This document shows positions 1 through 64,000 of a DNA stretch of 64,000 nt, piece by piece. The position numbers and the translations under genes were made by a program. Origin of the DNA: Aequorivita aquimaris (GTDB lineage Bacteria > Bacteroidota > Bacteroidia > Flavobacteriales > Flavobacteriaceae). Below the pieces are notes generated by a model. That model ran no database searches. It saw only the letters and a list, made by a program, of their open reading frames with translations, and was not told the DNA's origin. The DNA lies in the NCBI RefSeq assembly GCF_001573155.1, contig NZ_JRWG01000001.1, forward strand, positions 124,001 to 188,000, given 5' to 3'. The stretch's first letter is position 1. The number at the start of each line of letters is the position of its first letter.

Positions 1-1
1 C

Positions 2-268
2 ACCGTAAATGCCAGTACCAACATCTGGAGATGGATCTATGCCTATGCCGATGTAGGTTTGGTCAGCAACAAAAAACGCGGCACAAATGCGGTTTTTGAC
101 AGTGGGGTGCGGGTAAGTCTGGTGGCCGATTATTTTGAGCTTTACTTCCCAATCTATTCAAACTTGGGTTTTGAACCAAATCTGCCCCATTATGATGAAA
201 AAGTTAGGTTTATAATTACTTTGAGCCCAAAAACCCTGTTGGGACTTTTTACGCGAAGATGGTATTAA
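2..268 (+). CDS. C-terminal end of an outer-membrane-type metallopeptidase-like protein (5' partial)
   Basis: An open frame enters from the left edge and stops at 266-268, giving the last 88 residues of a larger protein. The tail alternates hydrophobic and polar residues, with a run YFELYFPIYSNLG followed by an ending LLGLFTRRWY. This looks like the last strands of a beta-barrel with a terminal aromatic residue. I recognise this type of ending from large flavobacterial M1-like (gluzincin) peptidases, but the catalytic part lies outside the window, so the family name is an inference. The internal TTG at 59 is not a real start, because the frame is open upstream of it. Confidence 0.55.
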   Translation, partial: TVNASTNIWRWIYAYADVGLVSNKKRGTNAVFDSGVRVSLVADYFELYFPIYSNLGFEPNLPHYDEKVRFIITLSPKTLLGLFTRRWY

Positions 269-314
269 TGAGAGCCGAAATTTTAAAAACCGGTATTTCA
301 AATAAAATCAAAAA

Positions 315-539
315 ATGCAGCTATTAAATAATTGGCGAATCGTCATCCTCCTTTGCCTAACCTTGGGCTTAGCACCATTTTTGCCCGAACCCCACATTTG
401 GGGCAAAATCAAATGGATTGCAGGCGGCGCCGAAGGCATGCAGGGAGCAGACTGGTTTGATGTCTTGCTCCACGGGTTTCCTTTTATACTTTTGCTTAGA
501 TTGTTGATTGTGAGCGCTCTTCCTTCAAAAAAAGATTGA
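315..539 (+). CDS. Small conserved inner-membrane protein
   Basis: A 74-residue protein with two hydrophobic segments (about residues 8-24 and 52-68) separated by a polar stretch with a WGKIKW motif and a GAEGMQGADWFD segment. It resembles small flavobacterial proteins sometimes labelled 'RND transporter' in databases, but it is far too small to be a transporter, and that label should not be copied. It begins 46 nt after the upstream stop, which suggests co-transcription with the metallopeptidase-like gene. An accessory membrane role is possible. No function is assigned. Confidence 0.6.
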   Translation: MQLLNNWRIVILLCLTLGLAPFLPEPHIWGKIKWIAGGAEGMQGADWFDVLLHGFPFILLLRLLIVSALPSKKD

Positions 540-586
540 AACACAAATCCGCTCTGTTACAAAAACCGCCTGTGGATAACTAAGCG

Positions 587-617
587 TTGCGAAACACCCT
601 CAATTTCGCTATTTTTG
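587..617 (+). promoter_or_regulatory. Bacteroidota-type promoter of the E1 dehydrogenase gene
   Basis: TTG at 587-589, a 20-nt spacer, then TATTTTTG at 610-617, which fits the TTG / TAnnTTTG consensus exactly. Transcription should start near 624, so the real start codon is the ATG at 638 and not the in-frame TTG at 587. Confidence 0.7.
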
Positions 618-637
618 CAAAACTAAAACCCATTGAA

Positions 638-3052
638 ATGCAGACAGACCCAAAGACCAACGGCGAAATTTCCTTTGACGATTTCAAGGAAACAGTTATA
701 AACGATTATAAAATAGCTGTTACCAGCCGTGAATGTAGTCTGTTGGGCCGCCGTGAAGTACTTACAGGGAAGGCAAAGTTTGGGATTTTTGGCGATGGCA
801 AGGAAGTACCGCAACTGGCTTGGGCCAAGGCCTTCCAAAATGGAGATTGGCGCAGTGGTTACTACCGCGACCAAACGTTTATGATGGCCATCGGGAAATT
901 AACTATTGAGCAATTCTTCGCAGGTCTTTATGCCCATACCGATATAAAGGCGGACCCTATGAGCGCGGGAAGGCAGATGGGAGGCCATTTTGCAACCCAC
1001 AGCCTCAATGAAGACGGCAGTTGGAAAAATCTTACCCAACAAAAAAACAGTAGTGCCGATATTTCGCCCACGGCAGGTCAGATGCCAAGATTATTGGGCT
1101 TGGCGCAAGCTTCAAAGATTTTCAGGAATGTAAAAGGGATTGAAAACAAAACCAATTTCTCCATAAACGGAAACGAAGTGGCTTGGGGAACTATCGGTAA
1201 TGCCAGCACCAGCGAAGGGCTGTTTTGGGAAACCATAAATGCCGCGGGCGTGCTCCAAGTACCGATGGTAATGAGCGTTTGGGACGATGAGTACGGAATT
1301 TCAGTCCACGCAAAATACCAAACCACCAAAGAGAATATTTCAGAAATATTAAAAGGATTCCAACGCAATGAGGAAGAGGATGGTTATGAAATTATCCGCG
1401 TGAAAGGTTGGGACTATCCAGAATTGATTGAAGTTTACAACCGTGCCTCTAAGATTGCCCGGGAGGAGCATGTGCCCGTCCTGATCCACGTACAGCAACT
1501 TACCCAGCCCCAGGGCCACAGTACCAGTGGCTCGCACGAACGCTACAAAAGCAAGGACCGTTTGGAGTGGGAGGCAAAATTCGACTGCAACCTGAAAATG
1601 CGCGAATGGATGATTGCCAGTGATATTGCTACCGATGAAGAGCTTTCAGAAATAGAAAAGGAAATAAAAAAGAAAGTACGTGACGGCAAAAAAGCAGCCT
1701 GGGAAGCCTTTGTGGCTCCCCAGAAAAAGGAGCAGCAGGAAGCCGTGGTATTGTTGGGCAACTTAGCCGAGAGCAGCCCAAACAAAAATTTCATTGAAAA
1801 AATAAAGAATGAATTGGCTTCCGAAAAGGAGCCATTGCGTAGAAATATCCTCGCTTCCGCGCGCAAAGCACTGCGCTATGTAGTAGGGGAAAATTCTTCT
1901 GAAAAGAAACAACTTCAGGATTGGATTGAGAATTATTGCGAAACAATCCAGCCCAAATACAGTGCCCATCTTTACAGTGAGGCCAAAGAGAACGCCAAAA
2001 CCATAAAGGAGGTGCTTCCCTCCTACGCAACCGATGCCGAGGAAGTAGATGGCCGCGTCGTGCTTCGCGATAACTTTGACGCTATCTTCAGCAAACACCC
2101 CGATGTATTGATTTTTGGGGAGGACAGTGGTGAAATTGGCGATGTAAACCAAGGCCTGGAAGGCATGCAGGAAAAATACGGCAAGCTACGGGTAGCTGAT
2201 GCCGGAATTCGCGAAGCTACCATTCTCGGCCAGGGAATTGGGATGGCGATGCGCGGTTTGCGACCCATCGCGGAAATTCAGTATTTGGATTACATACTTT
2301 ATGCCCTTCAAATTATGAGTGACGATTTGGTTACCGTTCGATACCGAACCAACGGCACCCAAAAAGCCCCGTTGATTGTCCGCACCCGTGGCCACAGATT
2401 GGAAGGCATTTGGCACAGTGGCTCACAAATGGCAGGTTTGATCCACCTATTGCGCGGAATGTATGTGCTGGTACCTCGCGATATGACCAAGGCCGCAGGT
2501 TTCTACAATACCCTATTGGAAACCGATGAGCCCGCTTTGGTTATAGAATGCTTAAACGGCTATCGTTTAAAGGAAAAAATGCCAAACAATCTCGGCGAGT
2601 TCAAAACCCCAATCGGCGTTGTGGAAACCATTAAGGAAGGAACCGATATTACCTTGGTTTCCTACGGAAGCACCATGAGAATTGTGGAAGAAGCCGCCAA
2701 AGAACTGCAACAGGCAGGTATAGATGCTGAAATTATTGACGTGCAGTCCTTGCTGCCTTTGGATATCAACCACGATATGGTGAAGAGCGTAGCCAAGACC
2801 AACCGACTCCTGGTAATTGACGAGGACGTGCCGGGAGGCGCTTCGGCATACATTTTAAACCATATTATTGAAGTACAGGGCGGGTATAAATTTATGGACA
2901 GCAAACCCCAGACCCTCTCGGCAAAGGACCACCGTCCGCCCTATGGCACCGATGGTGATTACTTCAGCAAACCTTCCGTGGAAGATGTCTATGAAAGGGT
3001 TTACGCCATCATGCACGAGTCAAATCCTTCGGAGTTTCCCAAGTTAAGATAA
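638..3052 (+). CDS. Fused alpha/beta E1 component of a 2-oxoacid dehydrogenase complex
   Basis: An 804-residue thiamine-diphosphate enzyme in which E1-alpha (about residues 20-350) and E1-beta (about 460-800) are fused in one chain. It catalyses oxidative decarboxylation of a 2-oxoacid and transfers the acyl group to lipoyl-E2. The alpha part has the TPP-binding segment GTIGNASTSEGLFWE followed by VWDDEYGISV. The beta part has the pyrimidine-domain run ADAGIREATILGQGIGMAMRGLRPIAEIQY and a C-terminal LLPLD..D transketolase-type domain. Fused E1 proteins of about 800 residues are common in Flavobacteriia, where the substrate is thought to be branched-chain 2-oxoacids (2-oxoisovalerate), possibly also pyruvate. 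The start was chosen from the promoter at 587-617. E2 and E3 genes are not in the window. Confidence 0.9.
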   Translation: MQTDPKTNGEISFDDFKETVINDYKIAVTSRECSLLGRREVLTGKAKFGIFGDGKEVPQLAWAKAFQNGDWRSGYYRDQTFMMAIGKLTIEQFFAGLYAHTDIKADPMSAGRQMGGHFATHSLNEDGSWKNLTQQKNSSADISPTAGQMPRLLGLAQASKIFRNVKGIENKTNFSINGNEVAWGTIGNASTSEGLFWETINAAGVLQVPMVMSVWDDEYGISVHAKYQTTKENISEILKGFQRNEEEDGYEIIRVKGWDYPELIEVYNRASKIAREEHVPVLIHVQQLTQPQGHSTSGSHERYKSKDRLEWEAKFDCNLKMREWMIASDIATDEELSEIEKEIKKKVRDGKKAAWEAFVAPQKKEQQEAVVLLGNLAESSPNKNFIEKIKNELASEKEPLRRNILASARKALRYVVGENSSEKKQLQDWIENYCETIQPKYSAHLYSEAKENAKTIKEVLPSYATDAEEVDGRVVLRDNFDAIFSKHPDVLIFGEDSGEIGDVNQGLEGMQEKYGKLRVADAGIREATILGQGIGMAMRGLRPIAEIQYLDYILYALQIMSDDLVTVRYRTNGTQKAPLIVRTRGHRLEGIWHSGSQMAGLIHLLRGMYVLVPRDMTKAAGFYNTLLETDEPALVIECLNGYRLKEKMPNNLGEFKTPIGVVETIKEGTDITLVSYGSTMRIVEEAAKELQQAGIDAEIIDVQSLLPLDINHDMVKSVAKTNRLLVIDEDVPGGASAYILNHIIEVQGGYKFMDSKPQTLSAKDHRPPYGTDGDYFSKPSVEDVYERVYAIMHESNPSEFPKLR

Positions 3053-3053
3053 C

Positions 3054-3097
3054 GCTAAAGTCCTGTTATACTTTAGCTAGGCTATGTATCTTATAGC
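3054..3097 (+). other. Two short stem-loops after the E1 gene
   Basis: GCTAAAG (3054-3060) pairs with CTTTAGC (3071-3077), and GCTAT (3081-3085) pairs with ATAGC (3093-3097). No T-tract follows either hairpin, so these are not convincing intrinsic terminators. They may protect the 3' end of the E1 transcript. Confidence 0.35.
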
Positions 3098-3118
3098 GTA
3101 ATTTAAAAATATTGCGCC

Positions 3119-3640
3119 ATGAGAAACATTTTTACACTATTGCTGAGTATCATTTTTACCACCGTCGTTACCTCACAGGATGTAAACGACAACATTCGCT
3201 TTATCCCCCAATCACAAGTGCCGCAGCATGTATTGGACCGGCAGGAAACCTTATTTCCTACCAACTTTGTTTCTGAATGGCGAGTACAGGAAATGGACGG
3301 AATGCAGGACGCCCCAAACCTAAGGTACATCGCCAAATTTGAAGACGACGGCCGTCCCGGGTTTTCAGCCTCCTATCTTCCCAGTGGGGTGCTTATTTTC
3401 AATTCAGAATTTATGCCCAGTGAAATAATCCCGGCAGAGGTTCGCCTTAAAATTGACAAGGATTATAAGGACTACAGCATCCGCCACGCAGAATTTATCA
3501 CCTTTTACAATCCAAAACGCGAAATCTACATGGTAAAACTTTTAAAGGATATTGGCGTACAATATGTTTTTTACAACACAGCCGGCAATGAAATCCCCAA
3601 AGATTCGCTCCCATTGGAGATTAAAATTTTGATGAATTAG
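3119..3640 (+). CDS. Secreted PepSY-like (BLIP-like fold) protein
   Basis: A 173-residue protein with an N-terminal signal peptide (MRNIFTLLLSIIFTTVVTSQ). The mature part reads as two alternating alpha/beta units: 'VLDRQETLFPTNFVSEWRVQEM...LRYIAKFEDDGRPGFSASYLPSGVLI' and 'RLKIDKDYKDYSIRHAEFITFY...IYMVKLLKDIGVQYVFYNTAGNEI'. This helix-then-strand pattern is typical of periplasmic PepSY-like domains of Bacteroidota. Such proteins are often peptidase inhibitors or binding proteins, but the partner is unknown here. It starts 66 nt after the E1 gene and has no clear operon relation to it. Confidence 0.65.
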   Translation: MRNIFTLLLSIIFTTVVTSQDVNDNIRFIPQSQVPQHVLDRQETLFPTNFVSEWRVQEMDGMQDAPNLRYIAKFEDDGRPGFSASYLPSGVLIFNSEFMPSEIIPAEVRLKIDKDYKDYSIRHAEFITFYNPKREIYMVKLLKDIGVQYVFYNTAGNEIPKDSLPLEIKILMN

Positions 3641-3733
3641 GTTTGAAGGAATTCACCTTAAAATCACAAAATCCTGCACTTTATCGAATATTCAATAGTT
3701 TCAACTATTAATTACATTTTATTCAATAAATAT

Positions 3734-3765
3734 TTGGAAGTCTGGAATTAATTACTTTAAATTAG
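3734..3765 (+). promoter_or_regulatory. Candidate promoter of the asnB leader
   Basis: TTG at 3734-3736, a 21-nt spacer, then TAAATTAG at 3758-3765 (7 of 8 matches to TAnnTTTG). A start near 3772 would place the leader-peptide ATG about 23 nt into the transcript. Confidence 0.4.
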
Positions 3766-3794
3766 CAATTCAATTCTAAAACTAGAACAGGTTT

Positions 3795-3839
3795 ATGTCT
3801 TTCAACAGTTTAAATAATAATAATAACGAGCTGCCGTAA
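3795..3839 (+). CDS. asn leader peptide (ribosome-mediated attenuator)
   Basis: A 14-codon open frame, MSFNSLNNNNNELP, ending in TAA at 3837-3839. Six of its fourteen residues are asparagine, five of them consecutive (AAT x4, AAC at 3813-3827). It sits 21 nt before a strong intrinsic terminator (3861-3897) and upstream of asnB, whose product makes asparagine. A leader peptide rich in the end-product amino acid, followed by a terminator, is the standard layout of ribosome-mediated attenuation, as in trp, his and thr leaders of other bacteria. Inference: scarce Asn-tRNA stalls ribosomes on the Asn run and prevents the terminator from forming. I could not find a strong antiterminator pairing. 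The best candidate is CTTG at 3846-3849 with CAGG at 3868-3871. Confidence 0.75.
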   Translation: MSFNSLNNNNNELP

Positions 3840-3860
3840 CAAAAACTTGTCGCGATACAT

Positions 3861-3897
3861 AGCCCGTCAGGTTTTTTTCCTGACGGGCTTTTTTTTT
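3861..3897 (+). terminator. Intrinsic terminator of the asn attenuator
   Basis: A perfect 11-bp stem AGCCCGTCAGG (3861-3871) / CCTGACGGGCT (3879-3889) with a seven-T loop, followed by a T-tract to 3897. It lies between the leader peptide and asnB, 122 nt before the asnB ATG. A further small hairpin (CCCCC-AAAA-GGGGG, 3915-3928) follows in the asnB 5' leader, and nothing else is recognisable up to 4018. Confidence 0.85.
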
Positions 3898-4018
3898 GCC
3901 TCTTGTTCCCCTTGCCCCCAAAAGGGGGAAACAGAAACAGAAAATAATATTTGAAGAGATTTTAATAAAAACCAATTATCAAATAACTATAAACTATTAA
4001 CCAAATAACCTATCAATT

Positions 4019-5713
4019 ATGTGTGGAATTGTATGTGCATTCGATTTAAAAAGGCCTTCAGAAGACTTGAGGCCACAGTTACTGACCATGGCAAAATGCC
4101 TTAGGCACCGCGGCCCAGACTGGAGCGGGATATTCAGCAACAAAAAAGCCATTATGGCCCATGAACGCTTGGCCATTGTAGACCCCACTTCGGGGAAACA
4201 GCCTTTATTTTCCGAAGACAAAAAGCTGGTGCTTGCCGCCAATGGCGAAATCTATAACCATATGGAACTGCGCAAGCAATTTGAGGGAAAATACAACTTT
4301 CAAACAAAAAGCGATTGCGAAGTTATCTTAGCGCTCTACAAGGAAAAAGGACCTTCGTTTTTGGATGAACTCAATGGCATCTTCGGCTTTGCCTTATACG
4401 ATGCCGAAAAGAACGAATACCTGATTGCCCGCGACCATATGGGCATTATACCGCTCTATATGGGCTGGGATAAGGACGGAACATTTTACGTTGCCAGCGA
4501 GTTGAAAGCGCTGGAAGGCTACTGTACCAAAATTGAACTTTTCCCTCCCGGCCACTATCTGCACAGCAGCGACGGCAAGTTGAAAAGATGGTGGACCCGC
4601 GACTGGATGAGCTTTGATGCCGTGCAGGAAAACGAGACGAGCATTCAGGATTTGCGCGATGCCCTGGATGCCGCCGTAAAAAGACAGTTGATGAGCGATG
4701 TACCCTATGGTGTACTGCTTTCGGGCGGATTGGACTCTTCCATCACCTCTGCCCTGGCCAAAAAATACGCCGATAAACGTGTGGAAACTGGCGATACCGA
4801 GGGCGCATGGTACCCTCGGCTCCATTCCTTTGCGGTGGGGTTGGTGGGCTCGCCAGATTTGGCTGCCGCCCAAAAAGTAGCGGACCATCTTGGAACCGTG
4901 CACCACGAAATCCATTTTACCATCCAGGAAGGGCTGGACGCAATCCAGGACGTAATCTATCACGTGGAAACCTATGATATTACTACCATTCGCGCCTCCA
5001 CCCCTATGTTTCTTTTGGCCCGTGCCATTAAGGCCATGGGGATAAAAATGGTACTCTCTGGTGAAGGGGCCGACGAGATTTTTGGCGGATACCTCTATTT
5101 TCACAAAGCTCCTTCGGCAAAGGACTTCCACGAGGAAAACGTGCGAAAACTCGACAAACTCCATATGTACGATTGTCTTCGCGCCAATAAATCCCTGGCC
5201 TCTTGGGGTATTGAGGGCCGTGTACCTTTTCTCGACAAAGAGTTTATGGACGTGGCCATGCGCCTTAACCCAAAAGATAAAATGATACTTGCCGGGCAGA
5301 AAGCCCCACAGGACAAACAGGCCATGGAAAAATGGGTGCTTCGCGAAGCCTTTGGCGATATGCTCCCCGCAGAAGTTGCGTGGCGGCAAAAGGAACAATT
5401 TAGCGACGGCGTGGGCTATAGCTGGATAGACTCCCTAAAGGAAATGGTAAACAAAAAAGTTACCGACGACCAAATAGCAAATGCCCATTACCGATTCCCT
5501 ATACAGACCCCAACAAGCAAAGAAGAATTCTATTACCGAACCATTTTTGAGGAACATTTCCCCAGCGATGCCGCGGCACTAACAGTGCCCAGTGTACCCA
5601 GCGTAGCCTGCAGCAGTCAAGTAGCCCTCGATTGGGATGAAAGTTTTAAGAATATGAACGACCCAAGCGGCCGGGCGGTTAAAAATGTACATGCCGATGC
5701 GTATGCGAAGTAG
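4019..5713 (+). CDS. asnB: Asparagine synthase B, glutamine-hydrolysing
   Basis: A 564-residue enzyme that makes asparagine from aspartate, ATP and glutamine. It starts MCGIVCAFD, so Cys2 is the glutaminase nucleophile exposed after Met removal. The N-terminal Ntn glutaminase domain (about 1-185) contains RHRGPDWSG and NGEIYNH. The synthetase domain (about 205-510) has the ATP-pyrophosphatase loop LLSGGLDSS and the later GEGADEIFGGYLYFHKAP segment that closes over the aspartyl-adenylate. Length is close to that of E. coli AsnB (554). The gene is preceded by its own attenuator (leader peptide 3795-3839, terminator 3861-3897), which implies expression according to asparagine supply. It appears to be monocistronic, with a terminator at 5852. 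Confidence 0.95.
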   Translation: MCGIVCAFDLKRPSEDLRPQLLTMAKCLRHRGPDWSGIFSNKKAIMAHERLAIVDPTSGKQPLFSEDKKLVLAANGEIYNHMELRKQFEGKYNFQTKSDCEVILALYKEKGPSFLDELNGIFGFALYDAEKNEYLIARDHMGIIPLYMGWDKDGTFYVASELKALEGYCTKIELFPPGHYLHSSDGKLKRWWTRDWMSFDAVQENETSIQDLRDALDAAVKRQLMSDVPYGVLLSGGLDSSITSALAKKYADKRVETGDTEGAWYPRLHSFAVGLVGSPDLAAAQKVADHLGTVHHEIHFTIQEGLDAIQDVIYHVETYDITTIRASTPMFLLARAIKAMGIKMVLSGEGADEIFGGYLYFHKAPSAKDFHEENVRKLDKLHMYDCLRANKSLASWGIEGRVPFLDKEFMDVAMRLNPKDKMILAGQKAPQDKQAMEKWVLREAFGDMLPAEVAWRQKEQFSDGVGYSWIDSLKEMVNKKVTDDQIANAHYRFPIQTPTSKEEFYYRTIFEEHFPSDAAALTVPSVPSVACSSQVALDWDESFKNMNDPSGRAVKNVHADAYAK

Positions 5714-5851
5714 TGAGGATGTGACTTGGGATGTTAGACGTGAGATTTGAGACGTGAATTTTATTTTTTGCCCATGCAAGAATTTTTTTTTTTGTATATT
5801 TAAACTATCCATAAAATTTGCCATAATTTTAAAATTTAATTAAACATTATG

Positions 5852-5886
5852 ACGCCAGCGATAGTTTTCTTTGCTGGCGTTTTTTA
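5852..5886 (+). terminator. Intrinsic terminator downstream of asnB
   Basis: An 8-bp stem ACGCCAGC (5852-5859) / GCTGGCGT (5873-5880) with a T-rich loop, followed by T6 and an A/T-rich stretch. It lies between the convergent ends of asnB and the cupin gene. The T-tract serves the plus strand. Confidence 0.75.
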
Positions 5887-6321
5887 TTGAACTTTGATGT
5901 TCATATCAAATGCTTCGGCAGTTGCAATTACTTTCTGGACAATTTCGGGAGTATGGGACTTCTCTCGAGCATTTTCTATTTCAGCAGGTATTCCTACGGC
6001 ATCAAAAAATCCTTTAAATCCCTTGGGACTGTGAATATTTATCCACTTACAGGGTAAATTGCTATTATTTGAAAAAGTATGCAGCGTTTTAGGGGGAATG
6101 TCGAGCGACTCTCCCGCTTTAACAATTTTTACTTCACCGTTTACTAAAAATTCCATTTCACCGTCAATTATCAAGAATGATTCCTTGAAGTTGTTGTGAA
6201 AATGCGGTGGAGGTACTTGAATATGTGCGGGAGTTTCTGCCAGCATCAAATCGAAGTCCCCGGATGTCCCGTGGGTGGTTATTTTATGGCCCAATACCCA
6301 TTTAGCAGTTTGATTTTTCAT
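5884..6321 (-). CDS. Cupin-domain protein
   Basis: A 145-residue single-domain cupin. Cupin motif 1 is visible around PPPHFHNNFKESFLIIDGEMEF, with two His and a Glu as probable metal ligands. Motif 2 is around PPKTLHTFSN. Substrate unknown: single-domain cupins include small-molecule dioxygenases, isomerases and ligand sensors. The ATG at 6321 was chosen because the upstream in-frame codons run through the operator region. The gene is divergent from a TetR regulator, and a copy of the putative TetR operator lies directly upstream of its start codon (6326-6341). It is therefore probably the main target of that regulator. Confidence 0.75.
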   Translation of the reverse strand: MKNQTAKWVLGHKITTHGTSGDFDLMLAETPAHIQVPPPHFHNNFKESFLIIDGEMEFLVNGEVKIVKAGESLDIPPKTLHTFSNNSNLPCKWINIHSPKGFKGFFDAVGIPAEIENAREKSHTPEIVQKVIATAEAFDMNIKVQ

Positions 6322-6325
6322 TTTA

Positions 6326-6341
6326 TGAGATTTTTGTCTCA
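6326..6341. promoter_or_regulatory. Putative TetR operator, copy 1
   Basis: Inverted repeat TGAGA-N6-TCTCA (TGAGATTTTTGTCTCA), 4 bp upstream of the cupin start codon. The same element recurs at 6379-6394. Confidence 0.6.
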
Positions 6342-6378
6342 CAAACTTAAAATACAATTTTGAAAAAACCAAGTTTTA

Positions 6379-6394
6379 TGAGATATTTGTCTTA
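6379..6394. promoter_or_regulatory. Putative TetR operator, copy 2
   Basis: TGAGA-N6-TCTTA, in the shared context TTTTATGAGAT.TTTGTCT.A, 53 bp from copy 1. It overlaps the first base of the TetR start codon. One operator over each divergent start is a typical arrangement for autoregulation plus control of the neighbour. Confidence 0.6.
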
Positions 6395-6990
6395 TGAAAA
6401 AGGAATATTTTAAATCCGGTCGGATAAATCAAAAATTAGAAACGAGAAATAAAATATTAAACAGCGCCCAATATTTTCTAAATAGAGGTTTAGAATTTAC
6501 GCTGGAAGATATTGCAAAAGAATGTGGTATTTCAAGGGCTACAGTTTATCGCTATTATTCAAACATTGAAATTTTAGTGAATAAGGCCGCTCTCAATATC
6601 CAAGCAGAAAATCCAGATAAAATTGTTGAAAATATCAAAGAGGATAGTCTTGAGGATAGGATTCTTTACATCCAAAATTATTATAACAAACTGGCCATAG
6701 AACATGAAAGCGCATTTCGAAAATATCTAAGCTCGGTCATAACCTCAAATCCATCAGAAATAAAACGAGGTGCAAGACGCAAAAAAACGCTACAGCTTGC
6801 CTTTGAAAATACATCAATCGATAACAAGGAAAGCGAAAAATTAATAAATCTGTTAACTATTTTAATGGGAATTGAGCCTTTAATAGTCACTAAAGATGTT
6901 GTTGGCCTAAATAATACACAATCGATGGAAATTATGAAATGGGGCGTGCAATTAATTTTGAAAGGTTACTTTGCATCAAAAAAGGAGTAG
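6394..6990 (+). CDS. TetR/AcrR-family transcriptional regulator
   Basis: A 198-residue protein with an N-terminal TetR helix-turn-helix (about residues 18-62): RNKILNSAQYFLNRGLEFTLEDIAKECGISRATVYRYYSN, in which ISRATVYRYY is the recognition helix. The C-terminal helical domain (about 75-195) would bind a ligand and dimerise, and has no sequence clue to its ligand. It is divergent from the cupin gene, with 72 bp between the two start codons and an inverted-repeat operator at each start. The likely role is a ligand-responsive repressor of the cupin gene and of itself. Confidence 0.85.
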   Translation: MKKEYFKSGRINQKLETRNKILNSAQYFLNRGLEFTLEDIAKECGISRATVYRYYSNIEILVNKAALNIQAENPDKIVENIKEDSLEDRILYIQNYYNKLAIEHESAFRKYLSSVITSNPSEIKRGARRKKTLQLAFENTSIDNKESEKLINLLTILMGIEPLIVTKDVVGLNNTQSMEIMKWGVQLILKGYFASKKE

Positions 6991-7158
6991 CAGATTCCCA
7001 ACCTAATCAAGCAACCAGAATTTTCTCGAATTTTTTGCAATTGTCTCATTATCAATATGCTTATTCCCCAAAAAAAAAGATAAAATCAGTTCCATTATAG
7101 AACGTTTTCAAAAAGAAAAAATACGTACCTTTAAGGAAACCATCCAACCGAAAGAGCC

Positions 7159-7554
7159 ATGGGCATGTTTCATTATTACAAATTTCCGGAATCAGAAGTT
7201 TTCATTTTTGATAACTTTATCGTGAATCAATTTGAGGAAGGCGTAACCGTAACTCCGGAGCACAATGATAAGCTCAGAAAAGTTTTGGATGAACATTTTG
7301 CAAACAAAAAGGTAGTATATATTTCCAACAGATACTTTAACTATGCCGTGGATCCGCTCACCTATCTCGAAACCTCCAAAATACACAAACTGATTGCCAT
7401 AGCCATAGTGGCCAAAACTGAACTTGCAAAGTCAAACGCCAGATTGGAAAGCATGTTCTACAAGAAAAAATTTGAAGTATTCGACACACTCAGCGAAGCT
7501 ATGGCCTGGGTACAAAAAGAACTGGTCAATAGTGAAATAGAGAAAGAGAATTAG
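7159..7554 (+). CDS. SpoIIAA/STAS-like small cytoplasmic protein (paralogue of 13963-14367)
   Basis: A 131-residue protein with no signal peptide or membrane segment. It has an alternating beta/alpha pattern, a central 'VVYISNRYFNYAVDPLTYLE' strand-turn-helix and a C-terminal helix. The 13963-14367 product shares the features YISNR...YS(V/I).P..Y, a following AIxxVxxx strand, then 'NA.LE..F.KK.F..FD.L.EA..W'. These are two members of one family, which I recall as SpoIIAA-like/STAS-related in Flavobacteriaceae. Function unknown. A partial -7-like box (TACCTTTA, 7126-7133) precedes the ATG. Confidence 0.6.
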   Translation: MGMFHYYKFPESEVFIFDNFIVNQFEEGVTVTPEHNDKLRKVLDEHFANKKVVYISNRYFNYAVDPLTYLETSKIHKLIAIAIVAKTELAKSNARLESMFYKKKFEVFDTLSEAMAWVQKELVNSEIEKEN

Positions 7555-7663
7555 AATTTAGCGAAATAAACCATCACGTTACTCACCAAGAAACAATCTA
7601 TTCCAGAAACGTTATTCGCCGTTGAGCCACTATCAACTACTCTCCCCACTACCCACTAATAAG

Positions 7664-8503
7664 CTACGGCAACCACTTCTTATCAAAATTTGGCTTCCGT
7701 TTTTCAAGAAAGGCATCACGGCCCTCTTTCGCCTCTTCCGTCATATAAGCAAGGCGCGTAGCTTCCCCCGCAAACACTTGTTGGCCCACCATTCCATCGT
7801 CGGTTAGGTTCATTGCGAATTTTAACATTTTAATGGAAGTTGGACTTTTTGCAAGAATCTCCTGCGCCCATTGGTAAGCTGTATCCTCAAGTTCGTCGTG
7901 CGGAATTACGGCATTCACCATTCCCATCTCAAAAGCTTCCTGTGCCGAGTAATTTCTTCCGAGGAAAAAGATTTCACGTGCCCGCTTCTGCCCTACCATT
8001 TTTGCCAAATAAGCACTTCCGTAGCCACCGTCAAAACTGGTTACATCGGCATCGGTCTGTTTAAAGATTGCATGTTCCTTACTTGCCAAGGTTAAATCGC
8101 AGACCACGTGCAGACTGTGTCCCCCACCCACGGCCCAGCCCGGAACCACACATATAACTGCTTTCGGCATAAACCGAATCAAGCGTTGCACGTCAAGAAT
8201 ATTTAAACGGTGATACCCATCCTCGCCCACATAGCCTTGATGGCCGCGCGCCTTTTGGTCGCCACCACTGCAAAAACTGTACACTCCATCCTTGGACGAA
8301 GGTCCTTCGGCGGAAAGCAGCACCACGCCTATGGAAGTATCTTCCTGCGCATCGTGAAAGGCATCGAGCAATTCAGCCGTAGTTTTTGGGCGAAACGCAT
8401 TGCGCACATCGGGTCTATTGAACGCAATCCGAGCCACGCCGTTTGATTTTTTATAGGTTATATCGGTATATTCTTTAGCGGTTTTCCAATTGGGTGTAGC
8501 CAT
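7664..8503 (-). CDS. menB: 1,4-dihydroxy-2-naphthoyl-CoA synthase
   Basis: A 279-residue crotonase-fold enzyme that cyclises o-succinylbenzoyl-CoA to 1,4-dihydroxy-2-naphthoyl-CoA in menaquinone synthesis. Recognised by ARIAFNRPDVRNAFRPKT, the CSGGDQKARG oxyanion segment, the GWAVGGGHSLHVVCDLT run (the G-GGGHSLH motif is characteristic of MenB) and the TDADVTSFDGGYGSAYLAKMVGQKRAREIFFLGR stretch. Length matches the family. It is apart from the other men genes, which lie at 14.4-17.5 kb on the same strand. Confidence 0.93.
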   Translation of the reverse strand: MATPNWKTAKEYTDITYKKSNGVARIAFNRPDVRNAFRPKTTAELLDAFHDAQEDTSIGVVLLSAEGPSSKDGVYSFCSGGDQKARGHQGYVGEDGYHRLNILDVQRLIRFMPKAVICVVPGWAVGGGHSLHVVCDLTLASKEHAIFKQTDADVTSFDGGYGSAYLAKMVGQKRAREIFFLGRNYSAQEAFEMGMVNAVIPHDELEDTAYQWAQEILAKSPTSIKMLKFAMNLTDDGMVGQQVFAGEATRLAYMTEEAKEGRDAFLEKRKPNFDKKWLP

Positions 8504-8540
8504 AATTGTTATTTTAGCGTAAAGTTACAGTCAATTTTTA

Positions 8541-9356
8541 ATGAAAAAAATTCTTCCTTTAATAATTTCCCTCTTTTTGTGGGGATGCCATTCACAGAAA
8601 AGAACTATAAATGTTCTCTTTGTAGGTAATAGCTTAACATATTATAATGATATGCCACAGTTACTTCAAGAGATGCTCAACGAAACAGATCCAAATATTA
8701 AAATAGACCAAATTACATTTCCGGGGGTTTCATTACAAAGCCACTTAAACTTTATGGTTGACCCATCAAAAGAAAATTCCAGATTTGAAAAACAATTGGG
8801 AGATACAACCAGCACAGAAAAAAAACTTTTAGTAAAGCCTTGGGATGTTGTAATTTTACAGGAAGGAACAGTGAGGGTTCTTATACCTGAGTCAAAAGAT
8901 AGTTTGGTCATTCCATCCATTCAACGAATAAAAGGGCTGGTACCAAATAAAGATTGTAGGTTTGCTATTTTCCACACTTGGGTATCCAAACATGAGTATC
9001 CAAAAGAATACTGTTATTCCTCCTTTTTAATAACACGGGAAATAAGTGATGAGCAATTCTGCTCTACAAAATTCATCAATTTTGAACAAGAAGCCAAAGC
9101 TGTTGATGAAGCGTATACTTTTATTGCAAATGCAACTAATATTGAAAAAAGCAACAATGGAAATATCGCAAACAGATTTTTAAGCAGTTATCCCGATATT
9201 GAAATATTTGAAGACGACCAACACCCTTCAATGGCTGGAGCATTTCTGAATGCGTGCATATTTTATGAAATGCTCACAAACAAAAAAGCAAAGAATTTAA
9301 TTTTCAGCGGAAAACTCGACCCAAAAACCTCTAAAATAATTAAGAATTTTATTTAA
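8541..9356 (+). CDS. SGNH-hydrolase-like lipoprotein
   Basis: A 271-residue protein with a lipoprotein signal (LWGC lipobox, Cys16). An SGNH/GDSL-type block I, VLFVGNSLTYYNDMP, places the candidate nucleophile Ser in GNS. A C-terminal DDQHPSMAG gives the Asp-x-x-His pair. This corresponds to the DUF4886-like branch of SGNH hydrolases. The likely activity is esterase or deacetylase at the cell envelope, with the substrate unknown. The gene is divergent from menB, with 37 bp between them, and is followed 10 nt later by a papain-like protease, so the two may be co-transcribed. Confidence 0.75.
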   Translation: MKKILPLIISLFLWGCHSQKRTINVLFVGNSLTYYNDMPQLLQEMLNETDPNIKIDQITFPGVSLQSHLNFMVDPSKENSRFEKQLGDTTSTEKKLLVKPWDVVILQEGTVRVLIPESKDSLVIPSIQRIKGLVPNKDCRFAIFHTWVSKHEYPKEYCYSSFLITREISDEQFCSTKFINFEQEAKAVDEAYTFIANATNIEKSNNGNIANRFLSSYPDIEIFEDDQHPSMAGAFLNACIFYEMLTNKKAKNLIFSGKLDPKTSKIIKNFI

Positions 9357-9366
9357 AAACTATTCC

Positions 9367-10485
9367 ATGAAACAATTTCTTCTATCCTTGGCAATTCTTT
9401 TCACATTAAACCTAACTGCCCAAGAAGCCTACAAATTTACCACCATTACAGACCTTGAAACCACTCCAGTAATAAGCCAGGGCATTACGGGAACCTGCTG
9501 GAGTTTCAGCAGTACTTCGTTTTTGGAGAGTGAAATTATGCGCCTTACGGGAAAGAAAATTGATTTAAGCGAAATGTACCAAGTGCGGAATACATATCCA
9601 CTAAAAGCAGAAAACTTTATCATGCGACAAGGTAAAGCACAGTTCAGCGAGGGTGGCCTGGCACACGATGTGATGAATTCCGTAGAAAAATATGGTTTAG
9701 TGCCCGAAGCGGTCTTTGATGGTTTGAATACTGGAGAAACTACCCATAACCATGCCGAAATGGTTGCCGTTCTTGAAGCTATGCTAAAAACCTACGTTGA
9801 CAATCCTGGTAGAAAACTCAGCAAAAAATGGCGCACGGCTATTGAAGGTGTTTTGGACGCATATATCGGTAAAAACGTAACCAACTTCACATTTGAGGAA
9901 AAACAATACACCCCACAAACTTTTTTGGCAATGACCAAAATACAGCCTGCCGATTACGTGAACCTTAGCAGTTTTACCCACGTCCCCTTCTATTCAAAAT
10001 TTATTCTGAACATCCCGGACAATTGGAGCAACGGCAGTTTTTACAATGTTCCACTGGATGAGATGATGGCGACTATTGATAATGCTTTGGAAAACGGCTT
10101 TACGGTTGAATTGGATTGCGACGTTAGTGAAAAAACATTTTCCTCAAAAGACGGCGTAGCGGTTATTCCCGAAATTAGCGAGAATAATATAAAAGCCCTG
10201 CAGGGCATATATCCCGAAAAGAAAATAACACAGGAATATCGCCAAGAAGAGTTTGAAAATTATAACACTACAGATGATCACCTAATGCACATTACAGGAA
10301 TGCTCCGCGACCAACACGGCACCAAATACTACAAAGTGAAAAACAGTTGGGGAACAGACGAAACGCGCGTTGCCAACGGTGGCTATGTATATTTTAGCGA
10401 AGGTTATATGCGGTTAAAGGCAATAAGTGTAACAGTTCATAAAGACGCTTTACCTAAAAACACTGCCTCAAAATTAAATTTGTAG
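9367..10485 (+). CDS. Secreted C1 papain-like peptidase (bleomycin hydrolase/aminopeptidase C type)
   Basis: A 372-residue protein with a signal peptide ending near LTAQ (residues 1-19). The catalytic triad is readable: Gln in SQGITG, Cys44 in GTCWSFSS, His in the DDHLMHITGM segment (about residue 304) and Asn in KVKNSWG (about residue 327). The order and the 'CWSFSSTSFLESE' block fit the C1B (bleomycin hydrolase/PepC) group, but it is shorter than the usual 440-450 residues. Unlike those cytosolic enzymes it has an export signal. Likely role: periplasmic or secreted peptide degradation. Confidence 0.85.
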   Translation: MKQFLLSLAILFTLNLTAQEAYKFTTITDLETTPVISQGITGTCWSFSSTSFLESEIMRLTGKKIDLSEMYQVRNTYPLKAENFIMRQGKAQFSEGGLAHDVMNSVEKYGLVPEAVFDGLNTGETTHNHAEMVAVLEAMLKTYVDNPGRKLSKKWRTAIEGVLDAYIGKNVTNFTFEEKQYTPQTFLAMTKIQPADYVNLSSFTHVPFYSKFILNIPDNWSNGSFYNVPLDEMMATIDNALENGFTVELDCDVSEKTFSSKDGVAVIPEISENNIKALQGIYPEKKITQEYRQEEFENYNTTDDHLMHITGMLRDQHGTKYYKVKNSWGTDETRVANGGYVYFSEGYMRLKAISVTVHKDALPKNTASKLNL

Positions 10486-10520
10486 ATAAAAAAGATTATT
10501 AATGTTGGCTCAAATTTTGA

Positions 10521-10528
10521 TACATTTG
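10521..10528 (+). promoter_or_regulatory. -7 box (TACATTTG) before the 10534 gene
   Basis: A perfect TAnnTTTG match ending 5 nt before the ATG at 10534. If used, the transcript would be almost leaderless. No well-spaced -33 TTG is present. Confidence 0.35.
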
Positions 10529-10533
10529 TCACG

Positions 10534-10983
10534 ATGAAAAAGCTTCTACTTCTTCTTTTATTTCTTCCACTGATAGCTTCGGCACAGTTGGACTTTGAAT
10601 CCAATAAATATAAATTGGATTTTGTGAAGTTACCGGAAATTGAAAGCCTTCTGACTACTCCCTTACCTTTAGATTCAGGTTTTTCGAAAAAAATCTCAAA
10701 TAAACTCCCTTCGTTTAAAATGGATAAAAATAATTATCGTGAACCTGTGAGTATGTATGACGCAATGGCCGCGAGCGAAAATTATGTAAAGTCAGACATT
10801 AAAATTTCTTTGGATCCAAAAGAATATGGAGTTTATGGCAACAGAAGCTATAACCCTGATGGCTCCACAAAGGTTAAAAACATTGCGTACAAAGACGCTT
10901 CCCGAGGGTTTCTCTTTGCCGACTCCTGTCCTCCGTACGGCGTTTGCCCTCGTTGTGCTCCTTACCGTATAAATGGTTATTAA
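10534..10983 (+). CDS. Small secreted protein with a Cys-rich C-terminus
   Basis: A 149-residue protein with a clear signal peptide (MKKLLLLLLFLPLIASA, cleavage before QLDFE). The mature part is polar. The last 20 residues hold three cysteines in DSCPPYGVCPRCAPYRINGY. I do not recognise a family. The cysteine cluster could form a disulfide or bind a metal outside the cytoplasm. It follows the papain-like protease by 48 nt. Confidence 0.6.
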   Translation: MKKLLLLLLFLPLIASAQLDFESNKYKLDFVKLPEIESLLTTPLPLDSGFSKKISNKLPSFKMDKNNYREPVSMYDAMAASENYVKSDIKISLDPKEYGVYGNRSYNPDGSTKVKNIAYKDASRGFLFADSCPPYGVCPRCAPYRINGY

Positions 10984-11051
10984 TAATTTATGACTTTAGT
11001 ATTTACATATAAATAAAATCATTTTTATTTTATTTAGTTAGGATTCCTTAC

Positions 11052-11059
11052 TATATTTG
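11052..11059 (+). promoter_or_regulatory. -7 box (TATATTTG) of the thioredoxin-like operon
   Basis: A perfect TAnnTTTG element with predicted transcription start about 11066, leaving a leader of about 34 nt before the ATG at 11100. The -33 position has only a TTAG-like match. The gene-free stretch 10984-11099 holds nothing else recognisable. Confidence 0.45.
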
Positions 11060-11099
11060 CTAAAGCAATATTGCTGTTAAACTTAAATCCTTATTAATT

Positions 11100-11333
11100 A
11101 TGAAAAAGTCTGTTTTTTATCACGCAGGTTGTCCCGTATGCGTAAACGCCGAAAACGAAATTCTCGAACTGTTGGATCCCGCTACAGTTGAGGTGGTTCA
11201 TCTTGGTGAGCAAAAATCACAAATTTCACAAGCCGAAAATGCAGGTGTAAAATCTGTTCCAGCATTGGTTACTCCTACTGGTAATGTGTTACACATTAAC
11301 TATGGCGCTTCCATGGCCGATTTAAAAAATTAA
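11100..11333 (+). CDS. Small thioredoxin/glutaredoxin-like protein
   Basis: A 77-residue minimal thioredoxin-fold protein. It opens with a beta strand and a CxxC redox motif (SVFYHAGCPVCVNAE, Cys10/Cys13) and carries the cis-proline segment SVPALVT about 45 residues later. No signal peptide, so it is cytoplasmic. It is first in a probable three-gene operon with a secreted protein (11386) and a DUF2024 protein (12108), the latter with its own CxxC and terminal CC. Likely role: thiol/disulfide exchange or copper/thiol sensing. The partner is unknown. Confidence 0.75.
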   Translation: MKKSVFYHAGCPVCVNAENEILELLDPATVEVVHLGEQKSQISQAENAGVKSVPALVTPTGNVLHINYGASMADLKN

Positions 11334-11385
11334 TTAACCATACATAGGTTTCTTCGGAAAGTCTTTGTATTTAAATAAACAAAAA

Positions 11386-12105
11386 ATGAAAAGATCAATA
11401 TTTATAATAGCAACACTTTTGCTGGCAACTATTGCCCTCTCACAAAATACAGAATATGGTAATGATGATTTCAAAATTACAAATGTCGAAGTTACATATC
11501 ATACTAATTTAGATGTCTTAATTTGGGAAATAACGGTAGCCGGAAATGCAGGCGCCACCACTCCGAGTCCTGCCGGTAAAATGAACGGAGCTCCTGTTTT
11601 AGGGTATGTTTTTCCTACCACTTTAAAGTCTTCAGATGTTGGATTCAGTGAAACTGATGGAATTGTAGCCTTGGCCCTTACCTCCCATCCAGATTTTGAT
11701 GACACTCCTCTATGGGATGAGAATATGGATAGTAAATATGATAATGATGGTGTAATCTGGCATCCACATTGGGTTGTTCTGGTTGAAGATAAAAGAGTTG
11801 AAGGAGGACTTGCTGTAAAGCAGTTTAAAAAGGACGATTCAACTGTAAAACTTCCACCCACCAACCCTGGAATGCCAATGTATATGGACTCTCCCGGCTA
11901 TGGTGTAAAGGCAATAAACAACACTATTAAAGTTGTAGTTCCAAAATACAGAATGAACAATCAAATCAGTTTTAACTATGATGGTGTGGCCGCATATATG
12001 CAAGTAAACACTGAAAATTTGGATAAGCCAATGCTTGGAGTTTATAAGGTTTACAGTGTGGCCAGTGGTAATTTGACCTTACCCTATACCGTAAAAAGTA
12101 ATTAA
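11386..12105 (+). CDS. Secreted hypothetical protein
   Basis: A 239-residue protein with a signal peptide (MKRSIFIIATLLLATIALSQ). The ATG at 11386 was chosen over an upstream in-frame TTG at 11365 because it directly precedes the signal peptide. The mature part looks all-beta: repeated strands such as FKITNVEVTYHTNLDVLIWEITVAG, HPHWVVLVEDKRV and NTIKVVVPKYRM. No catalytic motif is recognised. It lies between the thioredoxin-like gene and the DUF2024 gene (2-nt gap to the latter), so it is probably co-expressed with them. Confidence 0.6.
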   Translation: MKRSIFIIATLLLATIALSQNTEYGNDDFKITNVEVTYHTNLDVLIWEITVAGNAGATTPSPAGKMNGAPVLGYVFPTTLKSSDVGFSETDGIVALALTSHPDFDDTPLWDENMDSKYDNDGVIWHPHWVVLVEDKRVEGGLAVKQFKKDDSTVKLPPTNPGMPMYMDSPGYGVKAINNTIKVVVPKYRMNNQISFNYDGVAAYMQVNTENLDKPMLGVYKVYSVASGNLTLPYTVKSN

Positions 12106-12107
12106 TT

Positions 12108-12371
12108 ATGCAAATAGCAGTTTGGGATACATATGTGGAAAGGTCTAATGGTGCAAGAATGCACTTTGATATTTTGGTACCCGCAGCCATAGAAGACGAG
12201 AATCAAATTTATGAGTACGGTGAACAATATTTAAAAAATAAATCTTTTAAAACCGAAGCGTTGGATTCAAAAAGATGCAATTTCTGTCATATTGAAAATG
12301 CGAGTACAGAGATTGAAGCAGCTATTAGGGATAAAGGTTTTTATATTTTGGAAATGGAAAACTGTTGCTAA
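12108..12371 (+). CDS. DUF2024 family protein
   Basis: An 87-residue protein starting MQIAVWDTYVERSNGARMHFDILVPAAI, the hallmark of DUF2024. It has four cysteines: RCNFCH in the middle and CC at the very end. Function of the family is unknown. Conserved Cys/His residues and the thioredoxin-like partner two genes upstream suggest a thiol or metal role (inference). It starts 2 nt after the secreted-protein stop, so the two are translationally linked. Confidence 0.75.
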   Translation: MQIAVWDTYVERSNGARMHFDILVPAAIEDENQIYEYGEQYLKNKSFKTEALDSKRCNFCHIENASTEIEAAIRDKGFYILEMENCC

Positions 12372-12376
12372 AAAAT

Positions 12377-12433
12377 TTGATAAAAGTAATTAGGAATACT
12401 AACTTTGCCTGTTAGGGCTTACCCCTTAACAGG
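12377..12433 (+). promoter_or_regulatory. Promoter and inverted-repeat operator of the MarR gene
   Basis: TTG (12377-12379), 20-nt spacer, TAACTTTG (12400-12407) is a perfect Bacteroidota promoter with a predicted start near 12414. Directly over that start lies an inverted repeat: CCTGTTA (12408-12414) with TAACAGG (12427-12433), with an inner GGG/CCCC. The repeat position suits an autorepressor binding over the transcription start. It could also fold as a hairpin in RNA, but the T-run after it is weak. Confidence 0.6.
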
Positions 12434-12440
12434 CTTTATT

Positions 12441-13049
12441 ATGGAAAAAAGTGTTTTCGATACCTCTTTTCAGCAGGAAAGTGTGAGCAACAAGATAGTG
12501 GTTGGCCTTGAACGGATTTCAGAAGTATTCCGTACTCTACTCTGGGCCGAAGCAAAAAAAGCTGGCGTGAGCCCCATCCAGATCCAGATCCTCATTTTTG
12601 TTGCCTATCATAAAAGTTCACTCTGCACGGTGAGTTATCTAGCAAAGGAATTTGACGTTACCAAACCTACCATCAGCGATGCGGTGAAATCTTTGGAACA
12701 GAAGAAATTGATCTTAAAGGATTATTCAAATTCCGATAGCAGAAGTTATCTGATAGCGCTTTCGGAAAAAGGAAAACAATTGGTTTCGGTAACCGAGAAT
12801 TACGCAAATCCCCTAAAAAAACAGTTCGACACTTTTGACGCAGCCCAACTGGAAACTGTCTATGAAACCATTGTAAAGCTTATTTACAATTTGAACAAAG
12901 CTGGGATAATCAGCGTGCAGCGGATGTGTTTTGCTTGTAAGTACCACACGAAACAAGATGGAGGCGACTATTGCGAATATCTTCAGAAACCTTTAAAAAC
13001 CGAAACCATACGCGTTGACTGCCCAGAATTTGAGGAAAAACCTGGCTAA
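12441..13049 (+). CDS. MarR-family regulator with a C-terminal cysteine cluster
   Basis: A 202-residue protein with a winged helix-turn-helix (about residues 30-130): QIQILIFVAYH...VSYLAKEFDVTKPTISDAVKSLEQKKLILKDYSNSDSRSYLIALSEKGKQLV. In this, TKPTISDAVKSLE is the recognition helix and DSRSYLI the wing. Beyond the usual MarR end, a tail of about 45 residues contains four cysteines, MCFACKYHTKQDGGDYCEYL...VDCPEF. These are spaced like a metal or iron-sulfur ligand set, which suggests redox or metal sensing. The start at 12441 is set by the promoter at 12377-12407, which excludes the upstream TTG. The gene converges on cvfB with a 4-nt overlap of stops. Confidence 0.85.
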   Translation: MEKSVFDTSFQQESVSNKIVVGLERISEVFRTLLWAEAKKAGVSPIQIQILIFVAYHKSSLCTVSYLAKEFDVTKPTISDAVKSLEQKKLILKDYSNSDSRSYLIALSEKGKQLVSVTENYANPLKKQFDTFDAAQLETVYETIVKLIYNLNKAGIISVQRMCFACKYHTKQDGGDYCEYLQKPLKTETIRVDCPEFEEKPG

Positions 13050-13876
13050 ATCAGCTCTATTCCATCTTCCTTAATAATAATCTGCTTGTCTTTATAAAGC
13101 GTACCGATTGCCTTTTTAAAACTCTTTTTGCTCATCCCAAGCATATTTTTGATAGTGTCGGGATCGGTTTTGTCGTGAAGTGGCAAAAAACCCCCGGCAG
13201 CCTCCAATTCCTCGCGGATAAAATTGGCGTTCGGCTCAATGCTTTTATAGCCCGGGGTTTGCAGTACGATATCAATTTTATTGTCGGGACGAATTTTTTT
13301 TATAAAAGCCTTCATCTTATCCCCCGTACGGATATCCTCAAAAATATCTTCAATATAAATTAATCCTTTATGCTGCCCATTCACAATAACGTTCGCACCT
13401 TTTTCCGTTAAGTGCGTAACCAAAATATCTACCTCCTGAAAAGGTTCTACGGTCAAGTTTTCATTTTGAAGAAAATGGTTCGTCTTGCTGCTTCCCACCA
13501 ATCGATTGGTTTTTTCGTCAATATATAAATAGACAATGTACCAGTTACCCTTCTTCATGGGCCGCGCCTGCTCCTTAAAAGGAACAAATAGTTGCTTTTC
13601 CAGGCCCCAATCCATAAAGGCGCCATATTCGGTTACATCGCTGCAATGCAAGTACCCAAAGGTGTTCAATTGAAGAAAGGGATCCAGCGTTGTGGCAATG
13701 GGCCGCTCTTCGTTATCCAAGTATATGAAGACGGTAATCTCATCGCCTATTTCGTATTCCTCTGGTTTGTATTTATGCGGCAAAAGCACCACATTTTCCT
13801 CGTCATCGCCCAAATATAGACCCGGTTCGGTTTCTCGAAGAATCTCCAAAGTATTGTATTCGCCCAGTTTTATCAT
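13046..13876 (-). CDS. cvfB: CvfB-type S1-domain RNA-binding protein
   Basis: A 276-residue cytoplasmic protein. It has three S1-like modules (starting about residues 1, 65 and 145), seen in 'GYLHCSDVTEYGAFMDWGLEKQLFVPFKEQ' and 'VDILVTHLTEKGANVIVNGQHKGLIYIEDI', and a C-terminal winged helix (about 215-276, GGFLPLHDKTDPDTIKNMLGMSKKSFKKAIGTLYK). This is the domain order of CvfB/YitL, an RNA-binding regulator of virulence genes in Staphylococcus. The exact role in Bacteroidota is not known. No operon partner is evident. Confidence 0.88.
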   Translation of the reverse strand: MIKLGEYNTLEILRETEPGLYLGDDEENVVLLPHKYKPEEYEIGDEITVFIYLDNEERPIATTLDPFLQLNTFGYLHCSDVTEYGAFMDWGLEKQLFVPFKEQARPMKKGNWYIVYLYIDEKTNRLVGSSKTNHFLQNENLTVEPFQEVDILVTHLTEKGANVIVNGQHKGLIYIEDIFEDIRTGDKMKAFIKKIRPDNKIDIVLQTPGYKSIEPNANFIREELEAAGGFLPLHDKTDPDTIKNMLGMSKKSFKKAIGTLYKDKQIIIKEDGIELI

Positions 13877-13962
13877 AGTTGCAAAGGTACTGTATTCTTA
13901 TCAAAAAAAAGTGCACACCACGTACATACAAATCAAACTTAAAATGTAAATTCACATTGAAA

Positions 13963-14367
13963 ATGGAAAAAATAACGCTACATAACCTTCCCCCAGACTT
14001 CCAGTTGAAAAAAAGATTGGAGACCGATATTGGCATGGTTTATTTTTATAATGGCATCGTTATTTTTGAAGCCAATGAAGGTGTGGTTCTTTCGTATAAA
14101 ACTGGTTTTTCCATTTTGCTAAAAGGGCTAAATTATTTAGGAACTAAGCCTTGGGTATATATTTCCAATCGCGTGCATTCCTACTCCATTAAGCCGATGG
14201 ATTACAAATATTTGAACAAAGTACCTACACTACGCGCCGTAGGAGTGGTAAATTATAGCGAAGTGGGACATACCAACGCAGAACTGGAGGCTAAGTTTTG
14301 CAAAAAACCCTTTCAAATGTTTGACAATCTTACAGAAGCCGCCATTTGGGGGAAAGGGTATTTATAA
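13963..14367 (+). CDS. SpoIIAA/STAS-like small protein (paralogue of 7159-7554)
   Basis: A 134-residue cytoplasmic protein. The ATG at 13963 was chosen because the upstream extension is basic and low in complexity and overlaps the cvfB promoter region. Like the 7159-7554 product, it has a central VYISNRVHSYSIKPMDYKYL block and a C-terminal NAELEAKFCKKPFQMFDNLTEAAIWG block. Function unknown. It ends 6 nt inside the 3' end of menD on the other strand. Confidence 0.6.
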   Translation: MEKITLHNLPPDFQLKKRLETDIGMVYFYNGIVIFEANEGVVLSYKTGFSILLKGLNYLGTKPWVYISNRVHSYSIKPMDYKYLNKVPTLRAVGVVNYSEVGHTNAELEAKFCKKPFQMFDNLTEAAIWGKGYL

Positions 14368-16026
14368 AATGAATTTGAAGTAGTCTAAAAGCACTTTATC
14401 ATTTATCGCTGCCGGCGTAAAAACTTCCAACAGAGCAGGACCTTCAGTTATTCTGAAGAAATCCCTCAGCGTTTTATTCAAATCTTCTTTTCCGTGAATT
14501 GTTTCATATTTGAAACCATACATTGCCGAAAGCTGTTTGGCGTTTAGGTTGTGTTTTGTTTCGAAATAAGTATCAAAAAGCTCCGTATCCTTTTCCCCTG
14601 GAAGAATTCTGAAAATACCGCCACCGCCGTTATTCACGACAATTATTTTAAAATTTTTAGGAATATAATTGTTCCAAAGCGCATTGCTGTCATAGAAAAA
14701 ACTGAGGTCGCCGGTTATAAAAACCGTTGGCAATCTTGAAGCGTAGGCCGCTCCTACCGCAGTACTCGTACTTCCGTCTATTCCGCTGGTACCTCTATTG
14801 CAGAAAACTTCGGCAGAAGCCGGAATTTCAAAAAGTTGGGCGTAGCGAATCGTGGCGCTATTGCTCAATTGCAACTGGATATTTTGTGGAAGACTGTGGA
14901 ATATTTCGCAAAAAACCATAAAATCCGAGTATAGAATTTCAGCTTCGTAAGTTGCGTGCCGCTGCAATCTGTGTCGCTTTATTGCGAGCCAATGGCTTTG
15001 ATAGTTACTTTCCACCGAAATTGTCTTCGGAAGAAATTCAGCAAAAAAACCATTGACGCTTGTTTTGAAATGATGCGACAGTACAAAATAAGTATCAAAA
15101 GCTTTCTTCGAATCCACGTGCCAATGTTTCGCTGGAGGAAAACTGCGCAGAAAGGCCTTTATCTTTTTTGAAACCACCATTCCGCCAAAGGTGAGCAGTA
15201 TTTCGGGCTGCAATTTTTTGAAATCTCCATCCGTTAAAGGTGCAATCAGTTGGTCTATGGCCGTGATAAAATTTTCGTGGTGAAGGTTGGAAGTGGTCTC
15301 GGTCAACACCAAAACACTATCGTCCTTTGCAAGTTGCTCCACAAAACGCATTTCCACACTATTTGGCGGTAATACTCCCACCAATACCATTTTGCGTTTA
15401 CTGGAATTCCATCGGCTTACAAAAGCATCCAGATTTTCCTCAACGCCTGCTGTCCGCTGTCGCGCAGGAACGTTCTGTGGCCAAACCAGTTGGTTTTCCA
15501 CCGTGTGGTATAAAGGTTCGGAAAAAGGAATGTTTATATGAACGGGACCGTTCAGCTCGATTGCCGTATTTAAGGCAACGTTTATTTCGGTTTCATTTTT
15601 AATCTGAAAATCTTCGCCTTCACTGCAATTTGCACTGTAAAGAATATGGTTTTCAAAAACGTTTTCCTGTCGGATGGTCTGCCCATCGCCAATGTCAATA
15701 TAGTCTGCGGGCCTATCTGCGGAAATGACGACCAAAGGAATATCGCTATAAAATGCCTCGGCCACCGCGGGGTAATAATTGAGCAAGGCCGAACCCGATG
15801 TACAGACGACCGCTACGGGCCTATTAATTTGCTGCGCGATACCCAATGCGAAAAAGGCTGCGCAACGTTCATCTACGATGCTAAAGCACTTAAAATCGGG
15901 ATGTTCCCCAAAACCAATGGTAAGTGGCGCATTGCGCGATCCGGGAGAAATAACTATATGGTCAATACCCTTGTCCAAACATAATTGCACAAGCGTTTGT
16001 GAGAGAATCTTAGTTGAGAATTTCAT
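14362..16026 (-). CDS. menD: 2-succinyl-5-enolpyruvyl-6-hydroxy-3-cyclohexene-1-carboxylate synthase
   Basis: A 554-residue ThDP enzyme that joins isochorismate and 2-oxoglutarate in the first committed step of menaquinone synthesis. The N-terminal pyrimidine domain shows VISPGSRNAPL and the Glu-containing VDERCAAFFALGIAQ. The C-terminal domain has GTSGIDGSTSTAVGAAYAS and the pyrophosphate-binding FITGDLSFFYDSNALWNN...IIVVNNGGGGIFRILPG. The ATG at 16026 (MKFSTKIL) was chosen because longer versions run back into the isochorismate synthase gene. It follows that gene by 31 nt in the order menI-menF-menD. Confidence 0.93.
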   Translation of the reverse strand: MKFSTKILSQTLVQLCLDKGIDHIVISPGSRNAPLTIGFGEHPDFKCFSIVDERCAAFFALGIAQQINRPVAVVCTSGSALLNYYPAVAEAFYSDIPLVVISADRPADYIDIGDGQTIRQENVFENHILYSANCSEGEDFQIKNETEINVALNTAIELNGPVHINIPFSEPLYHTVENQLVWPQNVPARQRTAGVEENLDAFVSRWNSSKRKMVLVGVLPPNSVEMRFVEQLAKDDSVLVLTETTSNLHHENFITAIDQLIAPLTDGDFKKLQPEILLTFGGMVVSKKIKAFLRSFPPAKHWHVDSKKAFDTYFVLSHHFKTSVNGFFAEFLPKTISVESNYQSHWLAIKRHRLQRHATYEAEILYSDFMVFCEIFHSLPQNIQLQLSNSATIRYAQLFEIPASAEVFCNRGTSGIDGSTSTAVGAAYASRLPTVFITGDLSFFYDSNALWNNYIPKNFKIIVVNNGGGGIFRILPGEKDTELFDTYFETKHNLNAKQLSAMYGFKYETIHGKEDLNKTLRDFFRITEGPALLEVFTPAAINDKVLLDYFKFIL

Positions 16027-16057
16027 GCAGCGCAAAGGTACGAAGACGCCGAAAATA

Positions 16058-17125
16058 TTACAGCATTGGTGCCAATACTTGTAGCATTGTCTGCATTTTA
16101 TTTTGGGTTTCCTGCCATTCATCGGCCGGCTGTGAGCCAATAGTGATACCCCCGCCCACGAAGATGCGGGCCGTATTGTTTTCTATCTTCATACACCGCA
16201 GGTTAACCATTAGTGAGGCAGAAGCTCCATTTTCATTTACGGGTCCTAAAAACCCTGTGTAAAATTCGCGGTTATACCCTTCGTTTTGGAGTATGAATTC
16301 CTTGGCAAATTTTTGTGGACTGCCACAAACCGCAGGGGTTGGATGCAAGGCAGCTGCAATTTTTGTCAGCGTGGCTTTTCCCCTTTTTAAAATGCCGGTA
16401 ATATCGGTTCTTAAGTGAAGCAACGACCCGGCGCGATATGTGTACGGATTGGAAACTTTCAATACCGAGGTTACGCGCTGCAGACTGTTGGTTATTGAAT
16501 CGGTTACCATTTGCTGTTCGTCCAGTTCCTTTGGGCCCCAGGAAACCTTTTCCGAATTGCAAAAAGATTGTGTTCCCGCCAGGGCCATGGTCTTAAAGGA
16601 GTCTGTCTCAACCCGCACTAAGGTTTCTGGCGTTGCACCGCACCACATCCCCGTTTGCGGATGGTACCAAATATATCGAAAGGCCAATGGATAGGCCCCA
16701 AACAAACGCTCTAACAATTGTTTAAGTGAAAAATTTGATAGTGGAAAATCTTTCGGACGCGAAATAACGATTTTGGTAGCCCTTCGTCTTTTTATATTGT
16801 CAATAGTTTTTTGAACTTTTTCCAAATAAGTTTTCCGCTCCGAAGCGTTTTCGGCTACCGGAACGGGCGTCAATTCAATAGTATTTTCCGATAATTCTGC
16901 ACTAACTATTTCTGAATCATTCTCAGGAATAAAGTATGCTGAATCATTATACTCAAAAGGCGCGAGAACAAAACCGTTGTCCGTCAATTCGCTAATGGTA
17001 CTAAGTTCTGGGTTCTTCTGAAGTAGAGCAGATACAATTTTTTGATTCGGCAACGAATATACCACAAAGGGCAATCCTTCTTCAAAATGTTTTTCGATTT
17101 TTTCAGTGAGTAGGTTAAAATCCAT
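16058..17125 (-). CDS. menF: Isochorismate synthase
   Basis: A 355-residue chorismate-binding enzyme that converts chorismate to isochorismate for menaquinone. Its C-terminal catalytic domain shows RRRATKIVISRP, FRYIWYHPQTGMWCGATPETLVRV, LHPTPAVCGSPQ and the closing ARIFVGGGITIGSQPADEWQETQNKMQTML with Glu/Asp metal ligands. A siderophore isochorismate synthase (entC-like) would look similar, but the position between menI and menD settles the pathway. Its ATG overlaps the upstream thioesterase stop by one base. Confidence 0.9.
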   Translation of the reverse strand: MDFNLLTEKIEKHFEEGLPFVVYSLPNQKIVSALLQKNPELSTISELTDNGFVLAPFEYNDSAYFIPENDSEIVSAELSENTIELTPVPVAENASERKTYLEKVQKTIDNIKRRRATKIVISRPKDFPLSNFSLKQLLERLFGAYPLAFRYIWYHPQTGMWCGATPETLVRVETDSFKTMALAGTQSFCNSEKVSWGPKELDEQQMVTDSITNSLQRVTSVLKVSNPYTYRAGSLLHLRTDITGILKRGKATLTKIAAALHPTPAVCGSPQKFAKEFILQNEGYNREFYTGFLGPVNENGASASLMVNLRCMKIENNTARIFVGGGITIGSQPADEWQETQNKMQTMLQVLAPML

Positions 17126-17547
17126 TAATTTTTTGGTAAGGTAAGGGTGGTAAGTTTTACGAGGGAAACGAGGGCGCCGTCTTCATTCGTAATTTTTATT
17201 TGCCAGAGCTGGGTGGTCCTTCCTTTGTGAATAATACTGGCATGGGCATATACATTACCATCGCGCACGCTTTTTACGTGGTTGGCGGCAATTTCAATTC
17301 CACGGATTATTACATCATTTGCATTCAAAAACATAAATGCCCCCGCACTGCCCACACTTTCGGCCAAGGCTACAGAGGCGCCGCCGTGCAAAACCCCATC
17401 GGGTTGATGAACCCTTGGCGTGACGGGCATTTTGGCAACGAGGAAATCATCGCCCACTTCGGTGAATTCTATGCCCAGTGTTTCCATTAAGGTATTTTGG
17501 CACATTTTATTGCAGGCCGCCAAAATTTCGTCGTTGGTGTACTTCAT
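17125..17547 (-). CDS. menI: Hotdog-fold thioesterase, probable DHNA-CoA thioesterase
   Basis: A 140-residue single hotdog domain with the block GVLHGGASVALAESVGSAGAF. This matches the HGG-x-x-x-x-x-E active-site motif of the YdiI/MenI group, and the following helix is also conserved. MenI hydrolyses 1,4-dihydroxy-2-naphthoyl-CoA before prenylation. The symbol rests on the motif plus its place as first gene of the menI-menF-menD operon. A PaaI-type phenylacetyl-CoA thioesterase would look much the same. A partial -7 box on the minus strand (TATTTTTA, 17573-17566) may be its promoter. Confidence 0.78.
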   Translation of the reverse strand: MKYTNDEILAACNKMCQNTLMETLGIEFTEVGDDFLVAKMPVTPRVHQPDGVLHGGASVALAESVGSAGAFMFLNANDVIIRGIEIAANHVKSVRDGNVYAHASIIHKGRTTQLWQIKITNEDGALVSLVKLTTLTLPKN

Positions 17548-17565
17548 TGTATTGGTTTACATTTG
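17534..17565 (+). promoter_or_regulatory. Promoter of the alpha/beta hydrolase gene
   Basis: TTG at 17534-17536, 21-nt spacer, TACATTTG at 17558-17565 (perfect). Start expected near 17572, 21 nt before the ATG. The -33 element lies inside the 5' end of the divergent menI gene. Confidence 0.6.
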
Positions 17566-17592
17566 TAAAAATACAAAATTGAATTCAACAAA

Positions 17593-18234
17593 ATGAGCAT
17601 CCAGAAAGAGGTTACCTATACAACTACGAATACATACCACACCCTCAATGAGTTAACCGAAAAAACCAAGAATGTATGGATGGTTTTTCACGGAATGGGC
17701 TATTTGAGCAAGTACTTTATCAATTATTTTTCCGAATTAAATGCCGAAGAAAATTTCATCATTGCACCACAGGCTCCCTCAAAATATTACCAAGGAAATG
17801 ATTTTAAGCACGTTGGCGCCTCTTGGCTTACGCGTGAAAATACACAACTTGAAACCCAGAATATACTGAAATATATCGACGCAATTTATGTAAAGGAGCT
17901 TGCCGAAACTACTGCAAACTTAATAGTTATGGGCTATAGCCAAGGTGTTTCCATAGCTACGCGCTGGGTTGCCAGCCGTAAAGTTCAGTGTGATAAGCTT
18001 ATTCTTCATTCGGGGGGAATTCCAAATGAATTGCAACCCAACGATTTTGAATTTCTCAAAAAGGATGCCGAGGTAATCTATCTTTACGGAAATAAGGACC
18101 AGTACATTACAGAAGCCCGTGAGACCGAAGAGAAACTTAAAGGCACCAAACTTTTTCAAGATCGGCTGAACATTGAGGTTTTTGATGGAATCCATGAGGT
18201 TAACAGGGAATTATTATTAAAACATTCCATATAA
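17593..18234 (+). CDS. Alpha/beta hydrolase (phospholipase/carboxylesterase type)
   Basis: A 213-residue cytoplasmic serine hydrolase. The strand before the oxyanion site reads NVWMVFHGMGYLSKYF. The nucleophile elbow is GYSQG (Ser about residue 117), the acid is in YGNKDQY and the catalytic His is in GIHEVN near the C-terminus. The compact size without a lid matches acyl-protein-thioesterase/carboxylesterase proteins. Substrate unknown. Confidence 0.82.
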   Translation: MSIQKEVTYTTTNTYHTLNELTEKTKNVWMVFHGMGYLSKYFINYFSELNAEENFIIAPQAPSKYYQGNDFKHVGASWLTRENTQLETQNILKYIDAIYVKELAETTANLIVMGYSQGVSIATRWVASRKVQCDKLILHSGGIPNELQPNDFEFLKKDAEVIYLYGNKDQYITEARETEEKLKGTKLFQDRLNIEVFDGIHEVNRELLLKHSI

Positions 18235-18262
18235 TTTTAAGAATATTGTGTATTTCATCGAA

Positions 18263-18270
18263 TAATTTTG
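18263..18270 (+). promoter_or_regulatory. -7 box (TAATTTTG) of the LRR gene
   Basis: A perfect TAnnTTTG match about 60 nt before the ATG at 18330. The nearest upstream TTG is spaced too closely (14 nt), so the -33 element is uncertain. Confidence 0.4.
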
Positions 18271-18329
18271 TGTTTTAACTTCTTTTGTTTTTCTTTTACT
18301 TCGCTTTAACAACCAAATAGCCCCAAACT

Positions 18330-19043
18330 ATGAAAAAGGCAATATTTACCTGCGTATGTATGTTTATCGCGTCCATGGTTATGGCGCAGGTGAGCAAACA
18401 GGAAAAACAAGTTCTTTTAGATCTTTATACCGCTACCAATGGTTTGGAATGGAACAAACAATGGAACTTGGAGCAACCTGTGGAAACTTGGTACGGAGTT
18501 ACGGTTGAACACAATAAGGTAACGGGCATCAATTTATTGTTCAATAATTTGAATGGTATATTGCCAGCCTCTTTGGGACAATTAAAAAATTTGAAAAAAT
18601 TGGAATTGTCGTTTAACCCTATTTCGGGAACCATTCCTGCGGAATTGGGCAATCTGGAACAATTAGAAATTTTAGCAATAAACGGGACAGCCATGAATGG
18701 AAACATTCCGGAGTCTTTAGGCAGGCTTTCTAATTTGAAGCAGCTGCACCTAAGCAGTAACCAATTGAGCGGAACGGTGCCCGAAAGTATCGGAAATCTT
18801 AGGCAGATTGAAGTTTTTAATGTGTTTGATAACGATTTGTATGGCGCTTTACCACAATCATTGGCAAATTGTCCAAATTTGAAGCAGCTTATGGTTGCAG
18901 AAAATAATTTTAACAATCCGAGTGATTTTTCAGTGATATTGCTGTCAAATTCTGGAGCAAAAATAGATTTACTCAATAACTCCCCACAAATTGAGCCCGC
19001 ACAGCCCATAATAGCTGTAGAACGGGACGAAAATGAAGATTAA
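18330..19043 (+). CDS. Secreted leucine-rich-repeat protein
   Basis: A 237-residue protein with a signal peptide (MKKAIFTCVCMFIASMVMAQ). It has an N-terminal cap typical of plant-like LRR proteins (LLDLYTATNGLEWNKQWNLEQPVETWYGVTV), followed by about five 24-residue repeats of the form LxxLxLxxNxLSGTIPxxLGNL (about residues 60-205). It ends in a short acidic tail, and no cell-surface sorting domain is visible. Such proteins usually bind other proteins or glycans at the cell surface. A terminator follows at 19067-19096. Confidence 0.85.
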   Translation: MKKAIFTCVCMFIASMVMAQVSKQEKQVLLDLYTATNGLEWNKQWNLEQPVETWYGVTVEHNKVTGINLLFNNLNGILPASLGQLKNLKKLELSFNPISGTIPAELGNLEQLEILAINGTAMNGNIPESLGRLSNLKQLHLSSNQLSGTVPESIGNLRQIEVFNVFDNDLYGALPQSLANCPNLKQLMVAENNFNNPSDFSVILLSNSGAKIDLLNNSPQIEPAQPIIAVERDENED

Positions 19044-19066
19044 CACTATTCTATTTCCTCATTTCC

Positions 19067-19096
19067 AAGCGGCCTATAATGGGCCGCTTATTTTTT
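19067..19096 (+). terminator. Terminator of the LRR gene
   Basis: Stem AAGCGGCC (19067-19074) / GGCCGCTT (19082-19089), 7-nt loop, followed by ATTTTTT. Confidence 0.85.
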
Positions 19097-19136
19097 AAAC
19101 ACGTTAAAAAACATATTTTATCGATAAAAAACATTG

Positions 19137-19144
19137 TATTTTTG
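19137..19144 (+). promoter_or_regulatory. -7 box (TATTTTTG) of the candidate small RNA
   Basis: A perfect TAnnTTTG element in an otherwise gene-free stretch, with predicted start about 19151. No good -33 TTG is present (TTT at the expected place). Confidence 0.45.
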
Positions 19145-19150
19145 AAAAAT

Positions 19151-19277
19151 ATTAGTAGATTGCCCCGGTCTTTGTACCAAGTGGCCCCCACCCACTCCAA
19201 AGACCTTAAAGCTTAATATTTGGTTAAAAAGCAAGCTTTTAAATGGAGCGGCCTTTATGAGGTCGCTCTTTTTTTTT
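19151..19277 (+). ncRNA. Candidate structured small RNA of about 125 nt
   Basis: The gene-free region between the LRR gene and dnaK has its own -7 box (19137-19144) and its own terminator (19246-19277). Between them is a long hairpin: GGTCTTTG (19168-19175) pairs perfectly with CAAAGACC (19198-19205). Inside that stem AGTGG pairs with CCACT around a C-rich loop. No open reading frame of note is present. The layout of promoter, stable hairpin, single-stranded A/U-rich linker and intrinsic terminator suits a trans-acting or housekeeping small RNA. It matches no RNA family I can name. Confidence 0.5.
19246..19277 (+). terminator. Terminator of the candidate small RNA
   Basis: Stem GAGCGGCC (19246-19253) / GGTCGCTC (19261-19268) with one G-T wobble, followed by a long T-run. 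Its core resembles the LRR terminator 180 bp upstream (CGGCCT..AT), perhaps by duplication. Confidence 0.8.
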
Positions 19278-19356
19278 ATAATTTGGAATACTGATATGAT
19301 TTAAAAAATCTAAAGCTTCATACAGATAAAAAGTAATAATTCGAATTATAATAATT

Positions 19357-19388
19357 AAAAAACCGCAACCCTCTCAGGTTGCGGTTTT
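19357..19388 (-). terminator. Terminator of dnaK (usable in both directions)
   Basis: Stem AAAACCGCAACC / GGTTGCGGTTTT around CTCTCA (arms 19359-19370 and 19377-19388). Read on the minus strand it ends in a T-run and lies 47 bp after the dnaK stop. A G/C-rich dyad, CCCCCC..GGGG..GGGGG (19410-19430), of a type often seen between flavobacterial genes, lies between this hairpin and the stop. Confidence 0.75.
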
Positions 19389-19434
19389 GCTTTTAAGCAT
19401 TTCCCGATTCCCCCCTTTGGGGTTAGGGGGCTTT

Positions 19435-21351
19435 TTATTTCACTTCTTCAAAATCTACATCCTCAACATCGCTGTTTTCAGAACCGCCACCTGTGCTTCC
19501 CTGCTCGGCTCCTGCCCCGGCATCACCAGTTGGGGCACCTTGCTGTTCGGCCTGGGCTTTGTACATTTCTTCAGAAGCAACTTTCCAAGCTTCGTTTATT
19601 TTATCCAAAGCGGGCTGTATATTGCTCACTTCTCTGGTTTCGTACGCTTTTTTCAATTCTTCCAAAGCATCTTCGATTGGCTTCTTTTTATCGTCAGATA
19701 ATTTTTCGCCAAACTCTTTCAGTTGCTTTTCAGTCTGAAAGATCATTGCGTCCGCCTCGTTCAGTTTTTCAACTTTTTCCTTCGCAGCCTTATCGCTTTC
19801 GGCATTTGCCTCGGCATCGGCCTTCATCTTTTTGATTTCCTCTTCGGTCAAGCCGGAAGAAGCTTCAATACGGATATCCTGCGTTTTGTTGGTAGCCTTG
19901 TCGGTAGCGCTTACTTTAATGATACCGTTGGCATCAATATCGAACGTCACCTCAATTTGTGGCACCCCGCGCTGTGCTGGTGGAATTCCGTCTAAGTGGA
20001 AACGACCGATTGTTTTGTTGTCGTTCGCCATTGGGCGCTCCCCTTGCAATACGTGGATTTCAACACTGGGCTGATTGTCGGCCGCAGTAGAGAATACCTG
20101 ACTTTTCTTGGTAGGAATGGTAGTGTTGGCCTCAATCAATTTGGTCATTACACCACCCATAGTTTCAATACCAAGTGAAAGTGGGGTTACATCAAGAAGA
20201 AGTACATCTTTCACATCTCCGGTCAATACACCACCTTGAATTGCGGCACCAACAGCTACAACTTCATCTGGGTTTACTCCTTTGTGTGGTTTTTTTCCGA
20301 AGAATTTTTCAACGGCTTCCTGCACTGCAGGAATACGGGTAGAACCCCCAACAAGAATTACTTCATCTATATCGCTCTTGCTCAAACCAGCAGCTTTCAT
20401 TGCTTTTTCACAAGGCTCGATAGTTCTTTTTACAAGTGGCTCAATCAGTTGCTCAAACTTGGCGCGTGTCAACGTTTTTACCAAGTGCTTTGGTCCGCTA
20501 GCAGTAGCCGTAATGTAAGGCAAATTGATTTCGGTTTGTGTTGAGGAAGACAATTCAATTTTTGCTTTTTCAGCAGCTTCCTTTAAACGCTGGAGCGCCA
20601 TTGGATCTTTCTTCAAATCAAAATCTTCTTCTTTTTTGAATTCATCAGCCAACCAATTGATAATTTTTTGGTCAACATCATCACCACCCAAGTGGGTATC
20701 ACCATCAGTAGCCAATACTTCAAAAACGCCGTCCCCCAATTCTAGGATACTAACGTCATGCGTACCACCACCAAAGTCAAAAACCACTACTTTTTGGTCG
20801 GTTCCCTTTTTATCAAGACCGTACGCTAGAGCTGCCGCAGTGGGTTCGTTGATAATACGTTCCACTTTAAGACCGGCAATTTCACCGGCTTCCTTGGTTG
20901 CGTGGCGCTGGCTATCGTTAAAATATGCAGGAACGGTAATTACCGCACGGGTAACATCTTGTCCTAAATAATCCTCGGCGGTCTTCTTCATTTTCTGAAG
21001 AATCATTGCACTCAGTTCCTGTGGGGTGTACATACGGCCGTCAATGTCAACACGGGCGGTATCGTTATCACCTTTTACCACTTTATATGCTGCGTGTTCC
21101 GCTTCACTCTTTGATTCGGAATATTTGTTCCCCATAAATCGCTTAATGGAGCTGATGGTCTTTGTAGGGTTGGTAACAGCCTGACGTTTTGCAGGGTCCC
21201 CTACTTTAATTTCGCCACCTTCCACAAATGCAATTACGGAAGGAGTTGTTCTTTTTCCTTCGGCGTTAGGAATAACCGTTGGCTCGCTACCTTCCATCAC
21301 GGCAACGCAGGAGTTGGTTGTACCTAAGTCGATTCCAATTATTTTACTCAT
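19435..21351 (-). CDS. dnaK: Chaperone protein DnaK (Hsp70)
   Basis: A 638-residue Hsp70 that starts [21 protein letters not shown] (phosphate-1 loop). It contains [36 protein letters not shown] and the conserved linker [19 protein letters not shown] before the substrate-binding domain. The C-terminus is rich in Gly/Gln and ends in an acidic stretch [11 protein letters not shown], the EEVD-like end of bacterial DnaK. In 'FGGGTHDVS' the His replaces the more usual Phe (GGGTFDVS). No dnaJ or grpE is adjacent. Expression probably depends on the unusual promoter at 21407-21450. Confidence 0.97.
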
Positions 21352-21406
21352 ATCTATTGTGTTATATATTTAGTTAATTCAATTTTTATTTTACGGAGTG
21401 TATAAG

Positions 21407-21450
21407 TCAATGATTGTGCCAGCGGAAGGATTATGACAGGATGGCAGAAT
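21407..21450 (-). promoter_or_regulatory. dnaK control region: TGGCAC-N5-TTGA element plus upstream repeats
   Basis: On the minus strand, TGGCAC (21421-21416), 5 nt, TTGA (21410-21407) resembles a sigma-54 -24/-12 promoter (TGGCAC-N5-TTGC) with one mismatch. Upstream are two tandem half-sites, TGCCATCC and TGTCATAA (21446-21431). No TAnnTTTG element is evident at a suitable place. The start would be near 21396, 45 nt before the ATG. Whether RpoN or another factor reads it cannot be told from the sequence. Confidence 0.4.
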
Positions 21451-21501
21451 TTTAATAAAAAAATTAATTAGTAGTTTTACTATTAGCAAATAGCAGCCCT
21501 T

Positions 21502-22962
21502 TTGAAGAATTTATTCAATATTAAAAATCCTATAATACTTGGTATTGCAAGTGGCTTTTACCCTTTTCTTTATAATTATTATTCAAACTTTACGCTGGTA
21601 GATTCCTTATCGCAGACATTGTTCTTTATTGTCTTCTTTTTACTAATCCCAGTTGCAGTTAATATTTTTTTAAAGGTCTCTTCAAAAAAAATATCATTTG
21701 TCGCTAAAAATTATGATTTGCTCTTAACCTTTTCAAACGTGGTAAGTTTTGCTGGGTTACTTACCTATAGTATTATTGGCCCAAAAAAGAAAATAATCCT
21801 TTTGGTCATTATACTTTCGTTTGGGTTTTCCTTTCTACTGAAAAAACATTTGAAAAAAGTAGTTGTGCTGGAATATCTACTCGCATTGATTGTCGCGGTT
21901 CAATTGGTCTTTTATATTGGAAACATAAATTTTTCTTCGGAATGGAAACAACTGCCAGATAGTATTTCAGAAGTTACCTTTAAGAAAATGCCAAATGTTT
22001 ATATTATTCAGCCAGATGGTTATGCCAATGCCAATACCTTAAAAAATGAGCCTTACCATATTGACAATAGTAACTTTGAAAGTTTTCTAATCGAAAAAGA
22101 TTTTAAGATTTATCCCAATTTCCGAAGTAATTATTCCAACACAATTACCTCCAACAGTTCAATGTTTGCGATGAAACATCATTATTATAAAAATCCGAAA
22201 GACAACACAAAGGAAGCCTATGGTTTGCGAAAAAGTATAGCCAGCAATAATGTCGTGGTATCCGTCTTTAATAAAAACGACTACAAAACATCGCTGATCA
22301 TTGAATCTCCATATATCATTGTCAATAGGCCAACGTTAGGCTATGATTATTGCTCCATTCCATATAAAGAACTTTCATTTTTATCACGCGGGTTTGACAT
22401 GGCAGTGAATAGCCTAGATGAAATGAAAAAAGCTATTAAAGAAAATAAAAATCAAGCTAACTTTTATTTTATTGAAAAAATCCTCCCGGGCCATATTTCC
22501 GTCACAAAAAATCAATCCAAGGGCAAAGAAGAAGAAAGAAAAGTGTATGTTGAAAATTTTGAAAAAGCAAATCTTTGGTTATACGAGATGATTACTCTAA
22601 TAATCAAAGATGACCCTTCCGGGCTTATAATTATCGTTGCTGACCATGGAGGGTATGTGGGCTTAAACTACACGAGCAAACGTCATAAAAAAATAACTGA
22701 TCCTAGGCTTATAAACTCAATATTTGCTTCCACGCTTGCCATAAAATGGCCTGACAATGAAGTGCCAAGATTTGATGATAAACTGAAGACAAATGTAAAC
22801 CTGTTTAGGGTGTTGTTTTCATACCTAGCAGAAGACAAAACTTATCTCAATAATTTTGAGAAGGATGAAAGTTTTTTAATTGTGGATGAAGATGCCCCGT
22901 TTGGAGTTTATAAAGTAATTGATGAAAACGGAAAAGTTGATTTTAAAAAAGTTGATTTTTGA
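21502..22962 (+). CDS. Membrane-anchored alkaline-phosphatase-superfamily (sulfatase-like) protein
   Basis: A 486-residue protein. The N-terminal third holds about four or five hydrophobic helices (residues 10-150). The rest is an extracytoplasmic domain of the sulfatase/phosphoethanolamine transferase type: PNVYIIQPDGYANANTL (metal-binding Asp region), a SNSSMFAMKH segment that could hold the Thr/Ser nucleophile, and IIIVADHGGYVG, whose DHG is the classical second metal site. Relatives (LtaS, EptA) modify lipids or sugars in the envelope. No ATG is available near the N-terminus, so the TTG at 21502 is the probable start. The 3' end overlaps umuC on the other strand by 55 bp. Confidence 0.7.
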   Translation: MKNLFNIKNPIILGIASGFYPFLYNYYSNFTLVDSLSQTLFFIVFFLLIPVAVNIFLKVSSKKISFVAKNYDLLLTFSNVVSFAGLLTYSIIGPKKKIILLVIILSFGFSFLLKKHLKKVVVLEYLLALIVAVQLVFYIGNINFSSEWKQLPDSISEVTFKKMPNVYIIQPDGYANANTLKNEPYHIDNSNFESFLIEKDFKIYPNFRSNYSNTITSNSSMFAMKHHYYKNPKDNTKEAYGLRKSIASNNVVVSVFNKNDYKTSLIIESPYIIVNRPTLGYDYCSIPYKELSFLSRGFDMAVNSLDEMKKAIKENKNQANFYFIEKILPGHISVTKNQSKGKEEERKVYVENFEKANLWLYEMITLIIKDDPSGLIIIVADHGGYVGLNYTSKRHKKITDPRLINSIFASTLAIKWPDNEVPRFDDKLKTNVNLFRVLFSYLAEDKTYLNNFEKDESFLIVDEDAPFGVYKVIDENGKVDFKKVDF

Positions 22963-24239
22963 GTTTCAACTCTCTCCCCAACTTTTAACAATTCTTTCCA
23001 CTGCGTAGTGTAGCGCGGGCTTCGTTCTTTTTTAATGAGTTCCCATTCATTAACCCGTGTGCCCACCAAACCTGAAGAAATAGTTGCTTTTCCAAATTTC
23101 CGGTTGATGGCGTCAAAGGTTTCTATAAGTTTTGAGTTATTTAATTTAGAAGGTTGGTGAAACAGATTTCCCTGCACATAATCCTGTGGAATGATGCCCG
23201 TAAGGTTCACTCCTACTTTTTTATAGCGATAACCAGGTTTGTATATTTCAACTAACGCTTTTCGCGCTGCGGAAATAAGTTTGAAGGTGTCATTCGTAGG
23301 AATTTCCATAGTCACGGTCCGGCTGTTGGAATATTGCTTATCTACATCGCTGTGGTAGTTGGTTATGATGAAAACCTGAACATAAGTGGCGCATGATTTT
23401 TGGGCGCGAAGCACCTCGCTTACTTCACTTATGTAATACGCGCACGCTTCCTCAATACGCTCCAAGTCAGGTAATTTTCTACCAAAAGATTTCGCGGTGC
23501 CGATTCCTTTTTTTGGCGGCGGTTGGGTTACAAATTCCATGCACGGCTCGCCTTTTAGTTCGCGCCAGGTGCGCTCGCCTACAACTGTCATTTCCTTTCG
23601 GACCCATTGCAACGGAGTTTCAGTAAATTGAAGTGCATTAAAAACGCCTATATTTTTCAACCGTTCGGCATGCTTTCTGCCAATGCCCCAAACGTCGCCA
23701 ATCTTGCACCATTTTAGTGCCTCAATCCTTTTTTCTTCGGAATCGATTACAAAAACGTGGTTGTTGTCAGGAATTTTCTTCGACATTCGGTTTGCCAGCT
23801 TTGCCAGCACTTTTGTTGGCGCAATCCCCACACCTACTGGTAACCCCGTATTTTTTGAAATGGTTTCTTTAATTAAATGCCCATGATCGTTCAGCAAAAT
23901 ATTTTTCATCCCAGATAAATCTGCAAAGGCTTCATCAATACTATAAACTTCCACATTTGGAGAAAACGTCCCGAGTATGTTCATCACCCGCTGCGACATT
24001 TCGCCATAAAGCGTATAATTTGAAGAAAAAAAGTTCACTTTGTGGGCAATCAGTTGATCCTTGATTTTAAAAACTGGCTCAAACATAGGGATGTCCGTAA
24101 TCGCCTTCGCTTCTTTGTTTGCGGCAATCACGCAGCCATCGTTATTACTCAAAACCACAACGGGTTTTCCCAAAAGGTCGGGACGAAAAACCTGCTCGCA
24201 GCAGGCGTAAAAGCTGTTGCAATCTACCAAGGCAATCAT
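22908..24239 (-). CDS. umuC: Y-family DNA polymerase V catalytic subunit
   Basis: A 443-residue translesion polymerase. The N-terminal palm has MIALVDCNSFYACCEQVF and later VYSIDEAFADLSG, containing the catalytic acidic residues. The thumb/HhH region reads IGDVWGIGRKHAERLKNIG, and the UmuC-type C-terminal part ends SPRYTTQWKELL. About 20 extra residues after that point are encoded antisense to the neighbouring gene and look unconserved. The ATG at 24239 overlaps the umuD stop (ATGA). It is predicted to perform mutagenic bypass together with UmuD', but the partner here looks non-cleavable (see umuD). Confidence 0.9.
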   Translation of the reverse strand: MIALVDCNSFYACCEQVFRPDLLGKPVVVLSNNDGCVIAANKEAKAITDIPMFEPVFKIKDQLIAHKVNFFSSNYTLYGEMSQRVMNILGTFSPNVEVYSIDEAFADLSGMKNILLNDHGHLIKETISKNTGLPVGVGIAPTKVLAKLANRMSKKIPDNNHVFVIDSEEKRIEALKWCKIGDVWGIGRKHAERLKNIGVFNALQFTETPLQWVRKEMTVVGERTWRELKGEPCMEFVTQPPPKKGIGTAKSFGRKLPDLERIEEACAYYISEVSEVLRAQKSCATYVQVFIITNYHSDVDKQYSNSRTVTMEIPTNDTFKLISAARKALVEIYKPGYRYKKVGVNLTGIIPQDYVQGNLFHQPSKLNNSKLIETFDAINRKFGKATISSGLVGTRVNEWELIKKERSPRYTTQWKELLKVGERVETQKSTFLKSTFPFSSITL

Positions 24240-24604
24240 CGGGCGTAATGGATTATGTAAGTGATTATTCCCCAAACGGTGAATTCTTCTTCCGAAAAAC
24301 CAAAAGGAATGCGCTTTATCTTAAATTCCCCTTCTTGGATTATTAACGCCAAATCATCAAAATTTCGGGATAACGACCTATCGATAATCAAAACATCCCT
24401 ATCAAGAATATTGTGTTCCTTAAATCCATTGCCATCTACCCGCACAAAAAATGTAGCATCTCTATTCAGTACCAATTCTTGGTTCAAATCAATAGTGGGT
24501 TCCAAATAATGTGTTGCGGGGCTTGCAAAGCCCGTTTGTTTTGAAACACCCGGTTCGTGCCTGCTTTTTACTTTTGTGAGTTTGCCTGAAGTGAAAATTT
24601 CCAT
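24236..24604 (-). CDS. umuD: UmuD-like protein lacking the catalytic serine
   Basis: A 122-residue LexA/UmuD-fold (S24) protein directly upstream of umuC, overlapping it by ATGA. The fold is clear: GFASPATHYLEPTIDLNQELV, FFVRVDGNGFKEHNILDRDVLIIDRS, EGEFKIKRI (Lys97), WGIITYIIHYAR. The self-cleavage serine, normally in a G-(D/N)-S-M motif, is replaced: residues 58-61 read G-N-G-F. The usual Cys/Ala-Gly cleavage site before GFPSPA also reads Thr-Gly here. The start is about 17 residues shorter than E. coli UmuD. The protein should fold but not cut itself. It may act as a permanently processed-like partner of UmuC. Confidence 0.8.
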   Translation of the reverse strand: MEIFTSGKLTKVKSRHEPGVSKQTGFASPATHYLEPTIDLNQELVLNRDATFFVRVDGNGFKEHNILDRDVLIIDRSLSRNFDDLALIIQEGEFKIKRIPFGFSEEEFTVWGIITYIIHYAR

Positions 24605-24608
24605 AGTT

Positions 24609-24633
24609 CAAAAATAGGAATATTTCCTATTTT
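24609..24633 (-). promoter_or_regulatory. umuDC promoter with an embedded perfect palindrome
   Basis: AAAATAGGAA-TAT-TTCCTATTTT (24611-24633) is a perfect inverted repeat with 10-bp arms. On the minus strand its end forms a perfect -7 box TATTTTTG (24616-24609), 4 nt before the umuD ATG. A repressor at the palindrome would block the promoter (SOS-type control by inference). A start 6-7 nt after the box would make the mRNA leaderless. Confidence 0.6.
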
Positions 24634-24702
24634 GTGGATTATTTCCAATAATAATTATAAACAAATACTACTTTCCTTTTAGCGGGATAGCGCAAAATTT
24701 CT

Positions 24703-24710
24703 TAGGTTTG
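24703..24710 (+). promoter_or_regulatory. -7 box (TAGGTTTG) of sdaA
   Basis: A perfect TAnnTTTG element with start expected near 24717, giving a leader of about 10 nt before the ATG at 24727. A TTA sits at the -33 position (spacing 21). Confidence 0.5.
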
Positions 24711-24726
24711 AATCAAGATTGAATTT

Positions 24727-26151
24727 ATGGAAAGTATCAGTGTTTTTGACATGCTAAAAATTGGTGTCGGGCCGTCAAGTTCGCACACTTTGGGGCCGTG
24801 GCGCGCGGCGTTGCGATGGATTGGCGAATTGAAAGAGAAAGGCAATTTTGAAAAAGTAGCGGAAATTTCAGTAGATCTGTACGGTTCCCTTTCGCTCACG
24901 GGAAAAGGGCACGCAACCGATCTTGCGGTAATGTTGGGCCTTTCGGGTTTTGATCCTGTAACTTTTCCTATTGAAAATATTGAAAAGGAAATTGATTTTA
25001 TAAATTCGGAGAATAAACTGAAACTAAACGGCGAACTGGAAGTCCCTTTTTTTCCGAAGCAAAACATCATCTTCAACCGAAAGTTTTTAGAATTTCACCC
25101 GAATGGGATGACTTTTAGGGCAACTTTAAAAGACGGCTCCAAAAAATCTTCTTCTTTTTATTCCATCGGTGGCGGTTTTACCGTAAAAAAGGAACGGAAA
25201 CGCAAAAAAATTAAATTGGCAAAATTTGCCCAATTCCCCTTCCCTATTGAAAAAGGAACGGAACTTTTGGCATATTGCAAAGCGGAAGGGAAAAGTATTT
25301 CGGAAATAGTTTTAGAAAACGAAAAATCATTGCGAAGCGAAGCCGAAATAAACGACGGCCTAAAGAAAATCTGGGACGTGATGTTGGATTCCATGTACGT
25401 TGGCGCCCACACGGAGGGTACTTTGCCCGGCGGACTCAATGTAACGCGCCGTGCTTTTGAGATGAACAAAAACCTAATTGGCGATAGCAAATACACCAAT
25501 GCCGAAGAATGGATTGCCGCAATACGAAATACCGAAGTGAAGTTCCGTCAAATCCTGAAATGGGTTTCGTGTTTTGCCCTCGCGGTGAACGAAGTAAATG
25601 CTTCGTTGGGCCGTGTGGTCACAGCTCCAACCAACGGAAGCGCGGGCGTAATCCCTGCCGTGATGATGTATTACATGGTGATTGAAAACCACGATGCAAA
25701 TTTTGAGGACGTTCTTAAATTTTTACTCACGGCTGGCGAAATTGGCAGTATCTTCAAAAAAGGTGCTACCATTTCGGCAGCTATGGGTGGCTGCCAGGCA
25801 GAGATTGGCGTTTCTTCCTCCATGGCCGCTGGCGCGCTTTGTGAATTGATGGGCGGAACTCCCGAACAGTGCTTAATGGCCAGCGAAATTGCAATGGAAC
25901 ATCACCTGGGAATGACGTGCGATCCCATTGCAGGTCTGGTGCAAATTCCGTGTATAGAGCGTAATGCAATGGGTGCCATAAAAGCAATAAACGCTTGCGA
26001 AATGGCTTTGGATAGCGATCCTTCCAAAGCAAAGGTGCCCCTCGATAAAGTGATTGCCACCATGTGGGAAACGGCAAAGGACATGACTTCAAAATACAAG
26101 GAAACCAGTGAGGGCGGTCTTGCGGTGCAAGTGAATATTAGCGATTGTTAA
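24727..26151 (+). CDS. sdaA: L-serine ammonia-lyase, iron-sulfur type, single chain
   Basis: A 474-residue [4Fe-4S] enzyme that deaminates serine to pyruvate. The beta domain comes first (about 1-160: [25 protein letters not shown]), followed by the alpha domain (about 185-470) with [26 protein letters not shown] and the cluster-ligand segment [32 protein letters not shown]. The single-chain layout is the E. coli type rather than the split SdaAA/SdaAB type. It has its own promoter (24703) and runs convergent to the NTF2-like gene, with 2 nt between stops. Confidence 0.95.
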
Positions 26152-26153
26152 AA

Positions 26154-26618
26154 TCATTCTTTCTTACAGCTCCCAATGCGAAGGGAATCTATAAGATTCA
26201 GGATTTTCCAACTTTCGTCCGTGTAAACCAACGTAAATGAATTGGCCCCACAATGGCTAAATTTTCCGTCCATGTAATATTCATAGGGCGCCCAAACGTG
26301 TGCAATATTACCGTCGCTATTTACAATATAATCGTTCAACTTTTCATCCCAATCCAGCTCTTTGCCCTTTGTAGCGGCATACTGAAGCAAATCTGACGAT
26401 CTAATATAGATTAATATATTTTCCTGTTCGGTATTAAGATAGGCGCGATTCATGGTCATGTTGGGGTGCATCACCGATTTCATTTTTAGCGTGTCGCCTG
26501 CACGGTATCCATCCATAAAAATATTGATGATTATTTTGGCATTTTCCGTAGAGAGCGATTCTTGGCCAAAACTTTGGACTGCGATAAAAATTGAAAAAAG
26601 AAGGATTAGAGATTTCAT
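26154..26618 (-). CDS. Secreted NTF2/SnoaL-like protein
   Basis: A 154-residue protein with a signal peptide (MKSLILLFSIFIAVQSFGQ). It then has a cone-fold pattern typical of NTF2-like (putative lumazine-binding/DUF4440) domains: an N-terminal helix 'AKIIINIFMDGYRAGDTLKMKSVMHPNM', then strands 'NDYIVNSDGNIAHVWAPYEYYMDGKFSHCGANSFTLVYTDESWKILNLIDS'. Members are ligand-binding or lack known activity. It is divergent from panB, with 71 bp between starts. Confidence 0.75.
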   Translation of the reverse strand: MKSLILLFSIFIAVQSFGQESLSTENAKIIINIFMDGYRAGDTLKMKSVMHPNMTMNRAYLNTEQENILIYIRSSDLLQYAATKGKELDWDEKLNDYIVNSDGNIAHVWAPYEYYMDGKFSHCGANSFTLVYTDESWKILNLIDSLRIGSCKKE

Positions 26619-26632
26619 CTTGAAAATTTTAC

Positions 26633-26661
26633 TTGGTTACTATTCAAAAATAGTACTTTTA
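26633..26661 (+). promoter_or_regulatory. Probable panB promoter
   Basis: TTG at 26633-26635, 18-nt spacer, TACTTTTA at 26654-26661 (7 of 8 matches to TAnnTTTG), about 28 nt before the ATG. Confidence 0.4.
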
Positions 26662-26689
26662 CATTTTAATAGAACCAGTTTTAAAGAAT

Positions 26690-27508
26690 ATGTCAACAGC
26701 CAAAAAAGAATATAAACGAATTACTACCAAAACTTTGGTGGATATGAAAAAGAAAGGCGAAAAAATATCGATGCTCACGGCATACGATTTTACAATGGCC
26801 AAGATTGTGGACAGCGCCGGTATAGATGTAATTTTGGTGGGCGATTCGGCATCCAATGTAATGGCTGGCCATGAAACTACGCTGCCGATTACGCTGGACC
26901 AAATGATTTATCATGCGGCTTCTGTGGTTCGCGCTATCGAACGCAGTTTGGTTGTGGTTGATTTACCTTTCGGAAGCTATCAAAGCGATCCAAAAGAGGC
27001 GTTGCGCTCAGCAATCAGAATTATGAAGGAAAGTGGCGGTCACGCTGTGAAGCTTGAAGGCGGAAAAGAAATAAAAGAGTCCATAAAACGAATTTTGAAT
27101 GCGGGAATTCCAGTAATGGGCCATTTGGGTCTAACGCCGCAATCTATCTATAAATTTGGAACGTACACTGTTCGCGCAAAAGAAGAAGAGGAAGCGGAAA
27201 AACTAATCTCTGACGCATTATTGCTTGAAAAAGCAGGTTGTTTCGCAGTGGTATTGGAAAAGGTTCCCGCTAAGTTGGCCCAGGAAGTTGCAGAAAAAAT
27301 AAGCATTCCCGTAATCGGTATTGGTGCCGGAAATGGTGTTGACGGGCAGGTTTTAGTAACTCACGACATGCTTGGGATGACGCATGAATTCAACCCACGT
27401 TTTTTAAGAAGGTACCTAGATTTATATTCTGAAATGAAAAACGCCTTCAGCCAGTATAGTACTGATGTAAAGAGTGGTGATTTTCCCAATGATAGTGAAC
27501 AATATTAA
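26690..27508 (+). CDS. panB: 3-methyl-2-oxobutanoate hydroxymethyltransferase
   Basis: A 272-residue TIM-barrel enzyme that makes ketopantoate from 2-oxoisovalerate and methylene-tetrahydrofolate (pantothenate and CoA synthesis). Diagnostic blocks are [45 protein letters not shown] (Mg ligands in the Asp of VGDS and later Glu), [20 protein letters not shown] and [20 protein letters not shown]. Length matches the family. It shares a frame with, and precedes by 27 nt, the pseudouridine synthase gene, so they form a likely two-gene operon. Confidence 0.96.
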
Positions 27509-27535
27509 AATCTGATTTTTAGATTCTTAGATAAT

Positions 27536-28252
27536 TTGCCTTTTAGAAAAATCAAACAATCAAACATACATAGTACCAAAGACAATCTTCAAGTTCTGTT
27601 TGAAGACAATCATCTAATCGTCGTAAATAAACGTCCGGGAGATATTATTCAGGGCGACAAAACTGGAGATGCCCCCCTTTTGGAAGTTGTGAAGGAATAC
27701 ATTGCCGAAAAATACAACAAGCCCGGCGCAGTATTTCTTGGGGTAGTTCACAGATTAGACCGTCCCACGAGCGGAGTCGTTGTATTTGCGAGAACTTCTA
27801 AAGCATTGGCCCGTTTAAATAAAATGTTTTCCGAAAGGGAAACGGAGAAAATATATTGGGCTATAGTGAAAAATCCTCCCCCAAAATTGGAGGATACGCT
27901 AACGCATTTCTTAAAAAGAAATTCAAAACAGAACAAATCATACGCTCATATTAAAGAAGTACCGGACAGCAAAAAAGCAATACTCCATTATAAACTTCTG
28001 AAAAAACTTGACAATTATTATTTACTGGAAATAACTTTGGAAACTGGTAGGCACCATCAAATTCGGTCACAGCTATCGGCTATTGGGTGTGCCATAAAAG
28101 GAGATTTGAAATATGGTTTTGACAGAAGTAATTCAGATGGCAGTATTCATCTTCACGCTAAAAGATTGACTTTGACCCATCCAGTTCAAAAAGAAGAAAT
28201 TTGTATAGAAGCTACCCCCCCAGTTGATGCTGTATGGAATGCCTGTAATTAA
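27536..28252 (+). CDS. RluA-family RNA pseudouridine synthase
   Basis: A 238-residue protein with the RluA motif HRLDRPTSGVVVFARTSKALARLN, in which the Asp is the catalytic nucleophile. Further blocks are KIYWAIV and LETGRHHQIRSQLSAIGCAIKGDLKYG. It modifies uridine in rRNA or tRNA, but the target base cannot be deduced. No N-terminal S4 domain is present. There is no ATG near the start of the conserved region, so the TTG at 27536 is the likely initiator. It follows panB by 27 nt. Confidence 0.88.
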   Translation: MPFRKIKQSNIHSTKDNLQVLFEDNHLIVVNKRPGDIIQGDKTGDAPLLEVVKEYIAEKYNKPGAVFLGVVHRLDRPTSGVVVFARTSKALARLNKMFSERETEKIYWAIVKNPPPKLEDTLTHFLKRNSKQNKSYAHIKEVPDSKKAILHYKLLKKLDNYYLLEITLETGRHHQIRSQLSAIGCAIKGDLKYGFDRSNSDGSIHLHAKRLTLTHPVQKEEICIEATPPVDAVWNACN

Positions 28253-28902
28253 AGCTGAATTAAGTTTCTTTTCAAAGCAAAAATAACAAGTCCTACTCTA
28301 TTTTTTATTTTAAGTCGTTTGAACAAATCCTGACGGTACCCGTCAATAGTCTTTGGGCTCAATTCCATCATAACGGCTATTTCCTTATAGGTCAACTCAG
28401 AACAAGCTAATTTTATAAAAGTAAGTTCATTTTCCTTAAAGTCGAAAATTCTTCCTTCCTCATCGGGAGTTAGAGAATGCAGCAAGGTTTCAGATACCTT
28501 TTGGGAGTGATAATATCCTTTTTCGCTCAACTCTTTAAGGGCTGTGTTCAAAATTTCGGGGTGTATGTCTTTCAGCAAATATCCTTTTACTCCTCGACGC
28601 AACATTTTAAGGATTGTATGTTCATCATCTTGCATGGAAAGTGCCAACACTTTTATTTCCGGATGGTGCAGCGTGAGCCATTCTGCCGTTTCAAAACCGT
28701 CCATCACGGGCATGTTTATATCCAAAAGTATTATCTCTGGCAAAAGATCACTGTCCTCAATTTTTTTCTGGAGGTGTAATCCGTTTTTAGCGTGAAATAT
28801 AACTTGGAAGTGCGGAAATGAATTGATAAGTTTTTCCAATGAACGTGCAAAAAGAGAGTGATCGTCCACTATACCAACTGTATGATTTGTTTCTGGTCTC
28901 AT
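28249..28902 (-). CDS. NarL/LuxR-type response regulator
   Basis: A 217-residue two-domain regulator. The receiver (about 8-128) has the acidic pair in VGIVDDHSLF and the phospho-acceptor Asp in ILLDINMPVMDG. The conserved Ser/Lys positions are in LALSMQDDEHT and GVKGYLLKDI. The DNA-binding LuxR-type helix-turn-helix (about 150-215) reads ENELTFIKLACSELTYKEIAVMMELSPKTIDGYRQDLFKRLKIKNRVGLVIFALK. It overlaps the kinase gene by ATGA, so they form one two-component system. It is the last gene of a four-gene operon whose head lies divergent from the injection-system operon, which makes it the best candidate for binding the site array at 30786-30888 (inference). Confidence 0.92.
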   Translation of the reverse strand: MRPETNHTVGIVDDHSLFARSLEKLINSFPHFQVIFHAKNGLHLQKKIEDSDLLPEIILLDINMPVMDGFETAEWLTLHHPEIKVLALSMQDDEHTILKMLRRGVKGYLLKDIHPEILNTALKELSEKGYYHSQKVSETLLHSLTPDEEGRIFDFKENELTFIKLACSELTYKEIAVMMELSPKTIDGYRQDLFKRLKIKNRVGLVIFALKRNLIQL

Positions 28903-29699
28903 TTTGTGCTTTTATAGGGATAATTTAAGTATAATTGAGTGCCTTTTCCTATTTCGGAAATGATTTTGTATTCTGCATTTATCAATACTGCCCTGCTCAT
29001 CATAGTTTCCATACCCGAGCTGTCAGTTTTCAGCGAAGTATCGAAGCCAATTCCATCGTCATTTGCAGAAATTTCCAGTGTTTTTTCTTTATAATCTAAA
29101 TGTACGAATAATTTTGAAGCTCTAGCGTGTTTCAATACATTAGAAAGAAATTCCTGCAGAATACGGAAAATGATAATTTCGCTCGCGCTATTTATAGGAA
29201 TTATGTCGCCAGTTATTTTTAGGGAGGCGTCGAGATAGCCCAAACGCTTAAATCGGTCAAGCTCCACGTTCAGCGAAGCAAGTAGCCCATTTTTTAGAAC
29301 CACATCGTTATTGAGCACCTTGGATAGGGAACGTATTTCCTGAACGGATTCTTGCACTATGCCCTTTGTTTCCTGAATTTGTCCATGGTAAGTTGCCGGA
29401 GTGGAATTCAACAATACATTAAGCTGGATATTGGCCACGGAAAGCAATTGGCCCACATTATCGTGCAGTTCCCAAGCGATGTTCTTTAGGGTTTGTTCTT
29501 GTATCTCTATTTGTGAATCTGCTAATTCGCGTTGGTAACGCTTTTCTGCTTCATAACGTTCCTTTAAAAATTTGTTTTTTCGGCGCTGAAAAGCAACAAC
29601 GAAAACAATTGCAAAGACCGCAAAAAACAATAGTACAGCAATAAAATAAACTATTAAAAGCTTTTCTTGGGGTAGTAGGGGTTCTCTGTCCGATAGCAT
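28899..29699 (-). CDS. Sensor histidine kinase (HisKA_3 type), single membrane helix
   Basis: A 266-residue kinase with one transmembrane helix near the N-terminus (about 14-37). It then has a short coiled coil and the HisKA_3 dimerisation box NIAWELHDNVGQLLSVANIQLNVLL (phospho-His about residue 78). A HATPase domain follows with ILQEFLSNVLKHARASK (N-box) and ISANDDGIGFDTS (G1). No sensory domain is present in this chain. Its gene overlaps the preceding seven-helix membrane protein gene by 46 nt, so that protein probably supplies the input. Confidence 0.9.
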   Translation of the reverse strand: MLSDREPLLPQEKLLIVYFIAVLLFFAVFAIVFVVAFQRRKNKFLKERYEAEKRYQRELADSQIEIQEQTLKNIAWELHDNVGQLLSVANIQLNVLLNSTPATYHGQIQETKGIVQESVQEIRSLSKVLNNDVVLKNGLLASLNVELDRFKRLGYLDASLKITGDIIPINSASEIIIFRILQEFLSNVLKHARASKLFVHLDYKEKTLEISANDDGIGFDTSLKTDSSGMETMMSRAVLINAEYKIISEIGKGTQLYLNYPYKSTK

Positions 29700-30358
29700 A
29701 TTAAAAATCCAGCAATGTAGATGGAATACAACAAATAGTTAGTCCCAAAGATAACCTGTTTATATAGATTCACAAACCCAGGGTCAATAGTATTGCTGTA
29801 ATAAGAACTATATATAAAAAATGGAGTGGTACATAGATGAAAAAGCAACGCTCCTACTGATATATAAAATGGAAGGCTTTTTTGTACTTGCAGGATTTGA
29901 TCACTTTTCAACAATTCCAAATAATAAAATGCAATACTTAAGAAAACAAACAAAGTCCCGAGAATATTGGTTATAGGCATAAACTTAATGAAGAAATCTC
30001 CTGAAAACACTATTTCCAAAATACTGAATATCAAAAAAACTATTGAAACCCTATTAATAATAGTTACTGATTTTTTAGCCGATAAATACCACTTAAAATA
30101 GTTTACGTAGAACAAATAACTAATTACTGTATAAATATTCGCCCACCAATAATTTGATTCAAAAGGGGTTCCCTTTAAAAAATACAAAAAACCATTCTCA
30201 ACAAAATATGCGTACCAACCAAAAATCTCAGAACACACAGTAATACCTAAAAACCAAACTAGGTAAAAAGTTGGTTTGGATTTATTTTTTTGATAATAAA
30301 CAAGCCCGGTTAGAAATGCTAAAAATTCTACTAGGTGTACAAAGAAAAGTGCTAACAC
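29654..30358 (-). CDS. Seven-helix membrane protein, probable sensory partner of the kinase
   Basis: A 234-residue, very hydrophobic protein with about seven predicted membrane helices (near residues 3-20, 30-50, 68-88, 98-118, 125-145, 163-183 and 202-225). Short aromatic-rich loops join them, and no extramembrane domain is present. It starts 2 nt after the stop of the 115-residue gene and overlaps the kinase start by 46 nt in another reading frame, which implies tight translational coupling. Seven-helix modules are often fused to histidine kinases in Bacteroidota, and here the module is encoded separately. Ligand unknown. Confidence 0.75.
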   Translation of the reverse strand: MLALFFVHLVEFLAFLTGLVYYQKNKSKPTFYLVWFLGITVCSEIFGWYAYFVENGFLYFLKGTPFESNYWWANIYTVISYLFYVNYFKWYLSAKKSVTIINRVSIVFLIFSILEIVFSGDFFIKFMPITNILGTLFVFLSIAFYYLELLKSDQILQVQKSLPFYISVGALLFHLCTTPFFIYSSYYSNTIDPGFVNLYKQVIFGTNYLLYSIYIAGFLICYRTENPYYPKKSF

Positions 30359-30360
30359 TA

Positions 30361-30708
30361 TTAATAGTTTTTTGGAGGAAACCCACCAATACTGTTGTTT
30401 AAAGGCTCTAAACTATAATCATTTGCCACTCCTTGAGTAGTTCCCAATGTAGGAGCCAAAAAGACCGTAGCTTTATCAGATGTTGCGTTATCATACGCTC
30501 CAAAATAAATACGAATTCCTGGATTCATACTTCCGGAACCAGCTTTCACATAGGCCAGAAACTCTTCAAGCTCTGCAACGCTAAACAAAAATTCACGAGT
30601 ATCTCCCGATCCCATGGCACGTTCAATATCAACAGCGCGTGTTGCTACCCAGTTATCCTGTAATTGTTTTGCCGCAGCAACCGTGATACAATTTGATGGT
30701 TTTGACAT
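30361..30708 (-). CDS. Small conserved cytoplasmic protein heading the two-component operon
   Basis: A 115-residue protein (MSKPSNCITVAAAKQLQDNW...) with no signal peptide or membrane helix. The ATG at 30708 was preferred to a longer version that begins in the intergenic region. Visible blocks are an N-terminal helix, 'TREFLFSVAELEEFLAYVKAGS' and 'GIRIYFGAYDNA...ATVFLAPT', the last reading like a beta hairpin. I do not recognise the family. Being the first gene of the kinase operon and divergent from the injection-system promoter, it may take part in the same regulation. Confidence 0.65.
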   Translation of the reverse strand: MSKPSNCITVAAAKQLQDNWVATRAVDIERAMGSGDTREFLFSVAELEEFLAYVKAGSGSMNPGIRIYFGAYDNATSDKATVFLAPTLGTTQGVANDYSLEPLNNSIGGFPPKNY

Positions 30709-30785
30709 AATTAAATTGGTTTTATGGTTAATTGGCAGCAATGTAGTAAAAACAATCAAAAAAGTGCTTTTTGTAACGAATAAAC

Positions 30786-30888
30786 AGGGAAAATCCCCTT
30801 TCCTTATAGGATTTTTCCTATAACCTAACAGGGGTTTTACCTATAAAAAATACAGTGAAAATCCCCTTGAAAATTCAGGTAAAATCCT
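30786..30888. promoter_or_regulatory. Array of five phased 12-bp regulator sites upstream of the eCIS operon
   Basis: Five near-palindromic 12-mers of consensus AGGnAAAAnCCY begin at 30786 (AGGGAAAATCCC), 30808 (AGGATTTTTCCT), 30831 (GGGGTTTTACCT, reverse orientation), 30854 (AGTGAAAATCCC) and 30877 (AGGTAAAATCCT). Successive starts are 22, 23, 23 and 23 bp apart, close to two helical turns, so all face the same side of the DNA. The last site ends one base before the -33 TTG of the eCIS promoter, the position of a class II activator. The NarL-type regulator of the divergent operon is the obvious candidate binder, by inference. Confidence 0.7.
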
Positions 30889-30889
30889 G

Positions 30890-30920
30890 TTGTATAGACT
30901 CTTATGTTTCAATACATTTG
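30890..30920 (+). promoter_or_regulatory. Promoter of the contractile injection system operon
   Basis: TTG at 30890-30892, 20-nt spacer, TACATTTG at 30913-30920, a perfect Bacteroidota promoter. Transcription start expected near 30927. The promoter lies inside a possible longer reading frame beginning at 30904, which shows that the first gene really starts at 30955. Confidence 0.75.
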
Positions 30921-30954
30921 GGTTTATAAGAACAACCAACAGATTCTTTGTAAA

Positions 30955-31548
30955 ATGATTTACGAAACACTAGAAATAGTAAAAGATCAAGTTTCAAAAT
31001 ATTTGGAGCAAAAAACTACGGATGCAAATCTGGTGGTTCTGGAAAATGTTTCAAAATATGAGGATCCCGACATAAATACTATGAGCGATAAAGTGGTGCT
31101 ATCGCTTTTAAACATTGAAGAGGAAATTTCACTAAAAAACAATCCAAATATCAAAGTTAAAAACGGGGAAACTATTTACAAAAATGCACCAGTAAACCTA
31201 AATGTTTTTGCACTCTTCTCGGCAAATAGAAATACATATACGCGCTCGCTAATTGCTATTTCCTTTATTATAGAATTTTTTCAATCAAAAAAAATCTTTA
31301 CGCAAACAAACACACCATTGAATCCAACCATTCCGGCTTTGGAGAATATAAAAGAGTTTCGCTTTATTGCCGAGCTCTACACCCCAACATTTGAACAACT
31401 AAATTATATCTGGGGCACTTTGGGCGGAAAAGCCCTGCCAAGCGTGCTCTACAAAATAAGTGTCGTAAAAATTGAAAGCGACTCGCTTGTTGAAAAAGGC
31501 AAACCGATTACTGAAATTTCTGGAATCCTCAATAACAATATGCCATGA
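30955..31548 (+). CDS. eCIS tube-terminator/cap protein (Pvc16/Afp16-like, DUF4255)
   Basis: A 197-residue protein of the DUF4255 (Pvc16 N-terminal) family: MIYETLEIVKDQVSKYLEQK, then DKVVLSLLNIEEE, NAPVNLNVFALFSANR.TYTRSLIAISFIIEFFQSKK, and a C-terminal 'LYTPTFEQLNYIWGTLGGKALPSVLYKISVVKI'. In PVC and Afp this protein caps the end of tube and sheath distal to the baseplate and fixes particle length. The ATG at 30955 was chosen because the upstream part of the frame covers the promoter. Placing it first in the operon is typical for eCIS of Bacteroidota. Its stop overlaps the next start (ATGA). Confidence 0.85.
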   Translation: MIYETLEIVKDQVSKYLEQKTTDANLVVLENVSKYEDPDINTMSDKVVLSLLNIEEEISLKNNPNIKVKNGETIYKNAPVNLNVFALFSANRNTYTRSLIAISFIIEFFQSKKIFTQTNTPLNPTIPALENIKEFRFIAELYTPTFEQLNYIWGTLGGKALPSVLYKISVVKIESDSLVEKGKPITEISGILNNNMP

Positions 31549-32420
31549 GTTTTACTGCCACATATAAAATTCTGTTCGGTATGAATCTGTACCACCACTA
31601 TTTTTTAGATGATGGCAGTATAGCTTTTGATGCGAATGCTACTTTAAAGGAAGCGCAGCTCAACAAATACAATTTTGGGGATTTCTGTGAAATAATTCCT
31701 TCCGAAGAAACCCAGGAAATTTTTAAAGGGAGCAAGCTAGTTTTCAAAACCACTCCCAGTGGGTTCACCATATATGCGAAAGCCGAGGAAACTGCGCCCA
31801 ATTCGGGAACATACAGACCTTTTGTTAATCTTCCGCAAACAACAGTTTTCAATTTTTTGATTTATGTGAAAGATCCGCTTTTCGAAAATTATTCAACGGT
31901 GAATCCAAAGCCGGCCATTCCCTATTATTTTTCAAACAAAAAACCTGTTTCCGAAGGCGTTTCTTTCAATTATTTAGATTTGGAAACCACTACCCTGCCC
32001 GTAGAAAATTTCACTATAAACCAAACAAGTTATGGTGAAATGGCAAAAAATCTTTCCACCAAAGAAAAGATTGGGCTTTTCGGAATCATTTCGTTGGAAA
32101 TGGCGGGAGACGACACTGTTCCCTTCGACGGCAACGCACGGAATATTCTAAACGCAAACGGAACCATTCCCGCTTTTCCAAAAACCTTCAAACTTCAATT
32201 AAAAAACCGAAGCACCATCTGGAACTACCGTGATGCCTCAACCAATACACTCCTCCACTCTACAGATCCCACAACACTTCCGTTGGCCAAAAACGGTATT
32301 ATAGGTTACAGTTTTAACGGCCAAGAAAGACCTTCCGCATTCCCATCCCGACTCATATTTGAAAAGGACGGCGGCGGAAATATCATAAAAACCATTTCAG
32401 AAATATTTATTAACCAATAA
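31545..32420 (+). CDS. eCIS-associated protein, possible cap adaptor
   Basis: A 291-residue protein with no signal or membrane segment and mainly beta character. Its start overlaps the cap gene (ATGA) and it ends 8 nt before the sheath gene. There is no counterpart between cap and sheath in the PVC or Afp loci. In the AlgoCIS of Algoriphagus two cap-related proteins (a cap and a cap adaptor) have been described, and position makes this gene a candidate for the second. I see no sequence motif that proves it. Other options are a baseplate or cargo protein. Confidence 0.5.
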   Translation: MSFTATYKILFGMNLYHHYFLDDGSIAFDANATLKEAQLNKYNFGDFCEIIPSEETQEIFKGSKLVFKTTPSGFTIYAKAEETAPNSGTYRPFVNLPQTTVFNFLIYVKDPLFENYSTVNPKPAIPYYFSNKKPVSEGVSFNYLDLETTTLPVENFTINQTSYGEMAKNLSTKEKIGLFGIISLEMAGDDTVPFDGNARNILNANGTIPAFPKTFKLQLKNRSTIWNYRDASTNTLLHSTDPTTLPLAKNGIIGYSFNGQERPSAFPSRLIFEKDGGGNIIKTISEIFINQ

Positions 32421-32428
32421 CAAAAACT

Positions 32429-33853
32429 ATGGCAACTACGTACAAAACACCCGGGGTCTATGTGGAGGAAATATCGAAGTTTCCACCATCTGTGGCCCAA
32501 GTGGAAACAGCAATCCCGGCCTTTATTGGCTACACCGAAATCAGCGACACAACCGTCCGCAACAAACCGAAACGTATTGTTTCGCTGCTGGAATACGAAA
32601 CCTATTTTGGAAAGGCGCAGAAGGAAGCAAACATTACCGTAACCATCAACGATACCATAAACAGCGGGCCACCAGTACAGCTTTTGGACCAAAAGTTTAG
32701 CGTGGCGCTGGGAACCACCAGTCCATACGTAATGTATTATGCCATGCGCATGTATTTTGACAATGGCGGTGGGCCTTGCTACATATGTTCTGTGGGTGAT
32801 TATACCAGCGGAACCGTAAATCAGCCATTGCTTGCCGCAGGTTTAGACGAGTTTGAAAAATTTGATGAGCCCACGCTTTATGTATTTCCAGATGCGATGG
32901 CGGTTTCCACCGCTTCAAGCTACTACTCGCTTATAAACAGAGCATTGATGCAATCGCAAAAGCTGAAAGACCGCTTTGTTATTATAGATGCTTTCGCTAA
33001 CAATAGTGACAATATTCGCAACACTGCGTCCTTGGGCAATGGTGTTGATTTATTGAAATATGGTGCGGCCTATCACCCTTTCTTAAGAACTGTTTACAGC
33101 TATGCATACGATGATGCAGCCGTTACATTGGCACATAATGTAACAGATGAAACCAATACTACTTCAGCAGGCGCATATGACACCAAAGCATTAAGCGAGC
33201 TTGCAGACAGTGGCGATTCCGATTTCAACTTGATACTTTATAACAAAATAAAAACCGAACTGGAAAAACAATACGTAACACTTCCGCCAAGCAGTGCAAT
33301 GGCCGGGGTTTATGCACGAGTGGACAGCAATCGGGGCGTTTGGAAAGCCCCTGCAAACGAATCGGTGAGTGCCGCTGTGGAGCCCACAATCAAAATTACC
33401 CACGAAGCACAGCAGGATTTGAACATCCATACCTCAGGAAAATCCATCAATGCCATCCGGTCATTTACAGGGAAGGGAATCTTGGTCTGGGGCGCACGAA
33501 CTCTTGCGGGCAATGACAACGAGTGGAAATACGTACCCGTTCGCCGTTTCTTCAATATGGTGGAAGAGTCTGTTGAAAAAGCTACGGCACAGTTTGTCTT
33601 CGAACCTAATGATGCAAACACTTGGGTAAAAGTACGCGCGATGATTGAAAATTTTCTAATTCTTCAATGGAGAGCAGGCGCATTGGCAGGCGCCAAACCC
33701 GAACAGGCATTTTACGTGCGCGTAGGTTTGGGCGAAACAATGACCGCAGATGACATATTGAACGGGATTATGAATATTGAAATAGGAATGGCTGCAGTAC
33801 GCCCTGCAGAATTCATTGTTTTGAAATTCTCGCACAAAATGCAGGAAGCTTAG
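32429..33853 (+). CDS. eCIS contractile sheath protein
   Basis: A 474-residue phage-tail-sheath protein that forms the outer contractile layer. It starts TTYKTPGVYVEEISKFPPSVAQVETAIPAFIGYTE, the standard PGVYVEE sheath opening. It contains the variable surface domain in the middle and ends in the conserved handshake region (about 370-474): ARTLAGNDNEWKYVPVRRFFNMVEESVEKATAQFVFEPND...ENFLILQWRAGALAGAKPEQAFYVRVG. Only one sheath gene exists here, against three in PVC. A 94-nt gap with a direct repeat separates it from the tube gene. Confidence 0.95.
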   Translation: MATTYKTPGVYVEEISKFPPSVAQVETAIPAFIGYTEISDTTVRNKPKRIVSLLEYETYFGKAQKEANITVTINDTINSGPPVQLLDQKFSVALGTTSPYVMYYAMRMYFDNGGGPCYICSVGDYTSGTVNQPLLAAGLDEFEKFDEPTLYVFPDAMAVSTASSYYSLINRALMQSQKLKDRFVIIDAFANNSDNIRNTASLGNGVDLLKYGAAYHPFLRTVYSYAYDDAAVTLAHNVTDETNTTSAGAYDTKALSELADSGDSDFNLILYNKIKTELEKQYVTLPPSSAMAGVYARVDSNRGVWKAPANESVSAAVEPTIKITHEAQQDLNIHTSGKSINAIRSFTGKGILVWGARTLAGNDNEWKYVPVRRFFNMVEESVEKATAQFVFEPNDANTWVKVRAMIENFLILQWRAGALAGAKPEQAFYVRVGLGETMTADDILNGIMNIEIGMAAVRPAEFIVLKFSHKMQEA

Positions 33854-33911
33854 TCTTAGTTTGCAGTTTTCAGTAGCAGTGAGCAGTTATTTCAAACGGA
33901 ACACAAAACAC

Positions 33912-33937
33912 TTAACATTTAACCATTAACATTTAAC
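33912..33937 (+). repeat. Direct repeat TTAACATTTAAC x2 before the tube gene
   Basis: The 12-mer TTAACATTTAAC occurs at 33912-33923 and again at 33926-33937, in the only sizeable gap (33854-33947) within the structural part of the operon. The A/T-rich unstructured leader ends 10 nt before the tube ATG. It could favour ribosome loading of the most abundant subunit, or it could be replication slippage. Confidence 0.45.
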
Positions 33938-33947
33938 ACATAGCAAA

Positions 33948-34385
33948 ATGGCAAATACATATCCATTAGTAAAGTTTCATTTCTCAGTGGACTGGGGAGG
34001 AACAAACATAGGTTTTACCGAGGTCAGTGGACTGGACGTAGAAACCGAATTGATCGAGTACCGTCACGGTGCCAGCCCGGAATACAGCAAAATAAAGATG
34101 CCGGGAATGCAGAAATACAGCAACATAACCTTAAAACGCGGTTCATTTGCGAACGACAACGAGTTTTACAAATGGTGGAATACCGTAAGCCTAAATAAAA
34201 TTGAGCGCCGCGACATCACCATTTCATTGCTGAACGAAGAGCACGCGCCGGTAATAGTTTGGAAGGTGAAAAACGCCTTTCCGATAAAGGTACAATCCAC
34301 AGATTTGAAAGGCGACGGCAACGAAACCGCCATTGAAACTCTGGAGATTGCCCACGAAGGTCTAACCATCCAAAACGGAGATTGA
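33948..34385 (+). CDS. eCIS inner tube protein (Pvc1/Afp1-like, gp19 type)
   Basis: A 145-residue tail-tube protein: YPLVKFHFSVDWGGTNIGFTEVSGLDVETELIEYRHGASPEYSKIKMPGMQKYSNITLKRGSF, then FYKWWNT and RRDITISLLNEEHAPVIVWKVKNAFPIKVQSTDLKG. These are hallmark blocks of the gp19/Hcp-like beta-barrel that stacks as hexamers to form the tube carrying effectors. Its stop overlaps the next tube-like gene (ATGA). Confidence 0.93.
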   Translation: MANTYPLVKFHFSVDWGGTNIGFTEVSGLDVETELIEYRHGASPEYSKIKMPGMQKYSNITLKRGSFANDNEFYKWWNTVSLNKIERRDITISLLNEEHAPVIVWKVKNAFPIKVQSTDLKGDGNETAIETLEIAHEGLTIQNGD

Positions 34386-34825
34386 TGGCCACTGAATATC
34401 CTCCGGTAAGCTTTCATTTTAAGGTGGAATTCAACGGAATTTCCTCACAGGAAAAAGACGTTCAGTTCCAATCGGTATCGGGGCTTTCCATAGATATTGA
34501 GACCGAGGAATTTGCAGAGGGAGGCGAAAACAGGTTCAAACATAAATTGCCGGTGCGGTCCAAATTTCCAAACCTTGTTTTGAAACGCGGGATGGTAACC
34601 GATTCCGAAATCATAAAATGGTGCCGGAACGCCATTGAAAGTTTTCAGTTTGAACCCGTTGATCTCACAGTAAAATTGCTGAACGAAAAGCATGAACCGC
34701 TTGTAACCTGGAACGTTGTGCATGTTTATCCCGTAAAATGGAGCGTTGACGATTTTAATGCCGAAGAAAGCAAAATAACGATTGAGACCATAGAATTAGC
34801 CTATAACTATTTTACACTCGTATAA
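34382..34825 (+). CDS. eCIS second tube protein (Pvc5/Afp5-like)
   Basis: A 147-residue homologue of the inner tube protein (PPVSFHFKVEFNGI...FQSVSGLSIDIETEEFAEGGENRFKHKLPVRSKFPNLVLKRGM...PVDLTVKLLNEKHEPLVTWNVVHVYPVKWSVDDFNAEESKI). Its insertion of about five residues after the first strand and its position fit the tube-initiator proteins that link the spike to the tube. Two adjacent Met codons are available (34382 and 34385). Confidence 0.9.
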   Translation: MMATEYPPVSFHFKVEFNGISSQEKDVQFQSVSGLSIDIETEEFAEGGENRFKHKLPVRSKFPNLVLKRGMVTDSEIIKWCRNAIESFQFEPVDLTVKLLNEKHEPLVTWNVVHVYPVKWSVDDFNAEESKITIETIELAYNYFTLV

Positions 34826-34826
34826 A

Positions 34827-34988
34827 ATGCCTATCGAAATCAAAGAGCTTCACATCAAGATAAATGTGAACGGCGACGAACAATCCAATGCCCCACGAGA
34901 TACGCAATCCGTGGGCAAAGCGGAAAGAATTGTGAAAGCGGCCGTTGAAGAGGTTATGCGAATTGAATCCCGAAAAAAAGAACGATAA
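34827..34988 (+). CDS. Small Pvc6-like protein (DUF5908 type)
   Basis: A 53-residue open frame starting MPIEIKELHIKINVN. It has a polar middle and a basic C-terminal helix (ERIVKAAVEEVMRIESRKKER). It sits between the second tube gene (1-nt gap) and the LysM gene (TAATG overlap at 34988), exactly where PVC and Afp loci have a protein of about 60 residues. The MPIEI-EL-I-V opening matches DUF5908 proteins of eCIS loci. It may bind the tube or baseplate during assembly. Confidence 0.8.
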   Translation: MPIEIKELHIKINVNGDEQSNAPRDTQSVGKAERIVKAAVEEVMRIESRKKER

Positions 34989-35674
34989 TGAAAGGCGAAC
35001 TCACAAAGCTGAAAATTATAGCCTACCGCGATAACAAATTCACCCAATTGGTGGGCGACGGCGTATTTTCTTCTTTATTGAATCCCGAAAAATACGCTTT
35101 CAAATACAAGGTGGAATACACCGAAGCGCAAGGCCAGGGCACTAGTGCCACGCAGCCCAAATACGTTCGTTCGCTGCCCGAGGATTTGAATCTCCAATTT
35201 CTTTTTGACAGAACGGGCATTATCAAAGGGCACGACAATTCGATTGGCATGGGAATCGTTGCCGATATTGAGCGATTCAAAAGAATCGTTTTCGATTATA
35301 ACGGCGATGAGCACAAACCCAATTATTTAATGATTGGATGGGGCACGCTGCTTTTCAAAGGGATTTTGGCAGAAATGTCTATTGAATACAAGCTTTTTTC
35401 ACCAGAAGGCGTTCCCCTTCGGGCCACGGTAACTGCAAGTTTCAAGGGCGTCGTGGACGAACTTTTGAGATTGGCAAAGGAAAACAACAATTCCCCAGAT
35501 TTAACACACGTGCGGATTGTGAAGGAAGGCGACACGCTGCCGCTAATGACTTTCAGGATTTACGGCGATTCAAAATATTACTTGCAGGTTGCCGCCGCCA
35601 ATAACCTGACCAATTTCCGAAGATTGAAACCGGGCCAACAGCTAAAATTTCCACCCATAGAAAAAGTATCCTAA
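34988..35674 (+). CDS. eCIS LysM-domain hub protein (Pvc7/Afp7-like)
   Basis: A 228-residue protein with an N-terminal CIS tube/gp53-like domain (about 1-170: PEKYAFKYKVEYTEAQGQGTSATQPKYVRSLPEDLNLQFLFDRTGI). A C-terminal LysM follows (about 178-226: VRIVKEGDTLPLMTFRIYGDSKYYLQVAAANNLTNFRRLKPGQQLKFPPI). In related particles this subunit locks the spike and the first tube rings together, and the LysM holds baseplate contacts rather than peptidoglycan. It ends 1 nt before the VgrG-like gene. Confidence 0.9.
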   Translation: MKGELTKLKIIAYRDNKFTQLVGDGVFSSLLNPEKYAFKYKVEYTEAQGQGTSATQPKYVRSLPEDLNLQFLFDRTGIIKGHDNSIGMGIVADIERFKRIVFDYNGDEHKPNYLMIGWGTLLFKGILAEMSIEYKLFSPEGVPLRATVTASFKGVVDELLRLAKENNNSPDLTHVRIVKEGDTLPLMTFRIYGDSKYYLQVAAANNLTNFRRLKPGQQLKFPPIEKVS

Positions 35675-35675
35675 A

Positions 35676-37421
35676 ATGCCGAACAGTAGAACCATAGAAA
35701 CCTCCAGAAGCGCCGATTTGGTAACCTTCAAAATCTTGATTGAGGGCACCGAACTTTCGGCCGCACATCAAGTGAAGAATATTTCGGTGGAAAAGGAAAT
35801 AAACCGAATTCCCTTTGCGCAAATCGTGTTTTTTGATGGGGAAGCGGCTTCGCAAAATTTCAGTCTCAGCAATGAGGATTTATTGGTTCCCGGAAAAAAT
35901 ATCGAAATAAAGGCAGGCTACCACAGCGATGAGGAAACCATTTTTAAAGGAATAATCATAAAACAAAGCATTAAAATCCGCGAAAGCAATTCAGTTTTGA
36001 TTGTGGAATGCCGCGATGAGGCCGTGAAAATGACCATTGGCAGAAAGAGCAATTTTTACTACGAAAGCAAGGACAGCGATATTATTGAAGAAATTATTGG
36101 CAAATACGCCTTGGAAAGCGATGTGGAAGCAACTTCGTTCACCAATAAGGAAATGGTTCAATATCGAGCTTCCGATTGGGATTTTATAATGACTCGTGCC
36201 CAAATCAACGGACAAATTTGTACTGTTGATGATGGAAAAATAACAGTTTCAAAACCCGATCTTTCCCAAGATGCAATTGAAACCGTTGCCTTCGGCGCTA
36301 CCCTACTCGATTTTGATGCGGAAATGGATGCCCGAAACCAATTCAACACAATTACCGTATACGGCTGGAATCCTTCCGAACAGGAAATTGTGGAAGCCGA
36401 AGCCACTGACCCCGCAATTTCCCTAAACGGAAATATTTCGGTTTCAGATTTAGCGGAAATAATAAACCTTGAAAATTTGGAATTGAAAAGCGGCGGAAGT
36501 TACAATTCAACCCAATTAAAAGATTGGAGCGATGCAAAAAGTCTATTCCAGCAACTTTCAAAAACGCGCGGACACGTAAAATTTCAAGGCATTCCAACCG
36601 TAAAACCCGGAACGATGCTCAAGTTGGAAGGCGTGGGCGAACGTTTCAACGGAAAGATTTTTATCAGTGCCGTTCGCCACGAAATTGTGGATGGCAACTG
36701 GACCGTTGACGCCGAATTCGGGATGAACCCAAAATGGTTCAGCGAAACCTATGATATTTCAGAGTTGCCTGCTGCCGGAATTATTCCCGCGGTGAGTGGC
36801 TTGCAAATTGGGGTTGTTTCACAATTGGAATCGGATCCCGACGGCGAGGATAGAATTTTGGTGAAAATACCCATCATCAACAAAGAAAAACAGGGCATTT
36901 GGACACGTATCGCAACTCTGGATGCCGGAAATAACCGAGGCTCTTTCTTTCTGCCAGAAATTGGAGACGAAGTAATTGTAGGTTTCGTAAACGACGACCC
37001 AAACCATGTGGTAATCCTCGGAATGCTCCACAGCAGCGCAAAACCCGCCCCTTTGACAGCCTCCGACGACAATCACGAAAAAGGGTTTGTTACCCGAAGT
37101 GAAATGAAACTCATTTTCAATGATGAGAAAAAATCAATCACTATTGAAACGCCCGGCGGGAAAAAAGTTACCATAGACGAAGATGCGGGAGCAATTGTAA
37201 TTGAGGATGAAAATTCAAACAAAATTACAATGGACAGTGATGGGGTTGCGATGGAAAGCGGAAAGGATTTCAGCATAAAAGCAACCGGTGATTGCAACAT
37301 TGAAGCTATGAATATAAATGTAAAAGCGAATGCCCAATTCAAAGCTGAAGGCAGTGCTGGAGCGGAAGTTTCAACCAGTGCCGTCGCAGTTTTAAAAGGA
37401 TCATTAGTTCAAATAAATTAA
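35676..37421 (+). CDS. eCIS spike protein (VgrG-like, Pvc8/Afp8)
   Basis: A 581-residue trimeric hub/spike protein. The gp27-like part spans about 10-360, the OB-fold (gp5-like) about 385-460 with QLESDPDGEDRILVKIPIINKEKQGIWTRIATLDAGNNRGSFFLPEIGDEVIVGFVNDDPNHVVILGMLHS. The C-terminal beta-helix (about 485-575) is built from short repeats such as IETPGGKKVTIDEDAGAIVIEDENSNKITMDSDG. No extra enzymatic domain follows the needle. It forms the central spike that the PAAR protein sharpens. Confidence 0.95.
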   Translation: MPNSRTIETSRSADLVTFKILIEGTELSAAHQVKNISVEKEINRIPFAQIVFFDGEAASQNFSLSNEDLLVPGKNIEIKAGYHSDEETIFKGIIIKQSIKIRESNSVLIVECRDEAVKMTIGRKSNFYYESKDSDIIEEIIGKYALESDVEATSFTNKEMVQYRASDWDFIMTRAQINGQICTVDDGKITVSKPDLSQDAIETVAFGATLLDFDAEMDARNQFNTITVYGWNPSEQEIVEAEATDPAISLNGNISVSDLAEIINLENLELKSGGSYNSTQLKDWSDAKSLFQQLSKTRGHVKFQGIPTVKPGTMLKLEGVGERFNGKIFISAVRHEIVDGNWTVDAEFGMNPKWFSETYDISELPAAGIIPAVSGLQIGVVSQLESDPDGEDRILVKIPIINKEKQGIWTRIATLDAGNNRGSFFLPEIGDEVIVGFVNDDPNHVVILGMLHSSAKPAPLTASDDNHEKGFVTRSEMKLIFNDEKKSITIETPGGKKVTIDEDAGAIVIEDENSNKITMDSDGVAMESGKDFSIKATGDCNIEAMNINVKANAQFKAEGSAGAEVSTSAVAVLKGSLVQIN

Positions 37422-37459
37422 AAAGTCAATCAACTAACAACTATAAACCAACAACCAAA

Positions 37460-37753
37460 ATGCCACCAGCAGCCCGAATAAACGATATGCACATTTGCCC
37501 GATGACCAACCCAAACGGAAGTCCGCACGTTGGCGGGCCAATACTTCCTGCGGGCGAACCAACGGTTTTAATAGGCGGAATGCCCGCAGCCAGAGTTGGA
37601 GATATGGCAACCTGTGCGGGACCACCGGACTCAATAATAATGGGCTCGTCCTCGGTATTTATCGGCGGAATGCCCGCAGCGAGATTGGGAGATAGCACGG
37701 CACACGGTGGAAGTATTGTTTTGGGGGAATTCACGGTATTAATAGGAGGATAA
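37460..37753 (+). CDS. eCIS PAAR tip protein (Pvc10/Afp10-like)
   Basis: A 97-residue PAAR-repeat protein: PPAARINDMHICP, GEPTVLIGGMPAARVGDMATC, SSVFIGGMPAARLGDSTAHGGSIVLGEFTVLIGG. The Pro-Ala-Ala-Arg motif appears three times, and His/Cys residues able to bind a metal at the tip are present. It would cap the VgrG-like needle. Its order relative to gp25 (PAAR before gp25) is reversed compared with PVC. Confidence 0.95.
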   Translation: MPPAARINDMHICPMTNPNGSPHVGGPILPAGEPTVLIGGMPAARVGDMATCAGPPDSIIMGSSSVFIGGMPAARLGDSTAHGGSIVLGEFTVLIGG

Positions 37754-37755
37754 TT

Positions 37756-38166
37756 ATGAATACATCAGATACATTTTTAGGAGAAGGTTGGAGTTTTCCG
37801 CCCCATTTTGACAAAAAAACGGGCCAATTGGTCACCACGACCGGAGTGGCAGATATCAACAAAAGCCTTGAAATTCTTTTATCAACCCGCTTGGGCGAAC
37901 GAGTAATGCTTCCCAATTATGGCTGCAATTTGGAAGAACTATTATTTCAACCGCTGGATGTAACCTTAAAGACCTATATAATTGAACTTATAAAAACCGT
38001 AATTCTGTATTACGAACCACGAATTGATACACAAACAGTATCGCTAGACACCACAAATGAGCTGAACGGCGAGGTCTTAATAAACATTGAATACGTTGTC
38101 AGAATCACAAATTCGAGGGCAAACCTTGTATTTCCATTTTACAAAACCGAAGGCACCGAAGTATAA
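37756..38166 (+). CDS. eCIS baseplate protein, GPW/gp25 family (Pvc9/Afp9-like)
   Basis: A 136-residue gp25-like wedge protein: DTFLGEGWSFPPHFDK, ATGVADINKSLEILLSTRLGERVMLPNYGCNLEELLFQPLD and a C-terminal strand INIEYVVRITNSRANLVFPFY. The EILLSTRLGERVMLP.YGC block is diagnostic. It attaches the sheath to the baseplate. It starts 2 nt after the PAAR stop. Confidence 0.93.
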   Translation: MNTSDTFLGEGWSFPPHFDKKTGQLVTTTGVADINKSLEILLSTRLGERVMLPNYGCNLEELLFQPLDVTLKTYIIELIKTVILYYEPRIDTQTVSLDTTNELNGEVLINIEYVVRITNSRANLVFPFYKTEGTEV

Positions 38167-38171
38167 AAACC

Positions 38172-41100
38172 ATGGCAAAAGACTGCGAAAATAAATTTCT
38201 GATAAACCATAAGGGCACCGAACAGACCCAAAGGTCGCTCAGCGCCATGCTTCCGGAAAATCTGAACTTGAACGATTTTTCAACAGAAGACTGGATGAAG
38301 TTTGCCTATAATTTTGCTTCGGAAGTAAATTATTTTTCTGTTGAAAATGCTGCTGTACCTTCGGGAAATTGGGAATCATTTTTTATTGAAAAGGAAAAAA
38401 TCACAGCTTTTTTAAGAGAGGCCGAAACGTCAAACCGCCTCTCCCCGCACCTTGCACTTTTTGTGTGCTTTCTGAAATTGCTTGAAATTTCCAAAGCACA
38501 TTTTAATGCACTTACCAAAAGACATCTCGATTTCTATTACAACGAAATTCTTCAAATTGACAAAAAAGCTCCGGTCGCAGATAGTGTTCATCTTATTTTT
38601 GAATTGGCCAAGAATTTTTCTACTTCCAAAGTAGATGAACACACGCTACTGGAGGCCGGAAAAGATGCTTTGGGGAAACGACTGCAATACGCAACCGATA
38701 AAGAAGTAGTTGTTAACAAAGCGACTGTTGGTGCCTTAAAAAGCATTTACCATCACAGAAAAACCAACAATCTAAACCCAATTGAATTTAACGGGCTATT
38801 TGCCGCGCCAGCAGTAAATTCCGCAGACGGCAAAGGCGAACCTTTTAAAGCCGATGGAAATTGGTTGCCCTTTGGTTACCCAACCCATTTTAAACCTTCA
38901 ATTTCTTTGGAAACCCCAAACCTTGGATTTGCAATTGCAGCACCAACCTTGAATTTGGGCGAAGGGGAACGCGTAATCCAAGTTATTTTCAATCTTGAAA
39001 AATCAATTCCGGTTTTCAATATTTCACAGCTAATTGATTGTATCGACGTTTTTGCCACTGGTGAAAAAGACTGGCTGGGACCGTTTAAAATTTCGGCTTC
39101 AACAAAGGGTTTTACTTCGGTTGTTGGAAATAAAACAGTTCAATTTTGTTTGAAAATTGATAAAACGGAAAAGGCAATTGTTCCGTATAACCAAGAAATC
39201 CACAAAGAAAATTTCGAAACCGAACAACCAGTATTTCGATTTCTGCTGAAAACGCAACAACCCGAATTCAGCATCGGTTACCAACTTTATACGGAATTGC
39301 TTCAGAAAAAAGTAAAAAAAACAACCGTAAAAGTCTCCGTTTCCGAAGCTGAAAATCTGCAATTGAAAAATGATTTTGGAACCCTTGCTGCAGACAAGCC
39401 CTTTTTTCCTTTCGGAACGCAGCCTATGGAACGCTCCGCTTTCTATATTGACTATCCCGAAATGTTCAGCAAAAAGTGGAACACAGTTTCACTTCACGCC
39501 TCGTGGCTGAATACTCCGTCCGATTTCAAACAACATTACATTGCATACAGAAAAGACGATAACAATTTCAACCTATCGCCAAATCTGTATTTTCAAACGC
39601 TTTATTTCAATTTTAATACGGTAACCAAAAAATATGCAAAACCTGCTGGGTTAACTTTTAATCCAACCTCAAGCCCGAGCAATCTTTACGTAACCGGAAA
39701 CGATTATTTTAAGGCGAAGGTTTCCGTTGAAAACAATGAAAATTTGGTAACCGTAAACGGTGCCTTTCCGCTTTTCACCAAAAATGGGGAACTTTTTGAA
39801 AGCAATCTTTCCATCAATAACGCAAATTACACAACGGGAAAAAACGGACCAATAAAACTATCGTTGAACCAATCGTTTTTACACGCACTCTTCCCAAAGG
39901 TTTATGCGCTCGCGCTTTCCACGGAAGAAGATACCGTACTGCCCAACGAACCGTACACTCCAATTATTGAAAAAATTGCACTGAATTATACCGCGAGTCA
40001 AGAAGTTGAATTTGGTGTTTCACAAACCGCAAATCTTGAAAAGATACAATTGTTCCACGAGCATCCGTTCGGGCAGGCGGAAACTTCCGAGACTTTGGTC
40101 CCAACGTACTGTGCTGGCGGCGAACTTTACATCGGTCTTGAGAATACCGAGGCATTGCAGCAAGTGCAGTTATTGTTTCAATTATTGGAAGGAACCGAAA
40201 ACCCGTTGGCGGAAACTTTTTCCTCTGCTGAAAAAATTTCTTGGGCAGTGCTTTCAAACAATTCTTGGATGGAACTTTCGAGCGATTATTTGTTGGGAAA
40301 TACAACAGATAACTTCCTAAAAACAGGAATTGTAACCATCATAATTCCGCGCGAAGCTACCGAAAACAATACGTTGTTGCCTTCGGGAATGGTTTGGCTG
40401 CGCGCAAAAAATCCAAAGAGCTTCGATGCGGTTTGTAGGTTTATAAACGTCCACGCACAGGTTATTACGGCAACTTTCGTAAACAATAGCAATGAACTTT
40501 CGCACCTTAAAAACGGTCTGCCTGCCGAAACCATCAGCAAACTTACGGAGCGCGATTCCGCAATAAAAAGTGTTTTGCAACCCTACAATTCCTTTGGCGG
40601 AAAACCCGAGGAAAGCGATGAAAGCTACTATCGCCGCGTGAGCGAACGGATTCGCCATCGCGACCGCGCCATTTCACTGTGGGATTACGAACATTTAATT
40701 CTTCAAAAATTTCCGGAAGTGTATAAAGTGAAATGCTTAAACCACACAAAAGGCAATGATTTTCACGCGCCGGGAAATGTTATGGTAGTTGTGATTCCTG
40801 ATATTAAAAATAATAATGCCTTCGATATTTTTCAGCCGCGATTGAGTACTGCCAAGCGAAACGAGATTCAAAATTACATCAACGAACTGAACACGTTTTT
40901 CGTTTTCGCGGAAATTATAAACCCCGATTACGAAGAAGTTGAGGTTACGCTCGGTGTGAAATTCAACACAGGTTTTGACGAAAATTTCTATACAAAACAA
41001 ATTGAGGAAGACGTCAAAAAATACCTTTCGCCTTGGGCGTATTCGGAAACCTCAGTACTGAATTTTGGTGTTGCCTTTCACAAAAACAAACTCATTTCCT

Positions 41101-41309
41101 ATTTGGAAAACCAGCCGTACGTTGACTTTTTAGACGATGTGAGTGTGAAGCACAGAACCTCTGAAACTTCAGCATATATTGAAAAAACGAACGTGATTCC
41201 ATCGAGTCCGAAAGCAATTTTGGTCTCGGCAAAAAAGCATTTTATAACCGCCGTGCAATCAAAATGCAGTGAACAAACCCCTAAAAAACCAACCGTATGT
41301 CTTCCGTAA
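38172..41309 (+). CDS. eCIS baseplate J-like wedge protein (Pvc11/Afp11-like)
   Basis: A 1045-residue protein whose C-terminal third is the baseplate-J/gp6-like region: ESYYRRVSERIRHRDRAISLWDYEHLILQKFPEVYKVKCLNHTKG...NVMVVVIPDIKNN. The remaining two thirds build the wedge core, with beta-rich insertions. The length agrees with Pvc11. It overlaps the next gene by 13 nt, which suggests coupled production of the two wedge proteins. Confidence 0.9.
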   Translation: MAKDCENKFLINHKGTEQTQRSLSAMLPENLNLNDFSTEDWMKFAYNFASEVNYFSVENAAVPSGNWESFFIEKEKITAFLREAETSNRLSPHLALFVCFLKLLEISKAHFNALTKRHLDFYYNEILQIDKKAPVADSVHLIFELAKNFSTSKVDEHTLLEAGKDALGKRLQYATDKEVVVNKATVGALKSIYHHRKTNNLNPIEFNGLFAAPAVNSADGKGEPFKADGNWLPFGYPTHFKPSISLETPNLGFAIAAPTLNLGEGERVIQVIFNLEKSIPVFNISQLIDCIDVFATGEKDWLGPFKISASTKGFTSVVGNKTVQFCLKIDKTEKAIVPYNQEIHKENFETEQPVFRFLLKTQQPEFSIGYQLYTELLQKKVKKTTVKVSVSEAENLQLKNDFGTLAADKPFFPFGTQPMERSAFYIDYPEMFSKKWNTVSLHASWLNTPSDFKQHYIAYRKDDNNFNLSPNLYFQTLYFNFNTVTKKYAKPAGLTFNPTSSPSNLYVTGNDYFKAKVSVENNENLVTVNGAFPLFTKNGELFESNLSINNANYTTGKNGPIKLSLNQSFLHALFPKVYALALSTEEDTVLPNEPYTPIIEKIALNYTASQEVEFGVSQTANLEKIQLFHEHPFGQAETSETLVPTYCAGGELYIGLENTEALQQVQLLFQLLEGTENPLAETFSSAEKISWAVLSNNSWMELSSDYLLGNTTDNFLKTGIVTIIIPREATENNTLLPSGMVWLRAKNPKSFDAVCRFINVHAQVITATFVNNSNELSHLKNGLPAETISKLTERDSAIKSVLQPYNSFGGKPEESDESYYRRVSERIRHRDRAISLWDYEHLILQKFPEVYKVKCLNHTKGNDFHAPGNVMVVVIPDIKNNNAFDIFQPRLSTAKRNEIQNYINELNTFFVFAEIINPDYEEVEVTLGVKFNTGFDENFYTKQIEEDVKKYLSPWAYSETSVLNFGVAFHKNKLISYLENQPYVDFLDDVSVKHRTSETSAYIEKTNVIPSSPKAILVSAKKHFITAVQSKCSEQTPKKPTVCLP

Positions 41310-43957
41310 AAACATACAGCACCATCGCGAAGGATACCTCCACCCAGGACGACCTTGACTTCGAATTCCTTAGAAAAAAGGGAATCGAATACATCGAGGC
41401 TTTGGGCAGCGGTCTGTGGACGGACTACAACGCCCACGACCCGGGAATCACGACTTTGGAAGTTTTGTGCTACGCGATTACCGATTTGGGCGCGCGGCTT
41501 TCCCTTCCGTTGGAGAATATTTTGGCAGAGGAAAACAATCCGAGTTTTTTAAATGAGCAATTTCTGACAGCCGAAAATGCACTGCCCATAAAACCAATAA
41601 CCGCGCTGGATTACCGAAAATTGTTTATCGACATTGAAGGCGTGAAAAATGCCTGGCTGAAAAAACACGAAAAGAAAGTGTATGCCAACTGTAAAGAAAA
41701 TAAGCTTTCCTACAAACCTTTCGAAATAAAGGAAAAGTATAAAAAGGAATTCATTTTGAATGGGTTGTACGATGTTTTGGTGGAATTGGACGAGCTTGAC
41801 TCAGAAATTTTCAATACCGAAGCGAAGCGAAACAAAGAAATAAAAAGTCTAAAAGAAGAGGTTAGAACGGTTTATCACGCACACCGAAATCTTTGCGAAG
41901 ATGTAATTGAAATCGAGGAAGTTGAAAACCATCCGGTAGCTGTTTGCGCAATCGTGGAACTGAAACCCGAAGCCGACGAGGACAAAGTGCACGCAGAGAT
42001 TCTTTATACAATTGACGAATATCTGTCGCCTTCCCTCCGCTTCTACTCTTTAAAGGAAATGCTTGAAAAAGGCTATGCGCCCGATGAAATCTTTAACGGA
42101 CCGCTTTTGAAAAATGGATTTATTGACAATTCAGAACTTCGAAAAACAGAACTTCGAAAAGAGGTGCGATTGACCGACTTAATTGATCTAATCCAAAAAA
42201 TTGAAGGCGTTGATGTTATCCGTGACGTCACTATCAACAATTGCGATGGCAAGCCCGAAACCAAAAAAATCTGGAATCTCTGCATTCCCGAAGGAAAAAA
42301 GCCGAAACGCTGCGATAAAAGTTCGTTCAGTTATTACAAAGGATTTCTTCCGCTGAACATAAACAAAAAAGCGGTTGCCGATTATTTGGAAGCGATTTAT
42401 GATGAAATCGAAGCCAATATTCTCGACACCGCTTCGCAGAAAAAATCGTTGGAACTGCCCGTTGGACGGTTTTCCGATGTTGGCAATTACAGTACGATAC
42501 AAAACGATTTTCCAGAAGTTTATGGCGTTGGGGAATTGGGCGTAAAAAGCACGGCAACCATTGCAGACCGCGCAAAAGTGAAACAACTGAAAGCATATCT
42601 GCTCTTTTTTGACCAGATTTTCGCAAGCTATTTTGCACATCTAAAAAATGTAAAGGATATTTTTTCAATCAACGGCGAACTGGACAAAAGTTATTTCACG
42701 CAGATGGTTGAAAACGTAAAAGACCTTTCAGAATTGGTCTCTGCCAATTATTCTTCCGATGATAACATTACTGATATTTTGTTCTCCGACCTTGACGAGA
42801 AAGTTGCGCGCAGGAACCAAATGCTCGATCATTTGCTTTCACGTTTTGCGGAAAGTTTCAGCGAGTACGCTTTTTTGATGAAGCAACTTTACGGCAGCAA
42901 TACCGACGCTGCGGTTATCAAAACCAAGGAAGGTTTTCTTCAACAATACGGAATGATTGGCTGTGAACGACCTTTGAGTTTCAATTATTTTGAACAGAAA
43001 GCCGAAGATTTGTGGGACACCGGCAATGTTTCGGCATTCCAAAAACGCATCGCACTTTTAAGCGGCAACCCAAATTATTTCCGTAGAAATTTCTCTGACG
43101 ACCCGTTGGAAATTTACGAGGAAATTGACACCGACGGCATCATTGAATACCGTTTCCGTTTCCGAAGCAAAGACAAGGAAATTCTTTCTTCCTCCAGCAA
43201 GCATTACCACAATTTGACTTCGCTTTATAAGGAAATTTTAGACGTGAAAAATTACGGCCGCTTTGCGGAAAACTATGAAATAAAAGTGAATACCGCCGGA
43301 AAGTTTTACTTCAACCTTACCAATCCGAACATTCCCGATACAACCGATGAAGGCCACGTGATAGCCCGAAGGATTTCGAATTTTTCAACACAATCGACCG
43401 CCGAAAATGCAATTGCTAAAACCGTTGAATTTGTAAACACCCTCGATTTCAACGAAGGAATGTACGTTATTGAGCATATTCTGCTTCGCCCCGACGTAAC
43501 AAAAGACACCGCTCCCGAAAATACTTTTTTACCGATTTGTATCGATAATTGCGAGGGTTGCGAAGGCATTGACCCCTACTCTTTCAGGGTTTCCATCGTT
43601 TTGCCGGGATGGACGGAACGCTACAGCAATGTAGATTTCCGAAGGTTTTTGGAAGAACTGATTCAAAAGGAATTGCCTTCGCATATTTTGGCAAAAATCT
43701 GTTGGATTGGTTACCCAAAAAGTTACGACACCAAAGGCGAGGAAAATGAAATGGTGGAACTGGAAGAAGCCTACAAAGCCTGGCTATTGGCAAAAACCGA
43801 TATGGGCCAAAAACAACCGACCACAAAATTGAAAAGGCTTATCAAAATTATGAGCACATTGCACACCATTTACACGCAGGGAACGCTTCACGATTGTGAT
43901 GATGACGAAGAACAACAAGATATTATCCTGGGCAGGACCAACCTGGGCAAACTTTAA
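41297..43957 (+). CDS. eCIS baseplate wedge protein (Pvc12/Afp12-like)
   Basis: An 886-residue protein. The N-terminal block LRKKGIEYIEALGSGLWTDYNAHDPGITTLEVLCYAITDLGARLSLPLENIL is shared with gp6/gp7-like wedge proteins of eCIS. The 'DYNAHDPGITTLEVL' segment is the best marker. The rest is helical with beta insertions. It is the second wedge component and joins the Pvc11-like subunit in the baseplate ring. The overlap with the Pvc11 gene and its position in the order support the assignment. Confidence 0.88.
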   Translation: MSSVKTYSTIAKDTSTQDDLDFEFLRKKGIEYIEALGSGLWTDYNAHDPGITTLEVLCYAITDLGARLSLPLENILAEENNPSFLNEQFLTAENALPIKPITALDYRKLFIDIEGVKNAWLKKHEKKVYANCKENKLSYKPFEIKEKYKKEFILNGLYDVLVELDELDSEIFNTEAKRNKEIKSLKEEVRTVYHAHRNLCEDVIEIEEVENHPVAVCAIVELKPEADEDKVHAEILYTIDEYLSPSLRFYSLKEMLEKGYAPDEIFNGPLLKNGFIDNSELRKTELRKEVRLTDLIDLIQKIEGVDVIRDVTINNCDGKPETKKIWNLCIPEGKKPKRCDKSSFSYYKGFLPLNINKKAVADYLEAIYDEIEANILDTASQKKSLELPVGRFSDVGNYSTIQNDFPEVYGVGELGVKSTATIADRAKVKQLKAYLLFFDQIFASYFAHLKNVKDIFSINGELDKSYFTQMVENVKDLSELVSANYSSDDNITDILFSDLDEKVARRNQMLDHLLSRFAESFSEYAFLMKQLYGSNTDAAVIKTKEGFLQQYGMIGCERPLSFNYFEQKAEDLWDTGNVSAFQKRIALLSGNPNYFRRNFSDDPLEIYEEIDTDGIIEYRFRFRSKDKEILSSSSKHYHNLTSLYKEILDVKNYGRFAENYEIKVNTAGKFYFNLTNPNIPDTTDEGHVIARRISNFSTQSTAENAIAKTVEFVNTLDFNEGMYVIEHILLRPDVTKDTAPENTFLPICIDNCEGCEGIDPYSFRVSIVLPGWTERYSNVDFRRFLEELIQKELPSHILAKICWIGYPKSYDTKGEENEMVELEEAYKAWLLAKTDMGQKQPTTKLKRLIKIMSTLHTIYTQGTLHDCDDDEEQQDIILGRTNLGKL

Positions 43958-43969
43958 AATACCAAAGTT

Positions 43970-46594
43970 ATGGGCACTAAATTAATGGAAATTACTCCAC
44001 AGTACCGCTCCTTCGTGGACGACCAAGTACTGACCTCCGGGCAGTTGAACGAATTTATAGAATATTTTGAGGACCAAGACCGCTTGACGCGCGTATGCCT
44101 GGTGGGCGTTGGCGTCGCGTGCGGATTTAAGGTTTCGGTAAACAACCAAAAATCGCTTGTAACCGTAACGCAGGGCTGCGGTGTTACGACCGATGGTGAT
44201 TTGCTGAAACTTCAAAAAAGTATCAAAAACTCTTCCGTTACCTCCATTGTTTTGGAAAGTATCAAATATTCGCATTTTCGCGATTTTGACGATGATAAGG
44301 CTAAGTACAAACACTTCAGAAACGGCAATGCAACGATTGATTTATGGGAGTTAATTCCGCAGGAAAAGGTAGATTTGGAAGCCGGTCATCTTCCCATAAA
44401 TTCTCAATTGCTCAATGGAAAAGTTGTCGTACTGTATTTGGAAAGTTTTCCGAAAGAAGCAGACATCTGTACCACCACAAATTGCGACAATCAAGGGCAG
44501 CTAAATATCCAAAATCTTCGGGTGTTATTGATTAACCGGGAAGATGTTGAAAATATAGTAAATGCAAAGGATGCCATTTTTACGAAGCACAACGTTTACG
44601 AGGCATTTACAAACCTTCCGCAAACCGCTGTTCCGAAGGTAATTTTAAACGATGGCAATGCAACTTCATATACAAAATTGGCCGCTGCTTATAAAGCTGC
44701 AATTACAGCTTCAAAAAACAGTTTGCACTCCGCGTTTCAGCAATTGTTCCAAGGTTTTTCCGACGTTTTGGATATAAAGGACGGGACATCGAACACGATG
44801 TTGAACCAGATAAATAATTTGGATGATTTCAACACCAATGAAAAGGTCCAATACCGCTATGATTTGGTACGCGATTTAAGCGATACCTATAATGAACTGG
44901 CAGAGATTCTTTTAAAACTGAAAACCGAATGTTGCCCAAATATTGAGGCATTTCCTAAGCATTTGTTGCTGGGCGCACTTTCGTCCGAAGAAATTTATCC
45001 CGAATTGCGCCACGATTTTTACCATTCGCCAACAAACAATGAATACGCCAAATATCTAAAAACGGCGAAAAGTTTGGTTCAGCGCTTGGTTTTGGTTTTG
45101 GACAATTTCAATCTTTCCGATGAAAGACAGGTTGCCATTACGCCTTCAAAAACCTGCGGAAATTTGGGCGAAAAAGCCATTCCCGTTTATTACGAAGTTG
45201 ATGCTGAAATGCTCACGGCTTGGGATTTCAACAAAACCGAAAACTACAAACAGCGATTCAACGTAAGCTTTCACAAAGAAAACCTCGCGCCGAATAGCTG
45301 GGTTCAAAATCCATTGCAATTTGAGTTGGATTGCAACGATTTTTACAGGATTGAAGGGCATTTTGGGCATCCCGCGCAGGACAGCCGCAATGCAATAAAT
45401 AATTTAAAGAATGACTACGCTTTGGATTTTGACTGTTTGCTTTTCGACCTTCAAAAAGATGCGCAGGCCTTTACTTCTTTTTTAAGGGAAAACCCTTCAA
45501 TTGCCCATAAAGCGGGAGTTCCCAAAGGCGGAACCTTCGTGTTGGTTTCCGAAAGGGAAAATGTGGTGGCCGATTTTTGTATTTCGACTAAAATCAGCAC
45601 TGCTTCAGACGGTTGCTGCTCTTTGATGGAATGTACCTATCCGTGGATCAGCTCGCTAAAATATATGAACAACCTTTCACGAAGTTTGAAAGGAACGCAG
45701 AGCCGCAATAAACCGATGCCGCAAAATTATGTGCTGCAGGTTATTGAATACAGGATTAACGGCGAACCGCTAATTAATAGAACGACTACAATTACAATTC
45801 CTTTAAAGGAAATATTCTTGAGAAGGATACACGCAGTGACCGAAGCGTTAAATAAAAAATTTGACAAAGGCGTGGTTTTCGACTTTAACGAAAGTCAGAA
45901 AAGGCTGGTCATTACGCGTGCGAAGGAAGACACTTTCACCATTCGTCTGCGGGAGATTTCACAGGCAAACAACAATGCCATTTATACATACAGCAACAAT
46001 GGCATGTTCCGAAACAATCGCGTTTTCAGGCCCGATGCGATGCGTTGCCGTGATTTGAGAAATTACCGCGAGGCCTTCTATCAAAAACTGCACGCACAGA
46101 TTGCACCAGTAAATAAAGATGATGATTACGGAACTTATGATGAAAAATGGGCAAAATGGAGCAAACTCACTGAGCGATTGGTTACCAATCCTATAATAAT
46201 TGAAGCAGGATTGACCCGAATGGTTACCTCTTCAGCACAGTTGCCACAAGAGATTAGAACCATAATCGGCAACTTAAAACGCGATTTGAACCAGGCGGCC
46301 GGAAGTGGCACGAACCTACAATTCCGATTGGATGGCGATTGGGTAAATGGCATTTGGGTAAACAAATTTATGCTCGACCACCATAGACGAAACAAGAAAA
46401 ATACCCACGATGATATTGTGCTGTTCGTGAACCTGCGGAAATATCTTCACAATGAAACGGGCGTCACAAAACTCTCCATTTACATAACAAATTTTGAATA
46501 CTCAAGCGTTCTGGATGCTGCAATGGCAAAATACAAAACAGTGGCAGATTTCTATTTTGGAACGCCAACGGGCGAAAATGCGATAAGAATATGA
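43970..46594 (+). CDS. Large eCIS protein at the Pvc13 position; candidate fibre or baseplate-periphery subunit
   Basis: An 874-residue cytoplasmic-type protein with no signal peptide. The N-terminus (MEITPQYRSFVDDQVLTSGQLNEFIEYFEDQDRLTRVCLVGVGVACGFKVSVN...VTQGCGVTTDGDLL) reads as a short attachment domain followed by a beta sandwich. The remainder mixes helical and beta regions, with an unusual number of Cys pairs (for example KTECCP and DGCCSLMEC). It has no collagen-like or adenovirus-knob-like receptor-binding motif, unlike PVC tail fibres. By position (after Pvc12, before the tape measure) it replaces Pvc13, possibly forming a cage or fibre base. Function unproven. Confidence 0.6.
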   Translation: MGTKLMEITPQYRSFVDDQVLTSGQLNEFIEYFEDQDRLTRVCLVGVGVACGFKVSVNNQKSLVTVTQGCGVTTDGDLLKLQKSIKNSSVTSIVLESIKYSHFRDFDDDKAKYKHFRNGNATIDLWELIPQEKVDLEAGHLPINSQLLNGKVVVLYLESFPKEADICTTTNCDNQGQLNIQNLRVLLINREDVENIVNAKDAIFTKHNVYEAFTNLPQTAVPKVILNDGNATSYTKLAAAYKAAITASKNSLHSAFQQLFQGFSDVLDIKDGTSNTMLNQINNLDDFNTNEKVQYRYDLVRDLSDTYNELAEILLKLKTECCPNIEAFPKHLLLGALSSEEIYPELRHDFYHSPTNNEYAKYLKTAKSLVQRLVLVLDNFNLSDERQVAITPSKTCGNLGEKAIPVYYEVDAEMLTAWDFNKTENYKQRFNVSFHKENLAPNSWVQNPLQFELDCNDFYRIEGHFGHPAQDSRNAINNLKNDYALDFDCLLFDLQKDAQAFTSFLRENPSIAHKAGVPKGGTFVLVSERENVVADFCISTKISTASDGCCSLMECTYPWISSLKYMNNLSRSLKGTQSRNKPMPQNYVLQVIEYRINGEPLINRTTTITIPLKEIFLRRIHAVTEALNKKFDKGVVFDFNESQKRLVITRAKEDTFTIRLREISQANNNAIYTYSNNGMFRNNRVFRPDAMRCRDLRNYREAFYQKLHAQIAPVNKDDDYGTYDEKWAKWSKLTERLVTNPIIIEAGLTRMVTSSAQLPQEIRTIIGNLKRDLNQAAGSGTNLQFRLDGDWVNGIWVNKFMLDHHRRNKKNTHDDIVLFVNLRKYLHNETGVTKLSIYITNFEYSSVLDAAMAKYKTVADFYFGTPTGENAIRI

Positions 46595-46836
46595 GAAGTT
46601 TAGCTGAAAATAGCGTAAAAAAAGAAGGGTATCAGTCGGTAAAATTGTACAATCCGAATGATACCCTTATGGGTCTAAACACTAAAGAACTAGCACTACA
46701 AGTAAGACAAAAGACCGACGAAAGTAAACCTAACGAACGAACTAAAGTACAAACTATAAAAGAACTTGAACTAAACTGCACACAACCCAGTAATTCATCT
46801 CTGAATCGAGTAGTAAATATAAGTCTAAAAAACTAA
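46591..46836 (+). CDS. Small eCIS-linked hypothetical protein
   Basis: An 81-residue, polar and basic protein (MRSLAENSVKKEGYQSVKLYNPNDTLMGLNTKELALQVRQKTDESKPNERTKV...). It has no hydrophobic segment and looks largely disordered. Its start overlaps the preceding stop (ATGA) and it ends 7 nt before the tape-measure gene. I do not recognise it. It could be an assembly chaperone or a small cargo-docking protein. Confidence 0.5.
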   Translation: MRSLAENSVKKEGYQSVKLYNPNDTLMGLNTKELALQVRQKTDESKPNERTKVQTIKELELNCTQPSNSSLNRVVNISLKN

Positions 46837-46843
46837 ACAACAA

Positions 46844-48193
46844 ATGGTTGCGCCAAAAAATATCATAAAAAAAGTACAAATTGGGGTAAATACCCCTTCA
46901 CTTGCCCATGGTATGCAATTAAAAGATGGATTGGGCGATTTTTTTAAAGAAGAAATTCTTCCTGAAATAGACAGTTATTTCAATTCGCTTCAAAAAAACA
47001 ATCCAAAAATTATTCGAATTGAAAATATTTCCTTGGAAATCTCTATTAAAGAAAAAGATCCTTTGAAAGACCTCAAAAGATTAATTATCAAAGAATTAAA
47101 AAGAACGATTAATAAAGAAAATATTTTAAGCCCGGAGTGGAATGATTTTAAAACCACGTCGCCTGCGCAAAACGAGGCCGAATCATTTCTTCATTTTCTA
47201 AAAACAGGAACACTGCCGTGGTGGTTTGATCAAAAACCGGATATGTGGAAAGGTTTTTTTGAGGAAACAATTTCCAAAAGTGAAACATTAAAAGAACTGA
47301 AAAACCTTCTTTCAAAAGCAACGATTCGGAAGCGATTGATTTATCAATTTGATGACAATCAGTTATTTAAAATAGTAAATTCTTATTTAGAAAAAACCGA
47401 ATTAGGTGATTGGCAAAACAAGGTTCCCAAAAAATTCAGAACCCAATTTTGGAAAGCTGTGCTGTTGTATTCAATTCATAAAAACGCCGAAGAAGTTGAA
47501 ACAATATTTCAAAATATTCCCGCCAAAGAAGTCTCAAAATTGCTACAAATTTCAAAAGAAAGTTTCGGTTTGGATATTTCTTTGAACACTAAAAATATTC
47601 AAAAGGAAACTGCTGAAAGAGAAGTTTCCCTTAAAACAGAAAAGAGCCAAAAAGAGATAGACATTACTGACGCTGAAGAAGAAGCTGAAACAAATAAGGA
47701 TGGTATTTTGGTACAAAATGCCGGATTGGTTTTACTGCATCCCTTCCTAAAAATGTTTTTTGAAAAAATGGATTTTATTTCGGAAAAGACTATCAAACCT
47801 GAAAAAATGGACGAAGCCATCCACGCGCTCCACTATTTGGCAACGGGAAAGGAACAGGCGTATGAGTACGAACTTGTTTTTGAGAAATTTCTTTGCAATG
47901 TTCCTCTAAACCATCCAATTAACCGTCATATTTTGTTGACAAAGGAGCAAAAAATGGCCTGTGAGATATTGCTGGAGGCCGTGCTTGGCCATTGGACGGC
48001 GCTGAAAAGCAATTCCACCGCAATTCTTCAAAACGAATTTTTGCAACGGGAAGGCAAACTCACGGTTTCAGCAGAAAAACAACAGCTTTATATTCAACGC
48101 AAAACCCAGGATATTCTTTTGGACAAACTGCCGTGGAATGTGCATTTGATCAAAATTCCGTGGAAGGAAAAAATCCTGTTTGTGGATTGGTAA
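46844..48193 (+). CDS. eCIS tape-measure protein (Pvc14/Afp14-like)
   Basis: A 449-residue protein of the contractile injection system tape-measure family. The N-terminal block 'IIKKVQIGVNTPSLAHGMQLKDGLGDFFKEEILPEIDSYFNSL' and the C-terminal 'NAGLVLLHPFLKMFFEKM...AIHALHYLATGKE...LPLNHPI...LL.AVLGHW..LKSNS...L...FLQREGKL' are both recognisable. It is thought to fix tube length, working with the cap. At about 449 residues it is on the short side, predicting a short particle if length scales with the protein (inference). Confidence 0.88.
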   Translation: MVAPKNIIKKVQIGVNTPSLAHGMQLKDGLGDFFKEEILPEIDSYFNSLQKNNPKIIRIENISLEISIKEKDPLKDLKRLIIKELKRTINKENILSPEWNDFKTTSPAQNEAESFLHFLKTGTLPWWFDQKPDMWKGFFEETISKSETLKELKNLLSKATIRKRLIYQFDDNQLFKIVNSYLEKTELGDWQNKVPKKFRTQFWKAVLLYSIHKNAEEVETIFQNIPAKEVSKLLQISKESFGLDISLNTKNIQKETAEREVSLKTEKSQKEIDITDAEEEAETNKDGILVQNAGLVLLHPFLKMFFEKMDFISEKTIKPEKMDEAIHALHYLATGKEQAYEYELVFEKFLCNVPLNHPINRHILLTKEQKMACEILLEAVLGHWTALKSNSTAILQNEFLQREGKLTVSAEKQQLYIQRKTQDILLDKLPWNVHLIKIPWKEKILFVDW

Positions 48194-48197
48194 AATT

Positions 48198-50945
48198 ATG
48201 AGAGCTTTTTCAATAAATAGCGCCCAAAACGGAAAACCAAATTCCTTGCAGCCCACAAAAGGCAATACGCCCTTTTTTGCGGCACAGGCCAAGCTATCTG
48301 TGGGAAAAGCCGACGATGCTTATGAAAAAGAAGCCGATTCCGTAGCCGATAAAGTGGTGCAGCGAATGGAAAATGGTGCCTTCCGTGCTTCGGAAACTTT
48401 TTTTCCACCAGCAACAATTCAGAAAAAAACCGAGGAAGAAAATACGGAAATCCAACAACAGCCGCTTTCCGATTCCATAACCCCGTTGGTCCAATTAAAG
48501 AGCGTTGAAGACGAACAAATCCAAGAAAAATGTGAGGAATGTGAAAAGGAGACCGGTATTTCAAAAGCCTCTGAAAATGGGATTCCCAAAATCCAAAAAA
48601 AATGTGAAGCCTGCGAACAGAAAGAAGAAAGCATTCAAAAAAAATCCTCCAAAAGCAGCAGTGCTTCAGCTTCAAATATTCAAAGCACTTTAAAAAGCAC
48701 GAAAGGCAGTGGCACTCCCCTTCCCAAAAATTCAAAAGCAAAATTGGAGAAAAGTTTTGGGGCAGATTTCGGCAATGTACGCATTCACAACAATAGTACC
48801 TCCGTGCAAATGAGCCGCGCTTTGGGAGCGCAGGCGTTTACAAATGGCAACGATATTTATTTCAATTCCGGGAAATTCAATCCTTCCACAAAATCTGGAA
48901 AACACTTGTTGGCGCACGAGCTTACGCATGTAATTCAGCAAAATAAAGGCATTCACAATAATATTCAGCGGGCCTGCGAAAATAGTCCTACAACAATTCC
49001 CTCAACGGGTATGAACGGATGTTCTACCGAAACATCACGCCCAACCCACCAAAACACTGAAATAAATTATGTGGTCGGAAACTGGGCCATAGACGCCCAA
49101 AGCAAAGCAGCGCTTTCAGCAATTGCGGCAAAGTGGCACGCCGACGCACGCAATGACACTGTACGCATTGATGGCTTTGCGAGCTGTGATGGAGCGGCTT
49201 CAACCAATTGGCGTCTTTCCTGCGATCGCGCAAATGCAGTGGAAAACGAACTGAAAAACCCTAGCGATGGAAGTCCCGGTATTCCTTCAACCGCAACCTT
49301 TAACAAATTTGCACATGGGGAAACGGAGGAATTTTCGGCCATAGATTCAACCCAAAACCGAAAAAGCCTAGTAACACTTCAGCCAACCGCTGGTGCGCTC
49401 CCGGCCGTAATGCCAACAGCGGGACCAAACGATTTTCAGATTACGAGAATACCTGCTTCTTCGCAGGACAAGATTTTTTTCGCAGCGGGAAGTGCCATTC
49501 TTACTCCAGGTGGAATTGCCGCAATTGATGCCTTAAAATTGACAACGCCCACGAATGTAAGGTTGATTGGCTTTGCAAGTATGGAAGAACCCACTACCCT
49601 TGCGCAGGATAGGGCCAATGCGGTTTTGGCAAGATTACAACAGAATCCAAACGCCATAAGCGTTGTTTCGGCTATTGGAAATGCCGCGGCCACTTCAACA
49701 CGAAGTGATTTTGCAAGTGCGAGAAGCGTTGAAATCTTAACGGGAACGGCTACTCCCACAACCTTGGATTGCGATGCAATAGTTGTGGGAAGCAATCCTC
49801 CACAAAAAGTAAATCCGCCTACCCAGCCCTGCGCAACGATGGATCCCGATACGTTGACCGCTTTTAATACCGCATTGCCCATAGCCAATGACGCCATGAC
49901 TGCAGCCATAAATGCTGCAAATGCAACACACGCAGATTTTAACCCAAATTTAGTACAGCAATTTTTCGGAAGAAATGATGCTGCCATTTTAGCAACACTT
50001 TCAAGCAATTTGTTAAGACTGCAAGCGCATGTTGCAGGTTTGCCCGCAATTACAAATTGTGGCGGCCAATGTGATACCGGCGGGTGTGAAAATGGGCCAA
50101 TAGCATATAATAATGGTGTCGATTCTGCTTCAACCATGACTTTATGCGTTCCTACCTTTAAAAGTTTGAACACCAACGATGCCGCTAGAAATCTAATTCA
50201 CGAAAGCGCCCACGGAACCACACCTTTGGGTGGCGCGGGAGCTCCTACCGAAGGGACAAAAGACGTGGCGTATAGGCACGAACGGATGATGTTCCAGCTT
50301 TCGCCTGAAGATCGTTTACGAAATTCAGACAGCTATGCGCTTTTTGCACTTTTTGCAAAAGAAGTACAGACTACAGGAAATGCAAATGCGGTGCCGGCCG
50401 GAATAAGCACGCCGTCCAATGATACTTTTATAGGGATAGATGCTGCGGATGAAGACCCACTGAAACTTGCCATTGCACAATTGGAGAAAAGACTGGCTTG
50501 GGCAACAAGCCATTCGGGGCAACTCTTCGGGGAAGCACAATTAGTACGCGATGGCTCCCAAACCTGGGCCGCAACTTGGGCCAATGCATATATGCACGAA
50601 GCTGCATTGCGATTTCCCGTAAATGATCCTTCCGTTCCGCCAAACCAACCTACTTTGGACGATATGGTGAAATTAGCCGCTATCGTTGAAAAATATAAAT
50701 TGATGCGCTTTGCCGTAAAAAGAGACTTAACAGTATTTGGCCTTGCCGTTGGTGTAGTGTCTTGGATGGGTGGCGCCACCATTGCAGGCGATACGCTGTT
50801 TATTGGCCCTGATTTTTTCCGGGCTGATCCGCGGCAGCAGATATCATTGCTTTTGGAAGCCCTCGCCGCTTCAACACCCGGCGTGGAGGCCGCTTTTATA
50901 CCGGCTTATGTATCCTTTGCGGAATTTATGCACGACAATGCCTAA
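48198..50945 (+). CDS. DUF4157 protein with two OmpA-like domains and an M35-like zinc protease: candidate eCIS effector
   Basis: A 915-residue multidomain protein. Residues 1-60 are an N-terminal segment likely to serve loading. A linker holds two CxxC knuckles (112-115 and 136-139). The DUF4157 'eCIS core' domain (about 172-250) ends in the zinc motif HELTH (240-244). Two OmpA-like peptidoglycan-binding-type domains follow (about 288-398 and 423-515). The C-terminal domain (about 545-915) carries HESAH (668-672) and, 14 residues later, GTKDVAY (686-692), which fits the HExxH/GTxDxxY signature of M35 (aspzincin) endopeptidases. DUF4157 proteins are commonly linked to eCIS cargo. Two separate metalloprotease motifs in one chain are unusual. 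Start set at the ATG that follows the tape-measure stop. Confidence 0.8.
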   Translation: MRAFSINSAQNGKPNSLQPTKGNTPFFAAQAKLSVGKADDAYEKEADSVADKVVQRMENGAFRASETFFPPATIQKKTEEENTEIQQQPLSDSITPLVQLKSVEDEQIQEKCEECEKETGISKASENGIPKIQKKCEACEQKEESIQKKSSKSSSASASNIQSTLKSTKGSGTPLPKNSKAKLEKSFGADFGNVRIHNNSTSVQMSRALGAQAFTNGNDIYFNSGKFNPSTKSGKHLLAHELTHVIQQNKGIHNNIQRACENSPTTIPSTGMNGCSTETSRPTHQNTEINYVVGNWAIDAQSKAALSAIAAKWHADARNDTVRIDGFASCDGAASTNWRLSCDRANAVENELKNPSDGSPGIPSTATFNKFAHGETEEFSAIDSTQNRKSLVTLQPTAGALPAVMPTAGPNDFQITRIPASSQDKIFFAAGSAILTPGGIAAIDALKLTTPTNVRLIGFASMEEPTTLAQDRANAVLARLQQNPNAISVVSAIGNAAATSTRSDFASARSVEILTGTATPTTLDCDAIVVGSNPPQKVNPPTQPCATMDPDTLTAFNTALPIANDAMTAAINAANATHADFNPNLVQQFFGRNDAAILATLSSNLLRLQAHVAGLPAITNCGGQCDTGGCENGPIAYNNGVDSASTMTLCVPTFKSLNTNDAARNLIHESAHGTTPLGGAGAPTEGTKDVAYRHERMMFQLSPEDRLRNSDSYALFALFAKEVQTTGNANAVPAGISTPSNDTFIGIDAADEDPLKLAIAQLEKRLAWATSHSGQLFGEAQLVRDGSQTWAATWANAYMHEAALRFPVNDPSVPPNQPTLDDMVKLAAIVEKYKLMRFAVKRDLTVFGLAVGVVSWMGGATIAGDTLFIGPDFFRADPRQQISLLLEALAASTPGVEAAFIPAYVSFAEFMHDNA

Positions 50946-50962
50946 ATCAGAAAAATATTAAG

Positions 50963-51871
50963 ATGACAAAGTATAAATCATTTCTGAAAATTGAAAAAAC
51001 CGTTTCACTGCCCGTTGCTGTTGAAACGAATGCCGTTTTGGTTTCTTGGAAGGAAAGTCTTTTCATCTTAACAAATTCAATTGCAAAGAGAGAAACTTTT
51101 GTATTTAAAATAAGTGATTCTTTCACTTTTGAAAAAATTAAAACCCTTCCCATATTATCGACATCTGCTTATATTTTTGAAAGCCAAATAATTATTTCCG
51201 GCAGTGATAATGAGGGAAACGCCATAATTGTAGCTATAAATTTTTCCGGAGAAATTCTTCAAAAAATACCTTTGGAAATCACTCCCAGTATTTGGCCCAA
51301 GGTTGGCGGCACGGATAAAATATATGTTGCTTGGCAGGAAAAAACTGATGAAATAAAGCGTGGTATCTTAAATTTTAATAATTCTGAAATAGAACAAATT
51401 CAGCAAATACAAGTTGAAAATCCGCCAGCAAAACTCATCGCCGTCCCGAAAACCCTTTTCGCGATCATTTCAGAAAAAAACAAAACGATCGTAATTGATT
51501 TGATTACAAATGAGCAACATTCCTTAAATATTTCACAGTCTATAACAGTTGGGCAATCAAATGAAGATATTTATTTTGGATGGATGGAAAGCAACACCGT
51601 GTGTTTAAAATTTCAGCACAGTGAAGAGAAACATTGTGTTGCTTCAAAAAACGCAAATACCGGAAAACTACAGGCGATTTCGGGAAGCGAGGCCGCGCTC
51701 TGGCTACAAAAACAGGAAATGGACATTGACGGAAATTACCAATGGAAATCTGCATTTATTCAAAAAGATGTTGAAGTTTTTGAAATCGATAATTTCATAC
51801 ACACCGTTGGCGCTTGGAACGGGATGCTCGTCGCCGTTCAGGAATCGAAAATAATTTTCCTCAAAAAATAA
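50963..51871 (+). CDS. Hypothetical beta-propeller-like protein in the eCIS locus
   Basis: A 302-residue protein without signal peptide, composed of repeating short beta strands of about 40-45 residues each. Examples are 'VLVSWKESLFILTN', 'IYVAWQEKTDEIKRGILNF', 'LFAIISEKNKTIVIDLI', 'IYFGWMESNTVCLKFQHS' and 'GMLVAVQESKIIFLKK'. The pattern suits a six- or seven-bladed propeller. There are no catalytic motifs. It starts 17 nt after the DUF4157 effector gene, so it may be a chaperone, immunity or docking partner of that effector (inference). Confidence 0.55.
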   Translation: MTKYKSFLKIEKTVSLPVAVETNAVLVSWKESLFILTNSIAKRETFVFKISDSFTFEKIKTLPILSTSAYIFESQIIISGSDNEGNAIIVAINFSGEILQKIPLEITPSIWPKVGGTDKIYVAWQEKTDEIKRGILNFNNSEIEQIQQIQVENPPAKLIAVPKTLFAIISEKNKTIVIDLITNEQHSLNISQSITVGQSNEDIYFGWMESNTVCLKFQHSEEKHCVASKNANTGKLQAISGSEAALWLQKQEMDIDGNYQWKSAFIQKDVEVFEIDNFIHTVGAWNGMLVAVQESKIIFLKK

Positions 51872-51891
51872 ACAATTTAACAGATGAAATC

Positions 51892-52707
51892 ATGAAAAAA
51901 GACAAATATCTAAAAGAGCTGACCATTAACGAGACCCAAAAAAGACACGGCGACAATACTAAAAAAGATGTGATGAAAATACAGTCTTGGCTTTCACTCT
52001 ATGCCATTCAAAACCCCGAAAGTGGTACTGTAACCGGAATTGACGGCGATTTTGGCCCAGCAACCGAAAAAGCGGTCAAAAATTTTCAAAAGGCAACAAA
52101 AAGCAGCCAGAACGGGATAGTTACCCCACAACTTTTTGAAAAACTCTGCGAAGGCATGAAAGATGCCTTTGAAAGACCATTGCAGTCAATCACGCTAAGA
52201 AATGCAATGGTGGAAGCGGCTGAAAATCATTTAAGGAATGCCCCTTTCGAACTCGAAATAAAAGGACAATCCAACAGTGGCCCGTGGGTTCGGGCGTATA
52301 TGGACGGCCATGACGGTTCGCCTTGGTACTGGTGCATGGGCTTTGCACAAACAATTTTAGACCAAGCCGCCAGCGCGCTCGGGAAGGATTTCCGCAGCTT
52401 AATGCCGCTTACTTACAGTTGCGATACCGTTGGGACGACAGGTTTGAGCAAAGGGTTGTTGACGCGTTACCAAACGGTTCGCAACAATCCTTCGGTGATG
52501 AAACCGGGTGATTTTTTCCTTTTGCAAAAATCTAGATATGATTGGACGCATACAGGTATTATCATTTCCGTGGGCAACGACGTGATTGAGACCATTGAGG
52601 GAAACACCAACCAAGCGGGCTCCCGAAACGGGATTGCGGTTTTAAAAAGAACCCGAAATTTCAGAAAATCGAAACTGGATGTTTTCTCCATCGAGCCATT
52701 GGTATAG
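51892..52707 (+). CDS. Peptidoglycan-binding and CHAP-domain hydrolase in the eCIS locus
   Basis: A 271-residue protein. An N-terminal peptidoglycan-binding domain (about 20-85: DVMKIQSWLSLYAIQ...GIDGDFGPATEKAVKNFQKATKSSQNGIVTPQLFEKL) is followed by a CHAP-type amidase/peptidase domain (about 105-250). That domain has candidate catalytic Cys in WYWCMGFAQTI and His in DWTHTGIIISVG, with EGNTNQ after it. It has no signal peptide. It could cut peptidoglycan from within to release particles, or act as cargo. The ATG at 51892 is preferred, since the longer frame overlaps the preceding gene. Confidence 0.8.
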   Translation: MKKDKYLKELTINETQKRHGDNTKKDVMKIQSWLSLYAIQNPESGTVTGIDGDFGPATEKAVKNFQKATKSSQNGIVTPQLFEKLCEGMKDAFERPLQSITLRNAMVEAAENHLRNAPFELEIKGQSNSGPWVRAYMDGHDGSPWYWCMGFAQTILDQAASALGKDFRSLMPLTYSCDTVGTTGLSKGLLTRYQTVRNNPSVMKPGDFFLLQKSRYDWTHTGIIISVGNDVIETIEGNTNQAGSRNGIAVLKRTRNFRKSKLDVFSIEPLV

Positions 52708-52777
52708 TTTATTATTTTTTCAAAAGAAATTTTTCTAGATAATTATCTTTAAATTAGAAGCTTATATCAATTTTTCA

Positions 52778-55351
52778 ATGAAAGAAACTGAAGAAAAAAA
52801 ATCGTGGATTACAAAGCTGATTGATGTTGTGCATCGTCTTTTCAAATCTTTCAAAAACTTTTTTAAGTCTTCTATTTTAAGCCTTTTGGTCATATTGATC
52901 ATTCTTTTGTTGTTAACCCAAATGGATCAGGCCTTCACTATGATGGTCGATTTGATAGAGACCAAATGGGTTTCCCTGTTTTTGGCATTCTTTTTCATTA
53001 ACGGGCTGGCTGTTGCGCTTTCCCACTACCCTATTTATACCTATTATGCAGCTGATCTCAACAACAGTGGCGATTATACAAACTGGCACGCAAAGCACCC
53101 TTTAAACTGGTGGATTTTTAAAAAATTTACGGTCTATACTTTTACCACAGATAAGAGCTCAGGTTACAAACCCGATAACTGGGCCAATTATTTCCGCTAT
53201 TCCACGGGCATTTTAATACACATTGTTTGGATACACTTCATCATCAGCAGTTTTAAGCCAAACTTCATTTTTGAGGATTTCCCTTTTGATAAGGTGAAGA
53301 TTATTATTTATGTGCTGCTTCTCGTCCCTTTTGTACTTTATATCTATTTGAAGGAAAAAATCACCAGGTACGAAAGTGAAAAAACCACCGAAGAACTTCC
53401 TGAAAAGCTAATAAAATTCTACCGAAAATTGGCCCTTTGGTACCTAATCATTGCTATCCTGTGCGTTGTTCTGCTCATAAATACGCTTACTTGGGGCAAT
53501 TTCAGCCCGGGAGGGTTTATAATGCTGCTGTTGACCAGCTATGCCTTTATGTTCAATTACATTTTTTTCAGATTGTTGCGCTCCAAATTCAGTTTGATTT
53601 TAGATACGTTAACTAGCGCCAAATATCTTCCCGTACGGATATTTTTTGAAAAAATCCACTTTTTGGAAAAATCCGAGAACTATCTGTTAATGTTTTATTT
53701 GAACTTTTTAGTGGCCGCAATTTTTCTTTTTGTACTCACAATGGCCAGCATTTTGGGATGGCCGCTGATGAATGGCGTTCCCATTTTGCTCGCCTTCTTC
53801 TACTTTTACTATTTTGTATTGGCAAGTCTGGGTAAGTACTTTTTTGTTGCCAGAAAAAAACAATTGCTGAACACCAAAAGTTATCGTGCATTTTTGGCAA
53901 TTAACCTGATATTGATTGTTCTCATAATTATTACAAATTGTACCAATACCGAAGTCACTACCCACGAACTGGATTTAGTTGAAAACACAAAGACCGAAAT
54001 ACCCGAAGCAGTATTTTTGGATAGTCTAAAAGCAAAAAAGGACAACACACTTTTCTTTATAGCTTCACACGGCGGCGGGTTAAAAGCAAACGTTTGGACA
54101 CTTAATGTGCTGAACAAATTACAAACAAATACAGAAGGAAAACTGTTGAAACAAAGCATCGCCTTTTCGGGCGCTTCGGGCGGTTCGTTAGGTTTGGCGC
54201 TCTATACGGGGCTTTTCAAGGAAGATGCTTTGGATACGCTTCGCATCAAAAAAAAGATAGATTCCCTCGCAAAACAAAATTATACATCACTGGATTTAAC
54301 ACTAACGTTCGGGCTGGATACCTATCGAAAGCTGTGGCCGTTTAGCCAGCGTATCGGCTTACGCGACCGTCCATATTATGCAATGGTGAAATATCAAAAC
54401 AACATTCAAAACACGCCTTCAAAACATCTTTCCAAAGTCTCTTTTCGCGATTATTGGAAAGAAGCTTTCTTGAAAGGCGGCTATTTTCCGTCGCTCATTA
54501 TGAATACCGCCGGCCAAAAAGGAAACCGTGGCATTCTGTGGTCTGTGAGACAAAGAGATTTCAACGCAATTTTTCCCTATGCAGAAAATCTGGCCGATTT
54601 GGCGGGCAATAAAACCATTCCTTTTTACCAAGCGGTTTCCACTACCAACCGTTTCCCTATTTTCAGTCCGGCCGCAAAAATAAAGGGGCACGGCCATTTT
54701 ATCGATGCGGGGGCGATTGACAATAGCGGACTTTTGGGATGTTTGGATTTGCACCATTATTTACTTCGCAATCAGGTTTTGGGCGACAAACAGATTGCTT
54801 ATGTTGAAATTATAAACAGCAAAAGTCTGTATGTGAATTATTTGGTTGAAAAATTCAAAAAAGAAAACAAAATCCTTCACATCCACAAAAACGAAAACGA
54901 ATCGGATAACATAATCGTCGATTTGGAAACGGGGCTCAATCTTGATAAAATCCCCAACTACCTCAGTGATTATTTGACCAATTGGGAAGAAGCAGCCGAT
55001 GGAAAATTGCGTTATTTCAAAATTTTTATGCCGCACAAAGTCTCCATTGATGATGTGGAAGCGTTTTTTAAGGGCACGATTACAAATTCCAAAACCCGCA
55101 AAAAACTTGAAGTTTTTCTCGAAAAGGAAAACAATTTGATACTTTCCTTGACCGAAAAGCCAAACAAATCCTTTTTTGACCCTTGGGAATTTTACGAACC
55201 TACCCTTTCACGGCATTTAAGTATAAGCAGCTTAAATTATATCGATGCCATTTTAAAACATCCTTTGTTGGAAGAGCAATTTTCAGAAATCGAAAAAATA
55301 ATCAATACAAAAGCCATGGAAAAAAACAAAAATCCGGAAATCGCTTTTTAA
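52778..55351 (+). CDS. Polytopic membrane patatin-like phospholipase in the eCIS locus
   Basis: An 857-residue protein. The N-terminal half (about 30-395) contains about eight to ten hydrophobic helices. The C-terminal half is a patatin-like domain with an oxyanion loop SHGGGLKANVW (about residue 430), nucleophile elbow SGASGGSLG (Ser about residue 467) and the dyad Asp in HFIDAGAIDNSG (about 642). Such enzymes cleave membrane phospholipids. A weak -7 box (TATCTTTA, 52744-52751) before it suggests it may also be transcribed separately. The AAA ATPase gene follows by 16 nt. A lipase anchored in the producer's own membrane would fit a release mechanism for a particle without lysis genes (inference). 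Confidence 0.75.
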   Translation: MKETEEKKSWITKLIDVVHRLFKSFKNFFKSSILSLLVILIILLLLTQMDQAFTMMVDLIETKWVSLFLAFFFINGLAVALSHYPIYTYYAADLNNSGDYTNWHAKHPLNWWIFKKFTVYTFTTDKSSGYKPDNWANYFRYSTGILIHIVWIHFIISSFKPNFIFEDFPFDKVKIIIYVLLLVPFVLYIYLKEKITRYESEKTTEELPEKLIKFYRKLALWYLIIAILCVVLLINTLTWGNFSPGGFIMLLLTSYAFMFNYIFFRLLRSKFSLILDTLTSAKYLPVRIFFEKIHFLEKSENYLLMFYLNFLVAAIFLFVLTMASILGWPLMNGVPILLAFFYFYYFVLASLGKYFFVARKKQLLNTKSYRAFLAINLILIVLIIITNCTNTEVTTHELDLVENTKTEIPEAVFLDSLKAKKDNTLFFIASHGGGLKANVWTLNVLNKLQTNTEGKLLKQSIAFSGASGGSLGLALYTGLFKEDALDTLRIKKKIDSLAKQNYTSLDLTLTFGLDTYRKLWPFSQRIGLRDRPYYAMVKYQNNIQNTPSKHLSKVSFRDYWKEAFLKGGYFPSLIMNTAGQKGNRGILWSVRQRDFNAIFPYAENLADLAGNKTIPFYQAVSTTNRFPIFSPAAKIKGHGHFIDAGAIDNSGLLGCLDLHHYLLRNQVLGDKQIAYVEIINSKSLYVNYLVEKFKKENKILHIHKNENESDNIIVDLETGLNLDKIPNYLSDYLTNWEEAADGKLRYFKIFMPHKVSIDDVEAFFKGTITNSKTRKKLEVFLEKENNLILSLTEKPNKSFFDPWEFYEPTLSRHLSISSLNYIDAILKHPLLEEQFSEIEKIINTKAMEKNKNPEIAF

Positions 55352-55367
55352 ATAATATAAAATATAG

Positions 55368-56696
55368 ATGAAAGATACATCTGAAATTGAGCTAACTAAA
55401 ATTTTCAACTTTTTGGAAGCGGTCATTTCGTGGCGAATAAAAAATCCCATCTCAGATTTTGGGACGCAAGCACCTACTTTGGATTTAAAAAAACTGGGGA
55501 AATCAAAATTGGGCGAATTTTTAAAAGAAGAAAACATTTCACAAGCGGAAGCATTAGTTCTTCTTTTGGCCCTCGCACCTTCCATTTATCCGTCAATTTT
55601 GCTCGATGTGGTTTCAAAGGAATTCCCAAAAGGGACCGATTTTGTTGAGTTTGGCGGTGTAAAAGGGCAAAATCACCGCGGCATTCTTCCCACGGGCGAA
55701 ACCGTTCAATTTATTTTGGGGGGCTCAGATTTCACAAAAAGAATGGAGTGCATGGACTACTTTTCGGAAGCACATTTCTTCAACAAAAAAGATGTGCTTT
55801 ACCTCGAAAATGTACCTTCGGGAGAACCTATGATGAGCGGAAAATTAGTGCTTTTCCCAGAAATTATACACAAGCTCACCACGGGAGAGGTGCCGCCACC
55901 AAAATTGAGCACCCAATTTCCGGCGGAAAAACTTGAAACCCAATTGGAGTGGGATGATTTGATTTTAAGCGAAAAAACCTTGCAGCAAATAAAGGAGCTT
56001 GAATTTTGGTTGCAACACAACGACCATCTTTTCAAAAATTGGGGAATGGAGAAACGCTTGAAAGCAGGCTACCGAGTGCTTTTCCATGGACCAGCGGGTA
56101 CGGGAAAAACACTGACCGCAAGCCTTTTGGGAAAATACACCCACAAACCCGTGTATCGTATTGACCTTTCAACAGTGGTTTCCAAATACATAGGCGAGAC
56201 CGAAAAAAACCTTTCAAACCTTTTCAATAAGGCCGCGCATAAAGACTGGATTTTGTTTTTTGATGAGGCCGATGCCATCTTCGGAAAACGAACAAATGTT
56301 AGAGATGCCCACGATAAATATGCAAACCAAGAGGTTAGCTATTTACTGCAGCGCGTAGAATCGCATCCCGGATTGATTATTTTGGCTTCCAATTTTCGGG
56401 ATAATATTGACGAAGCTTTTACGCGAAGGTTTCAATCTATTATCGCTTTCGAAATGCCCGGTGCAAAGGAACGGGCTGTTATTTGGAAAACAAATCTTCC
56501 CGAAAAACTGAAAATTTCAAAAGAAATTGATTGGGAAGAAATTTCAAAAAAATACGAACTCACGGGCTCCAATATTTTGAACATCATCCAATTTTGCTGC
56601 TTACAGGTTTTAAGTGAAAAATCTGAAACACTTTCATTTAAAATTTTACAACAGGGAATCAGACGTGAGTTTTTAAAGGAAAACCGCACACATTAG
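55368..56696 (+). CDS. eCIS AAA+ ATPase (Pvc15/Afp15-like)
   Basis: A 442-residue single-AAA+ ATPase. An N-terminal winged-helix-like and variable domain (about 1-200) is followed by the AAA module. This has Walker A GPAGTGKT (about residue 242), Walker B ILFFDEADAIFGKR, sensor 1 LIILASNF and arginine fingers in DEAFTRRFQ. ATPases at the end of eCIS loci are needed for loading effectors or recycling particles in PVC. It is the last gene of the operon, and its stop lies one base from the stop of the convergent DUF2891 gene, so no terminator fits between them. Confidence 0.92.
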   Translation: MKDTSEIELTKIFNFLEAVISWRIKNPISDFGTQAPTLDLKKLGKSKLGEFLKEENISQAEALVLLLALAPSIYPSILLDVVSKEFPKGTDFVEFGGVKGQNHRGILPTGETVQFILGGSDFTKRMECMDYFSEAHFFNKKDVLYLENVPSGEPMMSGKLVLFPEIIHKLTTGEVPPPKLSTQFPAEKLETQLEWDDLILSEKTLQQIKELEFWLQHNDHLFKNWGMEKRLKAGYRVLFHGPAGTGKTLTASLLGKYTHKPVYRIDLSTVVSKYIGETEKNLSNLFNKAAHKDWILFFDEADAIFGKRTNVRDAHDKYANQEVSYLLQRVESHPGLIILASNFRDNIDEAFTRRFQSIIAFEMPGAKERAVIWKTNLPEKLKISKEIDWEEISKKYELTGSNILNIIQFCCLQVLSEKSETLSFKILQQGIRREFLKENRTH

Positions 56697-56697
56697 C

Positions 56698-57843
56698 CTA
56701 TTTTTCGTGAAGCGTATTTAATGCATAAATAGCGAAACTGCCCAGCCAGTGGCCGCCTTCGTAACTATCACCCACTAAGTTTGGATAGGAATAGGCCACG
56801 TGTTCATTCGCTAAATTTTCAAGATGTTTGTATTTCGGGTACCGTTTTGCCAAACCATAAAAAACCCAAGCCCTACTAAAGTTCAGGCCGTCCAAATGCA
56901 CTAATTTGCCGTCAGTACGGTCGCTTACCGCCCCTACTTTTAAATGATAGTTTTTATCAGCAAGTTGAGGCATAAATTTATCCAACCATTCTATAAACTC
57001 TTCTCCATCAGAATATTTTGCCTTTGGTGATAGTACGCGGCGCATGATGTCAATTTCTTCCAAACAAGGCGAAAGAAAATCATAGCCGCTGGGTTCCCAA
57101 TCAATAGGACAGTTTTCATCATTCATATAAAAATCGCGGGCGCGCTTTTCAATTAATTGTTTTAATTCCAAATCGCCCATAGTTTTAGCGTAGTCATAAG
57201 CGAAAGTCAATCCGAAGGCTGTATTGGTATGCTCACCCACTCGGATTGGGTAATTCAGTTTTGGAAGAAATTCTTTGTAACGAAGCACAATAATATCTGC
57301 CAATGGTTTCAGGTTTTGTTCCAAATCCTTCGCCATTGGGTCGTCCCAATTGTGTAATTCTTCGGAAAGTTTTAGGAGCCAAGCCCAACCGTAGGTTCTT
57401 TCAAAGGATTTATTGATGGGTTTTTCAAAAAAGGCAAGCTCGGTAGTCACATTTTCGGCTGTGATCTTTTCTTTCAGCAATTTTCTAACTTCCTCTGCCT
57501 TTTCCATTTCTGGAAATTGTTTCAGCAGCGTAACCATAGACCAATAGCCATGGACGGCGCTGTGCCAGTCAAAACACCCATAAAAGATAGGATGCACGGC
57601 GATTGGTTCCACCAAATCTGCTTTACTTTCCAAGGTTTCACCGGGTTTATAAGGATATTTTGTGCCTACGCATTGCAGTGGAAGCTCAATCAGTTTATTG
57701 GCTTCAGCTAATGTAAAGGTTGGTTCGGGAAACGTTTGTATGGAAGTTTCATCTTTTTTGGAAGTTTCTGAGCTATCTCTTTTCTGGTCTTTACAGGCAA
57801 AAAGAAGGATTACAGAGAAAAAAAGCAGATAGAATTTTTTCAT
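56698..57843 (-). CDS. DUF2891 family lipoprotein
   Basis: A 381-residue protein with a lipoprotein signal (FFSVILLFACKDQ, lipobox Cys). It is followed by the DUF2891 region: PIAVHPIFYGCFDWHSAVHGYWSMVTLLKQFPEME, YGWAWLLKLSEELHNW, PIRVGEHTNTAFGLTFAYDYA, PSGYDFLSPCLEEIDIMRRVL and YPNLVGDSYEGGHWLGSFAIYAL. The all-helical layout with these repeated motifs looks like an alpha/alpha-barrel sugar-enzyme fold, but the activity of the family is not known to me. The ATG at 57843 was chosen because it directly precedes the signal peptide. Confidence 0.8.
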   Translation of the reverse strand: MKKFYLLFFSVILLFACKDQKRDSSETSKKDETSIQTFPEPTFTLAEANKLIELPLQCVGTKYPYKPGETLESKADLVEPIAVHPIFYGCFDWHSAVHGYWSMVTLLKQFPEMEKAEEVRKLLKEKITAENVTTELAFFEKPINKSFERTYGWAWLLKLSEELHNWDDPMAKDLEQNLKPLADIIVLRYKEFLPKLNYPIRVGEHTNTAFGLTFAYDYAKTMGDLELKQLIEKRARDFYMNDENCPIDWEPSGYDFLSPCLEEIDIMRRVLSPKAKYSDGEEFIEWLDKFMPQLADKNYHLKVGAVSDRTDGKLVHLDGLNFSRAWVFYGLAKRYPKYKHLENLANEHVAYSYPNLVGDSYEGGHWLGSFAIYALNTLHEK

Positions 57844-57936
57844 AAAACTGTCGAATTTGGATAAAGATAAAGCCACAAATCCACGAACAAAAAATTATTC
57901 GTGGATTCGTGGTAAATAAATTTCTAAATATAAATA

Positions 57937-60804
57937 TTACTTTTTTACTTCCTCAAGCTTTACTTCCTCTCCATTTTTGTCGAGAAGCTTCACTTCGTCA
58001 AAGCCCATATCCTTAAACTGCGCAAACTGCGTGGCGGCATCACCAACCACCAAATAAGCCATTTTGGAAGCGTCCAAATATTTATTGGCCAATTCCTTAT
58101 GTTGCTCTAATGTCATATTTTTCACAACGGCTTCTTCCTTTTCAATGTAATTTGCCGGAAGGTTGTATTCGTTGATTTCCTGCAACATTCCCAAAAGTGA
58201 ACCTTGGGTCTCAAAACGGCGTGCATTTGATTTTATGAGCGCATTCTTTGTAAACTCTAAATCTTCGGGCGAAATGCCTTCTTTGTATTTTGAGATTTCA
58301 TCCCTAAATATTTGAACGGACTCTCCTGTGGTGTTGGTTCTAACGCTTGATGAGGCTGTAAATGTCCCTGGAATTTTACTTCCGCTGAAATTGGTTCGGG
58401 CGCCATAGGTATATCCTTTTTCCTCACGCAGTATTAAATTTACGTTTCCTGAAAAGGAACCGCCCAGCTTATAGTTCATTACTTCCGCAGGATAAAAGTC
58501 ATTATCTGTTTTCGGTAAAGCTATATAGCCTACGTTTATAACAGATTGCTTGGCATTCGGGATATCTACAAAGTAAAGGGAAGCCTTATCCCGATTATTG
58601 GCAACTGGATATTCAGGAATAGTAACCTCCTTTGCAGCCCAACGCTCTTCCAAACCTTTCAAATCTTTCAAAACCGCGTCTTTGTCAATTTTTCCAACTA
58701 CTTGGAATGAACTTATGGAAGGCGAAAAATTCTTGTTGTAATATTCCTTTAAATCGTTCATTGTAATTGCCTTTACAGATTCCACGGTTCCAATAGTAGG
58801 ATAACTGAAAATATGATCTTCACCATAAAGAATTTTATTGTAAACACGATCGGCAACTGCATTTGGATTTGCATCGGAACGTTCAATTTGGTTTATGGTC
58901 TTGGTTTTAATACGTCCCAATTCCTCTTCATCCCAACGCGGTTCCAAGAGGATTTCGGTTACCAAATCCATTGTTTTATCGAAATTACGCGTCAAGGTAT
59001 TGCCTCTAATTACGATAGATTCATCCGTAGTGTACATATTAATGCTTGCACCCAAAAGGTCAATGGCTTCCTCCAACTCTTCAGGGGTTTTATTGGCTGT
59101 ACCTTCCATTAGAATATCGCTCATTAAGTTGGCAACGCCATTCTTTTTCATATCGTCAAGCAAATGACCTCCTTCAATAACCAAACTGAAATTCACTGTT
59201 GGTATTTCGTTTTGTTCAATTCCCGAAACTTTCAATCCATTTTCAAGATTGGCATTCCACACTTCAGGGATCGTCAATTGAGGAGCCGCTCCTTGAACGG
59301 GTGGCTTGGAGCGATCAAAGTTTGAAGGTGTTTTTACTATTTCGGTGTTTTTATTTTCTACGGTTTTAGCAACATTGTCCTTAATTTCTTCCTCTACAAC
59401 GTTAGCCTTTTCTGAATTCTCCGTAATCAGCTCCAATTGTCCCTTTGGAACAAAACTGGTCATTACATAAGGTTTTCCCTTTATATATTTGTTATAAACC
59501 CTTACAACATCTTCCTTGGTAACTTTTTTGATGTTTTCAATATCTTCGGTTATAAAACCTGGATCATTTGTAAAAACATTGTATCGTGCCAATTGAAACG
59601 ATTTACCCAAAACGCTGCTAATTCCATTATAAAATTGAGTTTCAAGACCTGCTTTTATTCTTTCAATATCGCGGTCGGTTACACCTTCTTTTTCAAAAAG
59701 CGCAAAAGCTTCGTTAATGCCACTTTCAATAGAATCAAGGTCAACTCCATTGTTTGCAGTTATCGAAATTTGAAAATCTCCGGCCAATTCACTTGAATTG
59801 TTATAGGCCGTCGTTCTTGAAGTTAAATCTTTCTCTTTTACCAGAACTTTATATAGGGGCGCCTTTTTTCCTTGGGAAAGGATTTCTCCAAGAAAATCAA
59901 GTGCATATGCATCTTCGGTGTATTGTTGCACCGTTGGCCAAACCATATTTAGTTGCGGTGCCGTGGCAAAATTATCTTCGTGATAAAGTCTTTTGGTTTC
60001 TGAAAGTGTGACCGGTTGCGGTTTTAAGGGCTCCACTTCTTGACGACGCTTTATTTCACCAAAATATTTCTCGATCATTTTTTTGGCTTCGTCAGTTTCA
60101 AAATCTCCTGCCAAAACCAAAGTAGCATTGTTTGGACCGTAAAAGCGATCGTAAAATTCCTTTACATCTTCCACGGTCGCGTTTTGAAGGTCTTCCAGTT
60201 CGCCAATTACTTGCCAGTTGTACGGATGCCCTTCGGGATATAAATTTTTGTCTATAACCCAACTTGTATGTCCGTAGGGATTGTTGTCAACCCGCTGGCG
60301 CTTTTCGTTTTGAACTACTTCCTGTTGGTTGTAAAAAGCAGATTCGGTTACTGTGTTTATTAAAAAGCCCATTCGGTCGCTCTCTAGCCACATCACGGTT
60401 TCCATTGCGTTTTTAGGAACAACTTCATAATAAATAGTGCCGTCTTTCCAAGTTCCACCATTTAGTGTCCCTCCAGCGTCTTGGATTGTTTTGAAGAATT
60501 GGTCCTGCGGCACGTTTTCAGATTCCTGAAAAAGCATGTGCTCAAAAAGGTGGGCAAAGCCGGTGCGCCCAGTTTTTTCACGGTTGGAACCTACACCGTA
60601 CTGAATGGCGAGTGAAACAATCGGGTCGCTTTTGTCTTGGTGAAGAATTACATCGAGTCCGTTTTCAAGCTCGTACTTTTCAAATTCTACTGAAAGTTTT
60701 GCACTATCTTCGGCGGTAGTTTCTTGTTTTGATTTACAGGAAAAGGCTATCAATGCTATGAAAGCCATTGCCACAACACTGATTTTAAGGGAGTTTTTAA
60801 ACAT
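57937..60804 (-). CDS. Tandem M16 (pitrilysin-type) metalloprotease, lipoprotein
   Basis: A 955-residue protein with a lipoprotein signal (IAFSCKSK). The N-terminal M16 half has the inverted zinc motif HLFEH (in GFAHLFEHMLFQE, about residue 84) with the downstream Glu ligand in the YNQQEVVQNEKRQ region. The middle linker (about 480-530) is Asp/Lys/Pro rich. The C-terminal M16 half (about 535-945) has lost the zinc motif, as is usual in two-domain members. Likely role: degrading small peptides in the periplasm. Confidence 0.92.
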   Translation of the reverse strand: MFKNSLKISVVAMAFIALIAFSCKSKQETTAEDSAKLSVEFEKYELENGLDVILHQDKSDPIVSLAIQYGVGSNREKTGRTGFAHLFEHMLFQESENVPQDQFFKTIQDAGGTLNGGTWKDGTIYYEVVPKNAMETVMWLESDRMGFLINTVTESAFYNQQEVVQNEKRQRVDNNPYGHTSWVIDKNLYPEGHPYNWQVIGELEDLQNATVEDVKEFYDRFYGPNNATLVLAGDFETDEAKKMIEKYFGEIKRRQEVEPLKPQPVTLSETKRLYHEDNFATAPQLNMVWPTVQQYTEDAYALDFLGEILSQGKKAPLYKVLVKEKDLTSRTTAYNNSSELAGDFQISITANNGVDLDSIESGINEAFALFEKEGVTDRDIERIKAGLETQFYNGISSVLGKSFQLARYNVFTNDPGFITEDIENIKKVTKEDVVRVYNKYIKGKPYVMTSFVPKGQLELITENSEKANVVEEEIKDNVAKTVENKNTEIVKTPSNFDRSKPPVQGAAPQLTIPEVWNANLENGLKVSGIEQNEIPTVNFSLVIEGGHLLDDMKKNGVANLMSDILMEGTANKTPEELEEAIDLLGASINMYTTDESIVIRGNTLTRNFDKTMDLVTEILLEPRWDEEELGRIKTKTINQIERSDANPNAVADRVYNKILYGEDHIFSYPTIGTVESVKAITMNDLKEYYNKNFSPSISSFQVVGKIDKDAVLKDLKGLEERWAAKEVTIPEYPVANNRDKASLYFVDIPNAKQSVINVGYIALPKTDNDFYPAEVMNYKLGGSFSGNVNLILREEKGYTYGARTNFSGSKIPGTFTASSSVRTNTTGESVQIFRDEISKYKEGISPEDLEFTKNALIKSNARRFETQGSLLGMLQEINEYNLPANYIEKEEAVVKNMTLEQHKELANKYLDASKMAYLVVGDAATQFAQFKDMGFDEVKLLDKNGEEVKLEEVKK

Positions 60805-60904
60805 AATTGACTGAATTTTTAAGAAAGTTTTAAAGATACTATGTGAAGCGTGTTTAAGTCTTAAAAATAAGTTAAAACGAGACTGTAATTATAATTTCGA
60901 AATA

Positions 60905-62446
60905 TTATCCAAACCACCCATCCCGATCCAAACTTCTGTATTGAATGGCTTCGGAAATGTGATTGCCATTAATCGCTTCGGAAGCTTCCAAATCTGCAAT
61001 GGTACGCGCTACCTTCAAAATACGGTCATACGCACGGGCCGAAAGATTCAAGCGCTCCATTGCGGTTTTTAGAAGCTGCAATGAAGCGTCGTCTAGTTTA
61101 CAGAATTGACGAATTTGCTTCACGCCCATTTGGGCATTGTAATGTATATTTTCAAACTCCGAAAAGCGCTTACCCTGTATTTTTCGGGCATTTGTAACCC
61201 GCTCCCGAATAACAATACTGGATTCGCCCCGACGTTCGTCACTTAATTTTTCAAAAGGGACTGGCGTTACTTCTATGTGAATATCAATCCGGTCCAAAAG
61301 TGGACCCGAAATTTTACTTAAATAGCGTTGCATTTCCGCAGGCGAGGACATTACAGGCGCATCGGGATCGTTAAAATAACCACCCGGACTTGGATTCATA
61401 CTGGCCACGAGCATAAAACTGGACGGATAAGTTACTGTAAACTTTGCACGAGAAATGGTTACGTCGCGATCTTCTAAAGGCTGTCGCATCACTTCCAAAA
61501 CACCACGTTTAAATTCAGGAAGTTCATCCAAAAATAAAACGCCGTTGTGCGCCAAACTTATTTCGCCCGGTTGTGGATATTGTCCGCCACCCACAAGGGC
61601 AACATCGCTTATTGTATGGTGTGGACTTCGGAAAGGCCGCGAAGTCATAATGCCTCCTTTTTCCATCGTACGCCCCGCAACGCTGTGAATTTTTGTGGTT
61701 TCAAGGCTTTCCTGCAACGTCATTGGCGGCAAAATACTTGGCAATCGCTTGGCAAGCATTGTTTTTCCCGAACCCGGTGGGCCGATTAAAATAATGTTGT
61801 GACCACCGGCCGCGGCAATCTCCATACAGCGTTTTATGGATTCCTGGCCTTTTACATCTGCAAAGTCGAATTCGGGATGTTCCAAATGCTCGTAAAATTC
61901 GGCCACCATATCCACCTCGGTTTTTTCGAGGGGAATGTTCTCGTTGAAAAAATCGATTACTTCTTTTATATTCTCAATTCCATAAACTTCAATTCCTTCA
62001 ACGATAGCTGCCTCTTTGGCGTTTTGCTTCGGAAGAATAAATCCTTTAAAACCTTCTTCCTTTGCCTTTAACGCAATTGGCAAGGCTCCACGAATGGGCT
62101 GTAGATTTCCATCGAGGGAAAGTTCGCCCATGATGATAAATTCTGAAAGAGGGTTTCGCTCTTCAATTTGTTCCGTGGCAACGAGGATTCCCATCGCCAA
62201 AGTAAGATCGTAGGCAGAGCCTTCCTTCCGAAGATCTGCGGGCGACATATTGAGGATCAATTTTTTCCCGGGGATTTTGTAACCGTTGTTCTGTAAAGCG
62301 GCAGCAATTCGAAAATTGCTTTCACGAATGGCATTATCCGGCAAACCAACAAGATGGTAACCAATACCATTATCAACATTTACTTCAACAGTAATGGTTG
62401 TGGCCTCAACGCCAAATACGGCGCTTCCATAAACTTTTGTAAGCAT
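60905..62446 (-). CDS. comM: YifB/ComM family Mg-chelatase-like AAA+ ATPase
   Basis: A 513-residue protein. It has an N-terminal ChlI-like domain ([55 protein letters not shown]), a central AAA+ module with Walker [23 protein letters not shown] and Walker [12 protein letters not shown], and a C-terminal helical domain. ComM proteins are helicases that extend donor DNA during natural transformation. The members in Bacteroidota share the architecture, but the role here is inferred. Confidence 0.92.
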
Positions 62447-62525
62447 AATTCAGTAAGTATAAACGGGGAGTTTACAACTGAAAGATATAAAAAATGTTTG
62501 TAGTGTAGGGTTTGTGGTTTATAGT

Positions 62526-64000
62526 TTATTGTGATTTTTTTAAAAATTGGGCCAAAAGTTTTCTGGTGGATGGATTCTTTACCAGGGAAGGATTATTTTT
62601 CTCCATAGCAGTTAATGTTCCTTTTGCTACAGTTTTCCCCAGTTCCACGCCCCATTGGTCGTAACTGAAAATATTCCAAATAATGCCCTGCACGAAAAGT
62701 TTGTGTTCGTAAATGGCAATAAGGCTTCCGAGGTTTTTCGGGGTCAATTTTTTTATCAAAATGGAATTGGTCGGTTTGTTGCCTTCGAAAAACTTGAATG
62801 GATTTTCAACCTTTTCGGCGTGCGTTCCTTCCCAGAGTGCTTGGGTCTGGGCGAAGAAATTGGCCATTAAAATATTATGATTGTAACTATTGCCGTGCAA
62901 TGGTTCACTAAAACCTATAAAATCCGTCGGAATCAGTTTTGTTCCTTGGTGCAAAAGTTGAAAATAGGCGTGCTGCGAATTACTGCCCACATTTCCCCAA
63001 ACTATCGTCCCAGTTTGATAATCTATTTTATTGCCGTTTCTGTCCACGCTCTTCCCATTGCTTTCCATCACGGCCTGCTGCAGGTATGGAACCAATTTGT
63101 GCAGATATTGCGAATAGGCAACAATGGCTTCACTTTCTGCGTTAAAAAAGTTGTTATACCAAACTGAAAGTAAGGCCAGTACAACTGGGATGTTTTTATT
63201 GAAATCCTCGTTCTTGAAATGTTTGTCCATTTCAAAAGCACCTTTTAGCAATTCCTCAAAATTATTGAAACCAATGCTGCAGCAAATTGACAGACCGACC
63301 GAACTCCACAGTGAAAACCTGCCGCCTACCCAATCCTTCATCGGGAAAATATTTTCTTCGGAAATGCCAAACTCCTTTGCTACTTCTACATTTGCTGATA
63401 CGGCTACAAAATGTTTTTCAATATCCGCTTCCGAAGCATTTTTCAAAAACCATTTTTTTACTACGGAAGCGTTTGCAATGGTTTCCTGCGTGGTGAAACT
63501 TTTTGAAACAACTATAAAAAGTGTAGTTTCTGGGTTTAGTTTTTTTAATGTTTCGGCAACTGAATCGCCATCAATATTTGCTATAAAATGAATTTTTAAA
63601 TGATTGCGGTAAAACTGAAGCGCTTCCGCAACCATTTCGGGACCCAAATGACTTCCGCCAATGCCAATGTTTACAACGTCTGTAATTACTTTTCCTGTAA
63701 AACCTTTGTGTGAACCATTTATTATTTCTTCGGAAAAACGTTCCATTTTTTGAAGCGTAGCTTTTACTTCCGGTTTGGTGTTTTCAAAATCGCGAAGTGC
63801 TGTATGCAATACTTCTCGATTTTCGGTTTCGTTTATTTTTTTGCCAGAAAACTGTTGGTTTATTGCTTCTTTCAACTTTACCTCTTCCGCAAGATTTATT
63901 AAAAGTGAAAGCGTTTCATCTGTAATTTTGTTTTTTGAATAATCTAAGTAAAAATCCTGCCATTCAATCTTAAAACGGTCTGCCCGACCGGGATCTTTTG
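62526..64000 (-). CDS. pgi: Glucose-6-phosphate isomerase (5' end beyond the window)
   Basis: The frame stays open from 62526 up to the right edge, giving 491 codons. The beginning of the gene lies outside, and the internal TTG at 63873-63875 is not the start. Diagnostic blocks are NIGIGGSHLGPEMVAEAL, FIVVSKSFTTQETIANASVVKKWF, PMKDWVGGRFSLWSSVGLSI, GNVGSNSQHAYFQLLHQGTKLIPTDFIG and FSYDQWGVELGK. It interconverts glucose-6-phosphate and fructose-6-phosphate. Confidence 0.95.
   Translation of the reverse strand, partial: KDPGRADRFKIEWQDFYLDYSKNKITDETLSLLINLAEEVKLKEAINQQFSGKKINETENREVLHTALRDFENTKPEVKATLQKMERFSEEIINGSHKGFTGKVITDVVNIGIGGSHLGPEMVAEALQFYRNHLKIHFIANIDGDSVAETLKKLNPETTLFIVVSKSFTTQETIANASVVKKWFLKNASEADIEKHFVAVSANVEVAKEFGISEENIFPMKDWVGGRFSLWSSVGLSICCSIGFNNFEELLKGAFEMDKHFKNEDFNKNIPVVLALLSVWYNNFFNAESEAIVAYSQYLHKLVPYLQQAVMESNGKSVDRNGNKIDYQTGTIVWGNVGSNSQHAYFQLLHQGTKLIPTDFIGFSEPLHGNSYNHNILMANFFAQTQALWEGTHAEKVENPFKFFEGNKPTNSILIKKLTPKNLGSLIAIYEHKLFVQGIIWNIFSYDQWGVELGKTVAKGTLTAMEKNNPSLVKNPSTRKLLAQFLKKSQ

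Follow-up and report, generated by a model that had tools for sequence, protein, structure and literature searches.

The closest described precedent for the regulatory region analyzed here comes from Mycobacterium tuberculosis, where DevR/DosR, a regulator of the NarL subfamily, binds cooperatively to two or more packed sites, with the proximal site overlapping the -35 element and divergent promoters sharing two sites (PMC3029386). Judging from the available part of that source, the likeness comprises a NarL-type regulator, close-packed sites, a proximal site that reaches or adjoins the -33/-35 element and divergent promoters, whereas the motif, the phylum and the promoter type are different, the site core here ends 1 nt before the TTG element, the sites number up to five, the binding is a prediction, and an eCIS as well as small-RNA-like genes are among the predicted targets. 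GerE-domain regulators and histidine kinases are known to reside beside eCIS loci, for which the involvement of a two-component system was suggested (PMC8213781); relative to the accessible text of that work, the DNA site, the promoter geometry, the partner proteins, the wider regulon and the small RNAs described here are additions. For the eCIS loci that lack conserved regulatory genes, the regulation and the inducers remain unclear according to the accessible part of a 2023 review (PMC10598620).

The window, that is, the entire stretch of 64,000 nucleotides from Aequorivita aquimaris (Flavobacteriaceae) that was analyzed, harbors a genuine eCIS operon downstream of the array, with Pfam domains from Pvc16_N through CIS_TMP and eCIS_core in one cluster. 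The first eCIS gene, which encodes the Pvc16_N domain, occupies 30955..31548 (+); the ORF is also readable from 30904, and the homology begins near 30955. The stretch at 31545..50945 (+) encodes, among others, the sheath, two gp19 tube proteins, CIS_tube, spike/base_V, PAAR, gp25, Baseplate_J and the CIS tape measure protein, as well as an eCIS_core/OmpA/M35-type protein (all by Pfam). At the end of the cluster are a PG_binding/CHAP-type gene (51892..52707, +), whose product is 90% identical to a protein of a congener (genome G027) and whose homologue adjoins the array in eCIS-less relatives, and a membrane protein gene (52778..55351, +), whose G027 homologue contains a patatin-like stretch that scores slightly short of the Pfam cut-off and stays with the CHAP-type gene. 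Also near the cluster end, the gene at 55368-56696 (+) matches the IetA models of PADLOC (E 6e-35); an AAA ATPase gene is common in eCIS clusters, so this gene need not be involved in defense.

Upstream of the eCIS, five 12-mer sites had been predicted to start at 30786, 30808, 30831, 30854 and 30877, and all five are located exactly there, with start-to-start spacings of 22, 23, 23 and 23 bp. Site 1 (AGGGAAAATCCC, 30786..30797, +), site 2 (AGGAAAAATCCT, 30808..30819, -), site 3 (AGGTAAAACCCC, 30831..30842, -) and the promoter-proximal site 5 (AGGTAAAATCCT, 30877..30888, +) fit AGGNAAAANCCY exactly, sites 2 and 3 on the minus strand, and site 4 (AGTGAAAATCCC, 30854..30865, +) departs by one mismatch; the 12-mer core is enclosed by a longer, partial palindrome, ACAGG-N6-CCTGT. 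In an alignment of the eight eCIS-bearing Aequorivita loci, the core identities of sites 1 through 5 are 0.905, 0.738, 0.854, 0.705 and 0.914, respectively, and, when the footprint is taken as a whole, the cores are 82% identical compared to 53% for the linkers, 71% for the upstream and 60% for the downstream sequence, so the sites are more conserved in relatives than the surrounding DNA, as expected under the original prediction. An iteron, a REP or a CRISPR-like repeat was considered and ruled out because it is mainly the palindromic cores that are conserved and their orientations are mixed.

The 12-mer by itself is not enriched: AGGNAAAANCCY has 53 matches in the 3.15-Mb genome vs 60 for the reversed control, and, with one mismatch allowed, 12 matches in the window vs 17.4 expected, so single sites represent background. 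Among 2000 dinucleotide shuffles of 30706-30954, a single match with a score of at least 7 appeared in 664, about a third, which leaves only pairs informative; none of the 2000 yielded a chain exceeding two sites, with a matrix that was built from the same five sites, so that out-of-sample tests carry more weight. The phased-pair pattern (two AGGNWWWWNCCT 23 bp apart, with at most two mismatches) was detected at 8 places in the A. aquimaris genome, which was scanned with patterns rather than with the matrix, vs 2 for the control. It is the regular spacing, not the 12-mer itself, that is enriched in the genome, and phased matches elsewhere are rare, which is likewise in favor of the original prediction.

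The claim of helical phasing does not hold in the strict sense, given that 22-23 bp amount to 2.10-2.19 turns and the 91 bp from site 1 to site 5 to 8.67 turns, so the sites drift around the helix instead of sharing one face. Of 158 site-pair spacings, 67 fall at 22-25 bp, and further clusters occur near 45-46, 67-69 and 89-91 bp; spacings of 22, 23, 24 and 25 bp (2.10-2.38 turns) occur 17, 18, 16 and 16 times, respectively, and pairs at 31-33 bp are absent among the spacings tallied. Because 22-25 bp are used about equally and 31-33 bp are not used, packing of neighbors explains the spacing better than helical phase.

The eCIS promoter (30890..30920, +) consists of TTG (30890-30892), which we take to be the -33 element, N20 and TACATTTG (30913-30920), and, in agreement with the claim made for it, site 5 ends one base before the TTG. 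In the accessible part of the source, TAnnTTTG is the -7 box, at -12 to -5 (PMC9723704), which puts the center of site 5 near -42.5. The TTG follows site 5 after 1 nt, with a spacer of 20, in all eight Pvc16-bearing Aequorivita loci, and the same gap is seen at sites 1, 2, 3 and 4 in 0, 0, 2 and 2 of these eight loci; at site 5, it is also found in all three CHAP-only loci of the Aequorivita group. Outside Aequorivita, where the check took in six loci that combine Pvc16 with the cassette described below (L177 was left out), the 1-nt gap is present in L138, L142 and L152, and no qualifying site was found at the TTG in the other three (L140, L147 and L153). In 29 of the 32 small-RNA-type units discussed below, a gap of 1 nt separates the proximal core from the TTG, and none of the 32 has a TTG at this distance behind the distal core. 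The comparison of loci backs the predicted class II placement relative to the promoter of the eCIS, as well as side-by-side sites of a type that is used cooperatively. The array may also act as the steep switch for a costly particle that was originally proposed. Repressors also use multi-site arrays, and the sequence does not reveal the direction of regulation, so the array could be conceived as the cooperative track of a repressor that silences the eCIS until relief. We consider such a track quite improbable, the more so as the 1-nt distance between the proximal site and the TTG is constant across different promoters and corresponds to the usual position of a class II activator, and a matrix search detected no site between the TTG and the start codon.

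As originally noted, the array lies in an upstream region shared with a divergent operon that encodes a NarL-type regulator, and this operon is a four-gene cassette. It consists of p132 (30361..30708, -), a small protein with a confident predicted model (pLDDT 90); p234 (29654..30358, -), a protein that by eye appears hydrophobic; a histidine kinase with HisKA_3 and HATPase_c domains by Pfam (28899..29699, -); and a response regulator of the NarL/FixJ type, with REC and GerE domains (28249..28902, -), the proposed binder of the array. Neither p132 nor p234 matches a Pfam or NCBIfam family, and the predicted fold of p132 has no match in the PDB at E <= 0.001. The sole PADLOC match of p132, to Cas3b (E 0.0019, 14.7 bits), was taken to be due to chance. 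In the cassettes of G096 and G235, p132 by eye has lipoprotein-like relatives. The divergent cassette promoter is more elusive: a tentative -7 element, TACATTGC (30738..30745, -), was picked by eye in the alignment and is weak, with one departure from TAnnTTTG and no TTG at the right distance. A profile scan of the contigs with the p132 alignment yielded 75 cassette loci, of which, by their labels, 72 belong to Flavobacteriaceae or Flavobacteriales, two to a 'Bacteroidetes bacterium' and one to Cytophagaceae. The A. aquimaris genome itself contains a paralogous cassette (G000:C1:537936), in which the regulator is 47% identical to the one in the window and similar phased sites are found upstream.

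The original prediction regarded the array as a feature of the eCIS, and this part is not supported: the array belongs to the four-gene cassette, which mostly is without an adjacent eCIS, and similar sites precede other genes of the A. aquimaris genome. Pvc16 is near p132 in 14 of the 75 cassette loci and was not seen near it in 61, some of which end close by. Among the 59 cassettes outside Aequorivita (the 75 loci minus L116-L131), a pair at 22-25 bp is present upstream of p132 in 34, with the matrix derived from the window only, compared to a mean of 0.1 and a maximum of 2 in 200 rounds of shuffling; the distance between the pair and p132 is approximately 90 and 112 bp in Aequorivita-like loci and approximately 179 and 204 bp in Aquimarina. 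Starting from the eCIS, a Pvc16 search yielded a match in 42 of 299 genomes, and 20 Pvc16 neighborhoods besides that in the window were examined: with the window-only five-site matrix, a pair at 21-25 bp within 600 bp upstream of Pvc16 was detected in nine of the 10 loci with an adjacent cassette and in none of the 10 without one. The lone cassette-adjacent locus without a pair, G235, has one strong site. Among the eCIS loci without an adjacent cassette, single matches score up to 16.3, the value of G195, and six more loci have matches between 7 and 9.8 (8.9-9.8 in G079, G129, G148 and G189); a looser matrix, based on the window and G254 sites, pairs two matches in G079. A regulator orthologue is encoded elsewhere in the genomes of G079, G195, G148 and G077. 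With the looser matrix, a 22-bp-spaced pair was also observed in L087 (G077), near 7419, before the frame of a LuxR-type regulator that itself lies upstream of an eCIS. Judging by this comparison, the sites are conserved elements that track the cassette rather than the eCIS. Other Flavobacteriaceae eCIS loci seem to be wired separately: in L044, L046, L049, L050, L054 and L055, we noticed by eye a single ATCCCY-N6-RGGGAT palindrome upstream of Pvc16, with the half-sites reversed relative to the array described here and no phased array, and, in L050, L054 and L055, the frame of a LuxR-type regulator ends just before this palindrome (also by eye).

The array can be divided into two parts with different histories. 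In the congener G027, the array adjoins homologues of the CHAP-type and patatin-like genes that in the window are located some 21 kb away, at the cluster end, and, in G012, the CHAP-type gene adjoins the upstream region of the cassette; a Pvc16 search at E <= 1e-10 gave no match in either genome. Despite the absence of Pvc16, all five site positions are retained in G027, at 22-23 bp, and, in G012, two sites stand apart, with no pair next to the cassette. Across the 16 loci of the Aequorivita group, the distal sites (3-5) number two to three in the seven Pvc16-bearing and the three CHAP-only loci and zero to one in the six loci that lack both Pvc16 and CHAP (the count for L130 was adjusted for a long ORF start). 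When these six loci are viewed in the alignment, sites 3-5, site 3 included, are degenerate or gone, and sites 1-2 are retained in five. Since the distal sites are retained or lost together with Pvc16/CHAP while sites 1-2 stay, we assign the distal sites to the eCIS promoter and sites 1-2 to the cassette. The same data bear on the notion that the sites serve only the autoregulation of the cassette, their nearness to the eCIS promoter being incidental; the 61 of 75 cassette loci in which Pvc16 was not seen near p132 (some of them ending close by) would agree with it, but the conservation of sites 3-5 and the fixed TTG gap where an eCIS or a CHAP remnant is present, and their decay elsewhere, make it hardly credible. 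As a separate observation, Aequorivita echinoideorum (L131) has no array upstream of p132 and instead contains a 32-nt perfect inverted repeat, AGAAACGGTTGTCATTAATGACAACCGTTTCT, and the recognition helix of its regulator is changed.

Co-occurrence and covariation both point to the NarL-type regulator at 28249-28902, as the original prediction proposed, as the likely binder of the sites. Over the 299 genomes, the pair pattern was found in 22 of the 40 with a close regulator, four of the 44 with a distant one and eight of the 215 with none, compared to 3/40, 6/44 and 10/215 for the reversed control pattern, where the line between close (at least 53% identity) and distant regulators was drawn once the search result was known. 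A mismatch-free pair occurs in 10 genomes, all of which encode the regulator, and 18 of the 40 close-regulator genomes have no pair of this pattern. In the 65 of the 75 cassette loci with the regulator ORF in range, a pair accompanies the recognition helix DGYR in 28 of 34 cases, ENYRE in 18 of 19, DNYR in none of six and other helices in none of six; of the latter six loci, L151, L162, L170 and L180 have single matches, and L131 and L156 have none. This covariation of helix and site rests on few independent events, with the DNYR loci resembling one clade and L131 being another case.

Near-perfect pairs away from the cassette recur upstream of the CreD operon (CreD, PF06123). A pair at 21-25 bp within 900 bp upstream of this operon is present in 16 of 19 regulator-bearing genomes and in none of five without the regulator; in the three exceptions (G012, G233 and G243), pairs are found a few kb from the CreD operon. 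Six of the 19 genomes had drawn attention by a pattern hit, and, of the other 13, 12 have the pair. Between one and four small-RNA-like units follow in tandem, oriented away from CreD, and each consists of a pair, TTG, approximately 20 bp, CATCTTTG, TTAATTGGGGAGTTAA and a terminator hairpin with a T run. In A. aquimaris, such tandem units, with the core TTAATTGGGGAGTTAA and a covarying terminator, lie divergent to the CreD operon in L214 (G000:C8, about 33100-33430); further loci of this kind are L193, L197, L200, L212, L213 and L216-L219. The search with TGGGGAGTT gave 76 matches, 43 of them unique and 32 with a pair, some of these 32 being near-copies from sister genomes; the alignment (A3) took in 29 of the 32 units, without the fourth unit of G063 and without two G293 units, which nearly duplicate those of G090. 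In the aligned terminator fold, 10 of 15 base pairs show compensatory changes on both sides, and one unit of the A. aquimaris genome folds at z = -4.57. The conserved core and the covarying terminator fit an intrinsically terminated family of small RNAs, the genes of which are predicted. Rfam has no match in the CreD loci L214, L211, L221, L216 and L219 or in the window, and the 10-mer that would be complementary to the small RNA loop is absent from the window, so that pairing with the eCIS region was not detected. CreD and the envelope-stress small RNAs of proteobacteria, where stress regulators drive small RNAs, offer an analogy; a CreD-family membrane protein is in common, whereas the regulator belongs to another family and the small RNAs described here have no match in Rfam.

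The co-occurrence of the small RNAs with the regulator was traced with a model (R1), at a cut of 48 bits that was chosen once the list was known; from about 45 bits down, this model picks up sequences resembling terminators in many genomes. Scores that reached 48 bits were obtained in 28 of the 299 genomes, namely, in 26 of the 40 with a close regulator, one of the 44 with a distant one and one of the 215 with none; without the 18 training genomes, these numbers become eight of 22 (one of the eight, G293, near-copies a training genome), one of 44 and one of 215. Among nine new genomes, the window-only matrix detected a pair in six of the eight with the regulator and not in the one without it. 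The weak R1 hits in the regulator-less G130 and G234 have neither core nor pair. In G130, a near-identical 35-mer at C11:20304, C14:10876 and C14:20033 fits the pair pattern and apparently is an unrelated repeat.

The combination of site, TTG, N20 and -7 box in one pattern occurs, with at most one mismatch, at four places in the A. aquimaris genome: the eCIS (no mismatches), a small RNA (no mismatches), the gene of a T9SS-sorted 237-aa protein (one) and the gene of an M19-peptidase-like 484-aa protein (one); with at most two mismatches, there are 18 rows vs five for the control. Phased sites lie upstream of the T9SS-sorted protein gene at G000:C2:122205-122239 (L106), with a third position seen by eye, and upstream of the M19 dipeptidase-like gene at G000:C3:411804-411838 (L107), which has a counterpart in G254 (L192).

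These distributions also bear on whether the main binder of the array is a different factor, for which the regulator of the paralogous cassette is the most plausible candidate, with the adjacent regulator being only a co-target. The operon of the paralogue has similar phased sites upstream, and its recognition helix, SYKTVEGYRDSVH, is related, so that the paralogue alone, or both regulators, could bind; we regard this as an unlikely but not negligible alternative. Against it, the distribution of the pairs and of the small RNAs matches that of the close orthologue (22/40 and 26/40 genomes, respectively) rather than that of the distant-only regulators (4/44 and 1/44), and, in G042, G078, G188 and G263, the single regulator match is of the close type and the small RNA is present in all four, with pairs detected by the matrix in G078, G042 and G188 and a weaker pair seen by eye in G263.

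We therefore favor, with a probability of roughly 0.7, the reading under which the regulator of the cassette would bind the sites as neighboring dimers and, acting at a class II position, activate the promoter of the eCIS as part of a regulon of the envelope type. Under the proposed mechanism, the kinase, fed by p132/p234, would phosphorylate the NarL-type regulator, the dimers of which would occupy adjacent ACAGG-N6-CCTGT sites at a spacing of 22-23 bp (22-25 bp across loci) and aid one another. The dimer on site 5 would touch RNA polymerase at about -42 and so turn on the eCIS operon, and sites 1-2 could tune the promoter of the cassette itself. The regulator would also drive the tandem small RNA genes, and its probable further targets are the CreD operon, the T9SS-sorted protein gene and the M19 peptidase-like gene, so that eCIS production would be one arm of an envelope-type response.

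With regard to the origin of this arrangement, we see about even odds that a widespread envelope-response circuit of Flavobacteriaceae, composed of the four-gene sensor cassette with its two uncharacterized proteins, the ACAGG-N6-CCTGT code 1 nt from the TTG and the tandem small RNAs, took over an injection-particle operon. The same signal would then fire the particle, the small RNAs and CreD, and the array would be an in-register fusion of the cassette pair with an eCIS-specific triplet. No description of the array, the DNA code or the RNA family was found in the accessible part of the PMC literature searched, which leaves most subscription papers outside; as far as these searches show, the DNA code, its constant geometry, the division of the array into a cassette part and an eCIS part, and the shared small RNA family are new.

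A specific candidate regulator, together with its site, the promoter geometry and a co-regulated gene set, provides a handle on when eCIS particles are made. The candidate co-regulated genes point to an envelope-type signal, and the regulon would include a family of small RNAs without a match in Rfam.
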